A stretch of DNA of 64,000 bases from Bacillota bacterium (lineage in GTDB: Bacteria; Bacillota; SHA-98; Ch115; JABLXJ01), in NCBI GenBank assembly GCA_013178125.1, contig JABLXJ010000009.1, positions 62,001-126,000 of the forward strand, in the 5' to 3' direction. The translations under genes and the position numbers were made by a program. The stretch's first letter is position 1, and every line of letters starts with the position of its first letter. Under the pieces are notes generated by a model that was not told the origin of the DNA, ran no database searches, and worked only from the letters and a program-made list of their open reading frames with translations. Shown in pieces: positions 1 through 64,000 of this stretch.

Positions 1-402
1 CCTGGCGCTCGCGCTGTCGATCGCCGTTATCACAGTCCGGTTCTCGATGCTCACCACCAGCGCCAGCCTGTCCATCAGCACGAGCGACTCCTTCGCGCCC
101 TTCGCCGCAGCCTTCGCGACCGCGGTATTCAGCTTCGCCACATCCCGGCTCGAAAGCCTTATATTCCTCAGCCTCATGCGGGCCTCTGCATGCGCCGAGA
201 ACTTGATGCCCTGCTCCGCCACGGCAGCACGGAGGACCGAATCAAAGGGCTCGATATGCCCACCAACTCCCCTGGCGGGCCCTGACCCCGGGCGCATTGC
301 CTCCGGCCCCTGAACTGGGGCGGCAACTGGCGCGACATAACCTGGTCCTGGTCTAACGGCGTAACCTGATCCATTCGCATTCAGCCCGCCGACCACCGTC
401 AT
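1..402 (-). CDS. Small flagellar operon protein (TIGR02530-like), partial
   Basis: The reading frame runs off the window edge at base 1, so the C-terminus is missing and 134 codons are visible. The start is the ATG at 402-400, preceded by a GGAGTGGAGGGG purine stretch. The visible part holds the signature of the conserved small protein that follows flgD in Bacillota fla operons: FSAHA, then an R-x-R-L-R-N-I-R-L segment, then KGAKESLVLMD and VVSIENRTVITAID. No biochemical role is firmly known; it is thought to act in hook assembly. It is the last visible gene of the flgB operon and lies 107 bases after flgD. The N-terminal 45 residues are Gly/Pro/Ala rich and probably disordered. Too short and in the wrong frame to be listed by a simple ORF caller. 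Confidence 0.8.
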   Translation of the reverse strand, partial: MTVVGGLNANGSGYAVRPGPGYVAPVAAPVQGPEAMRPGSGPARGVGGHIEPFDSVLRAAVAEQGIKFSAHAEARMRLRNIRLSSRDVAKLNTAVAKAAAKGAKESLVLMDRLALVVSIENRTVITAIDSASAR

Positions 403-509
403 CCCCTCCACTCCATCCTGTGATTCCTGGGTCCTTAGATCCTCGGAATCCCCGGCATCCTCTCGCCCCCGCGGCCTCCCGCAACCACGATAACCGCAAG
501 GCCGCCAGG

Positions 510-1001
510 TTATGCTGGCAGGATGCTGGTGACCTGGGACAATGCGATGCTATGCCCATCCACCTGGAGCATGGGGACCCCATTCTGGAATGTGACGGCT
601 GAAACAATGCCCGTGACCTTGCCCTGGTTGTCAATCGCCGCCTCGATCTTATGCCCGATGAGGCTGCAGGCCTGCGTGGCGAGCTGCATATGCATGAGCC
701 CCGTGAAGGCCTGGTTGAGGTTTTGCATCTGTTCCAGCGCCGAAAACTGCGCCATCTGGGCTATGAATTCCTTCTGGTCAGTCGGGTCTGTAACCGTCTG
801 GCACCTGAGCTCCGTGATGAGAAGCCTCAGGAACTCATCCTTTCCCAGCTCGCCGCCGGCCGGAGCCCCAGCCCCGGAAGCCTCTGAAGGGGCAGCAGTC
901 GTTTGAGCGGCGCGCGCCATGGCCACCCGCCGGCTATCAGGGTTGGTCGCCGCGCCACGGGATGTGGCCAGCAATTCCCCTCTTATCCCCGCTATATCCA
1001 A
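510..1001 (-). CDS. flgD: Flagellar hook assembly scaffold protein FlgD
   Basis: FlgD caps the growing hook and allows FlgE polymerisation outside the cell before being replaced by junction proteins. The 163-aa product has the conserved N-terminal block at about residues 52-95 (LGKDEFLRLLITELR, then a KEFIAQMAQFSALEQM stretch), followed by the SLIGHKIEA segment that opens the C-terminal part. It is short, as in Bacillus, and lacks the large Ig/tudor region of enteric FlgD. The usual Q-(D/N)-P motif after the first helix is altered (CQTVTDP). The start is a TTG at 1001, chosen because a GGGAGG ribosome site sits about 8 bases upstream and no ATG is available. It lies between fliK and the TIGR02530-like gene. 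Confidence 0.9.
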   Translation of the reverse strand: MDIAGIRGELLATSRGAATNPDSRRVAMARAAQTTAAPSEASGAGAPAGGELGKDEFLRLLITELRCQTVTDPTDQKEFIAQMAQFSALEQMQNLNQAFTGLMHMQLATQACSLIGHKIEAAIDNQGKVTGIVSAVTFQNGVPMLQVDGHSIALSQVTSILPA

Positions 1002-1093
1002 CGTTCACACCTCCCTCAATGTGTCATTGCTATGGACACCCGGCTGGCCCTACCAGCCTATCAGCCTACCAGCCACCAAGTTGTCCAGATCGC

Positions 1094-3529
1094 CTAAACA
1101 GCGTAATCTATGAGGCCCGTGCCCCCTCGAGAAGAAGGAGCCCACGCGGCCCCAATGACCCCCTCATCCAGCTTCTTCACGGCTCCAGCCGCGCGCCCGC
1201 CCTCTCCCCCTCTCGGCCCCATATCTTGCCATGCATCGCCCCGTTCAAATCCGAACTGGGGTGCTCCGTACCCCGGGCCGGTGAAGACCGTAAATTGCTC
1301 GATATTGAACCCCTGGCTTGCGAGAGAGGTCTTGAGTTGAGGGAGCCCGGCCTCGATCAGCGCACGCACAGCTTCGCTCTCCGCCCGGATCCCCGCCGTG
1401 AGCGTGCCGGCGTGATCTATGACGCTGATGTGAATGCGTCCAAGGTAGTCGGGCTTGAGCTGGACCGTCATCTCCGTGCGGCCCTCCCTGAACCTCAGGA
1501 CCGCCTTCTCGACGACCTGAGCCACAACCTCATCCACCAAGGCCCTCAGCGGCTCCGGAACGGCTCTATCCCCGGGGTACGGCTGCTGCACGGAGTCAGG
1601 CGCGGGAACCTCGCCCGCGTGCTGGACTGCACCCATCGCCTGCTGGTGCTGGCTCGAACCCTGCTGTTGTGAGCCCTGATCCATACCCTGCCCCGCCCGC
1701 CGGTCCGCGGATTCACCGCCATACACGCTCCGGTATCCTGCATCCACTGCTGCACCCACGCCGCTGGCCGGCACGCCCGGGGCTTCACCGGGCTCTACAG
1801 CGCCCCTCTCGATCTCGCGTCCGGCCCCAGCTCTAGTTACAGCCCCGGCCGCAGCCCCCTCTACAGCTTCAACCGTTTCGCCAGACCCCCGGCCGCCCTG
1901 TAGGTGCCGACTCTGCACGGAATACGCCTCCGGGCGCTGGCTTGCGCCCAGGGACCAGGAAGGGCCGCCGGCATCGCCTGTGCCGGAGCCATCATGTCGC
2001 ATGCCCGGAGCCTCCAGGCCGGTTGCCGGCGTGTCACCCGGCCCGCCCGGGGCGATGTGCCTTACGGGACCGGCGGGGCTGCTCCCCCCTGCCGGATTTT
2101 CCGTGGGATCGATAGAGCCGGTGCCGTGGCCTGCATCCTGGCCAGCAACCGTCGTTATCGCCTGGCCGCGGTCGCCCGCAACCTGCCCCGCATGGCTTGA
2201 TCCCGGCATCTCCTGCATGCCTGCCGTAGCGGCAGGTGACTGCACCTGAGCGGTAGATGGCTGCACCTGCACCTGCGCCCCGGCACCCCGTGGATCCGCC
2301 TCCATGGTTCCGGCCCGGGATGTGCCTGCCGCTCCGGGCACCGGCGCATACGCTGGTGCCTGAGTTCCTACCTGCTCATCATGCGTATGCGTGACATCAG
2401 TAGCCTCGCTCTGGCCGCGGATGACCCTGGCGGACCTCGCCATCACATCCCTGATGACCTGCACCAGCTCGGGATCGACCTTCCCTGGCTCCTGCCCACT
2501 GCGAGCGTTCATCGCGCCGGCTGCCACGCCCGCCGCCTGGTCGAAGATGTCAGCCCCGGTGGCATCGTTATGACCGCCAGCATGACCGCCAGCTCGCGCC
2601 GCTCCAGTCGCCCCGCCCTGCTCCTGCTGCACAGCGCCCCGGGTGAGACGACCCCCAGCAGCATGTGGGGATTCCCCCATGGCCGCGCCAGGGCCATCCT
2701 CTGGCTCACGCGAAACTGGCACCATGCTCGCCGCCTCTCCCGCCGTGGCCGGGGTGCTCACCGTAGCTGGAGCATTTCCTGCAATCTCCACCCCTGGCCC
2801 CCTGATTGCGGCATCATGCGGCTTCACCTCCGAAGTTTGCTTCGCGGCATGCATCGTGGAAGCTGTCATAATCGTGGAAGCCAGCATATCGGCATAAACG
2901 CCCATGCCCATCGTCTGGCCTCCTTCTCCTGGCATACCGGCGGCCATCACCGGAGTCTCACTCATGGCGCCCTGACCCCGGGCCTGCACCTGAGAAGCTT
3001 CCGCTTCCGGCCGCGAAACCTCTTGCTGGACCGCGGTGAATACCGGCAGGGCGAATGCGGCGAGCTCACCCGATATAGCTGCCATATTCACGATAGGATC
3101 CGCGATGGGCCAGGCGCCAGGCGAGGTATCGCCGCCCGCCTCGCCGTCCCCATGAGGGGACTCAGCTTCGCGAGGAACCCGCGGCTTGCCGGCATCACCC
3201 GATCCAACTTCACCCGGCCCGGTTGACATACCCGCTCCCGTCTCAACCCCCGGCTCAACCTGCCCTGTCGCACCATCGAGCGTGGGCCCGGCATTGGTGT
3301 TGCCTGCGCCCTGCTTTGCCCCATCGGGGCCACCGCCCTGGCCCTGCACGGGCGCCGCGCATCCTTCGCCATCGATCTCCCTGAGCAGCAGGCGCCAAAA
3401 CCCACCCGCGTCTGTATCCTGCGGCGCGGGAGAACGCTCCGCGATTACCCCCATGCGGGCTCCGGTTCCGGTCACCGCACCCATCGCCGCCACCTGGAGA
3501 CCGGGCATTGTTATAGCCTGTACTTGCAT
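1094..3529 (-). CDS. fliK: Flagellar hook-length control protein FliK
   Basis: FliK is an exported molecular ruler that stops hook growth and switches the export gate through its C-terminal domain. The 811-residue product is longer than the usual 400-600. The conserved C-terminal domain sits at about 665-750, with MTVQLKPDYLGRIHISV from residue 687 and a following GIRAESEAVRALIEAGL helix. The first 600 residues are low-complexity Gly/Ala/Gln/Pro/Met sequence, typical of the ruler part and fast evolving. The ATG at 3529 follows a GGAGGTGA ribosome site by eight bases and lies inside the end of fliJ, so the two are translationally linked. Several internal stretches (for example GQVAGDRGQ, AGGHAGGHN) look like duplicated short words. 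Confidence 0.92.
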   Translation of the reverse strand: MQVQAITMPGLQVAAMGAVTGTGARMGVIAERSPAPQDTDAGGFWRLLLREIDGEGCAAPVQGQGGGPDGAKQGAGNTNAGPTLDGATGQVEPGVETGAGMSTGPGEVGSGDAGKPRVPREAESPHGDGEAGGDTSPGAWPIADPIVNMAAISGELAAFALPVFTAVQQEVSRPEAEASQVQARGQGAMSETPVMAAGMPGEGGQTMGMGVYADMLASTIMTASTMHAAKQTSEVKPHDAAIRGPGVEIAGNAPATVSTPATAGEAASMVPVSREPEDGPGAAMGESPHAAGGRLTRGAVQQEQGGATGAARAGGHAGGHNDATGADIFDQAAGVAAGAMNARSGQEPGKVDPELVQVIRDVMARSARVIRGQSEATDVTHTHDEQVGTQAPAYAPVPGAAGTSRAGTMEADPRGAGAQVQVQPSTAQVQSPAATAGMQEMPGSSHAGQVAGDRGQAITTVAGQDAGHGTGSIDPTENPAGGSSPAGPVRHIAPGGPGDTPATGLEAPGMRHDGSGTGDAGGPSWSLGASQRPEAYSVQSRHLQGGRGSGETVEAVEGAAAGAVTRAGAGREIERGAVEPGEAPGVPASGVGAAVDAGYRSVYGGESADRRAGQGMDQGSQQQGSSQHQQAMGAVQHAGEVPAPDSVQQPYPGDRAVPEPLRALVDEVVAQVVEKAVLRFREGRTEMTVQLKPDYLGRIHISVIDHAGTLTAGIRAESEAVRALIEAGLPQLKTSLASQGFNIEQFTVFTGPGYGAPQFGFERGDAWQDMGPRGGEGGRAAGAVKKLDEGVIGAAWAPSSRGGTGLIDYAV

Positions 3530-4020
3530 CCGCTATCACCTCCTTGGGCGAGGGAACGCGAATGCGATCTGCGATTGTGCGCGACGGTCCCTATCTCGTC
3601 CATGAGATTCTCTTCGGACCGGAGCTCAGCCTCGCGCCATTCAGCAAGCTTCTTCTCCTTCAATCTCTCCATGATCCGCCGGTCCTGGCTGGCTTTTACA
3701 ACCTGACCCCTTTTCACCTGGACCTCAGTGTCTATAGTTTCAAGGATGTCCGCCTCTGTATGAATATCTGTTGAAAGCTTCTCCAGGTAGGTATAGTAAA
3801 GCAGGGTTTTGGCTATATCCACCGCATCTTCCCCAGCCTGCACCCCCTGGCGAAGCTCCACCGCCGCCTTATCTCGCTCGCGCGTGAGCATCGAAAGGAG
3901 GAGTCTCTCGTCTTCCTCGCGCTTTCGCAGGTCCGCGAGCTCCTTAACGAGGATATCCTCGCGTATCTTCCGCACCTCGAGCACCGGGTCGAGGCGAAAT
4001 CTGCGTTTCTGCAGCGCCAT
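3511..4020 (-). CDS. fliJ: Flagellar export chaperone FliJ
   Basis: FliJ is the coiled-coil stalk of the flagellar type III export ATPase; it inserts into the FliI hexamer like the gamma subunit of F1. The 169-aa protein starts MALQKRRFRLDPVLEVRK, a typical FliJ opening, and is almost entirely charged heptad-like helix to about residue 145. The last 20 residues (rich in Arg, Ser and Gly) are probably a read-out into the fliK start region. The gene overlaps fliK by 19 bases and follows fliI after 146 bases. The gap to fliI holds imperfect repeats of the word GTTCTGTAATTCT / CCTGTAATCC with no recognisable gene. Confidence 0.9.
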   Translation of the reverse strand: MALQKRRFRLDPVLEVRKIREDILVKELADLRKREEDERLLLSMLTRERDKAAVELRQGVQAGEDAVDIAKTLLYYTYLEKLSTDIHTEADILETIDTEVQVKRGQVVKASQDRRIMERLKEKKLAEWREAELRSEENLMDEIGTVAHNRRSHSRSLAQGGDSGCKYRL

Positions 4021-4166
4021 TCACTATCACCTCTGCCTGAGGCTGGAATGCCATATTAGGTCGGGAACACCTGCCGCCCGGAAGTTCTGTGATTCTAAGT
4101 TCTGTAATTCTATAGTCCCGTAATCCTGCAATCCCGCTACTGCTCCTGTAATCCTGTTACTACCCG

Positions 4167-5600
4167 TTACTGCCCGAATATCCTACTAATCCACTCAACC
4201 GTCTCTGTATAGCCCGCCTTCTCATATATATCCTGCTTCAGGAAGGCATTGACCTCATCCAGGACGCTGAGGGCGTAATCTATCTTTGGGTTGCTGCCTG
4301 CGACATAGGCGCCGATATTTATCAGGTCCTGGGCTTCTTTGTAGGTTGCAAGGACATCCCTCAGCCTGCCGGCCGCCGCCTGGTGCTCCTTTGAAGTTAT
4401 GTCAACCATGACCCTGCTGACGCTCCCCAGGACATCTATGGCCGGGTAATGATTGGCTGCAGCAAGCTCCCGCGTCAGCACAATATGCCCGTCCAGTATG
4501 CTCCGCGCCGCATCAGCAATCGGCTCATTCATGTCATCAGCCTCAACAAGAACCGTGTAAAGCCCGGTTATGCTCCCGCGGGACGACGTCCCGGATCGCT
4601 CGAGCAGCCGCGGCAGCAGCGAAAACACCGAGGGCGTATAGCCCCTGGTCGTCGGGGGCTCCCCGATCGCAAGCCCGATCTCCCTTTGAGCCATCGCGAA
4701 CCTCGTCAGGGAATCCATCATCAATATGACGTCCTTATTCATGTCCCTGAAATATTCGGCGATGGCCGTGGCAAGCAGCGCCCCTTTCAGGCGGACCAGC
4801 GCGGCCTTGTCCGATGTAGCCACAACCACGACGGACCGCGCGAGGCCCTCATCACCCAGGTCCTTCTCGATAAACTCCCGGACCTCCCGCCCTCTCTCCC
4901 CGATCAGAGCGATGACGTTCACGTCAGCGGTGGTGTTCCGGGCTATCATCCCCAGGAGGGTGCTCTTCCCGACGCCGCTGCCTGAGAAAATCCCAACCCT
5001 TTGGCCCTTACCGCACGTCAGGACGCCGTCGATGGCCCTCACCCCCAGGGCGAGCGGCTCCTGTATCCTCTTTCGCGAAAGGGGATCGGGAGGCAATTGC
5101 TCTATAGGGTACTCGTCTTCCCAGTCAACCGGGCCCCTGTCATCGATGGGATTGCCGAGGCCGTCTATCACCCTGCCGAGCAGCCCGGGCCCGACCTTTA
5201 CCGACAGGGACCGCCCCGTGGCAACGACCTCGCTCTCGGGCTCTATCCCGTTCCTATCACCGAGGGTCATCAGCAGGACCTTCTCTTCCCTGAAGCCTAC
5301 GACCTCAGCCCATGTCCAGCCCGTCTCTCCATCCCGCCTGGTATTGGATATCCGGCAGAGCTCGCCGATCCTCGCCCTCGGGCCCCTGGATTCTATAACC
5401 AGCCCGATCGCCTGGGTCACCCTCCCGACGGCCTTTATGGGGTCAACGGATTTCAGGAGCCGGAGGTATCTGGCCCGGGCGGGCGTGGTCGACGCGGACA
5501 TAGCCTGCGCAGACGCGGACCCGGAGGACTCAGGCGGAGATCCAAGGGATTCAAGTTCAAGGGATTCAAGAGATTCAGGTGACCTCAAGGCTATGGCCAT
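4167..5600 (-). CDS. fliI: Flagellum-specific ATPase FliI
   Basis: FliI is the cytoplasmic ATPase of the flagellar export apparatus, related to F1-beta. The 477-aa protein has Walker A GSGVGKST at 207-214, Walker B VILMMD at 291-296, the LTRFAMAQREIG block and the EPPTTRGYTPSVF loop shared by FliI/YscN ATPases. A low-complexity N-terminus (SLESLELESLGSPPESSG) precedes the usual start of homology. The ATG at 5501 (residue 34) is therefore an alternative start, though it has only a weak ribosome site. As called, the gene overlaps fliH by 26 bases. The encoding DNA of the N-terminal tail is itself a run of GAATCCCTTGAA-like words. Confidence 0.95.
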   Translation of the reverse strand: MAIALRSPESLESLELESLGSPPESSGSASAQAMSASTTPARARYLRLLKSVDPIKAVGRVTQAIGLVIESRGPRARIGELCRISNTRRDGETGWTWAEVVGFREEKVLLMTLGDRNGIEPESEVVATGRSLSVKVGPGLLGRVIDGLGNPIDDRGPVDWEDEYPIEQLPPDPLSRKRIQEPLALGVRAIDGVLTCGKGQRVGIFSGSGVGKSTLLGMIARNTTADVNVIALIGERGREVREFIEKDLGDEGLARSVVVVATSDKAALVRLKGALLATAIAEYFRDMNKDVILMMDSLTRFAMAQREIGLAIGEPPTTRGYTPSVFSLLPRLLERSGTSSRGSITGLYTVLVEADDMNEPIADAARSILDGHIVLTRELAAANHYPAIDVLGSVSRVMVDITSKEHQAAAGRLRDVLATYKEAQDLINIGAYVAGSNPKIDYALSVLDEVNAFLKQDIYEKAGYTETVEWISRIFGQ

Positions 5601-6372
5601 CCTGCAACACTTCCTTCACTTCCGAAAACTGGCGCCGGATCCTTGCATCAACCATCCCAAACTCTGTCTCGATTATGCAGCCGCCCTGCTCAACCCGGGG
5701 GTCCTGCAGGATCTCGATGTCCCCGGCATCGCTCACCATCTTCACCAGGTCATCCCTGAACGCGGCAACCCTCTCAACATCCCAGGGGCTGACCCTGATC
5801 CTTACGGCTCTGCTGTCCCTGACATGCAGCAAGGCCTCCTTCACCATGCCAAGCACCACAGATTCATCGACCTCTATCTCCCGGTGCACGATCTTTTCAG
5901 CAATGCCCACTGCGAGCTCGACGATGTCGTTCTCAGCCCCGCGGATCACATCCCTCCGCAAGGCAACCAGGGCATCACGGGCATCCCCCAGGAGGCGGAT
6001 CAAATCCCCGGCCTGCTCGAGCGCCTCTTCACGCCCCCTCTGGTAGCCCTCCTCATACCCCGCCAGCCTTGCAGCCTCCTCTATCTCGGCCCTCCGCGAT
6101 TCCGCCTCGTCCAGCGTTGCCCTTGCAGCCCTCCCGGCATCCTCAACGATCTCCCTGGCCCGAGCGCCCGCCTCCTCGAGGACCGCCCTGGCATTCTCCA
6201 TGGCTCGCTGCATGACCCTGTCGGGACTGTCCTGCGCCGGCGGCGCCGCCTGCCGCGGCGCTACGGGCTTGAGGAGAAACTCCGCCCGGCCGGGCCCGAG
6301 CCCAGTCGCGGATGAGGCCTTCATTACGGAGGCTTTCATCACGCCGCTAGACAAGAATCTCCCGCTAGACAA
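5575..6372 (-). CDS. fliH: Flagellar assembly protein FliH
   Basis: FliH binds the N-terminus of FliI, tethers the ATPase to the C-ring and regulates its activity. The 265-aa product has the family layout: a variable Ala/Pro-rich N-terminus, a long charged coiled-coil (about 60-130) with the helix GYEEGYQRGREEALEQAG, and a C-terminal domain with IVELAVGIAEKIVHREI followed by RVSPWDVERV. The start is a TTG at 6372, read from a GGGAGG site 10 bases upstream and overlapping the end of fliG by 8 bases. An ATG at 6339 is possible. It is co-transcribed with fliG and fliI. Confidence 0.9.
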   Translation of the reverse strand: MSSGRFLSSGVMKASVMKASSATGLGPGRAEFLLKPVAPRQAAPPAQDSPDRVMQRAMENARAVLEEAGARAREIVEDAGRAARATLDEAESRRAEIEEAARLAGYEEGYQRGREEALEQAGDLIRLLGDARDALVALRRDVIRGAENDIVELAVGIAEKIVHREIEVDESVVLGMVKEALLHVRDSRAVRIRVSPWDVERVAAFRDDLVKMVSDAGDIEILQDPRVEQGGCIIETEFGMVDARIRRQFSEVKEVLQDGHSLEVT

Positions 6373-7381
6373 GGATTTCGTCCTCCCTCGTCCCCCTGGC
6401 GATGGTGATCTCGCCAGCAGCCTCGAGCTTGCGGATAATGTTTACTATCTTCTGCTGGGCGTCCTCGACAACCCTGAGCCTGACAGGGCCCATGTATTCC
6501 ATGTCCTCTTTCAGCATAGAGGCCGCCCGCTCCGACATGTTCTTGAATATCTTCTCCTGGACCTCCCCGCTCACGGCCTTCAAGGCCAGGGCGAGGTCCT
6601 TTGTATCGACCTCGCGCAAGACCGCCTGGATCGACCGGTCGTCGAGGAAGATAATGTCCTCGAATACAAACATGAGGCGCTTGACCTCCTCGGCGAGCTC
6701 GGGATTCCTCTCCTCGAACTGCTCGAGGATGCTCTTCTCCGTTCCCCGGTCCACCTTGTTGAGAACCTGCACCAGCGTCTTGACGCCGCCGGCCGCCTTG
6801 AAGCCCTCGCTCCCGAGGGAGGCCATTCGCTCCTCCAGGAGCTTGCCCACGTCGCGCACGACCTCGGGCGCCGTCCTATCCATCGTGGCCACGCGCATCG
6901 CCACATCCGCCCTCAGGTCCGCCGGAAGGCCCGAGAGGACGGACGCAGCCTGCTCAGCCTTGAGGTGGGCAATAACGAGCGCTATGGTCTGGGGATGCTC
7001 ATTCTCAATGAAGCTCAAGAGCTGCTTTGGATCGATATTGCGCACAAAGTCGAAGGGGGCCGTCCCCAGCGATACCGAGAGCCGGGACAACACCTCAATC
7101 GCTTTGGAGGTGCCGAGCGCCCTCTCCAGGAGCTGCCGGGCGTAATCGAGCCCGCCCTCCAGGATGTACTGCCTGGCCACGCAGAGCTGGTAAAACTCTT
7201 CTGCGACTACCCTCCTCACATCAGGAGATATCCTCCTCAGGTTGGCGATCTCGAGGGTGAGCTGCTCCATATGCTCCTCATTGAGATGCCTGAACACCTG
7301 GGCCGAGAGCTCGGGCCCCAGTGTGACCATGATTATTGCTGCTTTCTGCTTCCCCGTAAGCGCGGACGCATCTGTTATCAT
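6365..7381 (-). CDS. fliG: Flagellar motor switch protein FliG
   Basis: FliG forms the rotor ring between FliF and FliM and contacts the stator through its C-terminal domain. The 338-aa length is standard. Visible blocks are the N-terminal KQKAAIIMVTLGPELSAQVF, the middle EHPQTIALVIAHL motif of the armadillo region, and the C-terminal MFVFEDIIFLDDRSIQAVLREVD torque helix with its charged residues. The ATG at 7381 nearly abuts the fliF stop codon, with GAGGAAGG about 11 bases upstream. Confidence 0.96.
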   Translation of the reverse strand: MITDASALTGKQKAAIIMVTLGPELSAQVFRHLNEEHMEQLTLEIANLRRISPDVRRVVAEEFYQLCVARQYILEGGLDYARQLLERALGTSKAIEVLSRLSVSLGTAPFDFVRNIDPKQLLSFIENEHPQTIALVIAHLKAEQAASVLSGLPADLRADVAMRVATMDRTAPEVVRDVGKLLEERMASLGSEGFKAAGGVKTLVQVLNKVDRGTEKSILEQFEERNPELAEEVKRLMFVFEDIIFLDDRSIQAVLREVDTKDLALALKAVSGEVQEKIFKNMSERAASMLKEDMEYMGPVRLRVVEDAQQKIVNIIRKLEAAGEITIARGTREDEILV

Positions 7382-7382
7382 G

Positions 7383-9074
7383 TCACTTCTTGCCTTCCTC
7401 GATCAGGGTCTCGATCACCCTGGCCACATTCTCGGGTTGCGAACGAGCAAGGCGCGCAACCTGCTCTTCAGGAGCTTCCTCGGGCTCCTCCTCGGCTTCT
7501 GGCTGGGGCGCAGTCGCCGCGACCTGAGGCATAAACTCAAGCCCGCTGAACTCCTCCTCCCCGGCTGTCGCCCCCGCCAGCGCCCTCCGGCGCCTCAATA
7601 TCACGAGAGTGGCCGTGACGAGGATCAGGAGAATAAGCCCGGCTATAAGGTATGAGAGGCTTGAAGAGAGCGCCGCGGCAAGGCCCTTGCCCGCCGCCCG
7701 CCTGGCGGCTGCAGCAGCCTCGAGCTCCATGGCCTTCCTCTCCTGGTCGAGCCAGGACGTATCAAACGGCACGCTCGCCACCGTCAGGGAATCCCCCCTG
7801 GCCGGGTCGATGCCGGCAGCCGCCGCGATCGCCTGCCTCACCGCATCCACCTGCGCCGGTTGGAGCGAGCTATCAACCATAACCGCCACGGAGAGCTTCC
7901 TCAGCTCCACAGGCGCCTTGACTGTATGTTCAACCCTCTTTGTTATCTCATAGTTCGTTATCTCCTCGGTCTTGCGACGGTCCTCAGAGCCCACGGGGCC
8001 GACGGCCTGGTAAGTGGGAATGCCCCCCAGGCCGCCTGTGGGGACATTTGACGTAACGCCGGGAACCGCTCCGGCGGCGCCACCTGTTATCTTTACAGTC
8101 TCTTCGCTTTTCTTGCTGTTTCTTACAATCCCCTGGCCGTTTGGGCCCGGCTCATATATTTCGCTGCTCGATTCCTGTTTGTCAAAATTGATATCAGCAT
8201 TAACCCGCGCTACAGCTTTCATGGGCCCAAGGACGCGGTCGAGCATGCTCTGCAGCCGGGATTCCATGTCCTTTTCAATGGCCTTCTTGGCCTCCAGCTG
8301 GGTGGTGGTCAGCGCCGCGAGGGCAAGATCCTCGCCGGTGCCGGTATTTGAGAGGATATTCCCGTGTATATCCAGCACCGTCACATTCTCAGGCTTCAGC
8401 CCCTCGACGCTGCTCGCCACGAGCCTGACAATGCCCTGTACCTGCCTCCTCGTGAGGGTGGCACCCGGCACAAGCTTCAGCAGCACGGACGCGGTGGCAT
8501 CCTGTTGCTTCTCCTCATAAAGGCGCTGCTCGGGGATGACCAGGTGCACCCTTGCCTGATCGACCTCGGACATCTCCGCTATAGTGCGGGCGAGCTCCCC
8601 CTGGAGGGCCCTGAGGTAATTGACTTTCTGGGTAAACTCCGTAACCCCAAAACTCGTCCTATCAAATATCTCAAAACCGACGCCGCCCCCCTGGGGCAGT
8701 CCCTGCTCGGCGAGGCTGAGCCTCAAGTCATATACATCCTTGTCCGGCACCCTGATCGTCGCGCCGCCATCGTCAAGCTGGTACGGGATCTTCGTTTCCT
8801 TTAACTTGGACACTATGGCCGCGGCATCCTGGGTGCTGAGGCTCGTATAGAGGGGGACGAACCGGGGGCCCGGCGCCCTGTTGAGCAGGAGCAATGCAAC
8901 TGCTACGATGATCAAGACTCCGCCGGCGCCGGCCGCGATCTTCTGTCCCCTGGACATTCTGCTCATGAAGGAAAACCTGGTGCCTGCAGGAGTCCCGGGT
9001 TCAGCGGGTGTAGCAGGCGCGGCGGGTGAAGCGGCCGCGGCAGATTGTATATTCCCCTCTGTCACAGCCATCAT
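7383..9074 (-). CDS. fliF: Flagellar MS-ring protein FliF
   Basis: FliF polymerises in the cytoplasmic membrane into the MS ring on which the basal body is built. The 563-aa protein has an N-terminal membrane segment (about 43-65), the YscJ-like ring domain with LPQGGGVGFEIFD and FTQKVNYLRALQGELARTI, the C-terminal ring domain, and a second membrane helix at about 470-490 (LIAGLILLILVTATLVIL). The C-terminal tail ends in a short FliG-binding helix (ARLARSQPENVARVIETLI). An extra Ala/Pro/Gly-rich N-terminal extension of about 30 residues precedes the first membrane helix. It abuts fliE by one base. Confidence 0.96.
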   Translation of the reverse strand: MMAVTEGNIQSAAAASPAAPATPAEPGTPAGTRFSFMSRMSRGQKIAAGAGGVLIIVAVALLLLNRAPGPRFVPLYTSLSTQDAAAIVSKLKETKIPYQLDDGGATIRVPDKDVYDLRLSLAEQGLPQGGGVGFEIFDRTSFGVTEFTQKVNYLRALQGELARTIAEMSEVDQARVHLVIPEQRLYEEKQQDATASVLLKLVPGATLTRRQVQGIVRLVASSVEGLKPENVTVLDIHGNILSNTGTGEDLALAALTTTQLEAKKAIEKDMESRLQSMLDRVLGPMKAVARVNADINFDKQESSSEIYEPGPNGQGIVRNSKKSEETVKITGGAAGAVPGVTSNVPTGGLGGIPTYQAVGPVGSEDRRKTEEITNYEITKRVEHTVKAPVELRKLSVAVMVDSSLQPAQVDAVRQAIAAAAGIDPARGDSLTVASVPFDTSWLDQERKAMELEAAAAARRAAGKGLAAALSSSLSYLIAGLILLILVTATLVILRRRRALAGATAGEEEFSGLEFMPQVAATAPQPEAEEEPEEAPEEQVARLARSQPENVARVIETLIEEGKK

Positions 9075-9075
9075 C

Positions 9076-9408
9076 TTACACCTGCATCCTCATGATCTCC
9101 TGGTAGGCGTCGACGATCTTGTTCCTGATCTGCATGGTCAGCTCGAATGCGAGTCCTGCTTCCTGGGCGGCGATCATGACCTGGTGGAGATCGCGAACCT
9201 CGCCCGTCGCAACCCCCCGGGCCATAGCATCCGCCCTGTGCTGCAAGGCGTTCACCTGGTTCAGCGCGTTGCTCAGGACCTGACCGAAGCTCCCGACAAG
9301 CGCATCAGCCCCTGCGCCTCCGCCTCCCGGCACGGGCTGCGACCTGAGCTGTTGTGCGTCAGCGGCTGGGCTGATCAAGCCCATCACCTGTGATATCCCG
9401 TAGTCCAT
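9076..9408 (-). CDS. fliE: Flagellar hook-basal body protein FliE
   Basis: FliE is the adaptor that joins the MS ring to the proximal rod and is an early export substrate. The 110-aa product shows the conserved C-terminal pattern (VNALQHRADAMARGVATGE, DLHQVMIAAQEAGLAFELTMQIRNK) and ends in AYQEIMRMQV, a typical FliE end. The N-terminal 30 residues are variable and Gly rich. It sits in the invariant order flgB-flgC-fliE-fliF. Confidence 0.95.
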   Translation of the reverse strand: MDYGISQVMGLISPAADAQQLRSQPVPGGGGAGADALVGSFGQVLSNALNQVNALQHRADAMARGVATGEVRDLHQVMIAAQEAGLAFELTMQIRNKIVDAYQEIMRMQV

Positions 9409-9471
9409 GTAATTCAGCTCCCTCCCCCTGGGCTTGGGAGCCCGCCGGGCTCCACTTCAGCTATGCCCTGG

Positions 9472-9957
9472 CTATGCCCTCCCTATTTCAAGGGCTTTCT
9501 GGGCCATAGACTTTAGCGCATTTATGGCAGTTACGTTGGCCTCGTAAGCGCGCGTCGCCGATATCATGTCCACCATCTCCTTAATGACATCGACATTCGG
9601 CATGGCGACGTACCCGCGCGCATCGGCATCAGGATGCCCCGGATCGTATACCATCCTCAGGGGGGAGGTGTCCTCGGTAATGCCCACTACGACAACCCCA
9701 CCCCGGGCCCCGGCGTCCCGGTCCCGGCCAGTCGCCCAGGTCTCTCCAGACCCTCCAGCCCCCACCTGAAGCCGATCACTATCAAGCCCGTATTGTGCTG
9801 CCACGGCGCTGAATAAAACCTGCTGCCTCCTGTAGGGGCCGCCAGCAGGCGTCCTGGTGGTATTGGCATTCGCTATATTATTGGCTATGACGTCCATCCT
9901 GAGGCGCTCGGCCGTAAGGCCCGAGGCGCTTATCATTATTGAAGAAAAGACGCCCAT
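9472..9957 (-). CDS. flgC: Flagellar proximal rod protein FlgC
   Basis: FlgC is a rod subunit exported through the flagellar channel. The 161-aa protein has the axial-protein N-terminus with the [12 protein letters not shown] motif and the C-terminal [31 protein letters not shown] block that packs against it. A Gly-rich loop ([12 protein letters not shown], residues about 67-80) makes the middle domain slightly longer than usual. It lies three bases from flgB and 63 bases before fliE. Confidence 0.95.
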
Positions 9958-9960
9958 ACA

Positions 9961-10329
9961 TCATCGTCTCCCTTCGCTGATAGCCATGCCCAGTATCCTG
10001 AACCTGGCCGAAATCAGCTCCGCAACCGCGTTATATGTCAGCGCATTATCCGCAAGCTTTCCCATCTCGCGGTCGATGTCGACACTATTCTGGTCGACCC
10101 GGTAGGCGAGCGGGGCCACCTCGACCCGCGGCCGGAACCTGGCGAGGGCTGCCTCCCCTTCCTCGAGGGCCGACTTCAGCGCCTCCTCGAAACTGACCTC
10201 GCCTGCCTTGAAACCTGGGGTGTTGACGTTCGCTATATTATTTGATATGACCTCGTGCCTGAGGGACAGGCCATCGAGGGCCTTTGATAAAGCCAGGAAG
10301 GTGATATCGCCGAAAAGCCCGTTACTCAT
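9961..10329 (-). CDS. flgB: Flagellar proximal rod protein FlgB
   Basis: FlgB is the first rod protein of the operon. The open frame extends much further upstream, but the true start is the ATG at 10329, preceded by GGGGAGG with five bases of spacing. This gives a standard 122-aa product. Residues 22-40 carry RHEVISNNIANVNTPGF, the signature of rod and hook axial proteins, and the C-terminal half has the amphipathic helix LTYNAVAELISARFRILGM. It heads the flgB-flgD operon, downstream of a terminator and a large palindrome. Confidence 0.95.
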   Translation of the reverse strand: MSNGLFGDITFLALSKALDGLSLRHEVISNNIANVNTPGFKAGEVSFEEALKSALEEGEAALARFRPRVEVAPLAYRVDQNSVDIDREMGKLADNALTYNAVAELISARFRILGMAISEGRR

Positions 10330-10554
10330 AAGAGCCTCCCCCCGCTCATCGCTCATATGCGATCCTATGTCCTGTATAATCCTGTGCGTACAATCTCGTG
10401 CGGTCCTACACAATCCCGAGGGTATACTCAAGCAAATATGATGCCATGTAGCCTCATATGCCCCATGCTCGCCCGTCCCGCGCAACCTGCGGTCCATACG
10501 GCCCATAGGTAGCATGGGTAGGGGAACGACAAGGAAATGGGACAAAACAAAATA

Positions 10555-10579
10555 CGGATGGGAAAAAAATTCCCATCCG
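10555..10579 (-). terminator. Rho-independent terminator upstream of flgB
   Basis: A perfect 10-bp stem (CGGATGGGAA with TTCCCATCCG on the minus strand) closes a five-base T loop. On the minus strand it is followed by TATTTTGTTTTG. It would end transcripts coming from cheX, so flgB probably has its own promoter downstream or depends on read-through. The stem is AT-flanked on both strands and could also work weakly in the plus direction. Confidence 0.7.
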
Positions 10580-10621
10580 CTATCGTAGATCGCACTTCCA
10601 TACTGCACGCAGGGCAAACAA

Positions 10622-10739
10622 AAGGGTTGCCGGTGCTTGCGTGACGGGGCCTTTGAAATTTGGCAGGGCCCTCGCGCCAAATTTCAACGGAGGCGCGCCG
10701 CAAGCGCGCCGTCCCCGGAACGCAACACCGGCAACCCTT
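10622..10739. repeat. 118-bp nested palindrome, multi-hairpin element
   Basis: The outer arms are a perfect 14-bp inverted repeat (AAGGGTTGCCGGTG at 10622-10635, complement at 10726-10739). After one bulged base it extends by five more pairs (TTGCG 10637-10641 with CGCAA 10721-10725), then a CGGGG/CCCCG pair block (10645-10649, 10713-10717). Inside lie two independent hairpins. One has a 12-bp stem (10653-10664 with 10676-10687) and an AGGGCCCT loop; the other has a 7-bp GC stem (10692-10698 with 10704-10710) and a CGCAA loop. The folded shape is a three-way junction. It could be a structured RNA, a palindromic mobile repeat or a boundary element; the sequence alone does not decide. Confidence 0.75.
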
Positions 10740-10769
10740 GAAAAAACGGTGATAATCTTCAAATTTACA

Positions 10770-11303
10770 CTAATGGGCGAGCGCGCTCACCGCATCCCGG
10801 ATCTGGATCGTGCTCCTCGCAAGGTCAGTAGAGGAGCTTGATTTGGCCTCCTCCAGCGCGATGCTCACCTCTATCTCACCGTACTGGGTCTTGAGCGGGA
10901 CTACGAGACGCTTGATATTAACCGTCGAAATCACCGTCTTTGCGCCCATGATGAGGGTCGGCGGGGAGATGCGGCATGCATAACCGGCCTTCTCGAGCTC
11001 AGCGCTTGCTCCCCCGGTGATCACGTTCCCGATCTCGCTGATTGCGCTTTCGGCCATGCTGTCAAAGGTCTCGACCGGTTGCCCCAACATCGCGCCCACG
11101 AGGTTCCTGGCAGTCTCCTCGGACATGCTATACATAACTATGCCCCGGACCTTTCCAACAACCCCGATCATGACGGTGATATCCTTGCTTGTAAACTGCG
11201 ATTCTTCAATAGAAAGATCGCCCCGGTCGATCTTGGCCTGGACCTCCGTCTGCAGTACATTAAATGCTGCGGATAAGAAAGGATTCACGAATTCCACCTT
11301 CAC
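10770..11303 (-). CDS. cheX: Chemotaxis phosphatase CheX
   Basis: CheX dephosphorylates CheY-P and so resets the motor signal. The 177-aa protein shows the CheC/CheX/FliY helix signature ESAISEIGNVITGGASAELEKAG, with E90 and N93 as the ExxN catalytic pair. The family start MKVEFVNPFLSAAFNVL and the MIGVVGKVRGIVMYSMS strand pattern also fit. A single ExxN motif and the length favour CheX over CheC. It is the last gene of the che run and precedes a palindrome and a terminator. Confidence 0.9.
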   Translation of the reverse strand: MKVEFVNPFLSAAFNVLQTEVQAKIDRGDLSIEESQFTSKDITVMIGVVGKVRGIVMYSMSEETARNLVGAMLGQPVETFDSMAESAISEIGNVITGGASAELEKAGYACRISPPTLIMGAKTVISTVNIKRLVVPLKTQYGEIEVSIALEEAKSSSSTDLARSTIQIRDAVSALAH

Positions 11304-11365
11304 CGGAACTTCCCCCCTGTCTCATTTGACGCTTACTGTTCCTGCGCTCCTGCCTGCAAGAAAAT

Positions 11366-12151
11366 CTACCTGCCTCCGATTTTGCGATAAAAAAAGGGTG
11401 ATACAATTTCCAGGTCGATCTGGCTCGGATTGATTATGCTTTCAGTCGCGCCGACAAAGAGAATACCCCCGGGCTTCAGCGACCTGCTAAACTTGTGAAA
11501 CACCTCGTTTTTTGCCGGCTCCGTGAAATAGATCACCACATTACGGCATAGAATCAAATCCAGGTTTGTTTCAAACTCCTCCCTGAGGAGATCCTGCTCC
11601 CGGAGGGTAACCATCCTCCTGATGGTTTCCCTGACGCGATAGCCATCGGGGTGTGGTTCAAAGAATAGCTTGAGCCGCTCAGGGCTCACGTTGACCAAGT
11701 CCCGCTCCTTGTATACACCAAGGCGAGCCACCTCCAAGATCTCGCTGTCGACATCAGTCGCTAGGATTTGATGCCTCCCGAACGGGGTTGCCTCCTTGAG
11801 AATTATGGCCACGGAATACGCCTCGCTCCCATTTGATGTGCCCGCGCTCCATATCTTCAAGCTCGGGCTCCTCTTCAGGAGGTAAGGGATGAAGACGTTT
11901 TGCAGTTCCCCGAACTTATCAGGATTCCTAAAGAACTCCGAGACATTTATCGTAAACCAGCTCTTGAACTCTTCACGCCGGGCCTCGTCCCGCTCCAGGA
12001 GCCTGGCATATGCCAGGTAGCTGTCGATCCCCAGCCTGCTCATCAAGGTCTTGAGCCTTCGCTCCATCAACGGCCCCTTGTAAGAATTCAAATCTACTCC
12101 GGTGATGGCCGAGACCTTGTGGCGGAAATAATCAAATTCGTTGAATCCCAT
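11366..12151 (-). CDS. cheR: Chemotaxis protein methyltransferase CheR
   Basis: CheR transfers methyl groups from S-adenosylmethionine to glutamates of chemoreceptors. The 261-aa protein has the N-terminal helical domain (LNSYKGPLMERRLKTLMSRLG), the FTINVSEFFRNPDKF motif, the SAM-binding loop IWSAGTSNGSEAYSVAI, and LILCRNVVIYF in the catalytic domain. The consensus Gly-Cys of the SAM loop reads Gly-Thr here. It sits between cheB and cheX, giving a methylation pair next to the phosphatase. Confidence 0.95.
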   Translation of the reverse strand: MGFNEFDYFRHKVSAITGVDLNSYKGPLMERRLKTLMSRLGIDSYLAYARLLERDEARREEFKSWFTINVSEFFRNPDKFGELQNVFIPYLLKRSPSLKIWSAGTSNGSEAYSVAIILKEATPFGRHQILATDVDSEILEVARLGVYKERDLVNVSPERLKLFFEPHPDGYRVRETIRRMVTLREQDLLREEFETNLDLILCRNVVIYFTEPAKNEVFHKFSRSLKPGGILFVGATESIINPSQIDLEIVSPFFYRKIGGR

Positions 12152-12249
12152 ACACCGCTTTCTCCTTCAACACCCGTTCCCCGTTTCCCCTCTGCCCGGC
12201 CGGCGTATTACCATAAATCCCATCCAGGCCTCCAGGTCGACGTTCCCAG

Positions 12250-13359
12250 CTAGATCCCATCCACGGCCTCCGCGATGGCGTCCGCCACGTGGTCCAGTGA
12301 AACGACCCTGTCGGCATTCCCCATTTCCACCACAGCGCGAGGCATCCCGTACACTACCGAGGTTTCTTCATCCTGAACGATCGTCCTGCCGCCGGACTTC
12401 TTCAGCATGGCCATGCCCCTGGCTCCATCCATGCCCATCCCCGTCAGGATCACACCCACGATGCGGCGCCCAAACACGGGCAAAGCGGACTCGAGGGTTA
12501 TATCGATGGCGGGCCTGACCCCGTGCAGTGGAGGTCCACCGTTTAGCGCTATGGTCTTGTCTGGCGTCACGACCATATGCAGCCCCCCCGGTGCCACAAT
12601 CACCTTTCCACGCGAAATCGGCTCCCCGTCCTCTCCCTCTTTGATGTCCATGAGCGAGATTTCATCAAGCCGCATAGCGAGGGACCTGGTAAAACCCGGT
12701 GGCATATGCTGGACCACCAGCACCCCGGCATCGAGGTCGCCCGGGAGGCGGGGAACTATCTCTTGTAACGCCCCGGGCCCTCCTGTCGAGCTCCCGATGA
12801 TCACGAGATTCTCCGGGGGGTTCCCCGGCGTGGCCACCATCCCCGCGCCTGGAGCCCCGCCCGGGCTCCCCGGCAGCGCGCTCAGGCCGACCTCCGCGTC
12901 CTTCTTCAATAACGGGACTCGAGTCTGGGGGAAATGGCGCATCCGGTGCGGAAATAACTTCGCGCGACGCGCTATGCGTATTTTGGTTAGGAGCTGGTCC
13001 CGCACCTTCTCGATATCGAGGGAGATCGTGCCTGACGGCTTCGGCACGAAGTCGACCGCTCCAAGCCGCAGGGCCTCCATGGTAGTCTCAGCGTTCTCCT
13101 GCGTCAGGCTGCTCAGCATCACAACGGGCGTCGGCACCTCGCTCATTATGCGCTTCAGAGCCGTAAGCCCGTCCACCTTTGGCATCTGGACATCAAGCGT
13201 GACGACATCCGGGAGTAGGACCTTGATCTTCTCCAGGGCGTCGCCCCCGTCGCGCGCAGTAGCCACAACCTCCATATCAGGATCGCTTGCGACCATCTTA
13301 GATATAACCTTGCGCATAAAAGCGGAATCGTCCGCAACAAGCACTCTAATCTTTCCCAT
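12250..13359 (-). CDS. cheB: Chemotaxis methylesterase / glutamine deamidase CheB
   Basis: CheB removes receptor methyl groups when phosphorylated by CheA. The 369-aa product has a receiver domain with acid residues D10-D11 and phospho-acceptor D56. A linker follows that is stretched by a Pro/Gly-rich run (about 160-183). The methylesterase domain then carries IGSSTGGPGAL with the catalytic serine at about 190-191, VVQHMPPGFT (catalytic His) and LTGMGMDGARG (catalytic Asp). It is encoded between cheY and cheR. Confidence 0.96.
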   Translation of the reverse strand: MGKIRVLVADDSAFMRKVISKMVASDPDMEVVATARDGGDALEKIKVLLPDVVTLDVQMPKVDGLTALKRIMSEVPTPVVMLSSLTQENAETTMEALRLGAVDFVPKPSGTISLDIEKVRDQLLTKIRIARRAKLFPHRMRHFPQTRVPLLKKDAEVGLSALPGSPGGAPGAGMVATPGNPPENLVIIGSSTGGPGALQEIVPRLPGDLDAGVLVVQHMPPGFTRSLAMRLDEISLMDIKEGEDGEPISRGKVIVAPGGLHMVVTPDKTIALNGGPPLHGVRPAIDITLESALPVFGRRIVGVILTGMGMDGARGMAMLKKSGGRTIVQDEETSVVYGMPRAVVEMGNADRVVSLDHVADAIAEAVDGI

Positions 13360-13434
13360 CGAGATTCCTACCGCCTCCGGGCCCCGAAATCAACCAGTAA
13401 ACCTGGCTATCTATAAAGCCGGCTGGAAGGCTGG

Positions 13435-13791
13435 CTAGCCCACGAATTTCTTGACAGCTGCGAGAATCCTATCCGGCTGGAACGGCTTGACTACGAAGTC
13501 CTTTGCGCCAGCCTTTATGGCATCGAGAACCATCGACTGCTGGCCAAGAGCGCTGCACATAATTATCTTGGTATCATTATCTACCTTCTTTATCTCCTTT
13601 ACGGCAGTTATACCGTCCATAACTGGCATGGTGATATCCATCAAGACCGCATCAGGGCGCTCGCTTATGTACTTCTCCACGGCCTCGGCGCCATTAGTCG
13701 CCTCAATTACCTCGTAACCGTTTTCTTGGAGAAGCTTCACGGCCCGCATGCGCATAAAAGCTGCATCATCCACTACAAGGATCTTGCCCAT
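13435..13791 (-). CDS. cheY: Response regulator CheY
   Basis: A single-domain receiver of 118 aa that carries phosphate from CheA to the flagellar switch. D8 and D9 form the acid pocket, D52 is the phospho-acceptor (VLMDITMP), S80 and K102 (FVVKPF) complete the active site. The frame is open upstream, but MGKILVVDD at 13791 is preceded by GGTGGGGGGAAGA and matches the family start. It lies between cheA and cheB. Confidence 0.94.
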   Translation of the reverse strand: MGKILVVDDAAFMRMRAVKLLQENGYEVIEATNGAEAVEKYISERPDAVLMDITMPVMDGITAVKEIKKVDNDTKIIMCSALGQQSMVLDAIKAGAKDFVVKPFQPDRILAAVKKFVG

Positions 13792-13864
13792 TCTTCCCCC
13801 CACCTCTGACACTTGACACTAGCGTCATCCATCAGCCATCAGGCTGTTTCAGACTGCCATCGCT

Positions 13865-16171
13865 TCAAACTGCTATGGTTTCAGACCTGGGTACGCCCCT
13901 CATGAGCCCTGGGATGTCCAGTATGAGGGCGACGCTCCCATCGCCAAGAATGGTGGCGCCTGCTATACCGGGAACCTCGCCGATCAGGCCGCCCAGGCTC
14001 TTCAAGACGACCTCCTGCTCACCGATGAGGGTCTCCACGGTGAGGCCAACCTCCCTGCCGCCGGTATTCACTATGACGATGAACTCATCTGCCCCGCCAC
14101 ACCCGTCGCCGTAGAAGGATTCCCCGAGCCTGATCAGGGGAAACACCCTATCGCGCAGGGCCACAACCTCCTGGCCCTTGACCACATGCAGCTCGCTCGA
14201 GTTCAGCTTTATGATCTCGAGGATTGACGAGAGGGGGATCGCATAGGTGCATTCGCCGATACCAACCAGGAGCGCCCTTACGATTGCAAGAGTAAGCGGC
14301 AATCTTATACTAAACGTCGTGCCCTTGCCAACCTCGGTCTTGATCTCGATCGAGCCATTTACGCGCTCTATATTCTTCTTGACAACATCCATCCCGACGC
14401 CTCGGCCCGAAACCTCGCTCACCCTCCTGGCCGTGCTCAGGCCCGGCAGGAAGATCAGCTCGAGGGCCTCGTCCCTTGACAGACGGGCCGCAGCCTCCTG
14501 GCTGATCAAACCCTTGCGAACCGCGGATTCCTGGACGCGGGTGGGATCAATGCCGGCGCCATCATCCGAGACCGTTATTAGGATTTGATTCTCCCTGTGG
14601 CAAGCCGAAAGCCTTATCGTGCCGGATGGGCTCTTGCCCGCCTTAACGCGCTCCCCGGGCGGCTCAATCCCATGATCGACAGCATTCCTCAAGAGGTGAA
14701 TCAGGGGGTCCCCGATCTCCTGCAGGACGGACCTGTCGAGCTCGGTCTCCTCGCCCTCGATGATGAACTCCACCTGTTTCCCCGCGCCCTGCGCGAGATC
14801 GCGGACCATGCGCGGGAACTTCTTGAAGATGCTGTCAAGCGGCAGCATCCGGGCCTTCATGATCTCCTCTTGAAGCTGGCTCGTCGTCCGGCCTATGTGG
14901 CCCGCGGTGAGGTTCAACTCCTCAGCCAGGTCAGCAGCCTCCCCCCGGGTCGCAAGATCCTGCAGGATTTGAGCTAACCGCGTCCGGTCGATTACGAGCT
15001 CACCGACCAGGTTCATGAGCTCATCAAGCAGCTTCACGTCCACGCGCACGCTGCGGATCGCTGACGACGAGATCCGGAGACCGCCGCCCGCCGCAACCGC
15101 TCCCGGTGCCCCAGCTGCCGCTCCCGCCGCGCTGGTTGATTTCGACTCCGCTGCCCCGGATCCGGGCTCGGATCCGGGTGCGCCCGCCGTCGCAGGCCTT
15201 GTCGCAACTGGTTCGGGTATGATGCCCCCCTCGCCCACCTGGAGGCGGCGAATGTCTACCTTCGTAACATCGGGGATCGCGACAACGGCCTGGCGTAGGG
15301 CCTCACGCGGGGCCTGTGTCAGAAATAATACCTCCAGGTGATTGCCGACCCTCTCTTCCTCGATTTCATCGAGGCTGGGGCTGGACTCAACAACCTTACC
15401 GTTCTCGCCCAGGGCGAGGATCACCTGGTATGCCCTGACCGCTGGCATTATGCTATCAGGAGCGAGCTCCACGGAGATCCGCAGAGCCTCGTAACCATCC
15501 TTAACCCCCTGGCGCAGCTGCTCCTGGACGCTCTCGCTGGATTCGCCCTCCATCACCTGCTCTTCCGACCCGGGCGGCACTGTCGCACCGTATTCACCGG
15601 GCCCGGCAGCGACCAGGGCCGCCTGCGTAACCGGCGCAACCTCCGCGACCGGTGCGCCCGATACGCCCGATGCAGTCGGTGCAGCCGCCACAACTGGTAC
15701 CCCTCCTACAGCTTGTACACCTAGCGCGGCCGGCGCAGGGGCGACCGTGACCCCGTCCGCAGGGCTGAGCTCTCCACGTTCCACGACCTGCCTGAGCCTG
15801 GCAAGCGTGACCCCGAGCAGCTCGACCGCGGCCTCCTCTCCCGTCCTCACCTCGTCAACGAGCGCCCGCATAAGGTCGAGCGACGAGAATAATAGGTCGA
15901 CAAGGCCCCCCACCACCTCGATCCGGTGGCTCCTGAGCCTATCAAACACCCCCTCGACAGCGTGCATGAGCGCTGTGAGACGCTGGTGGCCCAGGGTCGC
16001 AGCGGACCCTTTGAGAGTGTGAGCTGCGCGGAATATCTCCTGGAGGAGATCCTCATTATCGGATTCATCCTCGAGACGCAAAATATCCCTCTCGAGAATG
16101 TCAAGGAGTTCTTCCGCCTCGTCCAGGAATACCTTAGTTTCCTCGGGGGTTAAATTCCCATCAAACTCCAT
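13865..16171 (-). CDS. cheA: Chemotaxis histidine kinase CheA
   Basis: CheA is the receptor-coupled kinase that phosphorylates CheY and CheB. The 768-aa protein shows an Hpt domain with H51 in AAHTLKGSAATLG, a long Ala/Gly/Pro/Val linker, a P2-like domain (about 215-310), a second Ala/Gly linker, then the dimerisation helices (LLDELMNLVGELVIDRTRL). An HATPase domain (HLLRNAVDHGIE, VSDDGAGID, GRGVGMDVV) and a C-terminal CheW-like domain follow. The linkers are unusually rich in short Ala-Gly-Val words. It is 18 bases from cheW. Confidence 0.97.
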   Translation of the reverse strand: MEFDGNLTPEETKVFLDEAEELLDILERDILRLEDESDNEDLLQEIFRAAHTLKGSAATLGHQRLTALMHAVEGVFDRLRSHRIEVVGGLVDLLFSSLDLMRALVDEVRTGEEAAVELLGVTLARLRQVVERGELSPADGVTVAPAPAALGVQAVGGVPVVAAAPTASGVSGAPVAEVAPVTQAALVAAGPGEYGATVPPGSEEQVMEGESSESVQEQLRQGVKDGYEALRISVELAPDSIMPAVRAYQVILALGENGKVVESSPSLDEIEEERVGNHLEVLFLTQAPREALRQAVVAIPDVTKVDIRRLQVGEGGIIPEPVATRPATAGAPGSEPGSGAAESKSTSAAGAAAGAPGAVAAGGGLRISSSAIRSVRVDVKLLDELMNLVGELVIDRTRLAQILQDLATRGEAADLAEELNLTAGHIGRTTSQLQEEIMKARMLPLDSIFKKFPRMVRDLAQGAGKQVEFIIEGEETELDRSVLQEIGDPLIHLLRNAVDHGIEPPGERVKAGKSPSGTIRLSACHRENQILITVSDDGAGIDPTRVQESAVRKGLISQEAAARLSRDEALELIFLPGLSTARRVSEVSGRGVGMDVVKKNIERVNGSIEIKTEVGKGTTFSIRLPLTLAIVRALLVGIGECTYAIPLSSILEIIKLNSSELHVVKGQEVVALRDRVFPLIRLGESFYGDGCGGADEFIVIVNTGGREVGLTVETLIGEQEVVLKSLGGLIGEVPGIAGATILGDGSVALILDIPGLMRGVPRSETIAV

Positions 16172-16188
16172 AGATATCTCCCCCGCTA

Positions 16189-16677
16189 TTACGCTTCTTC
16201 AACCTCCGCAAGCTCGTCAACTTCCCTTTTATCGAGGAGCCTGCTCATGTTGAGAAGGATGATCAGCCTCTCCTCGAGTCGCGCGATCCCCTCTATGAAC
16301 TGGGCATCAACATCCACGACGATGGACGAAGGGGGCTCAATGGAATCCGAAGGTATCCTGAGCACCTCCGAGACTGCATCCACAACGACTCCAAGCGTAT
16401 GTTCGCCGATCTCCACCACGACGATCCTCGTGTCTCTCGTGTGCTCCACAACGGGCAGCTCAAATCGCTTGCGAAGGTCGATCACCGGTATGACGTTCCC
16501 GCGCAGGTTTATTATCCCCTCAATGAAATCGGGCGCCCGCGGGACCCGCGTAATCCGCTGGACGGTAATAATCTCGCGCACGCTGCTGATATCAATGCCG
16601 TAATCCTCATCGCCGAGCTTGAAGACAACGAGCTGCCTCTCCACCGCTTCCATTCCCGCTGCTGTAGCCTCTCCCAC
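16189..16677 (-). CDS. cheW: Chemotaxis coupling protein CheW
   Basis: CheW links receptors to CheA. The 162-aa protein has the family pattern VFKLGDEDYGIDISSVREI, RVPRAPDFIEGIINLRGNVIPVIDLRKRF (the strand-loop core) and TLGVVVDAVSEVLRI. It has the acidic C-terminal tail (KREVDELAEVEEA) often seen in clostridial CheW. It lies between the MCP gene and cheA in the same direction. Confidence 0.95.
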   Translation of the reverse strand: MGEATAAGMEAVERQLVVFKLGDEDYGIDISSVREIITVQRITRVPRAPDFIEGIINLRGNVIPVIDLRKRFELPVVEHTRDTRIVVVEIGEHTLGVVVDAVSEVLRIPSDSIEPPSSIVVDVDAQFIEGIARLEERLIILLNMSRLLDKREVDELAEVEEA

Positions 16678-16767
16678 GCTTATCCCCCCGTTCTCCCCGA
16701 ATTACCTTACCACACCACTTGCCTTTCTCTGCTCGACTAACCGGTCAGACTTTGCCTGTCCAATCGC

Positions 16768-18933
16768 TTAAACCGTGAACTGGTTCGCCACTGCGCGCAA
16801 TTCCTCGCTGAGCTGGGCCAAGGACTTCGCGGCGGCCGCCACTTCGTTGATGGACGCCGTCATTTCCGCAACCGAGGCCGAGACCTCCTCCGCTGCTGCT
16901 GCGCTCTCCTCCGAGATTGCGGCTATATTCGCGATATCCTGCTCGACCCGCTCGCTATTCCTGGCCATGGCCCGGGTTGCCTCCAGGTTAGCCCGGGCTA
17001 TGCTCGCGATCCTATCCACTGCCTTGCTCACCCGGGATGCGCCCTCATTGAGGCCCTCGGTGAACGCGGCAACCTGCTCCAGGCTTTTCTGGCCCTTGGC
17101 TGTGACATCCAGTATCGCCTCGAGGGCCTTGCCGGCATCCCTGGCGAGCGCGGAGCCATTCCGCACCTCCTCGGTGCCCTTGACCATCGCCTTGACAGCA
17201 TCCTGGATGCCGCCGGTAATATGGCTCAGAAGCCCCGCTATCTCCTTTGTGGCCCTGGACGAGCGCTCCGCGAGCTTGCGCACCTCGTCGGCGACCACGG
17301 CGAAGCCGCGGCCGTGCTCGCCGGCGCGCGCAGCCTCAATGGCAGCGTTCAACGCGAGCAGATTTGTCCGCTCCGCTATATCATCGATGACCTCGATTAT
17401 CGTGCCGATCTGCTGCGATTGCTCACCCAGTTGATTTATCCTCGAGGCTGCATCCGCAACGACCTTCTCAATTCCGGACATATTGGCGACGACCTTGCTC
17501 ACGGCCTCGCTCCCCGCCGCCGCGCTCCGATCGTTGGCCGAGGCTGCTGCGGCTGCCTCCTGGATCATGGAAACTGCCCTGTGGATGTTTTCAACCATGT
17601 CTTCCACGACCGCGACCGCCTCAGACGCGCCGGCGGCCTGCTCCTCTGCGCCCCTTGCAATCTGCGCGATCGCGCCCCCCATCTCCGATGTGGCCCCGGA
17701 CGTTGCCTGGGCCGCGGCAGATTGCTCGGTCGCCCCCTTAGCGACCTGTTCGATCGATGCCGCTATCTGCTGGGTGCTCTTCACGGCCTCGTCCATCGAC
17801 GCCGACAGCTGCTCGCCTGACGCCGCAACCCGGCCGGCGATGTCCATGCTCTGGCGAATGATGCCCCGCAGGCTCCCCACGAACTGGTTGAACGCCCCTG
17901 CGAGCTGGCCTGTCTCATCGCTGCTCTTAACCCTTATCTCCTTTGTAAGGTCTCCCCCACCGGCCGCGATGGCCGCCAGCTGGTCCTTTATCGCCAGAAT
18001 CGGCCTGGCAACTGCGCTGGTGAGCAGGAGGACGACTATAAACGTCGCAAGAAGCCCGACCACAACCAGCATTAGTGAGCTGGAGGCCAGCTTACGCGCC
18101 TCATGCGTAATCTCGTGCTCGGGAACAGTCAGCGCCAGCGACCAGCTGGTATTGGGGACGGGCGCGTGGACCAGCATCATCTCGGAGCCAGCACCCCCAG
18201 TGCCGCCCGGGCTCAGGCTGTAGCGGGCTATGCCGCTCTTGCCGGCGACCATCTCCTTTACAGCACTGGCGAGGCGGGCATCCTTGCTTTCCAGCAGGTT
18301 GCCGCGGAGATGCGCATCTTTCTCGCTCCCGCCCGCTATCAGGCTTCCATCGCCGCCCACGAGGTAACTCTGGCCGGTTTCCCCGAGTTTAATATCGGCA
18401 ATAATCTTAGCAAAGGACTTCAATGAAATCAGGCCAACCAGGACGCCATTGATAGCACCGAAGGTGCCGTTTATTGGGACCGCGATGGCTATCATGGAGC
18501 CGCCTATGCTCTTGAAGCTTACCACATCCGAGATGTAGGGCGTCCCCGAAAGCGCCTTCTTGAAATATTCTTCGTCCCCTATATTCCCAACGGCCTCCAG
18601 CGGGTCCCGGTATGTCCCATCAGGGCCCGCTATCACGACCATTTCATAATTGCCGAGCGTCGGCAGGATCGCCCTGAGGTACGGCCCCTGCTGGCTCCAA
18701 TCCATCGATTGAATCGCCGGCATCGAAGCCAGGAAGTTCATCTCTACCAGCCGGGCGGAAAGCCACTCGCTGACGTTTTGAGCCCCCAGCCTGGCTAGCT
18801 TCAACCCGGATTCCTCCGTCTCGCCAGTCAGGAGGCCGGCGGCGGTTCGATAATTGAGGAATGTAATAGAGCCCATTGATATGATAATAATGGCAAGGAT
18901 AACCAAGAGAAGCCTTGTTTTTATGCTCTTCAT
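16768..18933 (-). CDS. Methyl-accepting chemotaxis protein (Cache/HAMP/MA)
   Basis: A transmembrane chemoreceptor of 721 aa. The start is the ATG at 18933 ([11 protein letters not shown]) after GAGGGGAAAAA, not the longer in-frame start. It has a first membrane helix at about 7-29, an extracellular double-Cache-like sensor (about 35-280, with [17 protein letters not shown]), a second membrane helix ([18 protein letters not shown]) and a HAMP segment. The signalling domain carries the hairpin motif [22 protein letters not shown] and [16 protein letters not shown]. Ligand unknown; such Cache domains often bind amino or carboxylic acids. It heads the che operon from a sigma-D promoter. Confidence 0.95.
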
Positions 18934-18995
18934 TTTTTCCCCTCGCCTCCCTGACCTTCCCCGTCCGTCCACCGATTCACCCTCTTACCTAACTT

Positions 18996-19023
18996 ATATC
19001 GGCATATTCGGGCGAAGGCTTTA
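18996..19023 (-). promoter_or_regulatory. Sigma-D (sigma-28) promoter of the mcp-che operon
   Basis: On the minus strand TAAA (complement of 19020-19023) is followed after 16 bases by GCCGATAT (complement of 18996-19003). This is the consensus for the motility sigma factor of Bacillota (TAAA-N15/16-GCCGATAA/T). It ends 62 bases before the MCP start codon, so the receptor and downstream che genes are probably in the late motility regulon. Confidence 0.8.
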
Positions 19024-19095
19024 GCCAAATCTAACAAAAACGTCCTAACATGCGGGTCTGCCTGCGGGGGAAAAATAAATTGGGGGTGAGTAAGT

Positions 19096-19290
19096 ATGGG
19101 TCGGAACCGCAGCATTGTCTCGGATGAGGTGAAATACGAGATCGCACGCGAACTCGGTTTCGCTGATAAAATCAAGGTAGATAATGGCGCCTACGACTAC
19201 AGCGATATCACCACCAGGGAGGCTGGCCTCATCGTCCGGGGCCTCATTCAAAAGGCCGAGGAAATGATGGCCAACCAGATGAGGAGGTAA
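19096..19290 (+). CDS. Alpha/beta-type small acid-soluble spore protein
   Basis: A 64-aa DNA-binding protein that coats and protects chromosomal DNA in the dormant spore. It has the short form seen in clostridia and Moorella-type genomes: SDEVKYEIARELGFADKI (first helix) and TTREAGLIVRGLIQKAEEMM (second helix). The typical germination-protease site (E-I/F-A) is represented by EIARELGF. The ATG follows GGGGGTGAGTAAGT. It stands alone on the plus strand and diverges from the mcp operon; a clear sigma-G promoter was not identified. A small hairpin (AAGGGTC/GACCCTT) follows the stop. Confidence 0.85.
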   Translation: MGRNRSIVSDEVKYEIARELGFADKIKVDNGAYDYSDITTREAGLIVRGLIQKAEEMMANQMRR

Positions 19291-19450
19291 GGGTCTTTCG
19301 ACCCTTGCCCCCCTTCACTTCTTCAGCCTGTAACTCTTCGCGCCACCAGGCTGTGCGCCGCTATCCCGCCCTGCCTCCTGCCTCGCTCTACCTAGCCCTC
19401 CATTCGAGCTCTACTGTGGCTCTGCCGGGCTCTGTTTAAGCTGTCGGGCT

Positions 19451-20833
19451 CTATTCAAATGGATTGATGATGAGCTTTGCATCGGCCTCGTCTTCTTCGT
19501 GCTCGTCTTCATCGCGTCTAAAAACACCGATGCTTCTAGAAACTAGTTTATAAACAAAGGGGATATCGAGGAGGCGCTTGCCGCTCTCAATGGCGAGCGC
19601 CGTCGCAAGGCAACATTTGGCCTCATATTCGTATTTATCATCGACGTGCAGCAACATGTAGGCCATTTCCTCAAACCGGTATTTAAAACGCCGGCGGCCC
19701 TCGTTTTTGAAGAGCTCCTCCGCCGCATCCGCCAGGATACGCTCAACTCGCTCATTACGAGTCATAGGATCCACGACGATGACACCCCGCAAGGCCTCTT
19801 CAGCCTTCTCACTATATTTCCAGGCTATCTCAGGCTCAAGGCCCCAGCTCGCAAATACCCCCTTGAATTTCTCCATAGTTATTGAATCCGAGCTTCTTGG
19901 ATCTAATAGCCCGGCCGCGCCCTCTAAAAGGCTCTTATCCTGGAAGACGGCGCCCGCATCGAGCTCCGAATATACCGGATGCCGGTCGTATGCGGATCTC
20001 CTGTCCCCTATGGCCTCCTTCCAGAGCGCATACGCCTCGGGGAATCTGGTCTGCGTCTCTTCGTTTCTCCTGGCAGCGTCCTGCACCGCAAAGAGGCAGT
20101 ATTCGGGGTCGATATCGATTACAGGGAATCCCCCTCCCTTCCCTGCATCAATTTCCCTCTGGAAGCCTCGCTTGCTTTTGGGCCCCAGAAATCCCTCTAC
20201 TATGCCCGCGGTTTCATTGATGAGAAAGTCGGCAGCCACAGACCTGCCCGGGTACGGCCGTATAAAGGCGTAAACTATGCGATTCCCATCGCAATCGATA
20301 ACCGTAGCCGCGGCCTTTATAATCTTCCCCATCCTCTCCCGATCCCGGCTCTTCTCCTTGTCTCCGGCCGGCGGCGCCTGCACCAGGGCGGCTGCCTCGT
20401 CCTGAGCCTGCAGCGCCGGCTCGATCCCCCATGATTTCAACTGAAAAAGCGCCCTTCTGGCCTCCTTGCGGAGGGACTTAGCGCCGGGGCTATCGGCGGG
20501 ACCGCCCGCGATGCCAGCTAGCCTGTCAGCGCTCGAAGTGGATTTTAGATAGCCCAGGGCCCCGGCGGCTGCCAGGGCGACCCTGAGCGACTGCGGATCC
20601 TCGGAATCCGCTCGATCCACGAGGGAGCCTAAAAATCCCAGTGCCTTGTCGTGTGCGGCCGCATCACCGTTGCCACCTTCGGCGACGCGCCTCAACCTGG
20701 CCCGGAGCTCCTCCTCAGGCATAGAACGGAAGTCATCAATATCAAACTCAAGACCAAAGCCGGGATTTTCAGTCTCCTGGACATCCTGGATATCCTTGGA
20801 TTCCTGATTTTCCCTTTCCTGATTCTCCTCCAT
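19451..20833 (-). CDS. Unknown 460-aa protein with acidic N-terminus
   Basis: I do not recognise this protein. The ATG at 20833 is preferred over a GTG two codons earlier, because AGGAAGGGTG lies just upstream. Residues 1-30 are acidic and Gln/Asn rich and likely disordered. Residues about 30-130 are helical with an Ala/Leu pattern that could be one or two HEAT-like repeats (SLRVALAAAGALGYL). The central part (about 160-260) is a mixed domain with VIDCDGNRIVYAFIRPYPG and DIDPEYCLFAVQDAARRNEE. The C-terminal third is helical and ends in acidic DEHEEDEAD. No signal peptide or membrane segment is seen. It is transcribed alone between the SASP gene and spoVG. Confidence 0.6.
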   Translation of the reverse strand: MEENQERENQESKDIQDVQETENPGFGLEFDIDDFRSMPEEELRARLRRVAEGGNGDAAAHDKALGFLGSLVDRADSEDPQSLRVALAAAGALGYLKSTSSADRLAGIAGGPADSPGAKSLRKEARRALFQLKSWGIEPALQAQDEAAALVQAPPAGDKEKSRDRERMGKIIKAAATVIDCDGNRIVYAFIRPYPGRSVAADFLINETAGIVEGFLGPKSKRGFQREIDAGKGGGFPVIDIDPEYCLFAVQDAARRNEETQTRFPEAYALWKEAIGDRRSAYDRHPVYSELDAGAVFQDKSLLEGAAGLLDPRSSDSITMEKFKGVFASWGLEPEIAWKYSEKAEEALRGVIVVDPMTRNERVERILADAAEELFKNEGRRRFKYRFEEMAYMLLHVDDKYEYEAKCCLATALAIESGKRLLDIPFVYKLVSRSIGVFRRDEDEHEEDEADAKLIINPFE

Positions 20834-20884
20834 AAACACCCTTCCTAAGAAAAATCCCTGCCAGACATTATGTCTTGCCGGATT

Positions 20885-21154
20885 TTACGTCTTGCTTGTC
20901 CCATTGGCTTCGCTGAATCGCCTCATTATGGCGGCGTTGATCTCCTCTCTAGCCTTGGAGGTTATGGGATACGCAACATCCCGGAATTCGCCGTCCGGCG
21001 ACTTCTTGCTCGGCATCGAAACGAACAAGCCCTTCGGACCTTCGACAATGCGGATATCCTTCACAACGAATGCACCATCAAGGACTATCGAGGCAACCCC
21101 TTTTGTCCTCCCCTCACCGTTTAGCTTCCTCACGCGCACCTCTGTAATATTCAT
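20885..21154 (-). CDS. spoVG: Septation/sporulation regulator SpoVG
   Basis: SpoVG is a small site-specific DNA/RNA-binding protein that affects septation, sporulation and other stationary-phase traits. The 89-aa product has the full family signature: MNITEVRVRK, VASIVLDGAFVVKDIRIVEG, LFVSMPSKKSPDGEFRDVAYPI. The start is the ATG at 21154, after a GGGGGTG ribosome site; the frame runs upstream but without similarity. A sigma-H promoter lies upstream. As in Bacillus the gene follows purR. Confidence 0.96.
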   Translation of the reverse strand: MNITEVRVRKLNGEGRTKGVASIVLDGAFVVKDIRIVEGPKGLFVSMPSKKSPDGEFRDVAYPITSKAREEINAAIMRRFSEANGTSKT

Positions 21155-21201
21155 CGAAATGTACACCCCCACAGCAAGAATTTGATAGATTGATGGAATA
21201 T

Positions 21202-21230
21202 ATATTCCATATAATGTATCAAAATCCTGC
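21202..21230 (-). promoter_or_regulatory. Sigma-H promoter of spoVG
   Basis: On the minus strand GCAGGATTT (21230-21222), an 11-base spacer and ATGGAATAT (21210-21202) match the sigma-H consensus RnAGGAwww-N11/12-RnnGAATww. They closely resemble the well-studied Bacillus spoVG promoter. The -10 element lies about 48 bases before the start codon. This places spoVG under early-sporulation control separately from purR. Confidence 0.82.
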
Positions 21231-21246
21231 TTATGGAAGAAAATAT

Positions 21247-22074
21247 CTATTGACCTTCGACAACCCACTGGCTAGGCCTTACTATCGCCCTCTTGGCCTC
21301 CTCATCCACGCCCTCGAGGACCATAAGGGACACGAAATCCGAAACCAGCTTCTCCCGGGGCTCGGCGGTGGCTATGAGCACACCGATGCCGACGGTCTCC
21401 GCCCCGAACTCCCGCACGAGATCGCTCAGTCCCTTTGCGCTGCCGCCGCCCTTCATGAAATCATCGATAATGAGCACCCTCGCCCCCTCGGGTATGGCGC
21501 GCCGGGCGAGCGACATCGACTGGAGCCTTTTCGTTGACCCCGAAACGTAATTGATGCTGACTATCGGCCCCTCCGTGACCTGGCTGTCGCGGCGGGCGAT
21601 GGCGAGGGGCACGTTAAATGCCGCTGCCGTCATAAACGCTGGAGGTATACCCTTCGTCTCGACCGTCAGGACGCAGTCGGGCATAACACCGGCGAACGTG
21701 CTCGCAAAGACGCGGCCAGCCCGCGTCATATGAGAAGGGGAAAACAAAAGGTCTGTCATGTAGACAAACCCTCCCGGCAGGATCCTCTTGGGACTGGCGA
21801 GCTCTTCGCAGAAGTCCCGGACCACTCCGGCGATCTCGTCCCCCCAGAGATAAGGGATGAACCGGACACCCCCTCCAGCCCCGGCCACAGTCTCGATCTT
21901 TCCCAGCCGGAGGTCTTCAAAGGCGCGCTTTATAATGGCTACATCCTCGCTGATGCTCGACTTCGCGGCGTTGAAAGCCTCCGAAAAACGACCCAGAGGG
22001 ATCAGGGAGTGGGGGCGGTCGATCAAATCCTTGGTTATAGCTACGAGGCGTTCACTCCTGGGCAGCTTTCCCAT
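21247..22074 (-). CDS. purR: Pur operon repressor PurR (PRT-fold)
   Basis: The Gram-positive PurR represses purine synthesis genes and senses PRPP. The 275-aa protein has an N-terminal winged helix (MGKLPRSERLVAITKDLIDRP, FNAAKSSISEDVAII) and a phosphoribosyltransferase-like domain with the PRPP loop VLIIDDFMKGGGSAKG. It ends at the spoVG promoter, as in Bacillus where purR precedes yabJ-spoVG. The spacing to the upstream nucleotidyltransferase gene is 45 bases. Confidence 0.95.
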   Translation of the reverse strand: MGKLPRSERLVAITKDLIDRPHSLIPLGRFSEAFNAAKSSISEDVAIIKRAFEDLRLGKIETVAGAGGGVRFIPYLWGDEIAGVVRDFCEELASPKRILPGGFVYMTDLLFSPSHMTRAGRVFASTFAGVMPDCVLTVETKGIPPAFMTAAAFNVPLAIARRDSQVTEGPIVSINYVSGSTKRLQSMSLARRAIPEGARVLIIDDFMKGGGSAKGLSDLVREFGAETVGIGVLIATAEPREKLVSDFVSLMVLEGVDEEAKRAIVRPSQWVVEGQ

Positions 22075-22119
22075 AACGAACTCTCCATCGCCTTTCGCTT
22101 CTGGCTTATTACCCCTCGC

Positions 22120-23001
22120 TCAGCACCCAGACCGCTGCCCGGCGCCTGCGCTGCTGGCGGCCGCGCCACCAGAACCCGCGCTACCGGCACCTGCGCTGCC
22201 GGCTCTCGCGCCACCGGCGCTCACGCTGCCCAGCACGGACCTGGCAAACTCCAGGTGGGCAGGTTTATCAACATCCATAGCAATCTCGGCATAGGGCGTG
22301 AAAACGCCCGAGCCCTTGAGGCCTGTAAGGCGGTGAAATCGCTCCTCGATATCCCTGACGCGGAGTGTTCCAAAAAGGAATTTAACGGCGCACCTGACCC
22401 CGAGAACGGAGAGCATCAGCCATGGCTTCTTGCGAGAGACCACGGCCATATCCACGAGCTTTCTACACTTATCGATAGCGGCAGGGCGGACAACCATGAC
22501 GTTCCCGCCCGTGAGGACCCCATCCGCGATCTTCATATACGTCCGTTTAATGCCAGAGAAGCGGGCGTCGTTCGTTTCCTTTGTGACCACCGAATAACAA
22601 ATATCCGAATCCAGCTTCTCACACCGCTCCAGGAAGTCCTCGACCGCCCCGGAGGTAAGGAGTGGCAGGTCTCCGGTGGCAACGAAGACCCTGTCCTGTG
22701 CGCCGGCTCCAAGCTCCCTGACCCCTATATCGAGGTTCTCCAGGATGGACCGGCCCCGGTTCGCAAAGCGAACCCTGCCTGCGGGTATGTGCTCGTCTAT
22801 GAGACCTGGCGCACTCTCGAGGGCCTCCCCGGGGCCGACAACCACGATATTCCCTATGCCCCTCGCGCCTGCGATCGCATCGATCACATAACCCACCATG
22901 GGCTTCCCGTTTATCTCTATCAACGCCTCATACCTGGCCGGGTCAAGGTCCTTCAGAGGGCCTTCATTATCCGCGCCGGCTAGAATCACCGCATCCACCA
23001 T
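22120..23001 (-). CDS. MobA/GlmU-like nucleotidyltransferase
   Basis: The 293-aa protein begins MVDAVILAGADNEGPLK and has EINGKPMVGYVIDAI and VFVATGDLPLLTSGAVEDFL, the core of NTP-transferase (MobA-like/GlmU N-terminal) folds. The substrate is unknown. GlmU lies next to spoVG in Bacillus, but here no left-handed beta-helix acetyltransferase domain follows. The start is the ATG at 23001 behind GAGGGGGAGA, overlapping the end of ispE by 16 bases. The C-terminal 35 residues are a Gly/Ala/Ser run that looks like microsatellite growth. It lies between ispE and purR, an insertion relative to the Bacillus order. Confidence 0.75.
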   Translation of the reverse strand: MVDAVILAGADNEGPLKDLDPARYEALIEINGKPMVGYVIDAIAGARGIGNIVVVGPGEALESAPGLIDEHIPAGRVRFANRGRSILENLDIGVRELGAGAQDRVFVATGDLPLLTSGAVEDFLERCEKLDSDICYSVVTKETNDARFSGIKRTYMKIADGVLTGGNVMVVRPAAIDKCRKLVDMAVVSRKKPWLMLSVLGVRCAVKFLFGTLRVRDIEERFHRLTGLKGSGVFTPYAEIAMDVDKPAHLEFARSVLGSVSAGGARAGSAGAGSAGSGGAAASSAGAGQRSGC

Positions 23002-24143
23002 GCCTGCTCTCCCCCTCTCCCGACGCATTCTCTTTCCTTAACCATCACCCCGGCCGGTGCTGCACCGCATACAAATACCCGGACGCCGGCACCAGATGCA
23101 CCAGATACAGATGTGCCCGCGATACCAGTATCTCTGGAGATGTCTCTGGAGGATATCTCCTCGCGTACCCGTAAGGCGCTCTCCCTGCTCCGCACCAGGC
23201 CTATAACCGCGGGACCGCTACCCGACATCACAGCTCCAAGCGCGCCCCGGGCCACCAGCATCTCCTTTATCCGCGCGATCTCCGGGTTTCGCCGGGCCGT
23301 TACCGCCTCGAGCGCGTTCCACAGCGCTCCCGCGAGCCCCTCTATATCCCTGGACCGGGCCATCTCTATGGCCTTCGCCGTGTTTGACCCGCGCGGCCTG
23401 TACGTAGCTGCGGTTGCAGCTGCAGCTGCGGCGGGGCCGCAACTCGCGGAAGCTGCAACCGCGCCGCAAACCGAACTACCGCGATCACCCGGCCCACCGG
23501 GATTACCTGATTCACCGGGGTCACCTGGTTCACCGGGGTTGCCAGGATCGTCGAGGCTGCCGGGATCGCCGAGGAGGACATCAAATTGCCTGTACACATC
23601 AGCGGTCGACACCTTGATCTGCGGCACGACAAGCACAAACCAGGCGCCCTCCAGCGGCGGCAACTGCTCGATGAATTCGCCTTTACCCCGGGCCACGGCG
23701 GTCCCCCCCGTGAGGCAAAAGGGAACATCAGCCCCAACCCTGGCGCCGATCTCCACCAATTCGCTTGCCTGCAGGCCAAGGCCCCAGAGCTCGTTGAGCC
23801 CGAGAAGCGTTGCGGCCGCGTCAGCGCTCCCACCTGCGAGGCCGGCTGCAACGGGAATCCTCTTGTGGATCTGGATACGCGCACCGCGCGCACCCAATCT
23901 CGCGCCGCACGAGGTGGCAAGAGCCAGAGCGGCCTTAGCCGCCAGGTTCGTGCTATCCGCCGGCACATCAGGGGAATCCGACCATATCTCGATGCCCGGC
24001 CCGCCATCGCTGACCCTCACGATGTCCGCGAGGTCAACGGATTGCATCAAACTCTCGATCTCGTGATAGCCGTCAGGACGTCTGCCGAGGATGTCGAGGG
24101 TCAGGTTGACCTTTGCCCTGGCGGCCAGCAAAATATGTCCCAT
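22986..24143 (-). CDS. ispE: 4-diphosphocytidyl-2-C-methyl-D-erythritol kinase IspE
   Basis: IspE phosphorylates CDP-methylerythritol in the non-mevalonate isoprenoid pathway. GHMP-kinase motifs are clear: RAKVNLTLDILGRRPDGYHEI at the N-terminus, PVAAGLAGGSADAAATLLGLN (ATP loop) near residue 95, and AVMSGSGPAVIGLV near the C-terminus. At 385 aa it is about 100 longer than usual. The excess is a central Gly-Pro-Asp run in G-x-P triplets (about 195-235) followed by Ala-rich sequence, and an Arg/Ser/Gly-rich C-terminal tail. The insertion falls between core blocks, so the enzyme is probably active. It overlaps the next gene by 16 bases. Confidence 0.93.
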   Translation of the reverse strand: MGHILLAARAKVNLTLDILGRRPDGYHEIESLMQSVDLADIVRVSDGGPGIEIWSDSPDVPADSTNLAAKAALALATSCGARLGARGARIQIHKRIPVAAGLAGGSADAAATLLGLNELWGLGLQASELVEIGARVGADVPFCLTGGTAVARGKGEFIEQLPPLEGAWFVLVVPQIKVSTADVYRQFDVLLGDPGSLDDPGNPGEPGDPGESGNPGGPGDRGSSVCGAVAASASCGPAAAAAATAATYRPRGSNTAKAIEMARSRDIEGLAGALWNALEAVTARRNPEIARIKEMLVARGALGAVMSGSGPAVIGLVRSRESALRVREEISSRDISRDTGIAGTSVSGASGAGVRVFVCGAAPAGVMVKERECVGRGGEQAWWMR

Positions 24144-24261
24144 GCGTAGTCCCGCTAACTCCTTGACGGCCCTTTTAACCGCCTTCCTCCGACTAACTCT
24201 GCAACCTCCAGCCCTTCAACTAGCTTTAATTGGCTATTTCTCGGGAAATTCCTGCCGGGTT

Positions 24262-25455
24262 CTAGCGCCTGAGCCCAAAAAGTCTCGCGAAGAAATTCCT
24301 TATGCCCCTGAATATAACAACAAGGATATTGGCCCTGCTCACATCCTCCCCTGCAACTACATCGATCTTCGCGAGCTCCTTGCCTTCGAGGGATATTGTA
24401 TATTCGCCCACCTTCTGGCCCTTCTTGACCGGTGCGGTCAATCTCTGCTGCTTGAAGGCCTTATCTATAAAATCCTCTTTGCCCCTTTCAACAACTACGC
24501 CGAAGTCGGCCTGGACTATCGCGGGCACCGTCTCCTTCGTCCCTCTAGCGACCTTCGCGTCAGCGACCTTATCTCCCTTTTTCGCAATGGGAACCCGCAC
24601 AAAATTCCTGAAGCCGTAGTCGAGAAGCTTGATCGATTGAGTAACCCTTGCCTCGTCGCTATCCGCCCCAAGAACAACCGAAATCAGGCGGAAATCATCG
24701 CGCCTGGCCGTTCCCACGAGGCAGTAACCCGCCTCCTCGGTCATGCCGGTCTTCAGGCCGTCGGCCCCGCGATATCTCCTTATAAGTTCATTTGTATTCT
24801 TCAAGGGATACACACCATCGGGCACCGCCGGGCGCGGGATCTCAGTAAGCCACTGCGATGTCCATTCCAGGACCTTAGGGTGCTTCAGGAGCTCGCGAGC
24901 CATGACTGATATATCATATGCGCTGCTGTAATGATCAGGGTCAGGGAGGCCGTCAGGATTGACGAAATGGGTATCCTTCATGCCGAGCTGTTTTGCGCGT
25001 TCGTTCATCATTGCTACAAAGTCATCCTGACTCCCCGCTATGTATTCAGCGACGGCCGTCGAAGCATCGTTGGCGGAGACGATCGCTATGGCCTTCATCA
25101 TATCCCCGAGGGGCATCTCCTCCCCCTCTTTGAGCCATATCTGGGAGCCGCCAATCGAGCTTGCGTAGGTGCTTGTCCTGACCGTGTCTGTCAGCTTGAT
25201 CTTTCCGGCCTCGACCTCCTCCATGACGAGGAGCATCGTCATGATCTTAGTTATGCTGGCGGGAGGGACCCTCATGTGGGTATTCTTCTCATATAGAATC
25301 TGACCGGTGACGGCGTCGATCAGGATCGCCGCTTTCGCATCGATCGATGGCTTATACGCGTGAGCTCCCGGAGAGGCGAGCAGATTAGCTACAAAGAAGC
25401 TGGCAATGAAGATGAGTATGAGTCCGAACGTGATGGTACGGCTTGTTGTAAGCAT
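24262..25455 (-). CDS. Serine-type D-alanyl-D-alanine carboxypeptidase (DacF-like)
   Basis: A low-molecular-mass penicillin-binding protein that trims pentapeptides of peptidoglycan. The 397-aa protein has a signal peptide (FGLILIFIASFFVANLLASPGAHA), the SxxK box SITK in PPASITKIMTM, SAN in AIVSANDAST, and the KTG box GADGLKTGMTEEAGY. A C-terminal beta domain and a short amphipathic anchor (RNFFARLFGLRR) follow. Length and architecture fit DacF/DacB-type enzymes, which act in spore cortex or vegetative wall maturation. Which of these roles applies cannot be told here. It ends 118 bases before ispE. Confidence 0.93.
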   Translation of the reverse strand: MLTTSRTITFGLILIFIASFFVANLLASPGAHAYKPSIDAKAAILIDAVTGQILYEKNTHMRVPPASITKIMTMLLVMEEVEAGKIKLTDTVRTSTYASSIGGSQIWLKEGEEMPLGDMMKAIAIVSANDASTAVAEYIAGSQDDFVAMMNERAKQLGMKDTHFVNPDGLPDPDHYSSAYDISVMARELLKHPKVLEWTSQWLTEIPRPAVPDGVYPLKNTNELIRRYRGADGLKTGMTEEAGYCLVGTARRDDFRLISVVLGADSDEARVTQSIKLLDYGFRNFVRVPIAKKGDKVADAKVARGTKETVPAIVQADFGVVVERGKEDFIDKAFKQQRLTAPVKKGQKVGEYTISLEGKELAKIDVVAGEDVSRANILVVIFRGIRNFFARLFGLRR

Positions 25456-26190
25456 CTTATCGGCTCCTTTCGTCTTTACCAGTTAATATCACCTGTTTGC
25501 TGGGGCGTTATGCACTCTCTGGAAGATATTTCATGGCATAGCCTCCTACTGGGCCCGGGTCCACCCTCACCCGCGCCTATACCCACGCCTACGCCTACCG
25601 TCTCATAATCCGTAATTCATATGGCCCACCATTCCCTATCCCTATCCCTATCCCTATAGCCTATCGTCTCCTATACACCCTATACCTTTTCTACAGACCA
25701 CGGAGATGACCCAATTACTTCCAGAGGCATTTTCATTCTTTGGGGCGCCGCAGAGCGGCATGGGAGTCTACCTCGGAAATGAATATTATCCCAACTAAAG
25801 TCATTTCCATTCTCTGGCGGTGCCGCTAATATGACATGTAGGCCTTACCATAAGCTGCTACACTCGCATACGCCATATACACTTTCCCCATGGAACCTAC
25901 CCGCCGCCCGTGGCGGCCGGTATACGATACGCATATGATATAGGCGAGAGCTTCCGGCTGGCTGGTGTCGCCAGGATACAGGGCTGCGCCAAGTTGAGTT
26001 GGGCTGGAATTCTACAAATTCCACATAATTGTTCCATCTACTAACTACTATCTACTGTATCGTTCTACTATATCGTTCCATCTACTTACTATAGTTTAAC
26101 AGAGGCGCGCAAGCCATCGCAATACTCGCCGGCAATAACCGGCAATGCCGCGATAATGTAAATTATAGGATGTTCGGGAGGGGAGCGAAA
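25456..26190. other. 735-base intergenic region with simple repeats
   Basis: No gene is seen. The stretch is built of short imperfect tandem words: CCTATC-C repeats near 25,630-25,660, CTACTATCTACTGTATCGTT repeats near 26,035-26,095, and a 24-base imperfect direct repeat at 25,728-25,752 and 25,802-25,826 (core TTCATTCT-TGG-GCGCCGC). Divergent genes flank it, so promoters for both the carboxypeptidase and the L,D-transpeptidase should lie here; none is clear. An imperfect GCCGGCAATAACCGGCAATGCCG symmetry sits just before the downstream gene. Confidence 0.6.
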
Positions 26191-27291
26191 ATGGGTAGAT
26201 CACCGCAGAAACCGCGTGTATTCAAGCGAGGCGACAGGGGGCCAATGATAGTCGAGGCCCAGGAAAGGCTGGCGAGGCTGGGTTTTGATGCCGGCCAGGC
26301 CCAGGGGTATTTCGGCTCCAGGACCTATGAGGCGATCAAGGCCTTCCAGGAGGCCCATGGGCTCGAGGTAACATGCGAGCTGGACTCCCCAACCTGGAGG
26401 AAGCTCTTTGATCTCACTGACCCGGAGGACTACCCTGAGGGTTTGATGACTCCCGGAACTCCCGGAGCGGGCGAGCCATTGCTTCGGGGATGGGGGCCCC
26501 AAGTGGGAAAAAAGGTACAGAATGACGCGGCGAAACGGGCCATCGTCATAAGTGTGACCGAGCACGCCCTCGGGCTTTTTGAGGAAAATACCCTCACACG
26601 CAAGTACCCGGTCGCCGTCGGTAAACCTTCAACCCCAACGCCCCTCGGGAGCTTCAGGGTGATCGAGAAGGTCATGAATCCGGGAGGCATGCTCGGTACA
26701 AGGTGGATGGCCTTTACATATGAGATGCACGGTATACACGGCACAAATCACCCCGAGCTGATTGGGCAGGAGGTATCCAACGGGTGCGTGAGAATGCACA
26801 ATGAAAATGTCGAGGAGCTATATGACATGGTCCAGGTGGGGACGCCCGTCGTGGTAATCCAGGGGGCTGTAGAGGCCTGGCCGGGGGCAGGGACGGCAGC
26901 AGGAGGGACCGGCGCAGGGACCGACGCCGGCGGGGCGAGCGGAGCTGGTGGGACCGGGGGAACTGATGGAACCGGACGTCAAGGTGCGAGCGTGGGAGCC
27001 GGAGCCGGCGTTGGAGCGGGCGTAGGTGCAAATGCAGGCCCCGGTGCGAGTCCAGGGACGGAGACAGGCACGGGGACGGGGAAGCCGGCCCCCAAGGATT
27101 CAAACGAGCCGTCAGGGTGGGATGGCAATAGCGGCGGCGCACAGGTTTCCAGAACATATACCGTGCAGCCCGGCGACACCCTGTGGAAGATCGCAATGCA
27201 GTTTGGGACGACGGTGGATGCCTTGACGAGGCTGAATGGCATCAAGAATCCGGATTTGATCTATCCGGGGCAGGTTCTAAGGGTAGGGTAA
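26191..27291 (+). CDS. L,D-transpeptidase (YkuD) with PG-binding and LysM domains
   Basis: The enzyme makes 3-3 peptidoglycan cross-links or related wall modifications. The start is the ATG at 26191 behind GGGAGGGGAGCGAAA, not the earlier in-frame ATG. The 366-aa protein has a peptidoglycan-binding domain (about 12-72), a YkuD catalytic domain (about 115-225) with H183 and C199 in HGTN...SNGCVRM, a 90-residue Gly/Ala/Thr linker, and a C-terminal LysM (about 321-366, [14 protein letters not shown]). No signal peptide or membrane helix is visible, so export is unexplained. In spore formers such enzymes can be spore-associated. Confidence 0.9.
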
Positions 27292-27333
27292 TACTCCTAA
27301 CCTCATATGACACATCTGACACATCTCTTTTTA

Positions 27334-27362
27334 TTGACAAATTCATAGCAGCGTGCTATCTT
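27334..27362 (+). promoter_or_regulatory. Sigma-A promoter of the vapBC-like pair
   Basis: TTGACA at 27334-27339, a 17-base spacer and TATCTT at 27357-27362 form a strong vegetative promoter. The region is AT-rich compared with the flanks. Transcription would begin at the first of two palindromic operators just downstream. Confidence 0.65.
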
Positions 27363-27369
27363 TAAATTG

Positions 27370-27402
27370 ATGTATACATTATATCTACTATGATGTATAC
27401 AT
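27370..27402. promoter_or_regulatory. Double palindromic operator of the toxin-antitoxin pair
   Basis: The 10-bp palindrome ATGTATACAT occurs at 27370-27379 and again at 27393-27402, 23 bases apart, so both lie on the same face of the helix. Ribbon-helix-helix antitoxins typically bind such paired palindromes and repress their own promoter. The sites lie between the -10 element and the antitoxin start. Confidence 0.7.
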
Positions 27403-27423
27403 ACTGACTTCGAGGTGAGTACA

Positions 27424-27702
27424 ATGGCTTTGAAACGAAAGCAAATCTACCTGGATGAAAAGAGCGACGAGCTCCTGAAGAAATGGGCGAACCTCAAAGA
27501 TGTCTCGGAGGCTTCTATTATTCGCGAGGCGGTGAACTCCTATCTTGTAAATCTGGAGCACCAAGATACCCCCAAGGGACCTGATGACCCTCTCATCCAT
27601 ATTGTGGGTATGTATGAAGGCGAAATTCCACCCGATGTGGCCATAAACCACGATAAGTACATCTATCGAAAGAGCCAAGGAAGTGGAGAGATTGATGAAT
27701 GA
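27424..27702 (+). CDS. Ribbon-helix-helix antitoxin (VapB/CopG-like)
   Basis: A 92-aa protein with an N-terminal ribbon-helix-helix pattern (KRKQIYLDEKSDELLKKWA, then VSEASIIREAVNSYLVNLE) that should dimerise on DNA, and an acidic C-terminus that would wrap the toxin. The ATG at 27424 is preferred over a GTG nine bases earlier, because GAGGTG is then the ribosome site. The stop codon overlaps the toxin start (ATGA), typical of toxin-antitoxin operons. Confidence 0.8.
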   Translation: MALKRKQIYLDEKSDELLKKWANLKDVSEASIIREAVNSYLVNLEHQDTPKGPDDPLIHIVGMYEGEIPPDVAINHDKYIYRKSQGSGEIDE

Positions 27703-28145
27703 TGGTCTTCGTTGATACCTCAGCATGGGTTTCCCTGATTGCTAAGAAAGATCCATATCATGAGGAGGTCGCCCGCAAATGGAGTGAGTTGTTGGAGCAT
27801 AATGCGGGGCTCGTAACCTCCAGCGATGTTTGCTCCGAAACCCTCACGCACCTCCGCTACAATGCAGGACACAGTGTAGCGTTATCATTTTACCGTTCTC
27901 TCAAATCCGCTCAGGCCCAAAACCGGATACTGATCGATTGGGTGAGCCCCGCTATATTCGAGAAGGCCTGGAATCTATTCCAGCGCTACGATGACCAAGT
28001 TTTCTCTATGGTAGACTGTACAAGCTTTATAATCTGCAAGAAAAGGCGCATCAAAACAGCGCTTACTCTGGACAAGCATTTCATTATTATGGGCTTCGAG
28101 GCAATCCCAAATCCAGGTAGTAACATGCGGTCTTCTCGCCTGTGA
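27699..28145 (+). CDS. PIN-domain ribonuclease toxin (VapC-like)
   Basis: A 148-aa PIN-domain protein. The acidic active-site set expected for VapC is visible: D6 (VFVDTSAW), E47 (CSETLTHLR), D106 (VDCTSF) and D125 (TLDKHF). VapC toxins cleave tRNA or rRNA. The first of two adjacent ATG codons overlaps the antitoxin stop. The pair lies in a locally AT-rich patch, which suggests acquisition. Confidence 0.85.
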   Translation: MMVFVDTSAWVSLIAKKDPYHEEVARKWSELLEHNAGLVTSSDVCSETLTHLRYNAGHSVALSFYRSLKSAQAQNRILIDWVSPAIFEKAWNLFQRYDDQVFSMVDCTSFIICKKRRIKTALTLDKHFIIMGFEAIPNPGSNMRSSRL

Positions 28146-28229
28146 CCAGATCCCGGGCGAGGTGCCTCAGTAAAAAATTGATCAACATGGGAAGGAATTT
28201 GCCGGCGGGCGTCGAAGTAACTAAATTGA

Positions 28230-28243
28230 GCGAAACGTTTGTC
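28230..28243 (+). promoter_or_regulatory. LacI-family operator-like site, distal
   Basis: GCGAAACGTTTGTC contains the palindrome AAACGTTT with the central CG step typical of LacI-family operators. It lies about 290 bases upstream of the regulator gene and matches the proximal site at 13 of 14 positions. Confidence 0.5.
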
Positions 28244-28412
28244 TAAACATTTCCCCCTTGCGTAGCCTTGCATAGCAGAACATCGCTTGCACGGCAAAAA
28301 GGGCATCGCGAGAGAGGCGAGGGGACAACCCTCGCCAAAAACAAAGCGGATCCAAGACCAAAAACGGATCACGGACAAAGAGCGAGACAATCTCCGGAGG
28401 AGCTGACATCTA

Positions 28413-28426
28413 GCAAAACGTTTGTC
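28413..28426 (+). promoter_or_regulatory. LacI-family operator-like site, proximal
   Basis: GCAAAACGTTTGTC lies about 100 bases upstream of the LacI-type gene. Together with the distal copy 183 bases away it could support looping and autoregulation. No third copy was found before the glycosidase or importer genes. Confidence 0.5.
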
Positions 28427-28527
28427 CGATAGCCAATTATCAACAACCCGATAACCGATTATCAACTAATCGCCAACTAATCACCGACCAATACCAACTG
28501 ATCAATGCCGGAGCGTGACGGAGCGCC

Positions 28528-29577
28528 ATGGCCACCATGAAAGATGTAGCAAAAAGAGCCGGGGTCTCGGTATCCACGGTCTCACATGTCCTCAGCGAGA
28601 CGAAGTACGTAAGCCCCAGACTCCGGGAGAGCGTCCTCAAGGCGATGCGCGAATTGAACTACCAGCGCAATCAGATCGCGAGAAGCCTGAAGCGCAACCG
28701 TTCGGAGGTTATAGGGCTCATAGTTCCCGACCTGACCACCCCGTTCTTCACATCCATAGTGGACGGGGCCGAGAGGGTCGTGGACGCTAATAGTTACAGC
28801 CTGATCTTGGGGAACTCGAGGGGGCTCCACGCAAAGGAGCTCCAGTACCTGACGGTGTTCGCCGAGCGATGCGTGGAAGGCCTGCTGGTGACATCATGCG
28901 GCGGCATCACCTCCAACCGTGTTATAGAGCTCAGGTCGTCCGGGATCCCGGTGGTGCTCATCGACCAGTTCCTTCCCGACTGCGAGGCGGATTCGGTGCT
29001 GACAGATAGCAGGGAGGCGATCATCAAGGGGATAGGTTACCTGGCGGCGCTCGGGCACCGGCGGATCGCGACGATCTCAGGGCCTGTGGAGCGGGGCTTT
29101 TTCACATCGAAAGAACGGCTCGAAGCCTACCTGGAGGGCTTGAGGAGGTATGGGCTGGAGGAGGACTCGAATCTGATCCTAAACGGCGGGTTCTCGAAGC
29201 CCGGCGGCAAACGCGCCATGAAGCAGTTGATCGGGTCAGATAACCTGCCTACTGCTGTGTTCATTGCCAATGGCCTCATGACCATAGGGGCTATCGAGGC
29301 CCTCGAAGAGGCCGGCCTCTCTGTCCCCGGGGATATCTCCATCCTGGGTTTCGATGATATACACGACTGGTTCCCCGGGATGAGGACATCGATAACGACA
29401 TTTCGCCAGCCTTCGTTTGAGATGGGCGCCCAGGCCGCCGACCTGCTCTTTCGCAGGATTCGCGGGGAGAGCAAGGACGCGCCGCCAAGGTCGGTAAGGC
29501 TGCCCGTCAAGTTCATCGTGCGCGATTCGTGCGCCCCGCCCCGGGAGAGGACCCTCGAGGTCAGGGCCGGCACTTGA
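28528..29577 (+). CDS. LacI/GalR-family transcriptional regulator
   Basis: A 349-aa repressor with an N-terminal HTH (MATMKDVAKRAGVSVSTVSHVLSET), the hinge helix segment RNQIARSLKRNRSEVIG, and a periplasmic-binding-protein-like sensor domain (about 62-335) with FDDIHDWFPGMRTSITT near the end. The ligand is likely a sugar or glycoside, judged by the glycosidase and importer genes that follow on the same strand. The ATG at 28528 follows ACGGAGCGCC. Confidence 0.93.
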   Translation: MATMKDVAKRAGVSVSTVSHVLSETKYVSPRLRESVLKAMRELNYQRNQIARSLKRNRSEVIGLIVPDLTTPFFTSIVDGAERVVDANSYSLILGNSRGLHAKELQYLTVFAERCVEGLLVTSCGGITSNRVIELRSSGIPVVLIDQFLPDCEADSVLTDSREAIIKGIGYLAALGHRRIATISGPVERGFFTSKERLEAYLEGLRRYGLEEDSNLILNGGFSKPGGKRAMKQLIGSDNLPTAVFIANGLMTIGAIEALEEAGLSVPGDISILGFDDIHDWFPGMRTSITTFRQPSFEMGAQAADLLFRRIRGESKDAPPRSVRLPVKFIVRDSCAPPRERTLEVRAGT

Positions 29578-29798
29578 GTCAAAGTCGTGAGGTGAGATTC
29601 ACGCCTGAGCCAAGGCCGAAAGATAGGCACTTGGCATCCGGATCAAGGTCGCGAGGTGAGCGGTTGGATCAAGATAACAAAGTGAGCGCTTGAGATTCGG
29701 GGCCCGGCGCCCTAAAAGGGATCATGCCCGGCGGCTAAACGGGGTCAAATCACGAGATTAGATCACGAGATCAGATCATAAGGCGAGGAGAATACAGA

Positions 29799-31805
29799 AT
29801 GATTCCACAAGCCAGCATAAATAAGACTTTGCCGTATCGCACTATCCATCTGGATTTTCACACCTCCCCTGAAATCACGCCAATTGCCGGGGATTTCGAC
29901 CCGGCGGATTTTGTCGAGACGCTGCGCTCGGCGCACGCCAATTCCATCACCTGCTTTGCCCGCTGCCACCACGGCATGTGCTATTACCCCAGCAAGGTGG
30001 CGCCCGTGCACCCGGGCCTGAGCCGTGACCTACTGGGCGAGATGATCGAGGCGTGCCACAGCGCGGGAATGAGAATCCCGGTTTATACCACGGTAGTGTG
30101 GGATGAGTATTCAGCCGCCAACCATGCGGACTGGCTCCAGGTGGACGAGGAAGGCAAGCTGGTCGGGCGCCCTCCGTTTGGCAACGGGTATTCACAGTGG
30201 CGCTACCTCTGCATGAATAGCCCCTACGTCGATTACCTCGCCGCCCATGTGGAGGAGTTGGTGAGGGCCTACGACATCGATGGGCTGTTCTTCGATATAA
30301 CATTCCAGCACACGCCTGGCTGCGTGTGCAACCATTGCATGGCGAGCATGAGGAAACTGGGACTGGACCCGGAAAGCGAGGCCGACCGCCGGAAGCACAC
30401 CCTCATCGTCGAGCGCAATCTTATGAAGCGCATGACCGACCTGGTGTGGGACATCAAGCCGGGGATTGATATATTCTTCAATGGACGCCTGCGCCTCACC
30501 CCCCAGGTCCAGAACGGAATACGTCCCGAGGCCGGTTACTTCAGCCACTTTGAAATCGAATCGCTCCCATCGGGCCAGTGGGGCTACGACCACTTCCCGA
30601 TGTATGCCAGATACTACAAGAACCTCGGGAAGGAGATCCTCGGTCACACAGGCCGTTTCCACAAGTCCTGGGGGGACTTCGGCGGCCTGAAAAACAGGGC
30701 GGCGCTGGAGTATGAGTGCTTTAGAATGCTCGCGCTTGGCGCGAAGTGCTGCATCGGCGACCAGCTGCACCCGGGCGGCCGGCTGGATGCCGCCGCGTAT
30801 GAGAGGATAGGCCAGGTTTACGCATCGGTCGAGAAGAAAGAGCCATGGTGCAGGGACTCTGTCCCCCTGGCCGAGGTAGGCGTCCTGATAAGCGAGTCGA
30901 CCAGGTCCAACGAGGGCGCCCTGCGGGTGCTCCAGGAGTGCCACTACCAGTTCGACTTCATCGACGAGGAGAGCGACCTGGGGAAATACCGGGTCATCGT
31001 AGCGCCGGATAGGGTGTCATTCTCGGAGGGATTGGCCGGCAAGCTGAGGGACTATCTCAGCAGGGGCGGCGCGATGCTCCTTAGCTACAAGTCGGGTCTC
31101 GATGAGGAGAGGTCCGCCTTCGTCCTCCCGGAGATGGGCGTGAGTTACCTGGGGGATGCCCCATATTCACCCGATTTCATCCGGGTCGACAAGGCTAAGG
31201 CGCCAATCGCGCGCGGGATCGAGGATATGGACCACGTGATGTACGAGCGCGGGCTCGAGGTGAGGCCCGGGGCTGGCACAGAGACCCTGGCCCGGGTGGC
31301 GCACCCGTACTTCAACCGGACGTATGAACACTTTTGCTCTCACATGTATTCGCCCGTCGCCAAACTCACCGATATCCCGGCGGCGACGCGAAGCGGCAAT
31401 GTTATCTATATCGCGAGCCCGATCTTTGCGGCCTATAGAAAACACGGCAACCTCGTATACAAGCGGATCGTGGAAAACTGCTTGAGGCTGCTCTTGCCCT
31501 CGAAGATGGTGGAAAGCAACCTGCCTTCCACCGCGGAAGTGATGCTCCACAGACAGGGCGACCGCGCCGTGCTCCACATCCTTAATTACATTCCTCAGCG
31601 GCGCGCCGAGTCAATAGACCTCCTGGAGGACGTGATTCCCCTCCACGATGTGAAACTGGAGGTGAGGCTCTGGTTCGAGCCCAGGAGGGTTTATACCGCC
31701 CCGGCCTTGACGGACCTGGAGTTTGAGGCTGCGGGAAACAGCGGAAACAGCATCTCCGTGACGGTCCCAGTGGTCGAGGGGCACCAGATGGTGATCTTCG
31801 AGTAG
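29799..31805 (+). CDS. GHL6-type glycoside hydrolase with beta-galactosidase trimerisation domain
   Basis: A 668-aa enzyme. The N-terminal barrel (about 10-330) resembles the hypothetical glycosyl hydrolase 6 family: YRTIHLDFHTSPEITPIAGDFD, ANSITCFARCHHGMCYYP, IDGLFFDITFQHTPGCVCNHC and HFEIESLPSGQWGYDHFP. A beta-galactosidase-trimerisation-like domain follows (about 340-560, IDEESDLGKYRVIVAPD), then a C-terminal beta domain. Proteins with this build include alpha-L-fucosidase-like enzymes (I recall GH151), but the substrate is not settled by sequence. No signal peptide, so it should act on imported oligosaccharides. It lies between the regulator and the ABC importer. Confidence 0.75.
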   Translation: MIPQASINKTLPYRTIHLDFHTSPEITPIAGDFDPADFVETLRSAHANSITCFARCHHGMCYYPSKVAPVHPGLSRDLLGEMIEACHSAGMRIPVYTTVVWDEYSAANHADWLQVDEEGKLVGRPPFGNGYSQWRYLCMNSPYVDYLAAHVEELVRAYDIDGLFFDITFQHTPGCVCNHCMASMRKLGLDPESEADRRKHTLIVERNLMKRMTDLVWDIKPGIDIFFNGRLRLTPQVQNGIRPEAGYFSHFEIESLPSGQWGYDHFPMYARYYKNLGKEILGHTGRFHKSWGDFGGLKNRAALEYECFRMLALGAKCCIGDQLHPGGRLDAAAYERIGQVYASVEKKEPWCRDSVPLAEVGVLISESTRSNEGALRVLQECHYQFDFIDEESDLGKYRVIVAPDRVSFSEGLAGKLRDYLSRGGAMLLSYKSGLDEERSAFVLPEMGVSYLGDAPYSPDFIRVDKAKAPIARGIEDMDHVMYERGLEVRPGAGTETLARVAHPYFNRTYEHFCSHMYSPVAKLTDIPAATRSGNVIYIASPIFAAYRKHGNLVYKRIVENCLRLLLPSKMVESNLPSTAEVMLHRQGDRAVLHILNYIPQRRAESIDLLEDVIPLHDVKLEVRLWFEPRRVYTAPALTDLEFEAAGNSGNSISVTVPVVEGHQMVIFE

Positions 31806-32110
31806 CCAGATGATCCGGTCGAGAAATACGGGATATATGAGTTTAATTTAGGAGATGGGTAGGAGATAGAGTTCTATGATATCAAGTATCAAGCACCCCG
31901 ACCAGGTATGGACCCACCGGGACGAACAACACACCAGTCTGAATCAAGAAACTGAGAGGGGGGATACGAGCGGGAGGCTGATTTATCTCAACTTTAATGC
32001 GGGCTGAATAGTTGTGTAATTTCCTGTAGTTTCCTAAAAAATGATTTCTTCATAATGGAATGGCCTAAAAAGAGAAGAGACAGAAACAAAATCATTAGGA
32101 GGGAAAACCG
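31806..32110. other. Intergenic region before the ABC importer
   Basis: A 305-base gap where base composition changes from GC-rich to AT-rich. It contains one possible 43-codon frame at 31876-32007 (start MISSIKHPDQVW) with GGAG ten bases upstream, but no recognisable similarity and no strong case for a gene. The importer ribosome site is AGGAGGG. A weak TTGTGT-N17-TAAAAA pair near 32,010 could be its promoter. Confidence 0.5.
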
Positions 32111-33433
32111 ATGACCAGGAAAGGTATATTTGTATGGCTATTTGTTGTGCTGATAATAGGCTTAATGTCCAGCAGCGCAGCGTTGGCGGGGAAGGTCTCC
32201 ATTAGAATTACAGCTATCCCTGGTCCTACAGCAAAAGCTATAGAGGCAAACGCCCAACTGTTTATGAAGAAGAATCCAGATATTAATGTGGTAGTTGACA
32301 TAGCGGGAGGCGCGGAAGAAGTTTATAAGCCCAATTTCCCTGTCATTGCTGCCTCTCCGGATCGCCCTGACATGGCTTGGTACTGGGTCGACGGCAGGCA
32401 ATACCAGGACATGGTGAAAGCCGGCCTGTTGGAACCCTTGGATGACCTGTATGCGAAGGAAGGCTGGTTCAAGAGCCTGCCGGAATCCACTATAAAGAAA
32501 TATACGAGCCCTGATGGACATCTATATGCCGTTAACCAGGACATCGTCTGGTATCCTCAGGTTTACTATAATAAAAAGATCTTTAAGAATCTAGGTATTC
32601 AATCCCCGGCGACCCCTTATATGGCCTATGCATCACTAAATGAATGGTATGCAGTAATAAACAAAATAAGAGGCGCTGGCTACCAGCCGGTAAGCTATGG
32701 AGGCAAAGAGGGGTGGATCATCGGCCATACACATGATGCCTTGCTCCAGAGGATGATCCCTCAAGATTTGCTAAATGATCTATATGAGAACTGGAGATCG
32801 GGGTCGAAGCCAAAGGTCAGATACACCGATGAAGTATGGACACAGGTTGACAGGATGCTCCTTGAGTGGGCGAAGAAAGGCGTGTTTGCCGACGGATTTA
32901 TGGGGCGCAGCTACCCTGAAGGCCGTATGCTTTTTGTCCAGGGCAAGGCAGCAATGTATCAAGATGGTTCCTGGGCTGTGGGGATACTACGTAATGAGGC
33001 CCCGAATCTTGACTTTGGATGGATGCTCTATCCGAAGATAAAGAAGGAAATCGATCCTAAGTTCCTCCTTTATGCTGGAAACGGCATAATGATTCTTAAA
33101 GGGACGAAGCACCTTGATGCGTGCAAGAGATTCCTCGCCTTCATTCTCAGTAAAGAGGGCCAAGAGAATATGATGAAAAACGCCCAGCTGATCCCCAGCA
33201 GGATGGATGTCGACCCGAACGTTATCAAGAAGATGGCGGACCCGCTGGTCTACGAGATGTGGCTCAAGCTCCGTTCAATTGGCACTTCAACGGGTTGGGA
33301 CGATCCCGTACCTGCGGAACCTGCTGAAAGGAGTTTCATACTGTTCCAGGAGTTGCTTACCGGCACCCGGACCCCTGAGTCAGTGGGGAAGGAATTAGAG
33401 GATATTGTAGAAAAACTTAGGACGAAGAAGTAG
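32111..33433 (+). CDS. Sugar ABC transporter substrate-binding protein
   Basis: A 440-aa extracellular solute-binding protein of the carbohydrate family 1 type, with YSPDGHLYAVNQDIVWYPQVYYNKKIFKNLGI-like core segments and WKI-type C-terminal lobe (LFVQGKAAMYQDGSWAVGIL). It delivers a sugar or oligosaccharide to the two permeases downstream. The N-terminus is a type I signal peptide ending SSSAALA before GKV; no lipobox cysteine is present, unusual for a Gram-positive binding protein. The coding sequence is AT-richer than the flanking glycosidase gene. Confidence 0.9.
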   Translation: MTRKGIFVWLFVVLIIGLMSSSAALAGKVSIRITAIPGPTAKAIEANAQLFMKKNPDINVVVDIAGGAEEVYKPNFPVIAASPDRPDMAWYWVDGRQYQDMVKAGLLEPLDDLYAKEGWFKSLPESTIKKYTSPDGHLYAVNQDIVWYPQVYYNKKIFKNLGIQSPATPYMAYASLNEWYAVINKIRGAGYQPVSYGGKEGWIIGHTHDALLQRMIPQDLLNDLYENWRSGSKPKVRYTDEVWTQVDRMLLEWAKKGVFADGFMGRSYPEGRMLFVQGKAAMYQDGSWAVGILRNEAPNLDFGWMLYPKIKKEIDPKFLLYAGNGIMILKGTKHLDACKRFLAFILSKEGQENMMKNAQLIPSRMDVDPNVIKKMADPLVYEMWLKLRSIGTSTGWDDPVPAEPAERSFILFQELLTGTRTPESVGKELEDIVEKLRTKK

Positions 33434-33441
33434 TATAAAGA

Positions 33442-33487
33442 GGCCTCCCCACCACGAACCCTTCCTGGGAGAGATAGTGGGGAGGCC
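33442..33487 (+). terminator. Stem-loop between binding protein and permease genes
   Basis: A perfect 11-bp inverted repeat (GGCCTCCCCAC at 33442-33452 and its complement at 33477-33487) begins eight bases after the binding-protein stop. No long T-run follows, so it more likely stabilises the upstream message or partly attenuates, giving more binding protein than permease. Confidence 0.6.
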
Positions 33488-33553
33488 CCTATTGATCTGT
33501 CCATATCGGTGCATGCTACTCTGACATTCTTCCAGGATGGAGGCATTACTTCT

Positions 33554-34465
33554 ATGAATGCTCCTAACCGTGCTTCAAACCGTTCTCTCTTTCTCAGTCG
33601 GGGGATAATTACCCCTTATCTATTTGTGGCCCCTGCCTTCTTGTTGATTATAGTTTTCATATTTTATCCTGTAATAGAAAGCTTCGCCCTCAGTCTTTAT
33701 AATTGGACGGGCATCAGCAAGAAAACCTTTGTCGGATTCGATAATTTTAGAGAGCTTTTGAGAGATCAGGTGTTTTGGCTGGCGATCAAAAACAACCTGG
33801 CTTTTACCCTGCTTACCACCGCCGGGACGGTGTTCCTCGGCTTCTTTCTCGCGGTTGCCATAGAAAGACGGTTGCGGGGATGGCAGTTCTACAAGATTGT
33901 CTATTTCCTCCCGGTTATGATGTCCACGACCGTGGTAGGGCTCCTATGCGGCCGTATCCTTGATCCAACATTGGGATCGGTTAATCTACTCCTAAAGGGA
34001 CTGGGAATTTCATCTCCCCCATTTTGGTTGGGCAACCCTAAAATAGTGTTGCTTTCTATAATCGCAATTACTATATGGCAATATGCCGGTTTCCCAATGA
34101 TCGTCCTTCTTGCCGCCATGGAGAACATCCTCCAGGAGATACACGAGGCAGCTACTATCGATGGAGTCAACAACTGGCAAAGAATTTGGTACGTGACCTT
34201 CCCCCTCATAAGGCCGGTGTTTTTCATGATTACCATTCTACAGGTCATCTTCTCTTTCAAGGTATTTGATATCGTCTGGGCTATGACCCAGGGTGGGCCG
34301 GGGGATTCATCAATCGTGCTTGGCGTTTACCTCTATAAAACCGCTTTTAGATATACCAAATTTGGTTATGGCTCAACAATAGCCCTGGCGATGCTCATGA
34401 TTATCGTGCCGCTTTCGCTCCTCTACTTGAGGATCACCAGGCTGGAGACCGTAGAAATCGAGTAA
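33554..34465 (+). CDS. Sugar ABC transporter permease (MalF-like)
   Basis: A 303-aa inner-membrane protein with about six membrane helices, starting at the ATG at 33554 behind GGAGG. The EAA loop that contacts the ATPase is visible as EAATIDGVNNWQRIWYVTFPLI. It pairs with the downstream permease. No ATPase gene lies nearby, so a shared MsmX/UgpC-type ATPase encoded elsewhere is likely. Confidence 0.92.
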   Translation: MNAPNRASNRSLFLSRGIITPYLFVAPAFLLIIVFIFYPVIESFALSLYNWTGISKKTFVGFDNFRELLRDQVFWLAIKNNLAFTLLTTAGTVFLGFFLAVAIERRLRGWQFYKIVYFLPVMMSTTVVGLLCGRILDPTLGSVNLLLKGLGISSPPFWLGNPKIVLLSIIAITIWQYAGFPMIVLLAAMENILQEIHEAATIDGVNNWQRIWYVTFPLIRPVFFMITILQVIFSFKVFDIVWAMTQGGPGDSSIVLGVYLYKTAFRYTKFGYGSTIALAMLMIIVPLSLLYLRITRLETVEIE

Positions 34466-34480
34466 TGGGGGGATGATGAG

Positions 34481-35335
34481 TTGATAAGTCACAGGCAGGC
34501 CGTGAACAGGAGGATATCTTATTCGTTGATTTATATCCTGCTGGCGTTTTGGGCCGTTTTGGAATTATACCCTATTCTATTCTTGTTCATAACTTCCATG
34601 AAGACCGACGCCGAGATAATAGGGAATATATTGGGGATTCCGCGGGCCCCAACCTTCAGGAATTTTGTTGTAGCATGGAGAGGTGGGAGCCTGAGCGTTC
34701 CCATCAGTAGATATTTCTTAAATAGCATAATAGTAACAGGGGGAACGCTGGGACTCTTGACCATTACAGGGGCGATGGCCTCTTACGGTCTTGTAAGGTA
34801 TAGCTTCCCCGGGAGGTCCCTCCTAGAGCGGCTTACAATATTTGCCCTGGCAATTCCGATACATGCTACCCTCATCCCAGTATTCAACTTCCTGGGAGAC
34901 ATGCATCTCAGGAATAATTATCTGGGCCTCATTTTGGTCTACACTGCTTTCTGGCTGCCATTTACGGTCCTTCTATTATACTCTTATTTCGTCTCCTTCC
35001 CGCGAGAGTTGGAAGAGGCGGCAAAAATCGATGGGCTCTCCGACTGGGGTGTTTTCTGGAAGATCGTCTTACCAATATCCAAAGGAGCATTAAGCAGCGT
35101 CTCTATAGTGAATTTCGTTGGGATATGGAGCGAATTGCTCTTCGGATTCTTGATAATGAATAGAGAACAGATGAAGACCATTACAGTTGGCGTCCTTTCC
35201 TTCCGGGGGCAATACGAGGTGGAATGGGGCATTATGTTTGCGACAATGGCTATCGCCGTTCTCCCCACGCTTTTGTTCTTCATCATTTTTCAAAAACGGA
35301 TTACAAAGGGCATGCTTCTCGGTATCTATAAATAA
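34481..35335 (+). CDS. Sugar ABC transporter permease (MalG-like)
   Basis: A 284-aa membrane protein of the MalG/UgpE type with the EAA motif EAAKIDGLSDWGVFWKIVLPI and the family C-terminus (FFIIFQKRITKGMLLGIYK). The start is a TTG at 34481 behind GGGGGATGATGAG; an overlapping ATG would stop immediately. It lies 15 bases after the MalF-like gene and completes the importer. Confidence 0.92.
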   Translation: MISHRQAVNRRISYSLIYILLAFWAVLELYPILFLFITSMKTDAEIIGNILGIPRAPTFRNFVVAWRGGSLSVPISRYFLNSIIVTGGTLGLLTITGAMASYGLVRYSFPGRSLLERLTIFALAIPIHATLIPVFNFLGDMHLRNNYLGLILVYTAFWLPFTVLLLYSYFVSFPRELEEAAKIDGLSDWGVFWKIVLPISKGALSSVSIVNFVGIWSELLFGFLIMNREQMKTITVGVLSFRGQYEVEWGIMFATMAIAVLPTLLFFIIFQKRITKGMLLGIYK

Positions 35336-35353
35336 CCAAGGTCGCCAACATCT

Positions 35354-35398
35354 TGGCCCAGAGGCCCCTATCAGCCACCATAGTGGGCCACCTTTTTT
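35354..35398 (+). terminator. Probable terminator after the importer operon
   Basis: TGGCCC (35354-35359) pairs with GGGCCA (35385-35390), followed by CC and a run of six T. The loop is long (25 bases), so strength is uncertain. It separates the importer from the first URO-D gene. Confidence 0.5.
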
Positions 35399-35500
35399 CG
35401 AACTGGCCCCACCTGATAAGGGGTACTGGCGGGAGGGAAAAAGATCAAGCCCTGTGTCAGGCCACGCACGGGTATAAGGCGGGAAGGAGGAAGAGAAACT

Positions 35501-36571
35501 ATGAAGCCTAAAGAGCGAGTCATGCGCATCTTAAACCACCAGGAAGCTGATCGTGTACCTATTGATTTCTGGGCTGCGGACGAAGTGTGGGACGAACTCA
35601 TGAGCCACCTGCGGGTCTCCAATAGAGAGGATCTCTTACGGGAATTGCACGTGGATTTCCGCTTCCCTTCTGCTTGTTTCAGCGATCTCATGCCGGCACA
35701 GACTTATCCGGACGGTAGTTTTGAAGACTCGTGGGGAGTGAGGAGAAAAGGCCCTTTTGGCGGTATCCCAATAGAGCACCCACTGGCGGGGGCAATATCT
35801 GTGGAAGATATTGAGAAATACAGCTGGCCAAACCCGGATAATATTGATTATGATGGATTTGTCCGGGAATGCGAACAGTATAGCGACTATGCTATTTACG
35901 GCGGTGCTTGGAGCCCCTTCTTCTATGTGGCATGTGAACTAATGGGTATGGATAATCTATTTGTGAATATGGTAGAGGCGCCAGAGGTGGTACATGCTCT
36001 TCTGGACAAGACTTGTGGTTTTTACCTGGAGGTCTCCCGGCGGATGTTTGAAAAAGCCAGGAATAAAATGGATATATTTTTTATGGGGGAAGATTTCGGC
36101 ACACAAAACGGACTAATCATGAGCAGGGATATGTGGAGGATATTCATTGCTCCCCGGCTAAAAAGCCTCTTCGAGCAGGCAAAATTATACGGTTATAAAG
36201 TGATGCTACATTCCTGTGGAAGTGTCCGCGACCTGATCCCGGATCTTATAGAAATGGGGCTGGATGGTTTGGATCCCATCCAGGTGCGGGCACGGGGAAT
36301 GAATATCGAGGAGCTAAAACAAGAGTATGGATCGGTGCTAACCTTTAGAGGCTCCATAGATACCCAACAAACCTTACCTTACGGGACGCCCGAGGATGTG
36401 AAGCGAGAAGTTATCGACCGGATATGCAAAATTGCCCCGGGCGGGGGGTTTATTTTAAACTCGAGCCAGAACCTCTTGCCTGAGATCCCCCTTGAAAACA
36501 TTATCACCATGTACCGGACGGCATATGAATACGGGCATTACGATAGTTTAGGGCAGCGAAAAACGGCCTGA
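35501..36571 (+). CDS. URO-D/MtaA-superfamily protein 1
   Basis: A 356-aa (beta/alpha)8 protein of the uroporphyrinogen decarboxylase superfamily (MKPKERVMRILNHQEADRVPIDFW start). The Arg-rich substrate site of HemE is absent, so it is not a heme enzyme. H237-S-C239 (VMLHSCGSV) matches the zinc His-x-Cys of methylcobamide methyltransferases, but the C-terminal cysteine is replaced (LNSSQNLLPEIPLEN). Related proteins move methyl groups between corrinoids and CoM or folate; many linked to sugar importers are uncharacterised. No corrinoid protein lies in the window. AT-rich like the importer genes; AAGGAGG ribosome site. Confidence 0.8.
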   Translation: MKPKERVMRILNHQEADRVPIDFWAADEVWDELMSHLRVSNREDLLRELHVDFRFPSACFSDLMPAQTYPDGSFEDSWGVRRKGPFGGIPIEHPLAGAISVEDIEKYSWPNPDNIDYDGFVRECEQYSDYAIYGGAWSPFFYVACELMGMDNLFVNMVEAPEVVHALLDKTCGFYLEVSRRMFEKARNKMDIFFMGEDFGTQNGLIMSRDMWRIFIAPRLKSLFEQAKLYGYKVMLHSCGSVRDLIPDLIEMGLDGLDPIQVRARGMNIEELKQEYGSVLTFRGSIDTQQTLPYGTPEDVKREVIDRICKIAPGGGFILNSSQNLLPEIPLENIITMYRTAYEYGHYDSLGQRKTA

Positions 36572-36635
36572 AGGCAGGTAACCAAGGGAATGACGCTGGG
36601 GGCGCTCAAATGACGCCATGACGGTGGAGGTATCA

Positions 36636-37904
36636 ATGCCGGTGGTGGTATCAAAAGTAATATCGAAAAAGGATAAGCAAATCCTGAGAGAGCTTGTCGA
36701 GAAGGTGGCGGAGATAGCGGCCCTGCCCGTTCAGCAGGAGAAGGCCGGGATGTGGAAGCGGCTCAACGGGCTTGAAAGGGTCAAGCCCATGATCTGGATC
36801 AACGAGATCCCGTGGCATGAGATGGATGTAAATGGCGAACTGGAGCTCAAGACCGAGGATGAGTTTTGCCGCATGCTGGAGACGGGGCTCCGACAGACGA
36901 TCTACCAGTGGGAGCATATGAGGGGAGATATGGTCGTGGAGCCGAAGATCTACTGCCCCCTCGTCATCTATGATACCGGTTTCGGGATCTCCGAGGATGT
37001 GGATATTGTAAGGACCGACGAGAAGAGTTCCATCATCTCGCGGCATTTTCACCCTCAAATACAAGAAGAAAAGGATATCGAGAAGATAAAGATGCCCGAG
37101 GTCGTCTATGATGCGGAGGCGACCGAACACAATTACCAGCAGATGGTTGATATCTTCGATGGCATCCTCACGGTGGAGAAACGGGGCGTGCCCGGTTTCT
37201 GGTTTGCGCCGTGGGATGAGTTGATCCGGTGGTGGGGGGTCCAGGAGGCCATGATGGACCTCGTATTGCGCCCGGAACTGGTCCACAAGGCTATGGACCG
37301 GCTGGTAGAGGCCTACCTTCGCCGCTTGGACCAGTATGAGGAACTGAACCTCCTGTCACTGAACAACAACAATACCCGCATAGGCTCCGGCGGCTACGGT
37401 TATACAGACGAGTTACCCCAGCCCGGCCATGACCCGGCCCACATCAAAGCGGCCGACCTGTGGGGGTGCGCTGCAGCCCAGATATTCTCCGAGGTTTCCC
37501 CGGAGATGCATGAGGAGTTTGCCCTCAAGTATGAGATCCGGTGGTTGAAGAGGTTTGGACTGAACTATTACGGCTGTTGTGAGCCGCTCCATAAGAAGAT
37601 AGGTATACTCAAGCAGATACCGAATTTAAGAAAGATATCCATGAGCCCCTGGGTGAATGTAGAAGAAGGAGCTGCCAACATAGGGAACAAGTATGTGTTT
37701 TCATATAAACCCAGCCCTGCAATCTTTGCGGCGGATGCGTGGGATCTCGAGGCGGCCCGCGCACAGCTGGTGAGCGCCCTGGAAAAGACAAGAGGCTGCG
37801 TGGTGGAGGTTATTATGAAGGATATCAGCACAGTCCGCTACCAGCCGCAGCGCCTGTGGGAATGGACCGAGATGGCCGCTCAGGTGACGGAGGATTTTGC
37901 TTAG
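36636..37904 (+). CDS. URO-D-superfamily protein 2, divergent and longer
   Basis: A 422-aa protein starting at the ATG at 36636 behind GGAGG (an earlier in-frame ATG lacks a ribosome site). An N-terminal extension of about 45 residues is helical. The barrel contains WFAPWDELIRWWGVQEAMMDLVLRPELV and NYYGCCEPLHKKI (C314-C315) where MtaA-type enzymes have their His-x-Cys, so the zinc site is altered. The C-terminus has SYKPSPAIFA and RGCVVEVIMKDISTVRYQP. I assign only superfamily. It is GC-rich, unlike URO-D 1, and lies 64 bases after it. Confidence 0.7.
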   Translation: MPVVVSKVISKKDKQILRELVEKVAEIAALPVQQEKAGMWKRLNGLERVKPMIWINEIPWHEMDVNGELELKTEDEFCRMLETGLRQTIYQWEHMRGDMVVEPKIYCPLVIYDTGFGISEDVDIVRTDEKSSIISRHFHPQIQEEKDIEKIKMPEVVYDAEATEHNYQQMVDIFDGILTVEKRGVPGFWFAPWDELIRWWGVQEAMMDLVLRPELVHKAMDRLVEAYLRRLDQYEELNLLSLNNNNTRIGSGGYGYTDELPQPGHDPAHIKAADLWGCAAAQIFSEVSPEMHEEFALKYEIRWLKRFGLNYYGCCEPLHKKIGILKQIPNLRKISMSPWVNVEEGAANIGNKYVFSYKPSPAIFAADAWDLEAARAQLVSALEKTRGCVVEVIMKDISTVRYQPQRLWEWTEMAAQVTEDFA

Positions 37905-37945
37905 AGGCGCGCCTGCCCAGCAAACATGAGAAAGGGGGAACAGCT

Positions 37946-38992
37946 ATGAGCTATGAGAGAGGGCTCAAAGCCCTGAACCTCGAGATGACCGAGAAAATAC
38001 CTCACACCGAGTACCTGGATCATCCCGGATATGTCCGGCTCAAGACGGGGTTTGACCTGAACCCGGATGACCCGGACGAATTCCGGCTCGCCAACGCCGC
38101 GATTGCAAAGGTCATGGATTACGACCTTTTCTGGAATATATTTGAACGTCCAATCACCCGGGGTCGCATTACGAAAATGGGAAGGGCCTACTTTCACGAG
38201 AACCAGGGCCCGGACTACGAGGTTTACTGCCCCTTCAAGACCGTTGAGGACGTTCTGAATTTCGACCCCGTGGCCGAATACGGGATCCCGGACGTGGATA
38301 TCACTGCTAAGATATTCCAGCAACACTATGTGGAAAACCAGGCGCTCTACGATTCCATGGTCTACACGGGCGGGCGGTACCACACGCTATTCAGCGCCTG
38401 CATACGGACCTTTGGATGGGAGATGTTTCTCGCCGGCGCCGGGGCGGAGTATGAGCGCTTTGACAGGGTGTTGGAGGGGTTTTACGAAATCTCCATGGCC
38501 GAGGTGAAGGCGTGGGCGAAGACGGGCATCAAGGCATATATCTGCCATGATGACATCGTATGGAGCTCCGGCCCTGTCTTCCACCCCGACTGGTACCGGA
38601 AGTACATCTTCCCAAGGTACAAAAAGTTATGGGCCCCGCTGAAGGAAGCCGGGATCAAGGTGCTTTATTGCTCCGACGGCAACTTCGACGCATTCGTGGA
38701 CGACATCGCCGGGGCGGGGGCCGATGGCTTCATCTTTGAACCCATCACCTCCCTGGAGCGTATCGCGGAGAAATACCGCAAGTCGAAGGTAATGGTGGGC
38801 AATATTGACTGCCGGATACTCACCAGCGGCACCAAGGAGGAGATCAGGGCTGAGGTGAAGCGCTGCGCTGATATAGGCAGGGACTGCCCCGGGTATTTCT
38901 TCGCTGTGGGCAATCACATCCCCGCTAATGTACCCATCGAGAATATAGAGATCTACCTCGATGCGCTCGACGAATTCGGAAGACGGTCTTAA
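37946..38992 (+). CDS. URO-D-superfamily protein 3
   Basis: A 348-aa URO-D-like protein starting at the ATG at 37946 behind AAGGGGG; the longer upstream frame is non-homologous. The barrel pattern is clear (AYICHDDIVWSSGPVFHPDWYRKYIFPRYKKLW, GADGFIFEPITSLERIAEKY). The zinc His-x-Cys position reads Tyr241-Cys-Ser, and the C-terminal Cys region reads AVGNHIPANVPIEN, so both metal ligands are lost. Thus it probably does not bind zinc in the MtaA manner. It lies 41 bases after URO-D 2. Confidence 0.78.
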   Translation: MSYERGLKALNLEMTEKIPHTEYLDHPGYVRLKTGFDLNPDDPDEFRLANAAIAKVMDYDLFWNIFERPITRGRITKMGRAYFHENQGPDYEVYCPFKTVEDVLNFDPVAEYGIPDVDITAKIFQQHYVENQALYDSMVYTGGRYHTLFSACIRTFGWEMFLAGAGAEYERFDRVLEGFYEISMAEVKAWAKTGIKAYICHDDIVWSSGPVFHPDWYRKYIFPRYKKLWAPLKEAGIKVLYCSDGNFDAFVDDIAGAGADGFIFEPITSLERIAEKYRKSKVMVGNIDCRILTSGTKEEIRAEVKRCADIGRDCPGYFFAVGNHIPANVPIENIEIYLDALDEFGRRS

Positions 38993-39110
38993 ATTGGGTA
39001 AGTTTTAGCATAATTTAGCATAAGTCCTGGGGTTACTCGGGTAAGGGCTGAGTTCAGGTTCCCCGCTGACAGACTGCCGCAAAGCGATGGACCCACATTT
39101 CGGTATCAGG

Positions 39111-39119
39111 TGGTATAAT
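39111..39119 (+). promoter_or_regulatory. Extended -10 promoter upstream of URO-D 4
   Basis: TGGTATAAT is a perfect -10 hexamer with the upstream TG of extended -10 promoters. It lies about 30 bases before the start of a truncated 50-codon frame that is coupled to URO-D 4. No good -35 hexamer is present, as expected for this promoter class. Confidence 0.55.
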
Positions 39120-39147
39120 AGGCATATAAAGTAAAGGGGGAGAATTC

Positions 39148-39300
39148 ATGTCCGCCCTGATTGAGACTAAAGCAGTGGTCCTTTTTCAAGGGGATAGCAT
39201 TACAGATACTGGCCGCAACCGGGAAAATGATGATCTGGGCCAGGGGTATGCGATGTGTTCAAGTTGGTCGAAAACAGACAGAAAGAGGGTGTTTCGATGA
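39148..39300 (+). pseudogene. Truncated SGNH/GDSL hydrolase start, coupled to URO-D 4
   Basis: A 50-codon frame beginning MSALIETKAVVLFQGDSI at 39148 behind AAGGGGG. It contains block I of SGNH hydrolases (LFQGDSITDTGRNRENDD, then LGQGYAM), after which similarity stops abruptly and an unrelated Lys/Arg tail ends in TGA. A full SGNH hydrolase is about 200 residues, so this is a decayed or fused remnant. Its stop overlaps the URO-D 4 start as ATGA, so it may now serve as a translated leader. The promoter upstream appears intact. Below the length of most ORF lists. Confidence 0.7.
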
Positions 39301-40304
39301 CCTCCTACGAAAGGCTCATTTCCGCGATCGAGTTCCGGACGGCTGATCGCATTCCAGTGTTCCCGCTGGTAATGCGCTTTGCGGCCAGGTTTGCGGGCAT
39401 GACATACAGGGATTACATGATGAGCGGGGATAAGCTTGCCGAGGCCCAGATCACCTGCCGGGAGAGATTCGGGTATGACGCCGTGACCGTATGTTCGGAT
39501 GCCTACCGGGAATCAGATGCCCTCGGAGCCGTCATTGACTACCCGGAGGAGGATGCGGCCCGGCCGGTGAGGTGTGCGCTGCACTCGAAGGAGGTGCTCG
39601 ACCGCCTCGAGGTGCCTGATCCTTTGAAGGGGCACCGCATGCGGGAGCGGGTGGAGGCGGTACGCCAGTTGAAGAAGCATTATGGCGGGAAGGTTCCATC
39701 TTTCGGGTGGGTTGAGGCACCCTTCTCGGGCGCTGCATATATGCGGGGCGTGGAGCAGTTCTTGATCGACCTCTACGAAGACCCCGGTTTCGCCACAAAA
39801 GCCATCGAGTTTGCATATGAAACCGAGCTCCGCTTTGCCCTGGCCCAGGTCGATGCGGGGGCCGACATGATCGGGGCTGGAGACGCTGCGGCTTCCCTGT
39901 TATCCCCGCCACTCTACGAGAGATATGCCCTCCCCTATGCGGCGAGAATGTTCCGGGAGCTGAAATCAAGGGGCGTCCACATCAAGTACCATATCTGCGG
40001 GGATACCAACCACCTCCTGCGAGCGATGGCCCGCCTGGGTGCAGATATCATCAACCTGGACTTCATGGTGGACCTGAAGGCGGCAAGGGAGGCGTTTGGC
40101 CCTTCGACGGCCATAAAGGGCAACGTAAACCCGGTCATGGTCGAGAGCCTCTCCCCGTCGGAGTTGATATCGAGATTGCAGGAATGCGCCGGGCAAGCCG
40201 GCCGGCTGGGGTATATCATCAGCCCTGGCTGTGAGGTTACCCCCGATACCCCTTATGAAAATATGGATGCTATGATTGAGACTGCGTTTAAGATCCAATA
40301 TTAG
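39297..40304 (+). CDS. URO-D/MtaA-superfamily protein 4 with complete zinc site
   Basis: A 335-aa protein starting at the ATG at 39297 inside the stop of the upstream remnant. It keeps the complete metal set of methylcobamide:CoM-type methyltransferases: H232 and C234 (YHICGDTNHLL) plus C312 (ISPGCEVTPDTPYEN). The N-terminus reads ADRIPVFPLVMRFAARFAG. It is the best candidate for a real methyl-transfer enzyme among the four paralogues. The methyl acceptor and the corrinoid partner are unknown; a folate-linked role is more likely than CoM in a non-methanogen. Confidence 0.82.
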   Translation: MTSYERLISAIEFRTADRIPVFPLVMRFAARFAGMTYRDYMMSGDKLAEAQITCRERFGYDAVTVCSDAYRESDALGAVIDYPEEDAARPVRCALHSKEVLDRLEVPDPLKGHRMRERVEAVRQLKKHYGGKVPSFGWVEAPFSGAAYMRGVEQFLIDLYEDPGFATKAIEFAYETELRFALAQVDAGADMIGAGDAAASLLSPPLYERYALPYAARMFRELKSRGVHIKYHICGDTNHLLRAMARLGADIINLDFMVDLKAAREAFGPSTAIKGNVNPVMVESLSPSELISRLQECAGQAGRLGYIISPGCEVTPDTPYENMDAMIETAFKIQY

Positions 40305-40412
40305 CCAGCATTGAGTCCAGCATCGAGTTGATGCGTATGAGACGTTTGATTTTCCAGACCGGGCATAACTTGCTCTAACTCTAAGCACATAAAGCAGACA
40401 TAGTCGAAGACA

Positions 40413-40607
40413 TTGTTCCCCTCCATCCTCACCGACCTCTTCAACCGTATAGGGGTCGATGTCAGCTTCGGGGGCTATGGCTTGAAGCAGGAACAGGTCG
40501 AGGATTTCTGTGAGCTAGTTTATAACAGCTTCCAGCTGGACTTAAAAGGCCATCCAAAACCAGTATCTAAGAAGGACCTTGTGGAGATCATGGAGAAATG
40601 TATGTGA
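40413..40607 (+). pseudogene. C-terminal fragment resembling iron-containing alcohol dehydrogenase
   Basis: A 64-codon frame with a TTG as first possible start and no ribosome site. The sequence LFNRIGVDVSFGGYGLKQ, then QLDLKGHPKPVSKKDLVEIMEKC has the helix layout and the N/H-P-(K/R)-P-V-x-K-x-D-L-x-E-I ending of Fe-ADH C-termini. Nothing upstream resembles the rest of the enzyme, so it is called a remnant. It could instead be a small unrelated protein. Confidence 0.45.
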
Positions 40608-40937
40608 AGTGGTAGCGTAGATGTAACGTAGATATTAGCAACTCAGACATCAGTAGTTCAGAAACAGAATAAGCGCTACCAGGTTATGGTTCTCCAGGTT
40701 TGTTATGATCAATAGTAATAGTCCGGACGGTTATAGCGTGATTGGCCTATACCATATGAGAAAGAGAAAACCATGCGGGAGACTGGATAGACATCGGGAT
40801 CTCCAGCTGCAAGCTGGCCGCCCTTCCTGTTGGTCGGGTTAAATTATGACCCGGTCCCCAGCCAGCCGAGCCCTGTCAGACTTCTACCGGATCCCCAACC
40901 AAACCCGATCAAAATTCAGTCAGTAGTATATCCGAAT
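40608..40937. other. Gene-free stretch containing the left repeat array
   Basis: This 330-base stretch lies between the Fe-ADH-like fragment and the stop codon of the nuclease-like gene. No gene is seen. The first 220 bases are loosely repetitive AT-rich sequence (GTAGATGTAACGTAGATATTAGC). The last 90 are the left repeat array at 40836-40925. Confidence 0.6.
40836..40925 (+). repeat. Left array of a ~33-bp repeat (3 units)
   Basis: Three degenerate copies of the unit ACCCGGTCAAAATTTAGCCC (core) begin near 40836, 40873 and 40906; the last two cores are exactly 33 bases apart. The same unit forms a six-copy array on the other side of the nuclease-like gene, in the same orientation. The first copy is near-palindromic (GGGTTAAATTATGACCC). 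Confidence 0.65.
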
Positions 40938-41642
40938 CTATCTCATACATCCTCTTCCAACCTCCTCCAACAGCTTCGCGATTTCGCTCTCAGGATCGAC
41001 CGGGTCGACAGGTAATTCCGGAGGAATTTTGGATATCATCTTCTTCAACGTCAAATCATCCCTAGTAACTACGATGACTTTGATATTCTTCTCCATACTT
41101 AAACCGAGTTTAATTAAATCCCTCTTCCTCCTCTCCTTGAAAGCCTGTTTATCGGGATACATCTCGGTCGGCCCGTAATGCTGGTCTCCGTTGAACTCGA
41201 AAGCCACACCCGCGAGGTAGTACCTATCATATTCGAGGGGCTGACCCGTATCCGGATTTCGCAGGAACTGAGGACGAGCATTATCTATGTAGTTGTCGTC
41301 GGGAATCAGGAAATCTAAGAACCGCTTCATGACCGTTTCCGCTCTATGGCCTGACATATCCAGGTTGTGCTTGATCCGCATAATATAGGCCTTCTCAACT
41401 TCTTTGGGCATGGTCGGGATGATTGCACTCCGGCCGGATTGCCTGATGGTTTTTACCCAGCCTGCTTGTTCCAATTCTCGATAATACCGCCGTATGGCGC
41501 ATCTGGATTTTTTGGTAAGCCTAACGAGTTCGCCTAATGAGCGAGGACGGGCTATAGAGATAACTACATATACATATTTTGCCTGGAGGGATAGGTCCTC
41601 CTGAAAAAAGAGTTCAGGTGGGATATAGGGGCTTCTTATCAA
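40938..41642 (-). CDS. Winged-helix protein with EDxHD/PD-(D/E)XK-like nuclease domain
   Basis: A 234-aa protein. The N-terminus (about 15-75) is a winged-helix/MarR-like DNA-binding region (SLGELVRLTKKSRCAIRRYYRELEQAG). The C-terminal half has LEYDRYY, then AFEFNGDQHYGPTE, then RRKRDLIKLGL and IKVIVVTRDDL. This order (D, E-[FY]-x-G-[ED]-Q-H-[YF], K/R-x-D, and a hydrophobic strand) is that of Vsr/homing-type EDxHD nucleases of the PD-(D/E)XK superfamily. The function is unknown. The gene stands alone, AT-richer than the flanks, with 33-bp repeat arrays both upstream and downstream. A role in mobility, homing or self-regulation is inference. Confidence 0.6.
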   Translation of the reverse strand: MIRSPYIPPELFFQEDLSLQAKYVYVVISIARPRSLGELVRLTKKSRCAIRRYYRELEQAGWVKTIRQSGRSAIIPTMPKEVEKAYIMRIKHNLDMSGHRAETVMKRFLDFLIPDDNYIDNARPQFLRNPDTGQPLEYDRYYLAGVAFEFNGDQHYGPTEMYPDKQAFKERRKRDLIKLGLSMEKNIKVIVVTRDDLTLKKMISKIPPELPVDPVDPESEIAKLLEEVGRGCMR

Positions 41643-42087
41643 TTTCCTATACCTCCGTTATTTGGTATCTTATCATGATTTGGGAGCGAGTCTATCTATT
41701 TCAATCCATATTTTACCATATACATCATAAAATTTGCAACTAAATACTGGGTATAAATCAGTTTTTTGTTAAATTCAGTTATTAGTCGCATGATCGCTCA
41801 TAAGAACTAACACAGTCAAAATTTAGACGGGTCTAACAACGAACCCGGCCTAATTTTAGCCATGTCTGGCGATGAAGCCGGTCAAAATCGAGACCGGTAC
41901 CCGGTCAAAATTAAGCCCGGGCTTCCCCCGAAGCTGGTCAGAATTTAACCGGGTTTCCCAGCCAACCCGGTCAAGATTTAGCCGGATCCGGTACCAAATC
42001 CGGCACCAGGAGCATCCTCATATTGTAATTTAATTGGGTAATTTAAGATAATTCTGCGAAATTCGAGATTGGAAGCATAGAAATCAG
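41643..42087. other. Gene-free stretch containing the right repeat array
   Basis: A 445-base gap between divergently arranged neighbours: it is upstream of the nuclease-like gene and downstream of the DUF1638 gene. The first 170 bases are AT-rich and should hold the nuclease promoter. The six-unit array follows at 41812-42000. No gene is seen. Confidence 0.65.
41812..42000 (+). repeat. Right array of a 33-bp tandem repeat (6 units)
   Basis: Cores GTCAAAATT (with variants) begin at 41815, 41848, 41881, 41904, 41937 and 41970. The spacings are 33, 33, 23, 33 and 33 bases. One unit has lost 10 bases, so all six cores stay in helical phase. The unit consensus is close to ACCCGGTCAAAATTTAGCC followed by CGGGTTTCCCAGCGA, with near-dyad symmetry in the CCGGTCAAAATTTAGCCGG core. 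It lies upstream of the nuclease-like gene. It is not a CRISPR because there are no unique spacers. Confidence 0.8.
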
Positions 42088-42888
42088 TCAATCCGAATTA
42101 TCACCCCTCGTTTCCTCGATTCCTTCTGCATCCTCTGCGCAGATAATAGAATCATCAAAACTGGCGCAAACTGTCTTGCCCGGGTGGACGACCAGCACCT
42201 TATCCTCATTAAATTCCCCGTTAAGGAGTTTCTCGAGCAGCACCCGGTCCCCCGGGAGTTCGTCATAGTGCCACCCGAGAAACTCCGCGCATTCCCTGGT
42301 ATATCTCCTGTAAAAATCCGACCGCGGGAAGCCCCAGTCTATATAGGTCGCGTAGTTGTATTCCTTGAACCAGCCCTGCTCCATTTGCATAAGATAATCG
42401 GCGTTATCCTTGCCGTACATCTCCACGTACCTGTCGTATATCCTCCTGTACCTCTCCTCCCCCGGCTGGAGGGTCCTCTCGATCCAGCCCGCCGAGTACC
42501 AGTAAACCCCCCGGTGGGAGTCGAAATATTCCTTGTATCTCTCCTTTGACCCCAGCAGCAATGTAATACAATCGTGCGCCCTCGGGATCACAATGGGAAT
42601 CTTCTCGCTGGTAAGGCCAACTATGCCGTTACTGCACAGGCCATACCCGAGGACAATGAAGTCGTATCCAAACAGATTGAAATCCTTCATGCTGGCCTTT
42701 TCCAGGTAGTTAAGCTTATAACCTCTATTGGCTGCGTCAATCTCATCCTGCAGCGCCCTTCTCAATTTGTCGGGCTCATTGTGAAGCCCCTGGGGCAGGA
42801 ATCTGACATCCACGAAATGCCTCGATTGGCTGCTCAGCATGGAAATCTCACGGTTGAGCACGTCACAGGCTATGACCTTTATGTGCAT
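42088..42888 (-). CDS. DUF1638-family protein
   Basis: A 266-aa protein starting at the ATG at 42888 behind GGGGGT (the longer frame upstream has no similarity). It carries the DUF1638 signatures VLGYGLCSNGIVGL and IPRAHDCITLLLGSKERYKEYF, with conserved Cys and His that could bind metal. Function is unknown; as far as I recall such genes often sit near corrinoid methyltransferase clusters, which would fit the nearby URO-D proteins. It is transcribed towards them from the opposite strand. Confidence 0.8.
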   Translation of the reverse strand: MHIKVIACDVLNREISMLSSQSRHFVDVRFLPQGLHNEPDKLRRALQDEIDAANRGYKLNYLEKASMKDFNLFGYDFIVLGYGLCSNGIVGLTSEKIPIVIPRAHDCITLLLGSKERYKEYFDSHRGVYWYSAGWIERTLQPGEERYRRIYDRYVEMYGKDNADYLMQMEQGWFKEYNYATYIDWGFPRSDFYRRYTRECAEFLGWHYDELPGDRVLLEKLLNGEFNEDKVLVVHPGKTVCASFDDSIICAEDAEGIEETRGDNSD

Positions 42889-43211
42889 CACAATTACCCC
42901 CTGCTCCCTTCGTTGGGGCCGCGCGCCTCTCACGCGCCCGCTTTGTTCCATGACACTATCGCTCGCTGGCCGGGGGCGGGATAGAGTGAACCGCCCCATA
43001 CATATCACGTAGCATACATATCATGTGGCAAAATACTCCGCGTGGGAGGTAAGCAAGTAGGCCTGCTCGCTCACCTCCTCCAGAATACCTTGCGAAGCAC
43101 GCACACCCAGCCAATACCTGGTAGTGTATGGCAGCAGTACAGTGGCATATGGTGGTATATCGTGGTACATGGTAGTATTATGCTATGTGTGCAGCAAGCA
43201 ATTTGGCACCA
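42889..43211. other. Intergenic region between DUF1638 and Zn-ADH genes
   Basis: A 323-base gap with no gene. Bases 43,125-43,195 are a run of near-repeats of GTGGCATATGGTGGTATATCGTGGTACATGGTAG, another example of the short-word intergenic sequence of this genome. Both flanking genes are on the minus strand. Confidence 0.55.
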
Positions 43212-44258
43212 CTATGCCCACGGCTGCATGACGATTCGCAAGCCCTGCCCGGCCTTGGCCATGGCGAAGCCCTCAGCTATCCTGTCGAGCGGGAGCGTGG
43301 CCGAGACAAACTTCTTCGCAGGGAACACGCCGCTCGCCACGAGCTTGTGCGCCGTGTCGTAAGCCGCCCTGGGAGCCCCGAACGACCCGAACACGCCGAT
43401 CTCGCTATAATGAATGAGGTTGACATCCATCTCGACCCTGCTGCGGTCCTTGGGAAAACCGGCAAACAGCAACACGCGACCGCGCTTCTTGACCATCTTC
43501 ATGGCCTGCTCGATAACCTGCGTGACAGAGCACGCGACGATGGCCACATCGGCTCCGGCTCCACCGGTTGCCTCGCGAACGGCCTCGACAGGATCGACCT
43601 TGCTGGAATTGAACGCAAGGTTGACGCCGAACTCCGATGCGAACTTCAACCGGTCATCCACCACATCCATGATGATGACCTTTGCGGCGCCCTCCAGCTT
43701 GGAGATGATCGAATGAATATACCCGAGCGGCCCTGCACCTATGATCGCAACGGTCTCACCGAGCTTTATGTGGAGGTTTTCATGCCCGTTGATCGCCGCC
43801 GCCACTGGCTCGGTTACAGCCGCCTCGGGGAAGCTCAGGTCATCCGGGATCTTATACACCCCGCCCGCCCTGACTATCGACGGCGGGATGGCAATATACT
43901 GCGCAAACGCGCCAGGGTAATAGTAGCCGATGGCCTTGGTCTCGGGGCAGAGGCTCGCCCGGCCGGCCTTGCAATACTCGCATTTCCCGCACCCGTCCGT
44001 AGGGTCTACATTGACGCGATCGCCGACCTTCAGGTCCACATCGGGGAGGCCCTTTATATCCTCCACAACGCCGGCGAATTCATGACCCGTGGTCCACGGG
44101 AATTTAACCTTGCTGTGGCCGAAGTTGAATATCCTCACATCCGTCCCACAAATGGCACATGCTTCTACCCTGAGCAGCAACCCGCCACCCTCTATAGACG
44201 GCTTCGGAACCTCTCTAACCTCGACCTTACCTATATCTGTTATGACAGCGGCCTTCAT
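43212..44258 (-). CDS. Zinc-dependent medium-chain alcohol/polyol dehydrogenase
   Basis: A 348-aa MDR-superfamily enzyme. Catalytic zinc ligands C37, H59 and E60 (CAICGTD, TGHEFAG), structural zinc cysteines at 90, 93, 96 and 104 (CGKCEYCKAGRASLC), and the NAD-binding loop IIGAGPLGYI are all present. It resembles sorbitol, threonine or related polyol dehydrogenases; the substrate cannot be read. The ATG follows GAGGAGGGG. It is co-directional with and just downstream of mtlD (36 bases), so the two may form a polyol unit. Confidence 0.9.
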   Translation of the reverse strand: MKAAVITDIGKVEVREVPKPSIEGGGLLLRVEACAICGTDVRIFNFGHSKVKFPWTTGHEFAGVVEDIKGLPDVDLKVGDRVNVDPTDGCGKCEYCKAGRASLCPETKAIGYYYPGAFAQYIAIPPSIVRAGGVYKIPDDLSFPEAAVTEPVAAAINGHENLHIKLGETVAIIGAGPLGYIHSIISKLEGAAKVIIMDVVDDRLKFASEFGVNLAFNSSKVDPVEAVREATGGAGADVAIVACSVTQVIEQAMKMVKKRGRVLLFAGFPKDRSRVEMDVNLIHYSEIGVFGSFGAPRAAYDTAHKLVASGVFPAKKFVSATLPLDRIAEGFAMAKAGQGLRIVMQPWA

Positions 44259-44294
44259 TATATTCTACCCCTCCTCTAGTTTGATGCCCGCAAG

Positions 44295-45527
44295 TTATTC
44301 ACCCTTCTTGCGCATGGCGCGGACCTTCTCGAGGCCTGCAGCAACGAGCCTGCCCAGCTCCTCGTCCATTGAGATCTCGCTGACCTCCCTGAGCACCCCT
44401 TCAACCCCGATCTCGGCGACCTTCTTTGCCAGCTCCACCGCCTGGGCATCAGACGGGGCATCGTAAAAAAGCGCCGCGGCGATGCCAGTCGCGATATCAT
44501 CCGGGACTATCCCGAATTTCATGGCCATCCGCGCCGGCCGTACCAGCCTGTCGCTTGGCCCCAGCTTGCGAAGGGGCTCGCGGCCCAGCCTCGATATCGG
44601 GTCCTTCATGTCCGCGTTGGCGAACCGCCGCAGGGCCCGCGCAGTATAGACCCTCTGCTCCTCAGCATCAAAACCATGCTGCGCGACGAGGAGCCTGCTC
44701 GTTTCATCGAGAGCCCCTTCCACGATCGCCCTCGTCTCGGGGTCGCGCATGGACTCGTGGATGAATTCGTAGCCCTTCAAGTATCCCGTATAGGCCGCTA
44801 CGGCGTGCCCCGTGTTAACGACGAATACCTTGCGCTCCACATAGGCGTCGATATCGTCCACAAAATGGACGCCCTTCACGTCCGGCACCCCGCCCACGAG
44901 GCCCAGCTTGTGAATGTAAAATTCCTCGTTGGATTCAGTGAAAACCGTGAGAGGATCCTCGCCCTCGATGGGCTGCAAGATCGTCGGGGCGATCGTCCCG
45001 ATCTGCGCCTCGGGGAAACCCACGTTTTCCTCGACGAAGCGCCTGCATTCAGGCGAGCACCCCTCGAGGATATAGCCCCTCAGCACTGAGGAGGCTCTTG
45101 GAATGTTCTCGCAGGCGACGATATTCAGGGGTTTCCGGCCGGCAGCCCCGGCGCCTACTCCCGCCCCGGCGCCTGCGCCTACACTCACGTCTATCCCCTT
45201 TGCGCGCAACTCCAGGCCCTCGCGAATCAACGGCACCACTGCCTTGACAGCCGTGGGCCCGACAGATGTCGTGACGATGTCGGCCACAGCCACTGCCCGG
45301 GCGATCTCGTCCCTGTGATCCACATCGGTCACCCGGAACCCCTCGACGTGATAGATGTGCGGGTCATCACCTATAGTCTTGACCGTATATGCCCTCTTGT
45401 TGCTTAGCGCCTCCACCAGCTCTTTATTGGCATCCACGAAGAGCACATCGTAGCCGGACTGGATAAAAAGACGCCCGACCAGGCCCCGGCCTATTTTGCC
45501 GGCGCCAAATTGAACAGATGATTTCAC
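44295..45527 (-). CDS. mtlD: Mannitol-1-phosphate 5-dehydrogenase-like protein
   Basis: A 410-aa protein with the MtlD N-terminal Rossmann start (SSVQFGAGKIGRGLVGRLFIQSGYDVLFVDAN) and the C-terminal long-chain mannitol dehydrogenase domain (VEEN-type ERKVFVVNTGHAVAAYTGYLKG, KFGIVPDDIATGIAAALFYD). It should interconvert mannitol-1-P and fructose-6-P with NAD. Residues 113-131 are a [12 protein letters not shown] insertion not found in the family and presumably a surface loop. The start is a GTG behind GGAGATCT. No mannitol PTS is present in the window. Confidence 0.88.
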   Translation of the reverse strand: MKSSVQFGAGKIGRGLVGRLFIQSGYDVLFVDANKELVEALSNKRAYTVKTIGDDPHIYHVEGFRVTDVDHRDEIARAVAVADIVTTSVGPTAVKAVVPLIREGLELRAKGIDVSVGAGAGAGVGAGAAGRKPLNIVACENIPRASSVLRGYILEGCSPECRRFVEENVGFPEAQIGTIAPTILQPIEGEDPLTVFTESNEEFYIHKLGLVGGVPDVKGVHFVDDIDAYVERKVFVVNTGHAVAAYTGYLKGYEFIHESMRDPETRAIVEGALDETSRLLVAQHGFDAEEQRVYTARALRRFANADMKDPISRLGREPLRKLGPSDRLVRPARMAMKFGIVPDDIATGIAAALFYDAPSDAQAVELAKKVAEIGVEGVLREVSEISMDEELGRLVAAGLEKVRAMRKKGE

Positions 45528-45718
45528 AGATCTCCGCTCCCCCTCGCGCCTTGCGCTATAGATAACATAACATGCCCATATCCCTACCCCTACCCCGCGA
45601 GTGCCGCCACAAGCGCCGCCCCGCGGGCGGATATCCCAGAGGACCCCGCGCCCGAGGCCAGGGGTGTCAGAGATGCCCAGGGCTATAGGGCTATACTAAC
45701 CAAGTTACATTGTAGACT

Positions 45719-46099
45719 CTACAGACTCTCGAGGAACGCCTCGTATTCTTCAGCGCCCATCAGGTCGTCCAGCTCAGCCGGGTCGCTCAGCTCGATCTGG
45801 GCAAGCCACCCTTCTCCGTAAGGGTCGGAATTCACTGTATCCGGGGCATCAACAAGGGAATCATTAATCTTCGTAACCTTGCCGCTAACCGGCGCATATA
45901 CAGTGCTAGCCGTCTTCATACAATCGAGCGATCCGAGCTCGCCGCCCTTCTCGATCTCGGAGTCCAGGAGCGGGAGCTCCACAGCGAGCACCTCGCCCAG
46001 CTGGTTCTGGGCATAATCGGTGATACCTAGCGTTGCCGTAGTCCCATCTACTTTCACCCATACATGGTCTTTAGAATACTTAATATCCCTCGGATTCAT
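45719..46099 (-). CDS. gcvH: Lipoyl carrier protein, glycine cleavage H-like
   Basis: A 126-aa H-protein fold: DHVWVKVDGTTATLGITDYAQNQLGE, the lipoyl-lysine loop with K62 (GSLDCMKTASTVYAP), and the C-terminal NSDPYGEGWLAQIELSD. The usual ES-V-K around the lipoyl lysine is DC-M-K here. No gcvT or gcvP is nearby; instead a thiolase and an E1 gene lie upstream on the same strand. The start at 46099 has GGAGG 13 bases upstream, a long spacing, so an ATG at 46126 is possible. Confidence 0.88.
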   Translation of the reverse strand: MNPRDIKYSKDHVWVKVDGTTATLGITDYAQNQLGEVLAVELPLLDSEIEKGGELGSLDCMKTASTVYAPVSGKVTKINDSLVDAPDTVNSDPYGEGWLAQIELSDPAELDDLMGAEEYEAFLESL

Positions 46100-46257
46100 T
46101 ATCTCGATTTCGCCTCCGTTCCGCATTTAGCCTAAAAATCACCCGGTTATCTCCAGACGACCTTTTCCATTGCCTATAGCGCTCTATAGCGCTGCATCAC
46201 AACATAAATGCCTAATGTCTAATGTTCAACGAATACCTAATGAATGTCTACTCTGAT

Positions 46258-47484
46258 CTATTCCGGAACCTCAACCGCCACCGCATAGGCCCCGCCGCTC
46301 CCAAAACACATCGTGACTATCCCGTAGCGGTGGCCATACTGCTTCATAGCGTTGAGAAGCGTAACAAGAAGCCTGCAGCCGCTGGCGCCCAGCGGGTGGC
46401 CCAGCGCCACAGCCCCACCGTGGACATTCACCTTCATCTCCGCAAATTCCTTCTCAAATATCGGTATTTGCAGGCCGAAGGCCTCATTAGCCTCTACTAT
46501 CGCCGGGTCAAACCTGCGCCCCGCACTTATGAGCGCAGCTCGCAGCTCCCTGACGGCATCAACCGGCGCCGTCAGGAAGTCCTCGGCGGCGCAATTTACC
46601 ACTGAGTAGCCGTGAATCAGTCCCACAGGCTTTATGCCGAGATCTCTCGCCTTCTCCTCCGAGAGCATCACGATGGCCGCCCCGCCATCTGCAGGGTTCG
46701 AGGAATTATATGCGGACGCAGGGTCGCCTTTGCCGGCCTCGCGCAGCTGGGCCTGCACGTCCTCAGGCACCAGGTCATCCGAATCGTATCCATCGACCGG
46801 CACTATCTCGTCCTTGAAGCGCCCCTCGTCCGTAGCTTTGCGGGCCTTCATATAGCTTCCCCCGGCGGCCTCGTCCACTTCCTCCGCCTTTATGCCCATT
46901 TTACTGGCATAGATAACAGCGTACTCCTTCATGAACTTCTTGTCGGGCGGCCAGTAAAGCCCATCGTAGCGCGTGGACTCCTTGGTCTGGACCTCCCGGG
47001 TCTTGATCTTGCGCTCGAGGTCCGGCTCCATCGGGATCAACTTATAGCCCGCCAGCTTGCACTGGAACCGCGAGCCATCCTTCTTGATGGCATCTATCAA
47101 ATATGGGCTCGTACTGCAGGACTCCATCCCACCGGCCACCGCAACGCTGGCCATGCCGAGCTCTATAGCATTCGCGCAGTCGGCGATCGCTGCCAGCGCG
47201 GAACCGCAAACGCTGTTCATGGACCTGCAGACGGTTGTCTTGCTCAGGCCCGCGGCATCTGATGCCTGTTTAGCCGGGCCCTGGCCGAGGCCGGCCGAGA
47301 CTACATTTCCCATCACGACGAGCTCAACGGCAGCAGGGTCCACCTGAGACCGCTCAACCGCCGCCTCGATGGCCGCAGTCCCCAGCTCAACCGCGGAGCG
47401 CTTCCCCAAAATCCCGTTAAACCGCCCAATCGGCGTCCGAGCCCCTCCTGCTATGGTCACCGGGGCCTTCAATATCTTATACAC
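46258..47484 (-). CDS. Acetyl-CoA acetyltransferase family thiolase
   Basis: A 408-aa thiolase with all catalytic blocks: MNSVCGSALAA (nucleophilic Cys), NEAFG, GHPLGASGCR (catalytic His) and CFGSGGAYA (second Cys). The N-terminus TIAGGARTPIGRFNG fits the family. The cap region (about 125-215, with YDGLYWPPDKKFMKEYAV) is close to biosynthetic or degradative acyl-CoA thiolases. Start GTG at 47484 with a weak ribosome site. It lies between the E1 gene and gcvH. Confidence 0.92.
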   Translation of the reverse strand: MYKILKAPVTIAGGARTPIGRFNGILGKRSAVELGTAAIEAAVERSQVDPAAVELVVMGNVVSAGLGQGPAKQASDAAGLSKTTVCRSMNSVCGSALAAIADCANAIELGMASVAVAGGMESCSTSPYLIDAIKKDGSRFQCKLAGYKLIPMEPDLERKIKTREVQTKESTRYDGLYWPPDKKFMKEYAVIYASKMGIKAEEVDEAAGGSYMKARKATDEGRFKDEIVPVDGYDSDDLVPEDVQAQLREAGKGDPASAYNSSNPADGGAAIVMLSEEKARDLGIKPVGLIHGYSVVNCAAEDFLTAPVDAVRELRAALISAGRRFDPAIVEANEAFGLQIPIFEKEFAEMKVNVHGGAVALGHPLGASGCRLLVTLLNAMKQYGHRYGIVTMCFGSGGAYAVAVEVPE

Positions 47485-47652
47485 GCCCTGAGTACACCGA
47501 CCTTTCTAATCAAGTTGATCTGAGTCGCATCTCTCGATAATCCAAGCAGTACCTGGCGCCTGGCGCTAGACGGCGCGAGATGCCAGACACCAGATACCGG
47601 ATACCAGACGCCAAATACCCGGCGCCGGTGCCAGACGCCGGACGCCATGCGC

Positions 47653-49968
47653 CTACTTGCCAAGCATCCGGAGCGCCACGCGCGCCACCTTTTCGGGGCT
47701 CGGCGTATGCTCCTCCTCCAGGGTCCGCGCCATCGGCGGCGGGACCTCATGAGCTGCCACAACCTCCACCGGCGCCTTAAGATGCGCAAGAGCCCTGTTC
47801 TGTATCTCATATGCTATATGCTCGCCGAAGCACCCCGTCTTTGGAGCCTGCGACAGCACCATGGCCCGGCCCGTCTTCTTCACGGAATCAACGATCGTAT
47901 CAATATCAAGGGGCACGAGCGTCCTCGGGTCTACCAGTTCAACGCTCACACCCTGCCCCGCGAGGATCTCCGCTGCCCGCTCCGCAACCCTCGCCATGTA
48001 TGAATAGGCTACTATTGTGATATCCGTTCCCTCGCGCCGGATGGCCGCCTGGCCAAGGGGAATCGTATATTCCTCCTCGGGGACGCGCCCTTTCTCTGTG
48101 TAGAGGAGCTGGTGCTCTATGAACAGCACCGGATTATCGTCGCGTATGGCGGCCTTGAGAAGCCCCTTGACATCATAAGCAGTTGAAGGAGCAACGACCT
48201 TTATGCCTGGGAATTGGGTCACCACCGCCTCCAGGCTCTGCGAATGCTGGCCGGCATAGCCCTTGCCGCCACCCACCGTAGTCCTTATAACTAGCGCGGC
48301 CTTTGGCTTGCCCGCAAACATGTATCTCGTCTTGGCGACCTGGTTGCCAACCTGGTCCATGGCCTGCAGTATAAAGTCTATATACATTATCTCGGCTACG
48401 GGCCGCAGCCCCGTCATGGCCATCCCCAGGGCGGAGCCTACGATAGCAGCCTCCGAGATGGCGGTGTTGTAAACCCTTTCCCCTCCAAATATATCATAGA
48501 GGCCATGGGTCACCTGGAACGCCCCGCCATAGGCCGCGACATCCTCGCCGAAGAGAACGACCCTCTTATCCCGGATCATCTCCTCCATGAGCGCCTCAAA
48601 CACGGCGTTTCTGTAGAGAATCTCTCCATCCTTGTTGCGCGGGAATCTGCGCACCTTATCCGCGTTATACTCCACCGACCTGTAGCTTTCGGGGAGATCC
48701 TCGCTCGAGGTGTCGGCCCAGAGCCCCTCGTAGATTGTCTTTGGATCGGGATCCTCGGCCGCCGCGGCCTTGATGGACGCCTCCCTCACCATGGCCTCGA
48801 CCGCGCCATCGAGGGACGTGATCTGATCTGCGCTCGCAACATCAGCATCGATGAGCTCCTGCTTGAACCGTTCTATCGCGTCCTGAGCCTTCCAGGCCGC
48901 GACCTCCTCAGGGCTCCTGTACTTGCTCCCGTCATCGCTGAGCGAGTGGCCCATATAGCGGTATGTCGCGCACTCGAGAAAGACGGGCCCCTCACCGGCG
49001 AGCGCCTTGGCCTTGGCCCTCTTCACGGCGTCGCGCACCGCAAGGGCATCCATGCCGCAGACGACCTCGGCATTCATATTCTTGAGATTGAAACCCGCCG
49101 CCCTCCGCGCCAGGTAATCGAGCCCGGTCACCTCGCCGATGGCCTGGCCCGTCATGCCATACTGGTTATTCTCTATGATGTAGACCACGGGGGTTCCGCG
49201 CTTGAACTGGGACATGCACGCCATGTTCAGGGACTCCAGGACCACGCCGTTGTTCAATGCGCCGTCACCGAGCAGGCACAGCACTACCTTCCTCCCGCCC
49301 TGCTTATCCACTGATATCGCAGCGCCCGTTGCGATAGCCGAGCTGCCGCCCACGATGGCGTTTGCACCCAGGTGCCCGACGTGGAAGTCAGCTATGTGCA
49401 TGCCTCCGCCCCTGCCGCGACAGTAGCCGTCTTCCTTGCCAAATAGCTCAGCAAAAGTGCGGTAGATATGAACCTCGATGGCCTGCTGCAGGAGGGTGGC
49501 TCTAGAATTCCCGCAGCAGCTGCACGTCGCTCCCGGCGTTTGAACTCCCCTGCCCCCCACGTCTTCGATGAATTTCCGAAGTTCTTCATCGCTCATCTCG
49601 AATAGCGCGAAGAACCCCTTGGCGATCGAGTGGCCATGTCCCCTATGCGTGCTCGTTATGTAATCTTGCTTCGTTATGGCGGATATGGCGCCGACCGCGA
49701 CCGCCTCCTGGCCGATGGACAGGTGGGTTGCACCTATAAACTTGAAGCCCTCCCTTGGGCTGAACTTACCTGCCTTCATCTTTACGATCGTATCCTCGAA
49801 ATGGCGGATCATGAGCATGACCTTCAACATAGTCATAGCATCCTGGGGTGAGATTTCTCCTGCGCGGATCTCATCCAGGAGATGACGATCGTAGAGGAAC
49901 TTGGGTATTCTCCCGAGCTCAATCTCGCCCTTCTCAAATACCGGCAACACATCTATAGCCTTTACCAA
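47653..49968 (-). CDS. Fused alpha-beta E1 of a 2-oxoacid/acetoin dehydrogenase
   Basis: A 771-aa thiamine-diphosphate enzyme in which E1-alpha (about 1-350) and E1-beta (about 425-771) are fused. The TPP motif GDGALNNGVVLESLN ... ENNQYGM lies in the alpha part, with HRGHGHSIAKG before it. The beta part has LFGEDVAAYGGAFQVTHGL and NTAISEAAIVGSALGMAMTG. The class includes pyruvate, branched-chain and acetoin dehydrogenases; the substrate is not evident. The E2 and E3 genes are not in the window; the only lipoyl protein nearby is the H-protein. The start is a TTG behind GAGGAGG. Confidence 0.9.
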   Translation of the reverse strand: MVKAIDVLPVFEKGEIELGRIPKFLYDRHLLDEIRAGEISPQDAMTMLKVMLMIRHFEDTIVKMKAGKFSPREGFKFIGATHLSIGQEAVAVGAISAITKQDYITSTHRGHGHSIAKGFFALFEMSDEELRKFIEDVGGRGVQTPGATCSCCGNSRATLLQQAIEVHIYRTFAELFGKEDGYCRGRGGGMHIADFHVGHLGANAIVGGSSAIATGAAISVDKQGGRKVVLCLLGDGALNNGVVLESLNMACMSQFKRGTPVVYIIENNQYGMTGQAIGEVTGLDYLARRAAGFNLKNMNAEVVCGMDALAVRDAVKRAKAKALAGEGPVFLECATYRYMGHSLSDDGSKYRSPEEVAAWKAQDAIERFKQELIDADVASADQITSLDGAVEAMVREASIKAAAAEDPDPKTIYEGLWADTSSEDLPESYRSVEYNADKVRRFPRNKDGEILYRNAVFEALMEEMIRDKRVVLFGEDVAAYGGAFQVTHGLYDIFGGERVYNTAISEAAIVGSALGMAMTGLRPVAEIMYIDFILQAMDQVGNQVAKTRYMFAGKPKAALVIRTTVGGGKGYAGQHSQSLEAVVTQFPGIKVVAPSTAYDVKGLLKAAIRDDNPVLFIEHQLLYTEKGRVPEEEYTIPLGQAAIRREGTDITIVAYSYMARVAERAAEILAGQGVSVELVDPRTLVPLDIDTIVDSVKKTGRAMVLSQAPKTGCFGEHIAYEIQNRALAHLKAPVEVVAAHEVPPPMARTLEEEHTPSPEKVARVALRMLGK

Positions 49969-50218
49969 CCTAAACGCCTCCTCATTCTAGCCAACAGGCA
50001 TGCCTAATAAACGCGCTCAAATAAACGCGCCTTTTCCAGGTGTGATCCAGTCGCCATTTAGACATATAGACATATGGAGGCGATTCAATCGCCAGCTGTG
50101 TCCTTTTATGTCCGAGATGAGTCCATTTATGTCCTCATCAAAGTCATTATTCAACACCCAGAGGCGCTTTCCTGCCGAGACGAGGAAAAATAATATAAAA
50201 AATATCGGGCAGCTGAAT

Positions 50219-51388
50219 CTAGACCACGATCCATATCCCTACAGCCGCCAGCAGCCCCATGAGCCCTCCGAAGTAGAATGTCGCCTGGGGACCGAAGACA
50301 TTCCAGAGGAGCCCCGCCAGCAGGGATGCAGGGAGGAGCCCTATCCCGACCAGGGTGGCGTGGAGGCCGATTGTGGTCGCCCTGAGCTCGCCGGGTGCGA
50401 TGTCAGCGACCAGGGCCTTCTCCACGCCCTCGGTGAGCGCTATGTAGAACCCGTATGCCACAAAGAGGGCCCATATGTGCCAGCGCGCGCTCGCGAGGGC
50501 AAACCCCACATATACCAGACCATACATTGCATAGCCTGCAACGAGGAGCGACTTTCGCCCGATCTTATCCGAAAGGCGACCCGCCGGGTAGGAGAGCAAG
50601 GAATACGCCACGTTATATGCGAAGTATATGAGGAGCACACTCGCGGGGTTGAAACCCAGGTTTCTGGCACGAAGCAGGAGGAATTGATTTGAGGAGTTGC
50701 CGAGCGCAAACAGGAATACCACGACGAGAAAGCCCTTGAGGCGCCTGTCCAGCTTCGACCAGTTGATCCACCCACCCACCTGCTCAGGCCCTCGCTCCGC
50801 CAGCGCTTCCCGCGCTTTCCCTGCTTCCCTTTCTTCCCGTGCCTCGCGTGCAAAAAATAGCGCGCACACCCCGAGGGTAGCGGGAACCATTGCCCAGAGG
50901 AAGACCTTAGAGAAATCGCCTTTATAGGCCGTCATAAAGTAGTACGCTAGGAGCACTCCGAGGGCTGCCCCGAGGGTATCGAGGGCGCGGTGGAGGCCAT
51001 ATGCCCGCCCCCTCGTAGACGGGTCCGACGAATCGGCGATGAGGGCATCACGGGGCGCGGTCCTTACCCCCTTGCCGAACCTGTCTATAATCCTCGCTAG
51101 CAGGACCATGGGCCACGATCCGGCGAGATAGAGGACGATCTTGCCTATCGTGGAAGAGCCATATCCCAAAATGGCAAGGGGTTTTCTCCTTCCAAACCTA
51201 TCCGATACATAGCCCGAGAAGACCTTCAAGAGGCTCGCAAGGCTCTCCGCTATGCCCTCTATCAAGCCCACTATGGCAGGGCTCGCACCGAGGCGCGTCG
51301 TCAAAAAGAGCGGGAGCAGCGGGTAAACCATCTCCGTGCTCACGTCCGTGAGAAGGCTAACAATGCCGAGAATGATGATGTTGAACAC
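50219..51388 (-). CDS. MFS transporter 1
   Basis: A 389-aa membrane protein with 12 predicted helices. It carries the MFS loop motif (GYVSDRFGRRKP) and the subfamily block DRFGKGVRTAPRDALIADSS in the loop after helix 4. The same block occurs in the MFS gene at 53893-55092. It lies 58 bases after the ChrB-N-like gene and is likely co-transcribed, suggesting efflux controlled by that protein. Substrate unknown. Confidence 0.88.
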   Translation of the reverse strand: MFNIIILGIVSLLTDVSTEMVYPLLPLFLTTRLGASPAIVGLIEGIAESLASLLKVFSGYVSDRFGRRKPLAILGYGSSTIGKIVLYLAGSWPMVLLARIIDRFGKGVRTAPRDALIADSSDPSTRGRAYGLHRALDTLGAALGVLLAYYFMTAYKGDFSKVFLWAMVPATLGVCALFFAREAREEREAGKAREALAERGPEQVGGWINWSKLDRRLKGFLVVVFLFALGNSSNQFLLLRARNLGFNPASVLLIYFAYNVAYSLLSYPAGRLSDKIGRKSLLVAGYAMYGLVYVGFALASARWHIWALFVAYGFYIALTEGVEKALVADIAPGELRATTIGLHATLVGIGLLPASLLAGLLWNVFGPQATFYFGGLMGLLAAVGIWIVV

Positions 51389-51446
51389 ATCTTAACCCTC
51401 CTTCTTAACCCTCCTATCTTGGGGCGTTCTTTGAGCGTTCAAGTCC

Positions 51447-52010
51447 TCAATGTTCCAGATCAGCCCGCCTGAATACCTCGGCCTCAAACTCATGCATCCT
51501 CGCCTTACATTCCCCCAGTTTCTTACCTACCACTTCCCCAAGGTCCGCGCCAAAGAAATCCCGGGCCCTGGCCTTTTCAACCCACCGCTCAATGTAAGCG
51601 AGGTCCCCCTCATTTTCCTCTATTTCCGCAAAGGTAAACTTCTCCCTCGCGGCCTCTTGGGTGAGCTCGTCCAGTAAACCCTTGCACTGCTCGAGGATCT
51701 CCCGGTATTCCTGGTTGCTCTGAGCCCTGAACCTCTCAACCAGGTCCTCATCTCCCTCCCTGGACTCCGTGGAAGCCAAAAAGGGGAAAGCCTCGCCGCC
51801 GAGCGTCATTATCTCACGGGAGAGTTCGGATACGGAGGCGCGAAGGTCAGCTATATCCGGAAACAAACACACGGCCTGCTGGATGTAAAGCCCGCCCAGC
51901 TCGCGCACCCTCCTCCACACCCTGACTCGCGCGGTGGAAGGTTCGACAGGCGTCTTGTAGATAAGAATTAGCCATCGTATATTCTCCTTGAGGGAATCAG
52001 CCCCTTCCAT
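51447..52010 (-). CDS. ChrB N-terminal-domain-like protein
   Basis: A 187-aa protein starting at the ATG at 52010 behind GAGGAGGAG. The opening IRWLILIYKTPVEPSTARVRVWRRVRELGGLYIQQAVCLFPD matches the N-terminal domain found in ChrB-type chromate-responsive proteins; the metal-dependent C-terminal domain is absent. The rest is charged helix (ESREGDEDLVERFRAQSNQEY). ChrB regulates chromate efflux in proteobacteria; here it heads an operon with an MFS transporter and has a palindromic operator. Oxyanion sensing is an inference. Confidence 0.72.
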   Translation of the reverse strand: MEGADSLKENIRWLILIYKTPVEPSTARVRVWRRVRELGGLYIQQAVCLFPDIADLRASVSELSREIMTLGGEAFPFLASTESREGDEDLVERFRAQSNQEYREILEQCKGLLDELTQEAAREKFTFAEIEENEGDLAYIERWVEKARARDFFGADLGEVVGKKLGECKARMHEFEAEVFRRADLEH

Positions 52011-52069
52011 GCAGCTATGCTCCTCCTCATCGTCACCATTTAATCCATTTCTTACCTGCCTAAAAGAAC

Positions 52070-52123
52070 GCAACATCTGTTGCAACGCAATTTTATTGTA
52101 ACAGATGTTGCATAAAAACTCAA
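52070..52123 (-). promoter_or_regulatory. Promoter with 12-bp palindromic operator for chrB-like/MFS operon
   Basis: On the minus strand TTGAGT (52123-52118), 17 bases, and TACAAT (52100-52095) form a sigma-A promoter. A perfect 12-bp inverted repeat, GCAACATCTGTT at 52111-52100 and its complement at 52081-52070, straddles the -10 element with an 18-base gap. A dimeric repressor bound here would block RNA polymerase. Confidence 0.75.
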
Positions 52124-52176
52124 GTCCCATTCCATGTTCATTTCGCTGCTTTTCTGCCTCGGCTTAGGTTAAGAGT

Positions 52177-52677
52177 TTATATCCGGGTGTTTACCCACAA
52201 GTTTCCAAGATATATGCCGTAAATTATCTTACCATCTGCGATTTCCTTCAACAGCGTCAGAACATCTGGGAGCAAAGTGATTTTTTCGCATTCAGATATT
52301 GAGAGAAAAGCTGGCATATCTAGTCTCTCGTCAGGGAAAGACCATTCTGGTTTTCTAACCTCTCCTCTTAATCTCCTCGCCTCAAAAAAGAAATTTATAA
52401 TATGCCGTTCGCCATCAGGCCAGATGGTCTCCCCAAGAAACAGTAATGGGCCGATCTCTACTTCAAGGCCAGTCTCTTCGAGCGTTTCCCTCCGTGCACA
52501 TTCCACAAGAGTCTCTCCTTGCCTGACCTCGCCGCCCGGCAGAACCCAATATTCCATGTCTATGTTGGTATCTGTCATTACGGGGTAGACGTCACGCCCT
52601 CTGGCCAATACATTATGGCGGACGAGTAGGAACTTCCCATCCTCAATTAATACGACCCCAGACCTTACTTTAAGCAT
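52177..52677 (-). CDS. NUDIX hydrolase
   Basis: A 166-aa protein with a complete Nudix box at residues 49-71 (G-x5-E-x7-RE-TLEETGL). It should hydrolyse a nucleoside diphosphate linked to another group; the specificity is not readable. It has a long N-terminal loop (ARGRDVYPVMTDTNIDMEYWVLPGG). It lies upstream of the ChrB-like operon, with its own ribosome site, and is moderately AT-rich. Confidence 0.9.
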   Translation of the reverse strand: MLKVRSGVVLIEDGKFLLVRHNVLARGRDVYPVMTDTNIDMEYWVLPGGEVRQGETLVECARRETLEETGLEVEIGPLLFLGETIWPDGERHIINFFFEARRLRGEVRKPEWSFPDERLDMPAFLSISECEKITLLPDVLTLLKEIADGKIIYGIYLGNLWVNTRI

Positions 52678-52860
52678 GTCAGCCTTTCCCTCCTTGTCGC
52701 ATGTTCACCTTTTCCTAGCCACAATGCTCATAGTGAGACAATCAATTCATCGAGAGTTCTCTCCTCACGATAAAGAGCAGCGGCACCGAGAGCACTTCCA
52801 GTATGACAGAAAATAAGCATTTCCCCTCCTGGCTGTGCTGCTCGTCAATGCCTTTCACAC

Positions 52861-53658
52861 TCACTTTCGTACCCTCCTCAAGTTTTGTTCCAGCATATCC
52901 TTGGAAATCCAATAGGGTATCCGACCGCTGCCAGCAAAGCGTTCAACAGCTTTCAGCCACGTCACCTGTTCTTCTCCTTTAGGCTCAGCGGCGAAACGGT
53001 AATCTTTCTTGCGGAAATACTCCCTGAATCCCTCACGGAGGTCAGCCATCCTCTGAAGGTAATCTTGAGCAAGGAACGCTGCCGTCTCGGGCGACGCATA
53101 TGTGAGAACCATGGCGAAATGCTCTAAGCAGAGCCCTTCAGACTGAGTAAACAGCGCTCTCCCAACGGGTTCCTGTAACATCTCAACTAGTAGTTTTGAC
53201 GCAAAGGTTTCGGCATCTTGCAGAGTTTGGCAAAGCGGGCAGGGTTCCTTGCGTTCAAAGTTGTGTACAGCCCTGACATACCTACACCTCATTCTCCCCT
53301 TGATGAAGCGGCCAAGACCTCTCCGCCAGCCTCTGCTGTCAGAAGAGGAGTTCGTCTGCCCTCCTTCTTTTGCTTCTCGAGAGCAAGCCAGTGCTACAGA
53401 AAGCAGTTCCCTCAGCTTAACCTCAGCCGAACTGACAAGGAATTCATACGTGAAACTTACCCTTTCACCTGCTATCCTAGCTACTTCCCAAGCATGGTAC
53501 TGGCAAAATCCCCCGTGGCTGAGTCGTTCCAAGAGGGGTGGCTCTCCATAGGTTTCGATTACAAACCACTTATAAAATATATCGGAAGCCTCACGAACTA
53601 ACCTACAAACGGGACACCCGGACTCTTGCAGGGCCTTACGCAAACGCCCCTCTATCAT
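52861..53658 (-). CDS. CxxC/CxxH protein, DUF6062-like, copy 1
   Basis: A 265-aa protein with two similar halves of metal-ligand type. The first half has C15-P-V-C18 and GGFC51-x2-H54; the second has CPLC and GLCLEHF. The C-terminal block FRKKDYRFAAEPKGEEQ then follows. The same architecture is seen in the gene at 59686-60513. I take it for the DUF6062 family, function unknown; the ligands suggest zinc or Fe-S binding. No signal peptide. It lies between a NUDIX gene and MFS 2. Confidence 0.65.
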   Translation of the reverse strand: MIEGRLRKALQESGCPVCRLVREASDIFYKWFVIETYGEPPLLERLSHGGFCQYHAWEVARIAGERVSFTYEFLVSSAEVKLRELLSVALACSREAKEGGQTNSSSDSRGWRRGLGRFIKGRMRCRYVRAVHNFERKEPCPLCQTLQDAETFASKLLVEMLQEPVGRALFTQSEGLCLEHFAMVLTYASPETAAFLAQDYLQRMADLREGFREYFRKKDYRFAAEPKGEEQVTWLKAVERFAGSGRIPYWISKDMLEQNLRRVRK

Positions 53659-53892
53659 TATTAGTAATCCCCCTGCCTATAAGATTTCCCCTGCGTTCAT
53701 TCATTCTCATCCCGCGCCCCATTAATCGCTCCCACTCCACCAAAGATCGCTGGCCTTCACTGTATTTATTTATCGACTATCGACCATTGATCCGACCCGA
53801 TTCTATAGAGCCCCCAGACAGGCTATCAATGTCAACGAGGTTAAGATTAACGATCTCCTTTGTGACAAGGCTAGATCACCTCGATTTCGTCC

Positions 53893-55092
53893 TCAACTCT
53901 CTATATGAAAAGTTGTTAACAGGCTTACGGCCACCACGGCACAAGCAGCGCCGAAATAAAATGGCGCAGAAGGTGAAATCTTATCCCATAAATATCCTGC
54001 CAAGACGCTAGCCGGCAGGGCTACCAGGCCCAGGGACGCATTATATAATCCAAAAGCCGTGCCTCTATGGGCCTCATCTACGATATGGGCAACCATAGAT
54101 TTCGCCACGCCCTCAGTGGACGCGTAGTAAACCCCGTAAAGGGCATATAGAGCCCAAATATGCCATGGCGCCCTCGCCAGGGCAAACCCCAGGTATACCA
54201 GGCCATAGATAAGCCAGCCTAACCTTATTACGTGAGCGCGTCCTATCTTATCTGAGAGCATGCCGGCTGGCACAGATAGAAGTGCGTAAAAGAGATTAAA
54301 CAGCGCAATTATGATGGGGATAGTAGCGGTCTTAATTCCGACGTTTTGTGCCCGTAGAATAAGAAAGGCGTCGCTGGAATTACCAAGGGTGAATATCAAC
54401 ATCACAATAAAAAACAGCAGAAATCTCCCCTTGAGCAAGGAAAAATCCAGGGTGAATTTGCCGGAGTTCGTCCCGGCCTTGGGCCGCTCCTTAACATAGA
54501 GGCCCGTCAACAATATCGTGGCAAAGGCGACGATGCCTGAGATCACGAAGATTATTTTAAATCTGCCGCTATCCACGCGCCCCATCAAGAGTTTAAGCAG
54601 GCCGAAGGTTATCAACGGGCCCAAAAATGACCCCAGGGTATCCAACATACGCTGATAACCAAAGGAAAAGCCCATCCTCTTTACTGACGATGACTTGGCT
54701 ACCAAAGCGTCCCTCGGGGCATCCTTCATTCCCTTGCCGACAGCATCCACCAACCTGAACCCTAAAGCCTCCCCCCCTCTGGTTGTGATCGATAGGAGCA
54801 AGCGACCTATTGCCGAAAGCAAGTAACCGATAAAAACCAGGCTCTTTCTCTTGCCGATGCTATCTGAGATGATACCCGATAGTATCTTAAAGATACTTAC
54901 TGCGGTGGTTACACTGCCCTCGATCAGGCCGATTAATTCTTTATTAAGGCCCAGTACCTGAGAGTAAAACGCAGGCAAAATAGGCTGAATCATATCCTGG
55001 CTTAATCCGCCGAAGAACGCAACCCAGCCGAGCACAACTACATTTCTATTTACGACTTTTACCTCTTTTACCTCTGTCTCGTTCTCCACCAT
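53893..55092 (-). CDS. MFS transporter 2
   Basis: A 399-aa MFS protein of the same subfamily as MFS 1: LLIEG-type GLIEGSVTTAVSIFKILSG, DSIGKRKS, and VDAVGKGMKDAPRDALVAKSS. Twelve membrane helices are predicted. It follows the HEAT-repeat gene by only 16 bases, so it belongs to the Usp-dynamin-HEAT run. Substrate unknown. Confidence 0.87.
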   Translation of the reverse strand: MVENETEVKEVKVVNRNVVVLGWVAFFGGLSQDMIQPILPAFYSQVLGLNKELIGLIEGSVTTAVSIFKILSGIISDSIGKRKSLVFIGYLLSAIGRLLLSITTRGGEALGFRLVDAVGKGMKDAPRDALVAKSSSVKRMGFSFGYQRMLDTLGSFLGPLITFGLLKLLMGRVDSGRFKIIFVISGIVAFATILLTGLYVKERPKAGTNSGKFTLDFSLLKGRFLLFFIVMLIFTLGNSSDAFLILRAQNVGIKTATIPIIIALFNLFYALLSVPAGMLSDKIGRAHVIRLGWLIYGLVYLGFALARAPWHIWALYALYGVYYASTEGVAKSMVAHIVDEAHRGTAFGLYNASLGLVALPASVLAGYLWDKISPSAPFYFGAACAVVAVSLLTTFHIES

Positions 55093-55108
55093 GCTTTCTC
55101 ACTGCCTT

Positions 55109-55570
55109 TCATCTCTTACATTGCCCGGTCCTTGCATTGCCCAGGGGTTTCCCATCCCTTTCCCATCCCAATGAACCATCCAAGCTCCCTTTTGTCGAGT
55201 TTTCCAAATCTTTTTTCAAAATCGCATCTGCCATTCTACGTACCACGATAAACCGGTGTTTCCGGGCATCCCTCACGGCACGAATCGCGTCCGTTGAACC
55301 TATCCTTCCAAGGGCAATTACTGCCTCGGCAGCGACATATGCGTCGCCATTCTCCAAGCGCTCGATCAGCGACGGCACGGCCCGAGGGTCGCCAATCCGT
55401 CCGAGGAGATGGGCGGCTCGTCGAGCAGTAGCCCCATCGGGAGAAGCAAGGGCCAGGATTAGCTTTTCCACATATGTACTCGACTTATCAATCGCCCAAC
55501 CGCAGTGCGGACAGACTGTAACATTTTCGGAAACGATCTTCCAGCACTTCGGGCAAAAATAGGTGACCAT
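55109..55570 (-). CDS. Zinc-ribbon plus HEAT-repeat protein
   Basis: A 153-aa protein starting at the ATG at 55570 behind AAGGGAG. A zinc ribbon (C6-x2-C9 ... C20-x2-C23, FCPKCWKIV and VCPHCGWAI) is followed by three HEAT-like repeats (ATARRAAHLLGRIGDPRAVPSLIERL, AYVAAEAVIALGRIGSTDAI, and a third). HEAT arrays are protein-interaction scaffolds. Placed between the dynamin-like GTPase and MFS 2 it may act as an adaptor, which is inference. Confidence 0.8.
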   Translation of the reverse strand: MVTYFCPKCWKIVSENVTVCPHCGWAIDKSSTYVEKLILALASPDGATARRAAHLLGRIGDPRAVPSLIERLENGDAYVAAEAVIALGRIGSTDAIRAVRDARKHRFIVVRRMADAILKKDLENSTKGSLDGSLGWERDGKPLGNARTGQCKR

Positions 55571-55628
55571 GATGAAGTCTCCCTTATTCTTCTTTGCCAA
55601 CAGATTCTAGATTCTTCTGTAATGACGT

Positions 55629-57401
55629 CTAGATCCCTGAGGATGCCCATTCTTCAATGGACAGAAAGAACTTTCTACACTCCTCTGCCCGTCCATATTG
55701 GCTCTCTAACGTTGAAAGTGCCCGCCTTACTTCTTCCTCGCTTTTATCCTTTTGGGAGATGGCGTAGTCGAGAGCCTGGCGGATCGCCTGAACCGTGGCC
55801 TCTACCTTCTCCTCAAAAGAGTATTTGAAGTTGAGGAAGCTCTTGTTAGTACGTTCTTGAAAGTCCCAGCGCACGCGGCCGCAGTTCCGATCTACCTCTC
55901 CCTGAGCGTCCCTCAGAGCCTGATTGATCACCAGCCTGTGTCCAATGGATTTGGGCAGGAGAGCCGAAAGGGAAGATGGTTCCACGGCGAGAGTCACGCG
56001 TTCCTTGCCGAACTTATAATAAAAACTGCTCTCCGAGGTGAGGGATTCTACCTCCACAAATCCCTCCAGCCTGATGTCGAAGAGCCCTGCGGATAACTCC
56101 CTGATGCGCCTGATCACCTCATTTACCTGCGTGGCAAATCTTTGGAGGATTCGGTCGAAGGAGGCGGCTATCTTGGCCTCCTCTTGTATTCTCCAGGCGT
56201 CGAAGGCGTCGGTAAGGGTTTCGATAACGAAAACCTCGATTCCCTTTGCAAGCGCCTTTGCCGAAAGGCCTTTCTTGTCTTTCGCGAAAGCAGAGATCCT
56301 CCCCCTGAGCAAAGAGGTTTGAGTGGCCTTAAAAACCTCAAGGTCCTCTTCGACCGTCTTGATCAGCCGCCCCATCTCGCCCTGGAGGATATGCAGGGCA
56401 TCTTCTTTCTCTTGAAGTATCTGGGTGAGTTGTCCTTCAAATGCCGCTATCTTATCCTGAAGCTCCTTTACTGGCATCTCCACTGCTCTTCGCTCAAGCT
56501 GTAATAGCCCTTTGAGTTCCGATATTGCGTCCTTCCCGCGGCGTGCAGCCGCAGCAAGGGCGATCTTGCCCCTGCCAGCAGTTAGAAATTCCGAAAGCTC
56601 CCTCTCTAGGTGCAGAAGCCCGCTCCTTTCCAACGCTTCGGGATTTCCCGTTAGCCTGGCTTCAAGGGCAAGCTTGGCTGCGAGCGGGTAGACCTTTATC
56701 CCGTTCTTGCCAAGGGATGCCTCGATAGCACCTTGGGAGAAGGCAAGGGATTCCTCTCTGTCCCTGTCGTTCAAGTAATCCACCTTATTCAGCACAAAGA
56801 AGATCTTTGGGACGTATTCCTTGATTTCCTTGAGGTACTCCCCCTCTGCCTCGCTCAAGGGAGGGTCCACCGCCAGGACAAAGATCGCAGCATCTGCGCT
56901 GGGCAAAAAGTTATATGCGACCTCCGTATTATGGCGATATAAAGACCCAACCCCCGGGGTATCTACGAGGACCACCCCATCAGCAAGGTACGAAGAGGGA
57001 TGGGCTATCTCCACATACTTGACCCCTTTTGCGTTATTGGGATTTTCCCGTTCTGTGATATAAAGGGGCAACTCATCGATGGAGATTCCCCTGCTCGTTT
57101 CATTATTAAAGAAGACAGTAGCCTTAATATCTGGGCCGTAGCGTATCATGGTGATTATCGAGGTCAGCGGAACCACTGCCGTAGGTAAGAGCTCCGCCCC
57201 CAAAAGGGCATTAATTAGCGTGGTTTTGCCCCGCTTGAATTGCCCCAAAACTACCAGGTGAAACCGATTTGATTCAAGCCTTTCAATGGCTTCCGCCAGC
57301 CTCTTTTCGATCCCCGCATTTGCCATCTCGCGGGCCAGAGAAGCTGCCGCCCTGAGGTTATCAAGGGCAAGTTTTCTCATATCAGCATAGGTTGCAAGCA
57401 T
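55629..57401 (-). CDS. Bacterial dynamin-like GTPase
   Basis: A 590-aa large GTPase with G1 GQFKRGKT (53-60), G3 DTPG (147-150) and G4 NKVD (205-208). The long helical C-terminal half forms the stalk, with a possible membrane paddle. Dynamin-like proteins remodel or repair membranes; in bacteria some protect against phage or membrane stress. The ATG at 57401 follows GGAGGTG with six bases of spacing; a GTG three codons earlier overlaps it. It lies 48 bases from the usp gene and 58 from the HEAT gene. Confidence 0.88.
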   Translation of the reverse strand: MLATYADMRKLALDNLRAAASLAREMANAGIEKRLAEAIERLESNRFHLVVLGQFKRGKTTLINALLGAELLPTAVVPLTSIITMIRYGPDIKATVFFNNETSRGISIDELPLYITERENPNNAKGVKYVEIAHPSSYLADGVVLVDTPGVGSLYRHNTEVAYNFLPSADAAIFVLAVDPPLSEAEGEYLKEIKEYVPKIFFVLNKVDYLNDRDREESLAFSQGAIEASLGKNGIKVYPLAAKLALEARLTGNPEALERSGLLHLERELSEFLTAGRGKIALAAAARRGKDAISELKGLLQLERRAVEMPVKELQDKIAAFEGQLTQILQEKEDALHILQGEMGRLIKTVEEDLEVFKATQTSLLRGRISAFAKDKKGLSAKALAKGIEVFVIETLTDAFDAWRIQEEAKIAASFDRILQRFATQVNEVIRRIRELSAGLFDIRLEGFVEVESLTSESSFYYKFGKERVTLAVEPSSLSALLPKSIGHRLVINQALRDAQGEVDRNCGRVRWDFQERTNKSFLNFKYSFEEKVEATVQAIRQALDYAISQKDKSEEEVRRALSTLESQYGRAEECRKFFLSIEEWASSGI

Positions 57402-57449
57402 CAAACGCACCTCCGTGGCTCAGTCACCTCGAAGATTTGCTCAATCACC

Positions 57450-57881
57450 TCAAAGAGTCTTATCCCTTACCACCAGCACTGAACAATGGGCATATCGCAC
57501 AATGGCCTCGGAGGCGCTGCCGAGGATGTAACGGACAACCCCGCTCCTGCCCCGCGCTCCAACAACTATCAGATCACAGTCTTCTTCCTCGGCAAAACGG
57601 GCCAGGGCATCCGCCGGGTGTCCTGGCACTACCCGGGTTTCAAGGGCAATACCTCTTTCTGAGGCCGCCTCCCTAGCCTCGCTAAGCGCCTTGTCGTAGA
57701 AACTGTGTGCGTCCTCCAGCGCCCCGTTCACCTCATCACGGGTATCGGCGAATTCCGGAATATGAGCCACTGATACGGCATAGACTTTGGAATGATACCT
57801 TTGAGCCAAATCCAGAGCCACAGCCAGGGCCCTCTTGGCATGTTGTGAACCGTCATAGGCCAGCAGGATTTTTGTAAACAT
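57450..57881 (-). CDS. Universal stress protein (UspA family)
   Basis: A 143-aa UspA fold starting at the ATG at 57881 behind GAGAGG. MFTKILLAYDGSQHAKRA opens the domain and the ATP-binding motif G-x2-G-x9-G-S is intact (VGARGRSGVVRYILGSAS), so it likely binds ATP. It lies between the antiporter and the dynamin-like gene on the same strand. Confidence 0.92.
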   Translation of the reverse strand: MFTKILLAYDGSQHAKRALAVALDLAQRYHSKVYAVSVAHIPEFADTRDEVNGALEDAHSFYDKALSEAREAASERGIALETRVVPGHPADALARFAEEEDCDLIVVGARGRSGVVRYILGSASEAIVRYAHCSVLVVRDKTL

Positions 57882-57939
57882 GGATATAAACCTCTCTTTC
57901 ATTTGTCGTAATTTGCCTTTTTACATCTTTTTGTCGTGG

Positions 57940-59187
57940 CTATTCTACTTGACTCTGTTTACTCGCCTGATCCCCCAATGCTTGGTCCCTTGGTTCCGAG
58001 GCTCTCTCAGGCATATCTGCGTCCGGATCCGGCCTGAAGAACGCCTGTGCAATCATGGTTGGCACTATCGCACTCAGGATCACGACTGTTACAAGAATGG
58101 TGTATTGATTCCTGGTGATTATGCCATGCGTGAGACCGAAGAGCGACGAGATTGTGCCAAAGGTGAGCCCGGTGGACATAAGAAGTGTGGTGTACATGCC
58201 CTCCCTAGGCACGAACTTAAAGAACCTGGCCGTGGGCCATACCCCGATGAATTTGGTTGCCATCTTTACAAGCAAGGCCACTATGATAACCCCTGCTGCT
58301 GCGGCGACCTCCGGCAGCGAAACGAAAAGTCCCGCTTTTAGAAAGTAAAAGGGGGTAAAGAAGGCGAACGCCATGCTACGCATTCGAAAGAGCAAATTTC
58401 TTTCTTGGAGAAAGAACCCGGCGACGCCGAGCCCCAGGAGATAGGCTGGCAGCACGGCCTCGCTGTTAGCCATGGTCGCGAGTCCGCCCAGGAGAAAGAG
58501 CAGGAAGAAAAGATACTTGACCTCAAGCTGACTCACCCTGTTGCCATAGGCCTTAAAGAACCATCGTGTGAAACGGGGAAGAAAAGCCAGGACCAGGGTG
58601 GTAACTCCAACAAACAGGAGCATCCAGGCATTGAAATTTGCAAAAAGGAGTCCGAGGGCTACAACTGTACCAAGGTCATTAATGAAGCAGGCAGCCAGGA
58701 TGATCTTGCCGATCTCGCTCTCGTTGAGCCCGGTCTCCACCATAACCGCATAGACCACGGCCACCGAGGTGGTGGAGAGGGCTATGCCGGCTATCTCGGC
58801 CGCCTGAAGCGTCCATCCAAGTATGTAATACGCATAGGCAAAAGCTCCAAGGAATGGGAGGATAAAGGCGATGATGCCAATAGACATGCTTTCCTTGAAT
58901 TTTGACCGGAGCACCCTCGGGTCTACCTCAGCCCCTGCCAAAAAGGTGAGAAGGACGCTGCCAAAGCCCGCAAGGAAGTCCACCCATGGAGTCGTCGCAA
59001 GGCCTAAGAAGTTGCCGCCGATTACCCCTACCACGATCTCCACTAAAGATATGGATATGCCGGTCCATCCTGCGGCAAGGCCGCCCACCAGAGCAAGCCC
59101 GAGCCATAAACTCGCCGTAAGCCAGGTGTTGACCATAGATAATTTAACCCTCCGTTTCATTCTCACATTCGTTTTCCCAGGGATCAC
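57940..59187 (-). CDS. CPA2-type monovalent cation/proton antiporter
   Basis: A 415-aa membrane protein of the Na+/H+ or K+/H+ exchanger (KefB/NapA) type with about 12 helices. Typical segments are LAGAEVDPRVLRSKFKES, GIALSTTSVAVVYAVMVETG and AACFINDLGTVVALGLLF, the last with the ND acid pair of the ion site. There is no C-terminal TrkA-N domain, so regulation by nucleotide is not evident. It precedes the usp gene by 58 bases. Confidence 0.88.
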   Translation of the reverse strand: MIPGKTNVRMKRRVKLSMVNTWLTASLWLGLALVGGLAAGWTGISISLVEIVVGVIGGNFLGLATTPWVDFLAGFGSVLLTFLAGAEVDPRVLRSKFKESMSIGIIAFILPFLGAFAYAYYILGWTLQAAEIAGIALSTTSVAVVYAVMVETGLNESEIGKIILAACFINDLGTVVALGLLFANFNAWMLLFVGVTTLVLAFLPRFTRWFFKAYGNRVSQLEVKYLFFLLFLLGGLATMANSEAVLPAYLLGLGVAGFFLQERNLLFRMRSMAFAFFTPFYFLKAGLFVSLPEVAAAAGVIIVALLVKMATKFIGVWPTARFFKFVPREGMYTTLLMSTGLTFGTISSLFGLTHGIITRNQYTILVTVVILSAIVPTMIAQAFFRPDPDADMPERASEPRDQALGDQASKQSQVE

Positions 59188-59685
59188 GGAGGGCTAATCT
59201 TGTTTGCGTTTTGCCGGCGCGCTACGGCGCGCTATACAGCGATGGCTTCGCGAGGCCCCGGAATGCGCCCTGCACCTTGGCTGCACCTGGCTTCTGCCCC
59301 CTTATTCCGAAGGGTTCTAAAGGCGAAACCGCAGCCTGGCCTCACGCCGTATAACACGTATAACAGTTCGGCGGGTAAATAAAAGCCCCTACCGATCTCC
59401 CTGACGTTCGATTTTGGTAGGAGCTATCAGCCGCAACATCTGGCAGTAGGCGAGCCCCATCGCCGGTTTTCATTTATTTGCTTCAAATAATGTTTACCAT
59501 GTTACCATGACGTCTTCGTCCGGAATTGTTCCCCAAAGGAAGTGTATAATCTATAATCGTTTGGAATCGTTTGGTCGGGGATCATTCCTCAGGATGTAAT
59601 TATACTTAACTAATATGTTAAGGTCAAGACGGACCCGATCAAGATTTTTAGGGTCATTCATTAGGGTCATTATTAGGGTCATTCG
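59188..59685. other. Intergenic region with repeats, downstream of DUF6062-like copy 2
   Basis: No gene is seen in these 498 bases. It holds one copy of a hairpin repeat (59384-59434). It also holds a lone copy of the 33-bp repeat core found around the nuclease gene (ACCCGATCAAGATTTTTAG, about 59,634), and a tract of AGGGTCATTCATT near-repeats (59,650-59,720) that runs into the end of the next gene. Confidence 0.6.
59384..59434 (+). repeat. Hairpin repeat, copy 1
   Basis: AGCCCCTACC (59384-59393) pairs with GGTAGGAGCT (59416-59425) with one mismatch and is followed by ATCAGCCGC. A second copy with perfect arms lies at 60544-60590. The shared 16-mer is GGTAGGAGCTATCAGC. The two copies bracket the DUF6062-like gene at 59686-60513. 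Confidence 0.7.
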
Positions 59686-60513
59686 CTAAGAGTATTCATT
59701 AGGAACATTCATTCCAGGGATGGGGGCGTGCATTCCAGGGAGCCCAGCAAGCTTCTGGATCGCCCGTTCAACTGAGTCCTCCGTTCCATTCCAGGGCGCA
59801 TCCGCAAAACGATAGTCGAACTTCTTTATAAACCACCCAAGCTCCCCTGACAGCCGCTCGAGGTTGGCGCGCAGGAGTCTGAGCACATCGGAGATTATCT
59901 CTTTATGACTATTGTGACTATCCGGATGACTGCCCGAGCGTGGGATGCCTCTTAGGCTATCTACGAAGATGAAAGTATGGGGGATGCAAAACCCCTTTGA
60001 ACTCGCGAAAACCCTGCGGAATTCCGTTTCATCGCGATACATCCTGGCAATGAGCTGGCAATGCTGCCGAAGGAAGCCATCGATATGCTTGCAGGCAAGG
60101 CATTTACCAGGAGTGCTCAAAAGGGCTCCCAAGTCGAAGTCCGCGGGGAATTTTTCCGCACCATCGTTTCCCCTTGATGCAAATAACCCGCGCAAGAACT
60201 GATAACCACCCTCAGCGCCGCCCTTTAGGTGAACGACCGGGGACTTTGCAACCGACGAGAGCATGCCTCCAATGATGCTCTCAAGTGTTAATGCCAATCC
60301 CAAATTATCGTGGCGGTTCAGAAGCTTATAGAGGTGATCGTTGCAAAACCCGCTTTGAACCACCTTACTCCGGTATGAAGCATCCATCACGAGTTCCTCG
60401 AGGTAGCTAGCGAGGAAGGAGTCCTCTATCTGGGCTACAAGAATGCAGAGCGGACATTCTGTATCTTGTTGGAAAGCATCCCAGATGGGTATCGTCTCAA
60501 GCGCCTGTCGCAT
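59686..60513 (-). CDS. CxxC/CxxH protein, DUF6062-like, copy 2
   Basis: A 275-aa paralogue of the protein at 52861-53658: C20-PL-C23, SGFC57-x2-H60, then KCLACKHIDGF, GFCIPHTF and the C-terminal FIKKFDYRFADAPWNGTEDS. The start is the ATG at 60513 behind AAGGGAG; an earlier in-frame ATG overlaps this site. The repeated ligand sets suggest two metal sites per chain. Function unknown. It lies upstream of the antiporter and is flanked by a hairpin repeat on each side. Confidence 0.65.
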   Translation of the reverse strand: MRQALETIPIWDAFQQDTECPLCILVAQIEDSFLASYLEELVMDASYRSKVVQSGFCNDHLYKLLNRHDNLGLALTLESIIGGMLSSVAKSPVVHLKGGAEGGYQFLRGLFASRGNDGAEKFPADFDLGALLSTPGKCLACKHIDGFLRQHCQLIARMYRDETEFRRVFASSKGFCIPHTFIFVDSLRGIPRSGSHPDSHNSHKEIISDVLRLLRANLERLSGELGWFIKKFDYRFADAPWNGTEDSVERAIQKLAGLPGMHAPIPGMNVPNEYS

Positions 60514-60543
60514 AAGCACTCCCTTTCTCATAATCAAAATAAA

Positions 60544-60590
60544 TAGCTCCTACCACAGATTCTTGACCTGGTAGGAGCTATCAGCTGCTG
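60544..60590 (+). repeat. Hairpin repeat, copy 2
   Basis: A perfect 12-bp inverted repeat (TAGCTCCTACCA at 60544-60555 and its complement at 60569-60580) is followed by TCAGCTGC. It matches the copy at 59384-59434 over GGTAGGAGCTATCAGC. It sits just upstream of the DUF6062-like gene. No T-run follows on either strand, so it is not a standard terminator. Confidence 0.7.
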
Positions 60591-60691
60591 TGCAGCGTAA
60601 GACTGCGAGCTCCATCGCGGGCTAACTCAATATAGCGCCATATACATTAATAAATATTTAGGTAAGGGAAGGGAACTAGCAACAATGGTAC

Positions 60692-60780
60692 TGGTGCCGA
60701 CGGTGGGAATCGAACCCACATGCCCCTTGCGGAGCGAGGGATTTTAAGTCCCTTGCGTCTGCCAATTCCGCCACGTCGGC
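60692..60780 (-). tRNA. tRNA-Leu (anticodon UAA)
   Basis: On the minus strand the molecule begins GCCGACGTGGCGGAATTGGC and ends with the matching acceptor arm CGTCGGC, discriminator A and an encoded CCA (60694-60692). The anticodon loop is CTTAAAA, giving anticodon TAA. The long variable arm (CTCCGCAAGGGGC region) and the T-loop GGTTCGATTCC are typical of class II leucine tRNAs. It lies 35 bases before the stop of the DUF501 gene. Confidence 0.96.
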
Positions 60781-60815
60781 ACAAGAAAATAATGCTATCC
60801 TATCATACATGTTTA

Positions 60816-61490
60816 TTATAACAGACCGAATAGCGCCGCGTCAACCCACTCACCGATGGGATTGTCATATCCCGCAAGATAGTGAGCATAGTGAGCGTGC
60901 AGGCACTTTACGGCCTCCGGGTTCGTCACGTCTTTTATGCCGGCGACCCCCGTCTCTGCCAGCGCTCGCAAGATCGAAGGGAACCTGCCCTCGAGCATCT
61001 CCCGGTCATCCGGGGTCAAAAGCTCCATCCGGGCCGACGCATAATGCCTGTGCGCCCTCAAAAGCCTCTCCCGGACCTCCCAGTTATCCCTGAGCATCCC
61101 CTTGATTCTGCCGATCCACCCCCCGGCCTCGAGATCCGCAACAGCCCTATTTAACCTGGGGCATGTCAACCAGAAGGTCGTCGGGAATATCGCGATACCC
61201 TTGCCGATGCCTCTATCATTCTTCACAGGAGCGAGAACCGGGTAGGTGGTTATTACCATTGGCATACCAAGCTTACAGCTCAACGCAACCCTGACCCTAC
61301 CACGCGGCTCCCTACCAAGCTGGTGCTCGAGGATTCTCGAGAGGTCTTCACGCTTTTCAAACCTCACACCGCACACCGCAGTCCGTCTTTCACCCCTTAG
61401 TCCGTCTTTCGCCCCTTCACCGACTCTTCGACGCTTTTCTTCTTCGAACCTTTCGACTCCTCGACACCCCTTCGCCGGCCTATTCTTCAT
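60816..61490 (-). CDS. DUF501 protein
   Basis: The conserved DUF501 part begins near residue 47 (EDLSRILEHQLGREPRG) and includes YPVLAPVKNDRGIGKGIAIFPTTFWLTCP, RAHRHYASARMELL and AVKCLHAHYAHYLAGYDNPIGEWV. Function unknown; in Bacillota and Actinobacteria it is found near ppx/gppA or the divIC region. The first 45 residues are Lys/Arg/Glu rich and not conserved. The annotated ATG lies only 15 bases after a terminator-like T-run, so the true start may be further in (a GTG near residue 43). Confidence 0.8.
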   Translation of the reverse strand: MKNRPAKGCRGVERFEEEKRRRVGEGAKDGLRGERRTAVCGVRFEKREDLSRILEHQLGREPRGRVRVALSCKLGMPMVITTYPVLAPVKNDRGIGKGIAIFPTTFWLTCPRLNRAVADLEAGGWIGRIKGMLRDNWEVRERLLRAHRHYASARMELLTPDDREMLEGRFPSILRALAETGVAGIKDVTNPEAVKCLHAHYAHYLAGYDNPIGEWVDAALFGLL

Positions 61491-61828
61491 AGGCCTATTA
61501 AGGCAAAAAAGGCGCCTCCTTTATAGAGGTGCCCCGAATTGCTCCATATATGAATTCAAGTGAATTCAAGTCTCACTCAGGTCTCACTCAGAATCTAATC
61601 CAGGAATCCATCGAATCCATCCAGATGCCCAGATAACCAAGCTTGATGCCCAGATGACAGCCGGGCAACGGCTACCCGGGAGACAGGAACATCTGGTCCC
61701 GTCTTCTGTCCATCAAGCCAACGCAAGCTCCTGCTCATCAGCCTGTCATCAGTCATCTTGTCATCAAGTCGAGCCTGTCATTAGCCCTCATTAGCCTGGG
61801 CTGGGCTAATTCGAGCCGCCCGCCTTAT
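61491..61828. other. Intergenic region between DUF501 and yabR
   Basis: A 338-base gap with no gene. It holds a terminator at 61505-61533. The remainder is a patchwork of near-repeats: GTGAATTCAAGTCTCACTCAG, AATCCATCGAATCCATCCAGATGCCCAGAT, and GTCATCAGCCTGTCATCAGTCATC. Confidence 0.6.
61505..61533 (-). terminator. Rho-independent terminator after the yabR unit
   Basis: On the minus strand GGCACCTC (61533-61526) pairs with GAGGCGCC (61518-61511) with one mismatch. It is followed directly by six T (61510-61505). It would end transcripts from divIC-yabR before the DUF501 gene. Confidence 0.65.
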
Positions 61829-62236
61829 CTAAACATCATCAAAACGGCTGTATCTTGTCCCGCGGCCGCCGCGTTTCGACTCCATGCTCCGCTTGAGATC
61901 CGCCTGCCGTTCGTCGCTTTCTCTGAGGAACCTGCTTAATTTGTCCTCAAAGGACTGCTGGACTACACGCCGGTGGGTCCTGCTGCGCTCTGGACGGTAA
62001 TTTGGGTTGGCCTGCTTGATCGACAACCCGATCTTGCCGTTCTCAACGGTTATAACCTTGACCTTTACAATATCGTTTTCCTTGAGGTAATCCTTGATGT
62101 CTTTTACATAGGTGTCCGCGACTTCCGAGATGTGAACCAGACCCGTCTGTCCCCCAGCAAGTTCCACGAAGGCGCCAAAATGGGTTATGCCCGTGATCTT
62201 GCCTTCAACAATACTGCCCACCACGACCGACGACAT
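61829..62236 (-). CDS. yabR: S1 RNA-binding domain protein YabR
   Basis: A 135-aa protein with an S1 domain (VGSIVEGKITGITHFGAFVELAGGQTGLVHISEVADTYV) at residues about 6-75 and a basic tail (RRVVQQSFEDKLSRFLRESDERQ). The tail is typical of YabR, the small S1 protein encoded after divIC in Bacillota. The RNA target is unknown. GGGGGA is 12 bases upstream of the ATG. It lies 134 bases after divIC. Confidence 0.92.
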   Translation of the reverse strand: MSSVVVGSIVEGKITGITHFGAFVELAGGQTGLVHISEVADTYVKDIKDYLKENDIVKVKVITVENGKIGLSIKQANPNYRPERSRTHRRVVQQSFEDKLSRFLRESDERQADLKRSMESKRGGRGTRYSRFDDV

Positions 62237-62370
62237 GCTTTCGAGATTCCCCCTTGCAATTGCTTCTTACCAAACGGATAACTATAACAGACAGCTATGC
62301 ATACAGTCGCGCAGTATTATTATAGCAGCGAGCTACAATTAGTGTCAATCAGGGAAAATCGAGAAACGCC

Positions 62371-62844
62371 CTAATCACCTATGATAATTCGACCCCGGTC
62401 TTTCCGCTCCTTTACCCGGCCCGGCGCACTAGGATCTGAAGGTCTTGCAACCACAAAGGGGGTCTCGCCGGGGTAAACAAGCCCGAGCCGCTCTCTGGCA
62501 ATTTTCTCAACATATTCGGGGCTCTTGAGGTAGGCTATCTCCGCCTCCATCTCCCTGCACTTCTGCTCCCACACGCGGATTTCCCTGTTTATAGCCGCGA
62601 CCTGGCGCCTGGCCCGGACCAGTTCCAGGTATTGCGTTGCATACACAATAAATAGAAACACCAAGAGAAGCAATAAAACCAACCTGCGGGCCTCTCGGCG
62701 GGCCACTGGTCGCCGGGCCCTTGCCTCCCCGGGGGTAGCGGTAGCTCTTGTTCTAGCGGTAGCCCTTATTGCCGGATATGAGGGTCTCGCAGAGTTCTCA
62801 CGAATACGAATCCCGGCCCCGGTTGAACCTTTATCCCTGATCAT
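62371..62844 (-). CDS. divIC: Cell-division protein DivIC/FtsB
   Basis: A 157-aa bitopic protein of the septum initiator family. A basic N-terminus of about 50 residues is followed by a membrane helix (LVLLLLLVFLFIVYA), a coiled-coil (LVRARRQVAAINREIRVWEQKCREME) and the C-terminal SPEYVEKIARERLGLVYPGE motif. It acts with FtsL and FtsQ/DivIB at the septum. Gene order yabQ-divIC-yabR is standard for spore formers. The ribosome site before the ATG is weak. Confidence 0.92.
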   Translation of the reverse strand: MIRDKGSTGAGIRIRENSARPSYPAIRATARTRATATPGEARARRPVARREARRLVLLLLLVFLFIVYATQYLELVRARRQVAAINREIRVWEQKCREMEAEIAYLKSPEYVEKIARERLGLVYPGETPFVVARPSDPSAPGRVKERKDRGRIIIGD

Positions 62845-63115
62845 GACGGATCACCACTCGCTTACGCTCGCTCGACGCATTAACTCGCCGCAGGGCCCAC
62901 CTGCAAACTCGTATATCACATACATACTATATCTATATCCCTTACAATCCCTTACATGTAAGCCCGTCCATCCCATACATCCATAAATGCGCTCATGCGT
63001 GCGTAAATGCACTCATACATGCATTTTAGTAATTCTACAAGTGTCCCGGAATCCCTGCAGCAAAGAGGGATTCCTCGTGGCGGGTATTCTTTAGTTTGAC
63101 GGGATTTTTAGTCTT

Positions 63116-63607
63116 TCAGGGTCTCCGGCTCCGGCCCTGTCCCCCAATCTCTGGCCCCGCCGGCCTCCCCGGCCTCGCCATGTTGCCTCGCCATGCTGCC
63201 AGTCGCCTCTTCAAGGCTCGCGTGATATCTCTCTCACGGATGGCGAGCTGTCGCATAGCTCGTGGCATAGTTGCGGTCACGAACTCGCTCCCAGCCCTGA
63301 CCCCTCTGAAGATCGCCAGGAAAAGCCCTATCACCCCCGGGCTTACAGTGACCCTATACAAAAAGAAACCCATAGCCGACCCAATGAATACATAAAACCG
63401 CACCTCCCCCCAGGTAGTCGAGAGGAGGGCCCCGAAGGCTATGGCCGTGGCGATGGCCCAAAAGGCCAGATCTCCAAATACAGTGCCGAGAGCGTTTGGC
63501 TGTATGAAACCCCTGAACACCCGGTAAAAATCGAAGAAAATCCCTATCATAACTCCGACGATGATGGTCGCCAGAAAGGCTGTTATCTGAGAATTTAGAG
63601 TCTCCAT
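63116..63607 (-). CDS. yabQ: Spore cortex biosynthesis protein YabQ
   Basis: A 163-aa membrane protein (METLNSQITAFLATIIVGVMIGIFFDFYRVFR, LAFWAIATAIAFGALL, FYVFIGSAMGFFLYRVTVSP). It fits YabQ, which localises to the forespore outer membrane and is needed for cortex formation under sigma-E. GGGAGCTTTGCC precedes the ATG. It is followed by divIC. The yabP gene that normally precedes it is not found directly upstream, where a lytic transglycosylase gene ends instead. Confidence 0.9.
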   Translation of the reverse strand: METLNSQITAFLATIIVGVMIGIFFDFYRVFRGFIQPNALGTVFGDLAFWAIATAIAFGALLSTTWGEVRFYVFIGSAMGFFLYRVTVSPGVIGLFLAIFRGVRAGSEFVTATMPRAMRQLAIRERDITRALKRRLAAWRGNMARPGRPAGPEIGGQGRSRRP

Positions 63608-63751
63608 GGCAAAGCTCCCACCGCCCCGTCCCCCATGCGTCCGAATCCACCCACCTATATACCCACCCGGACGCCTGCATACCCACTTGCCTGCATGTCC
63701 GCCCGCCTATCTGCTTCCTATCCGCTTTCTATCTGCTTCCTACTTCATACT

Positions 63752-64000
63752 TCAGGCTGTCCGCCTCGCAATCCAGGTGAAGAACACGATCCACGTGCAT
63801 ATGCTCAACCACATCAGCCAGACCTTCACCCTCGTCATCAGCACCAGGCCCTTTGCGAGGGCCAGCTCACCCTGGCTGCGAAAGGCCACCCAGATAGAAG
63901 CTATGCTCCTTGCGTAACCCTGGGTCTCTTTATATGGAGGGAGCCCGTCGAACTCCTCTGCGTTTGCATACCTGCTCGCAGGGTCGCTGCCTGCGTTATA
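63752..64000 (-). CDS. Lytic transglycosylase, C-terminal part
   Basis: An 82-residue C-terminus running in from beyond the window edge. YNAGSDPASRYANAEEF and GLPPYKETQGYARSI are the end of an SLT-type lytic transglycosylase domain, which cleaves peptidoglycan glycan strands. The frame continues through FRSQGELALAKGL into a hydrophobic helix (VWLMWLSICTWIVFFTWIA) before the TGA, so the protein may be anchored by its C-terminus. It is upstream of yabQ on the same strand. Confidence 0.75.
   Translation of the reverse strand, partial: YNAGSDPASRYANAEEFDGLPPYKETQGYARSIASIWVAFRSQGELALAKGLVLMTRVKVWLMWLSICTWIVFFTWIARRTA

Follow-up and report, generated by a model that had tools for sequence, protein, structure and literature searches.

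Four URO-D superfamily genes behind a sugar importer and a possible route for demethylating imported sugars in an acetogen-type bacterium

What is the role of four genes of the uroporphyrinogen decarboxylase (URO-D) superfamily, here called U1 to U4, that follow a sugar importer in an uncultured acetogen-type bacterium? The 64,000-nucleotide stretch of DNA that was analyzed (the window) had received a first-pass annotation that described the four as local paralogues losing metal ligands stepwise, some of them in non-methyl-transfer roles.

The importer module and its URO-D barrels

The gene order described at that time (LacI regulator, GHL6 glycosidase, ABC importer and URO-Ds, with a DUF1638 gene nearby) was correct when order and coordinates were re-checked. 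The importer, the fucosidase-like glycosidase and the URO-Ds form one co-directional run on the plus strand, preceded on the same strand by a LacI-family protein (28528..29577; PF00356, 1e-19; Peripla_BP_3, 7e-33) that is likely the regulator of the module. The glycosidase (29799..31805) is of the GHL6 type (PF14871, 1.5e-41), with weak Pfam similarity to alpha-L-fucosidases (PF01120, 2.7e-10) and to the GH42M trimerization domain (PF08532, 9e-10), an architecture that we take to be GH151-like. The CUT1 importer comprises a substrate-binding protein (SBP; 32111..33433; PF01547, 1.5e-28) and two permeases matching PF00528, one UgpA/GlcT-like (33509..34465, alternative start 33554) and the other GlcU/UgpE-like (34481..35335, alternative start 34526). 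They are followed on the plus strand by U1 (35501..36571; PF01208, 3e-24), U2 (36618..37904, with its ATG at 36618 or 36636), U3 (37946..38992; PF01208, 6.6e-24) and the MtaA/MtbA-like U4 (39297..40304; PF01208, 1.3e-73; PDB 4ay7, E 5.7e-21), while the DUF1638 gene (42088..42891; PF07796, 3e-44) lies on the minus strand.

U1, U3 and U4 passed the Pfam URO-D cut-off, which U2 missed (E 0.009); this divergent protein is placed in the superfamily by iterative profile and predicted fold (pLDDT 94.9). Phmmer and profile searches of U2 against the PDB gave no significant relative, and in the structure search all PDB matches of its model at E <= 0.001 were HemE or MtbA, with an identity to solved structures of only about 12%. 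The U1 model (pLDDT 95.2) had MtbA (4ay8/4ay7) as its top PDB matches, and ketose 3-epimerases came next after URO-D, MtbA and MetE.

The complete His-x-Cys...Cys zinc site of the MtaA/MtbA type is found in U4, where His232, Cys234 and Cys312 are kept as first reported, and is missing from U1 (HCQ), U2 (GCS) and U3 (CDN). U1 was correctly said to have His-x-Cys (His237-x-Cys239) without the distal Cys, which is replaced by Gln. The claim that U2 and U3 have neither element was only partly right: U3 has C-S-D (Cys-x-Asp) in place of His-x-Cys and Asn distally, and U2 does have Ser at the distal position, but the His-x-Cys site of U2 reads G-C-C-E. C314, C315 and E316 of this GCCE motif are invariant in the U2 family. 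The commonest state of the metal site, seen in 41 of the roughly 90 rows of the URO-D set, is His-x-Cys...His.

The absence of the HemE arginine site from all four proteins holds in the multiple alignment, as within the HemE set Arg37/Arg41/Asp86/Tyr164/His339 the Arg positions are unaligned in U1 to U4 and His339 is replaced in 4/4. None of them reached the TIGR01464 (HemE) cut-off of 303, the top score being 108. U4, at 174.7, falls short of the TIGR01463 cut-off (235.4) and stays well under both the MtaA and MtbA equivalog cut-offs, with lower scores or no match for U1 to U3. Near its N terminus U4 has a HemE-like MRxAxR string, despite the unaligned HemE Arg positions.

Ancestry of the four genes and the fucose linkage of U2

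U1 to U4 fall in four separate old clades (AU test, p = 2.6e-5), and a local duplication with stepwise ligand loss is ruled out by the tree and this test. The stepwise scheme also finds no support in the residue states, which appear elsewhere as fixed family traits. The U3 clade includes members from locus L049 and from island L160 (see below), and purifying selection was found for U2 (dN/dS 0.26) and U3 (dN/dS 0.05). The corresponding locus of the nearest relative, L047, lacks the region 38992-42083 and hence U4, while a separate deletion took LacI to mid-U1. Within the insert at 38992-42083 we observed an apparent remnant of a GDSL-type gene, recognized by eye and with no Pfam match, and an apparent C-terminal remnant of an Fe-ADH (E 0.01). 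As the nearest relative lacks this region and the insert carries apparent gene remnants, it is doubtful that U4 is part of the core module, which the gene probably joined at a later time.

The neighborhood survey showed that the sugar-uptake link proposed at first is recurrent and conserved. The genome of the window codes for 41 URO-Ds, of which 23 are directly downstream of a CUT1 permease and 29 lie within three genes of an importer; the adjacency statistics cover 25 URO-D loci plus the window and use an estimated chance rate (60 of about 3300 genes). Varied glycosidases adjoin these URO-Ds (GH38, GH36, GH31, GH2 and GH4), and many of the importer-URO-D modules have no corrinoid protein nearby.

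Relatives of U2 numbered 136 in the genome contig collection, of which 80 were kept and 79 loci counted. The family is conserved across phyla at 51-67% identity. GH29, GHL6, fucose isomerase (FucI) or a RhaM-type mutarotase was found within 6.5 kb of U2 in 35/79 loci, against 0/20 RACo loci of U2-positive genomes (p = 5e-5) and 1/25 URO-D loci of the window's own genome. By this recurrent linkage to fucosidase, isomerase and mutarotase genes, identified by Pfam, the U2 family belongs with L-fucose utilization loci. Examples are the orders GH29-U2-GH29-U3-URO-D-GHL6-FucI in L049 and Rbs-type importer-U1-U2-URO-D-URO-D-RhaM-FucI in L113 (Christensenellaceae). Glycosidases of the same sequence cluster as the window's GHL6 are also near U2 in L049, L115, L119 and L121, U1 and U2 occur together in 14 loci, and U2 and U3 in L047, L049, L120 and island L160. 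In Spirochaetes, U2 operons contain four URO-Ds, a mutarotase and an importer, with no recognized kinase or aldolase among their genes.

Corrinoid machinery in trans and in islands

The first-pass annotation was right that neither a corrinoid protein nor an MtaB-like partner is encoded locally. For the corrinoid protein this does not extend to the genome: corrinoid protein, MT2 and activating enzyme are missing from the window, and all are encoded elsewhere. For its 41 URO-Ds the genome has a single stand-alone corrinoid protein (G000 C11:75167). It stands behind another importer and URO-D operon, in the one-strand order importer-URO-D-PfkB-radical SAM-corrinoid protein of locus L035, and there are also a MeTr and RACo pair (RACo on contig C10) and an acetyl-CoA synthase (acs) cluster. 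These genome searches reject the step from a missing corrinoid partner to a missing methyl transfer. The non-methyl-transfer roles once suggested on that ground are further countered by other genomes, in which a corrinoid protein and RACo cluster with URO-Ds from the clades of U2 and U3 and from the one nearest U4.

This clustering is seen in the islands L160 and L161 of two related genomes, where RACo and a single corrinoid protein with a DLHDIG motif are surrounded by 11 and 8 URO-Ds, respectively. U2 and U4-like members are in both and a U3-like member in L160 alone. Sister relationships between island and importer-linked URO-Ds recur across several clades, those of U2 and U3 and the one nearest U4 among them. 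More URO-Ds and homocysteine methyltransferases flank the islands in both genomes, joined in G130 by MTHFR, a pterin-binding methyltransferase and FTHFS. Given their common gene content, the two islands are probably one evolutionary event. Besides the islands, L059 is the only other U2 locus with a corrinoid protein, about 7.4 kb away.

RACo, the corrinoid activator, is present in 49/50 U2-positive genomes. Among 289 genomes of one phylum it occurs in 49/52 with strong U2-profile matches vs 57/237 without (OR 52, kinship ignored), and among the POR-positive ones the OR is 44; POR (PF01558), tried as an anaerobe control, had no discriminating power, being present in 261/289 genomes. The co-occurrence may mark an anaerobic C1 lifestyle. 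The RACo loci examined in U2-positive Bacteroidia include MtaB (methanol) loci with a corrinoid protein, and those of U2-positive Spirochaetes include mlp-like ones, with URO-D/thioredoxin fusions carrying an FCC motif. DUF1638 adjoins RACo in L146, L147, L149, L156, L162 and L163, and with B12-reactivation genetics bearing on it (PMC5764234), the window's DUF1638 protein is a candidate accessory factor of corrinoid reactivation.

Demethylation of imported sugars, its rivals and known systems

A decorated, possibly methylated sugar is the best substrate class for the locus. We give about even credence to U1-U4 being corrinoid-dependent methyltransferases that remove methyl groups from imported O-methylated sugars; on this reading the substrate of U2 would probably be a methylated fucose. 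The LacI-controlled operon would import a fucosyl or other deoxy-sugar compound bearing O-methyl groups, and U1 to U3 would act on it as MT1-type methyltransferases, perhaps at different methyl positions. The methyl would go to the Co(I) of the shared corrinoid protein on C11, which RACo and DUF1638 would maintain in its active state. Either MeTr or a URO-D of the HCC type, like U4, could then transfer it to the next acceptor, which would be a thiol or else tetrahydrofolate leading into the acetyl-CoA pathway; the freed fucose would be isomerized and degraded. Methyl chemistry is probably retained, as the families recur with fucose genes and, elsewhere, with a corrinoid protein. Against demethylation stand the lack of a corrinoid protein in or beside the window operon and of the His-x-Cys...Cys site in U2 and U3, as well as the genome's having just one stand-alone corrinoid protein to serve 41 URO-Ds, and a single methyl-fucose substrate leaves the varied glycosidases beside the genome's other URO-Ds unexplained.

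The same missing corrinoid neighbors, at many importer modules, would suit barrels, especially U2 and U3, that have lost methyl transfer and become sugar-transforming enzymes (isomerases, epimerases, lyases or similar). This we consider unlikely, though it draws on the Spirochaete operons without recognized kinase or aldolase, on invariant polar residues of U2 that differ from MtaA and on the epimerase matches of the U1 model. The latter may be generic TIM-barrel matches, and we know of no sugar isomerase or epimerase in the URO-D superfamily. The islands also set U2, a U3-clade member and a U4 relative around a corrinoid protein and RACo, with methyl-folate enzymes beside the one in G130, and the near-universal RACo of U2-positive genomes points the same way.

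Small methyl compounds released by glycan breakdown (methanol, methyl-thiols or selenides) are improbable substrates for corrinoid methyltransferases of this kind: they would fit the MtaB loci of Bacteroidia, the Spirochaete thioredoxin fusions and the methyl-S/Se link drawn for type 1 mlp clusters (PMC10418091), but would leave unexplained the position directly behind sugar importers, the glycosidases and the linkage to fucosidase, mutarotase and FucI. Lower still is the probability of an ordinary mosaic of unrelated URO-Ds joined by rearrangement and sharing no pathway; U4 and the flanking gene fragments are indeed missing from L047, with its LacI-to-mid-U1 deletion, but the U1-U2, U2-U3 and GHL6-U2 pairings recur and U2 and U3 are under purifying selection.

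Sugar demethylation would matter beyond this locus. O-methylated sugars are natural constituents of glycans, and to our knowledge no anaerobic route for removing their methyl groups has been described; our literature searches turned up nothing relevant on URO-Ds in connection with sugar operons, with fucose or with methylated sugars, nor any such route. 2-O-methyl-fucose, for one, is targeted in rhamnogalacturonan II by the 2-O-methyl-fucosidases of GH139 (PMC12282258). More tentatively, anaerobes of many phyla could possess a large unrecognized class of corrinoid-dependent sugar O-demethylases, with URO-D paralogues numbering in the dozens in a genome, each specialized for one imported methylated glycan, sharing one corrinoid protein that feeds folate and the acetyl-CoA pathway. 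If these URO-Ds do demethylate sugars, many proteins annotated as "uroporphyrinogen decarboxylase family" in anaerobic glycan degraders would link polysaccharides to C1 metabolism. The fucose-tied U2 family, conserved across phyla and practically outside Pfam, offers a concrete enzyme for a test.

Among known systems, the barrel fold of U1 and U2 is shared with MetE and HemE, which represent other branches of the superfamily, although the Arg/Asp/His set of HemE is unaligned in U1-U3. The MtaA/MtbA methylcobamide:CoM methyltransferases (PF01208, TIGR01463; 4ay7/4ay8) share the URO-D fold and, with U4, the full zinc site, but U1-U3 lack that site and the window has a sugar-importer context with no adjacent corrinoid protein. 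The aromatic O-demethylases MtvB, OdmB, VdmB and MtoB, together with CdmB, are UroD-fold MT1 enzymes with a corrinoid protein, MT2 and activating enzyme (PMC13222342). Zinc is dispensable in CdmB (PMC13222342), so the loss of zinc ligands is compatible with methyl transfer. Profile A2 matched CdmB (9e-14) in the C-terminal part only, and no full-length phylogenetic link of the window's URO-Ds to these enzymes was obtained; they also differ in that the window's predicted substrates are glycans and its partners are in trans. In the type 1 mlp clusters linked to methyl-S/Se by Kountz and Balskus (PMC10418091), Mlp2 and Mlp3 stand with CP and RACo, both missing from the window, whose U1-U3 are not MtaA-like. 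The islands L160 and L161 are similar in kind to these clusters, but contain 8-11 URO-Ds, mostly outside the MtaA-like clade, with the U2 and, in L160, the U3 family among them.

Family membership and ancestry of the four genes

The four URO-D-superfamily ORFs on the plus strand (U1, 35501-36571; U2, 36618-37904; U3, 37946-38992; U4, 39297-40304) exist in the order described by the first-pass annotation. U1, U3, and U4 match the Pfam URO-D model with 86, 85, and 248 bits, respectively, while U2 is missed by this model (E 0.009) and is placed in the superfamily by iterative profiles. The predicted structure of U2, built with a 77-sequence alignment (pLDDT 94.9), matches only HemE and MtbA in the PDB at E <= 0.001, both remotely (TM 0.4-0.6, ~12% identity), and the U1 model (pLDDT 95.2) is nearest to MtbA (4ay8/4ay7), followed by URO-D and MetE and then by ketose epimerases. 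U4 retains exactly the zinc-site residues previously reported for it (H232, C234, and C312). At the His-x-Cys...Cys positions, U1 has HCQ, U3 has CDN, and U2 has GCS, inside an invariant G-C-C-E; among the surveyed URO-Ds, His-x-Cys...His is the most frequent state (41) and HCC is found in just 6.

A stepwise loss of ligands among local paralogues, as first proposed, is not borne out. In a tree of 87 URO-Ds, the four proteins fall in four separate clades, and constraining them to one group is 1403 log units worse (AU p = 2.6e-5), which rules out a local-family origin; the residue states are family traits. The closest kin are Spirochaete/Clostridia-type proteins for U1, a family present in many phyla (51-67% identical) for U2, members from loci L049 and L160 for U3, and another importer-linked URO-D of the window genome (46%) for U4. 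Purifying selection acts on U2 and U3 (dN/dS of 0.26 and 0.05).

The nearest relative, locus L047, has a U2 97% identical to that of the window and lacks the segment 38992-42083, which carries U4 in the window. At L047:1014-1562, the upstream PIN-domain gene (window 27699-28145) and the 3' half of U1 form one in-frame gene, and the LacI, GHL6, and importer genes that separate them in the window are absent; this fusion could be a real deletion or an assembly chimera. U4 is flanked by two likely gene remnants, a GDSL-like N-terminus (39149-39298; by eye, without a Pfam match) and an Fe-ADH C-terminus (~40413-40607; E 0.01), which suggests rearrangement around it. The segment absent from L047 also contains a 234-aa ORF without a Pfam match (40938-41642, minus strand).

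Sugar importers and fucose genes

The window genome (3.48 Mb) has 37 Pfam URO-D matches, or 41 members by iterative profile; a congener has 18 matches, two genomes of the same order 28 and 6, and most other relatives 0 to 4. The attachment to a sugar importer, noticed first at the window, recurs genome-wide: 23 of the 41 immediately follow the last permease gene of a CUT1 importer (with tandem URO-Ds permitted), and 29 have importer genes at most three genes away, a very large excess over an estimated chance rate. Three genomes of the same order, sampled at 17 stretches, show a weaker direct-permease pattern (4/22 URO-Ds). Neighboring enzymes include GH38 (three), GH4, GH36, GH31, GH2, and GH35/42, so the theme extends beyond fucose.

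A genome_contigs scan gave 136 U2 relatives, of which 80 were retained. Their neighbor clusters comprise, by Pfam, GH29 alpha-L-fucosidases, L-fucose isomerase (FucI), rhaM-type mutarotase, and MFS permeases (FucP-like by eye), as well as Rbs-type importers and further URO-Ds. A GH29, GHL6, FucI, or RhaM gene lies <=6.5 kb from U2 in 35/79 loci (including L115, L119, and L121, from related and thus non-independent genomes), versus 0/20 loci of the corrinoid activator RACo in genomes with a U2 relative (p ~5e-5) and 1/25 URO-D loci of the window genome (p ~9e-5). Spirochaete operons (e.g., L097 and L108) combine U2, U1, c4- and c8-type URO-Ds, a mutarotase, and an importer, and operons such as these contain no corrinoid protein.

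Corrinoid machinery and URO-D islands

The reported lack of a corrinoid protein is correct for the window locus but not for the genome, which encodes a single stand-alone one (B12-binding_2, DLHDIG) and, on contig C10, a methyltransferase/RACo pair. On contig C16 lies a CODH/acetyl-CoA synthase cluster that includes a methyltransferase of its own as well as AcsV (L138:3409-15618; AcsE, AcsD, CooC-like, AcsV, AcsC, AcsB, and AcsA), located ~2 kb from an importer/URO-D module. The operon L035:5844-13788 encodes, on one strand, SBP, two permeases, URO-D, PfkB, a radical-SAM/ferredoxin protein, and this sole stand-alone corrinoid protein; a caspase-domain (Peptidase_C14) protein lies 3' of the latter (14587-15699).

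RACo is present in 49/50 genomes with a U2 relative. In the phylum to which G047 belongs (289 genomes), it occurs in 49/52 with a strong U2-profile match versus 57/237 others (Fisher p = 5.5e-22, kinship ignored). The co-occurrence argument is at its weakest where lifestyle confounds this statistic. Of the 20 RACo loci inspected in genomes with a U2 relative, some in Bacteroidia have a corrinoid protein, MtaB, and CobW, some in Spirochaetes and Clostridia have a corrinoid protein, URO-D/Trx, and CobW, and several pair DUF1638 with RACo. At L140-L142, U2-bearing Bacteroidia genomes have a methanol-type MtaB/corrinoid/CobW/RACo operon.

In each of two islands, a single corrinoid protein and a single RACo are surrounded by URO-Ds: 11 in L160 (genome G130) and 8 in L161 (G352), or 12 and 9 counting flanks. 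Each island contains a member that matches the U2 profile (54-55% identity to U2) as well as one with the HCC state that is closest to U4 (35-37%), and L160 has a U3-clade member 63% identical to that of L049; other members show 47-50% identity to those of the window genome, with which island members group in several clades of the tree. In both genomes, the flanks (L177 and L180) encode homocysteine S-methyltransferases and HMT-MTHFR fusions; those of G130 additionally encode MTHFR, a pterin-binding methyltransferase, FTHFS, and GH2. This gene content is common to G130 and G352, which probably reflect a single event. Arguably, the islands stand out more than the window does, and the physical argument is strongest at these islands and at the L035 operon.

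A proposed shared corrinoid partner

As an economical reading, we infer that the URO-Ds are MT1-type (substrate:corrinoid) methyltransferases that would share one corrinoid partner, encoded once, with methylated compounds as candidate substrates; the several URO-Ds of each operon could serve different methyl positions. The original deduction of non-methyl-transfer roles from the missing corrinoid protein is not supported, as the genome encodes one and U2, U3-clade, and U4-like members occur in corrinoid/RACo islands. An MT1 need not have zinc ligands, as CdmB is active in the absence of zinc (PMC13222342). The DUF1638 gene beside the window genes (42088-42891, minus strand) also fits the MT1/corrinoid reading, as DUF1638 recurs beside RACo here and a DUF1638 gene of Phaeobacter has a fitness pattern of the B12-reactivation type (PMC5764234).

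Follow-up and report, generated by a model that had tools for sequence, protein, structure and literature searches.

Few repeats of bacteria are as well known as REP elements. In REP/RAYT systems an enzyme gene lies beside its own palindromes, many copies of which stand gene-less in intergenic positions, the palindromes are lineage-specific, and several enzyme lineages can occur in one genome (PMC3116915). By analogy, REPIN/RAYT is the closest functional parallel to the locus described here (PMC3116915; PMC8266576), which shares with it a single enzyme gene next to palindromes that match dispersed intergenic palindromes, a lineage-specific palindrome for each enzyme, and several enzyme lineages per genome. 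The enzyme at this locus is a winged-helix/VSR-like nuclease, whereas RAYT (TnpA-REP) is a Y1 HUH (IS200/IS605-like) transposase, and its repeats form long in-phase arrays, mostly of 2-29 phased units across the family, whereas REPIN units are inverted hairpin doublets; for these two reasons it is not a member of the REP/RAYT class.

The locus lies in a 64-kb stretch of DNA, referred to as the window, and is best explained, with a probability of about 0.6, as the copy that carries the gene in an intragenomic element of two parts, resembling REPIN/RAYT but with a homing-type nuclease in place of the transposase. No equivalent nuclease/array system was found in the open literature searched, and the family looks like a seemingly undescribed counterpart of the REP elements of bacteria that does without a transposase. 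The features of the locus, in window coordinates, are as follows.

39009..42083, no strand: 3.07-kb segment missing from G001, a genome of the same genus, in which window positions 36197-39008 and 42084-42889 are adjacent
40835..40927, plus strand: three-unit array directly past the stop codon, oriented as the six-unit array, with units at ~40837, ~40874 and ~40907
40938..41642, minus strand: open reading frame of the winged-helix/nuclease gene, 234-aa product
41705..41725, minus strand: likely extended -10 promoter TATATGGTAAAATATGG (minus-strand reading), between the six-unit array and the gene, with the element at 41714-41720
41805..42003, plus strand: six-unit array 5' of the gene, made of imperfect 20-bp palindromes CCGGTCAAAATTTAGCCGG at spacings of 33, 33, 23, 33 and 33

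Given the minus-strand orientation of the gene, the six units lie 5' of it and the three units 3' of its stop. The first-pass annotation, made from the sequence, had described six units before the start and three after the stop in one orientation, with core spacings of 33, 33, 23, 33 and 33 in the right array; the arrangement is present as described and the spacings match exactly (cores at 41814, 41847, 41880, 41903, 41936 and 41969). Spacings in the three-unit array are ~37 and ~33, and its middle unit is degenerate. The consensus GGTCAAAATTNAGCCGG, allowing up to three mismatches, has eight matches in the window, all within the 1.15-kb stretch 40835-41985, whereas 100 dinucleotide shuffles gave 0.60 matches on average and never more than 2. 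The distal end of the six-unit array, GGATCCGGTACCAAATCC, is common to four gene-less copies elsewhere in the genome (L089, L090, L091 and L093).

The gene starts with TTG at 41642, just after a GGAGG Shine-Dalgarno sequence, and its G+C content of 0.474, compared with 0.53-0.54 in the flanks and 0.56 in the whole window, agrees with the earlier observation that it is AT-richer than its surroundings. The leader (41643-41800) has a G+C content of 0.31 and contains the element TATGGTA, which occurs in 13 of 60 homolog leaders and in 5 of 1281 background windows and is likely an extended -10 promoter. The six-unit array begins ~90 bp beyond it and, with the likely promoter sitting between array and gene, would be upstream of the transcript.

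Insertion sequences of the IS21 type and Tn7 carry multiple transposase-binding sites at their ends, and the multiple phased sites that flank the window gene on either side look like such ends. The locus could accordingly be an old IS21-like element, with surviving multiple terminal repeats and the nuclease gene as a passenger. This origin is highly improbable. Neither IstA (DDE)/IstB nor any other transposase is present near the window gene, whose neighbours encode URO-D, DUF1638 and dehydrogenase proteins, and for lack of a transposase the locus falls outside IS21. No recurring partner gene was found across 60 loci, at which the genes met repeatedly seem to belong to widespread transporter and regulator families. 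Unlike IS21/Tn7 ends, the arrays of homologs are mostly one-sided and also occur without any gene, and those of different nuclease lineages are unrelated in sequence and follow a common spacing rule, so that array sequence changes with the nuclease lineage. A phased array upstream of a winged-helix gene also recalls iteron-controlled replication initiators, an anatomical likeness only, from which the locus differs in its fused nuclease, its dispersed chromosomal arrays and the absence of plasmid genes seen nearby.

The protein joins an N-terminal, MarR/TrmB-like winged helix (residues ~9-76) to a C-terminal VSR/EDxHD-type nuclease (~95-212). AlphaFold2, with 33 homologs as input, gave a confident two-domain model of the full-length protein (pLDDT 93.6), and the nuclease domain modelled alone reached 88.9. 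In a fold search of that domain alone against the PDB, VSR endonuclease 1cw0 was among the top matches (TM 0.54, probability 0.96; no E-value below 0.08), and PvuRts1I and, more weakly, TnsA were other nearby folds, every E-value being weak. The VSR mismatch-repair endonuclease is the best function-related fold of the domain, from which the protein differs by its extra winged helix and by a sequence that has diverged beyond the reach of Pfam and PDB sequence searches: Pfam and NCBIfam gave no match over cut-off, a PDB sequence search with the protein returned winged-helix regulators as its only matches, and one with the nuclease domain alone returned chance matches only.

Among PHROG profiles, phrog_9084 matched 32 of the 33 family members, and those named for homing endonucleases, HNH endonucleases and intron-encoded nucleases matched 32, 32 and 21 members, respectively; a few members matched phage replication-initiation profiles, and phage and plasmid collections yielded nothing beyond partial matches to the nuclease domain. 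Nine residues (W62, P124, D139, E149, G152, H155, D175, K178 and L197) are invariant in the alignment of 33 homologs, including all of the EDxHD-type active-site positions D139, E149, H155, D175 and K178, which suggests that the nuclease active site is kept under selection. The first-pass assignment of a winged helix joined to an EDxHD-type nuclease is backed by the profile matches, by the VSR fold and by these invariant catalytic positions.

The nuclease domain is to be placed near the EDxHD homing endonucleases, with which it shares the conserved active site and the match to PHROG homing-endonuclease families; homing proper is putative. EDxHD homing endonucleases (I-Bth0305I) can dimerise on long targets (PMC3943268). 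Unlike these and free-standing phage homing endonucleases, the nuclease described here is chromosomal, carries an N-terminal winged helix, was observed in neither an intron nor an intein, and has dispersed palindrome arrays associated with it. Fusions of a winged helix to a nuclease that restrict 6mA DNA are also known (PMC11037411), and on that precedent the protein could be a defence nuclease, modification-dependent (type IV-like) or other, that uses its winged helix as the reader, with the arrays as intergenic repeats that have nothing to do with it. There is little to recommend this explanation, as PADLOC defence models gave weak matches, to the winged helix only, and it leaves both the array linkage and the cognate copy number unexplained.

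Of 200 relatives, 19 have a homolog of the nuclease, as do 31 of 399 genomes taken from across the phylum, with up to six, often divergent, per genome; homologs beyond the window's own genome (G000) include some in Bacillota MAGs. The arrays are linked to the gene. When similar 14-mers were counted blindly per 1.2-kb window and at least ten repeat positions were taken as an array, an array was present within 1.2 kb upstream of 21 of the 33 homologs (64%), compared with 10-23% of other flanking windows (10-17% of distant windows and 23% of those directly downstream), and the median number of repeat positions across the 33 loci was 17 in the upstream-adjacent window and 0 elsewhere. About one-third of homologs have no array by this criterion of at least ten positions, and some of the repeats flanking homologs are ordinary 15-18-bp tandems. 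In G352, a single contig of 3,566,135 bp and probably a complete genome, arrays are found upstream of five of six nuclease copies. The arrays upstream of two copies in this genome (L143:3192-4199 and L144:3588-4080, gene-strand coordinates) are long inverted-repeat arrays, exemplified by GAGGCGGAATGTGCA..TGCACATTCCGCCTC with an 86-bp period.

A genome-wide search for the window repeat, proposed in the first-pass annotation, found it at seven further places in the same genome, all gene-less and intergenic, with 1-9 units each, and at three weak places, while repeat model R1 gave 34 units at about ten places. Unrelated gene pairs, selB/etfA, purH/purD and spoIID/mazG among them (names from sequence reading), border these gene-less arrays. 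The larger orphan arrays keep one order, in which a 23-bp unit and a unit ending in GAACCCGGGCTTTCCCCAAAG are followed by 33-bp units, and the orphan array at L093 consists of the first and last units only. Dispersed copies with a common distal end (the window and four orphans) are a feature shared with MITEs and other non-autonomous elements, as is their absence from G001, and gene-less arrays with like internal organisation and distal end would represent dispersed non-autonomous copies.

The number of palindromes in a genome tracks the nuclease type that it encodes. Every one of 17 places sampled in G014 has an array, with 6-29 palindromes in a 32-32-41/52 pattern. The palindrome common to G014 and G006 has 415 and 466 copies in these genomes, respectively, compared with 13-29 in four genomes of the same genus with another or no nuclease type, a level also given by a reversed-pattern control. 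Counted on both strands, the palindrome of G012, G010 and G015 has 176, 62 and 315 matches in these genomes and only 3, 7, 25 and 9 in G007, G013, G016 and G014; the exception is G011, with 75 matches and no nuclease found in a fragmented assembly. As G014 and G006 are sister species, this contrast represents few independent events. The repeats are thus genome-wide, yet they follow the nuclease type, contrary to the first-pass proviso that they might prove unlinked to the gene.

An unlikely alternative is a free-standing homing endonuclease that moves its own gene only, with the array as a local autoregulatory operator and the dispersed arrays as relics of lost genes. It would agree with the relationship of the nuclease domain to phage homing endonucleases, with the position of the array just upstream of the likely promoter, with the common occurrence of decayed paralogs (L002/L050 interrupted, L074 broken) and with one G014 gene-less array that shares its spacer with intact (G008) and broken (G004) nuclease genes. 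It is opposed by the abundance of arrays in G014, where one nuclease gene was found alongside more than 400 palindromes, and by the gene-less copies, which keep the array ends and in which no remnant of the nuclease gene was seen. Both the first-pass proposal of a nuclease with its own array and that of a self-mobilising unit find support at the level of the family.

The palindromes differ between lineages. The unit consensus is CCGGCTAAATTTTGACCGG at the window, TCACCCGGTGA at the paralog in the same genome, TGGTCCCCNGGGGACCA in G006 and G014, TGGTCGAAAATCGACCA in G012, with a similar form in G010, and in G003 TGTCATCNNATGACA together with two TGCTA..TAGCA-type palindromes; the majority of these consensuses are palindromic (p ~0.005-0.01). 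The usual distance between neighbouring sites is 31-35 bp, followed by 41, 52, 63, 73 or 84, and the pooled distinct spacings best fit a period of 10.5 bp (R=0.71, p<1e-4), as expected if proteins occupy a single side of the helix. The helical phase that had been proposed for the window array is therefore clear across the family, but unclear in that array alone, as 33 and 23 bp are inexact multiples of the period. Motif similarity is correlated with similarity of the winged helix (rho 0.25, p=0.03) and not with that of the nuclease domain (rho 0.04), a weak fit to a pairing of winged helix and palindrome. The winged helix would most likely bind these palindromic sites as a dimer.

Palindromes can also fold as RNA, and the window arrays fold more stably than shuffled sequences (z -2.9 and -2.75; -1.3 for an orphan array), as would be expected if the transcribed array were a structured, CRISPR-like or guide-like RNA with the protein as its effector. 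This is nevertheless very improbable: compensatory double changes in G014 units are not in excess (21 observed, 26.5 expected), which counts against selected hairpins, the likely promoter sits between the array and the gene, helical spacing is a property of DNA, and the arrays have no match in Rfam.

Arrays are polymorphic among relatives. G001 is without the repeat at five of five sites compared (the window, L089, L090, L092 and L095), and the segment that it lacks at the window contains a URO-D-family gene and a decayed dehydrogenase-like remnant as well as the nuclease/array unit. In the empty-site comparison proposed in the first-pass annotation, arrays were missing from sister genomes, but the copy with the gene showed no clean empty site in G001, where the 3.07-kb gap takes in the neighbouring URO-D gene. 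One spacer, which separates a PHP-family gene from an oxidoreductase gene (both named by reading the sequence), measures 1.67 kb in G014, including a 790-bp array, and 24 bp in G008 and 6 bp in G005. G006 and G014 are 84-96% identical at array loci, and three of five G014 arrays are common to both and two are missing in G006, whose contigs often terminate within arrays. The spacer upstream of an aldo/keto reductase gene, with an intact nuclease gene in G008:C27, a broken one in G004:C37 and a gene-less array in G014:C12, suggests a recurrent insertion site.

No target-site duplication was seen, the G001 sites being diverged or occupied by other insertions, and neither a constant insertion boundary nor a copying intermediate was seen, G014 copies ending at varying points. 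These results make a classical cut-and-paste element unlikely and mosaic, recombination-driven spread more likely. Arrays could also be partly passengers in permissive spacers, since the spacers compared also collect unrelated MITEs.

For the two-part element, we infer steps of binding, cleavage and copying. The protein would bind in-phase sites on one DNA face, both at its own array, where binding would probably also control the nuclease promoter, and at dispersed arrays. The bound nuclease may then nick or cut the DNA, and repair or replication restart at the break could copy array segments into intergenic sites, while unequal exchange would lengthen and shorten arrays and every nuclease lineage would drift together with its own palindrome. 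Tentatively, the family may represent a transposase-free class of mobile or domesticated bacterial DNA, in which long arrays of binding sites, in helical phase, are spread through intergenic DNA by the homing-type winged-helix nuclease that recognises them; what chiefly multiplies would then be the array and not the gene, and nuclease and palindrome would co-diversify.

If true, a second, unrelated enzyme class would be associated with REP-like arrays, indicating that such systems arose more than once, and the family would provide a new model for the multiplication of binding-site arrays without a transposase. It would also supply winged helices that occur naturally in pairs with distinct palindromes, and these might reveal rules of recognition. 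In practical terms, the arrays break assemblies, and in genomes of Bacillota they may be misread as CRISPR or as what is left of an IS.

Several other repeats occur near these loci. A palindrome of G001, TAATCTCCGGCC..GGCCGGAGATTA, with 17 copies, was considered as the cognate repeat of the G001 nuclease and rejected, being part of a separate MITE, CTCGCATCTCTCC..TAATCTCCGGCC..GGCCGGAGATTA..TTTTTGCGCACTAACTTAG, present at 17 places (for example, L055:1-160 and L055:1990-2150). This MITE brackets the G001 nuclease gene, and its core palindrome is not present in G000, G002 or G003; the contig begins only 377 bp before the gene, which leaves the true array of the G001 nuclease out of view. A near-perfect palindrome of ~45 bp, GGTGACGGTGCGGCGCGCCTC..GAGGCGCGCCGCACCGTCACC, fills a G001 spacer (L163 ~1940-1990, G001:C119) that holds an array in G000. 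The nuclease paralog in the window's own genome is interrupted by a palindromic insertion of ~120 bp, GGGTTRCCGGTG..CACCGGTAACCC (L002:1240-1380, G000:C2:265.7k), probably a MITE, and similar sequences lie beside arrays in other genera, at L118 and at the G014 loci L096, L098, L099, L100, L104 and L112.

In the window itself, positions 35501-40304 form a cluster of URO-D-family (methyltransferase-like) genes, and past it, at ~40420-40608, the sequence resembles the C-terminal remnant of a dehydrogenase gene; at this locus G001 lacks both this remnant and the last URO-D gene. Ordinary riboswitches were also observed, for c-di-AMP near the G014 nuclease locus (L054:4671-4820) and for cobalamin in L091:7425-7615.
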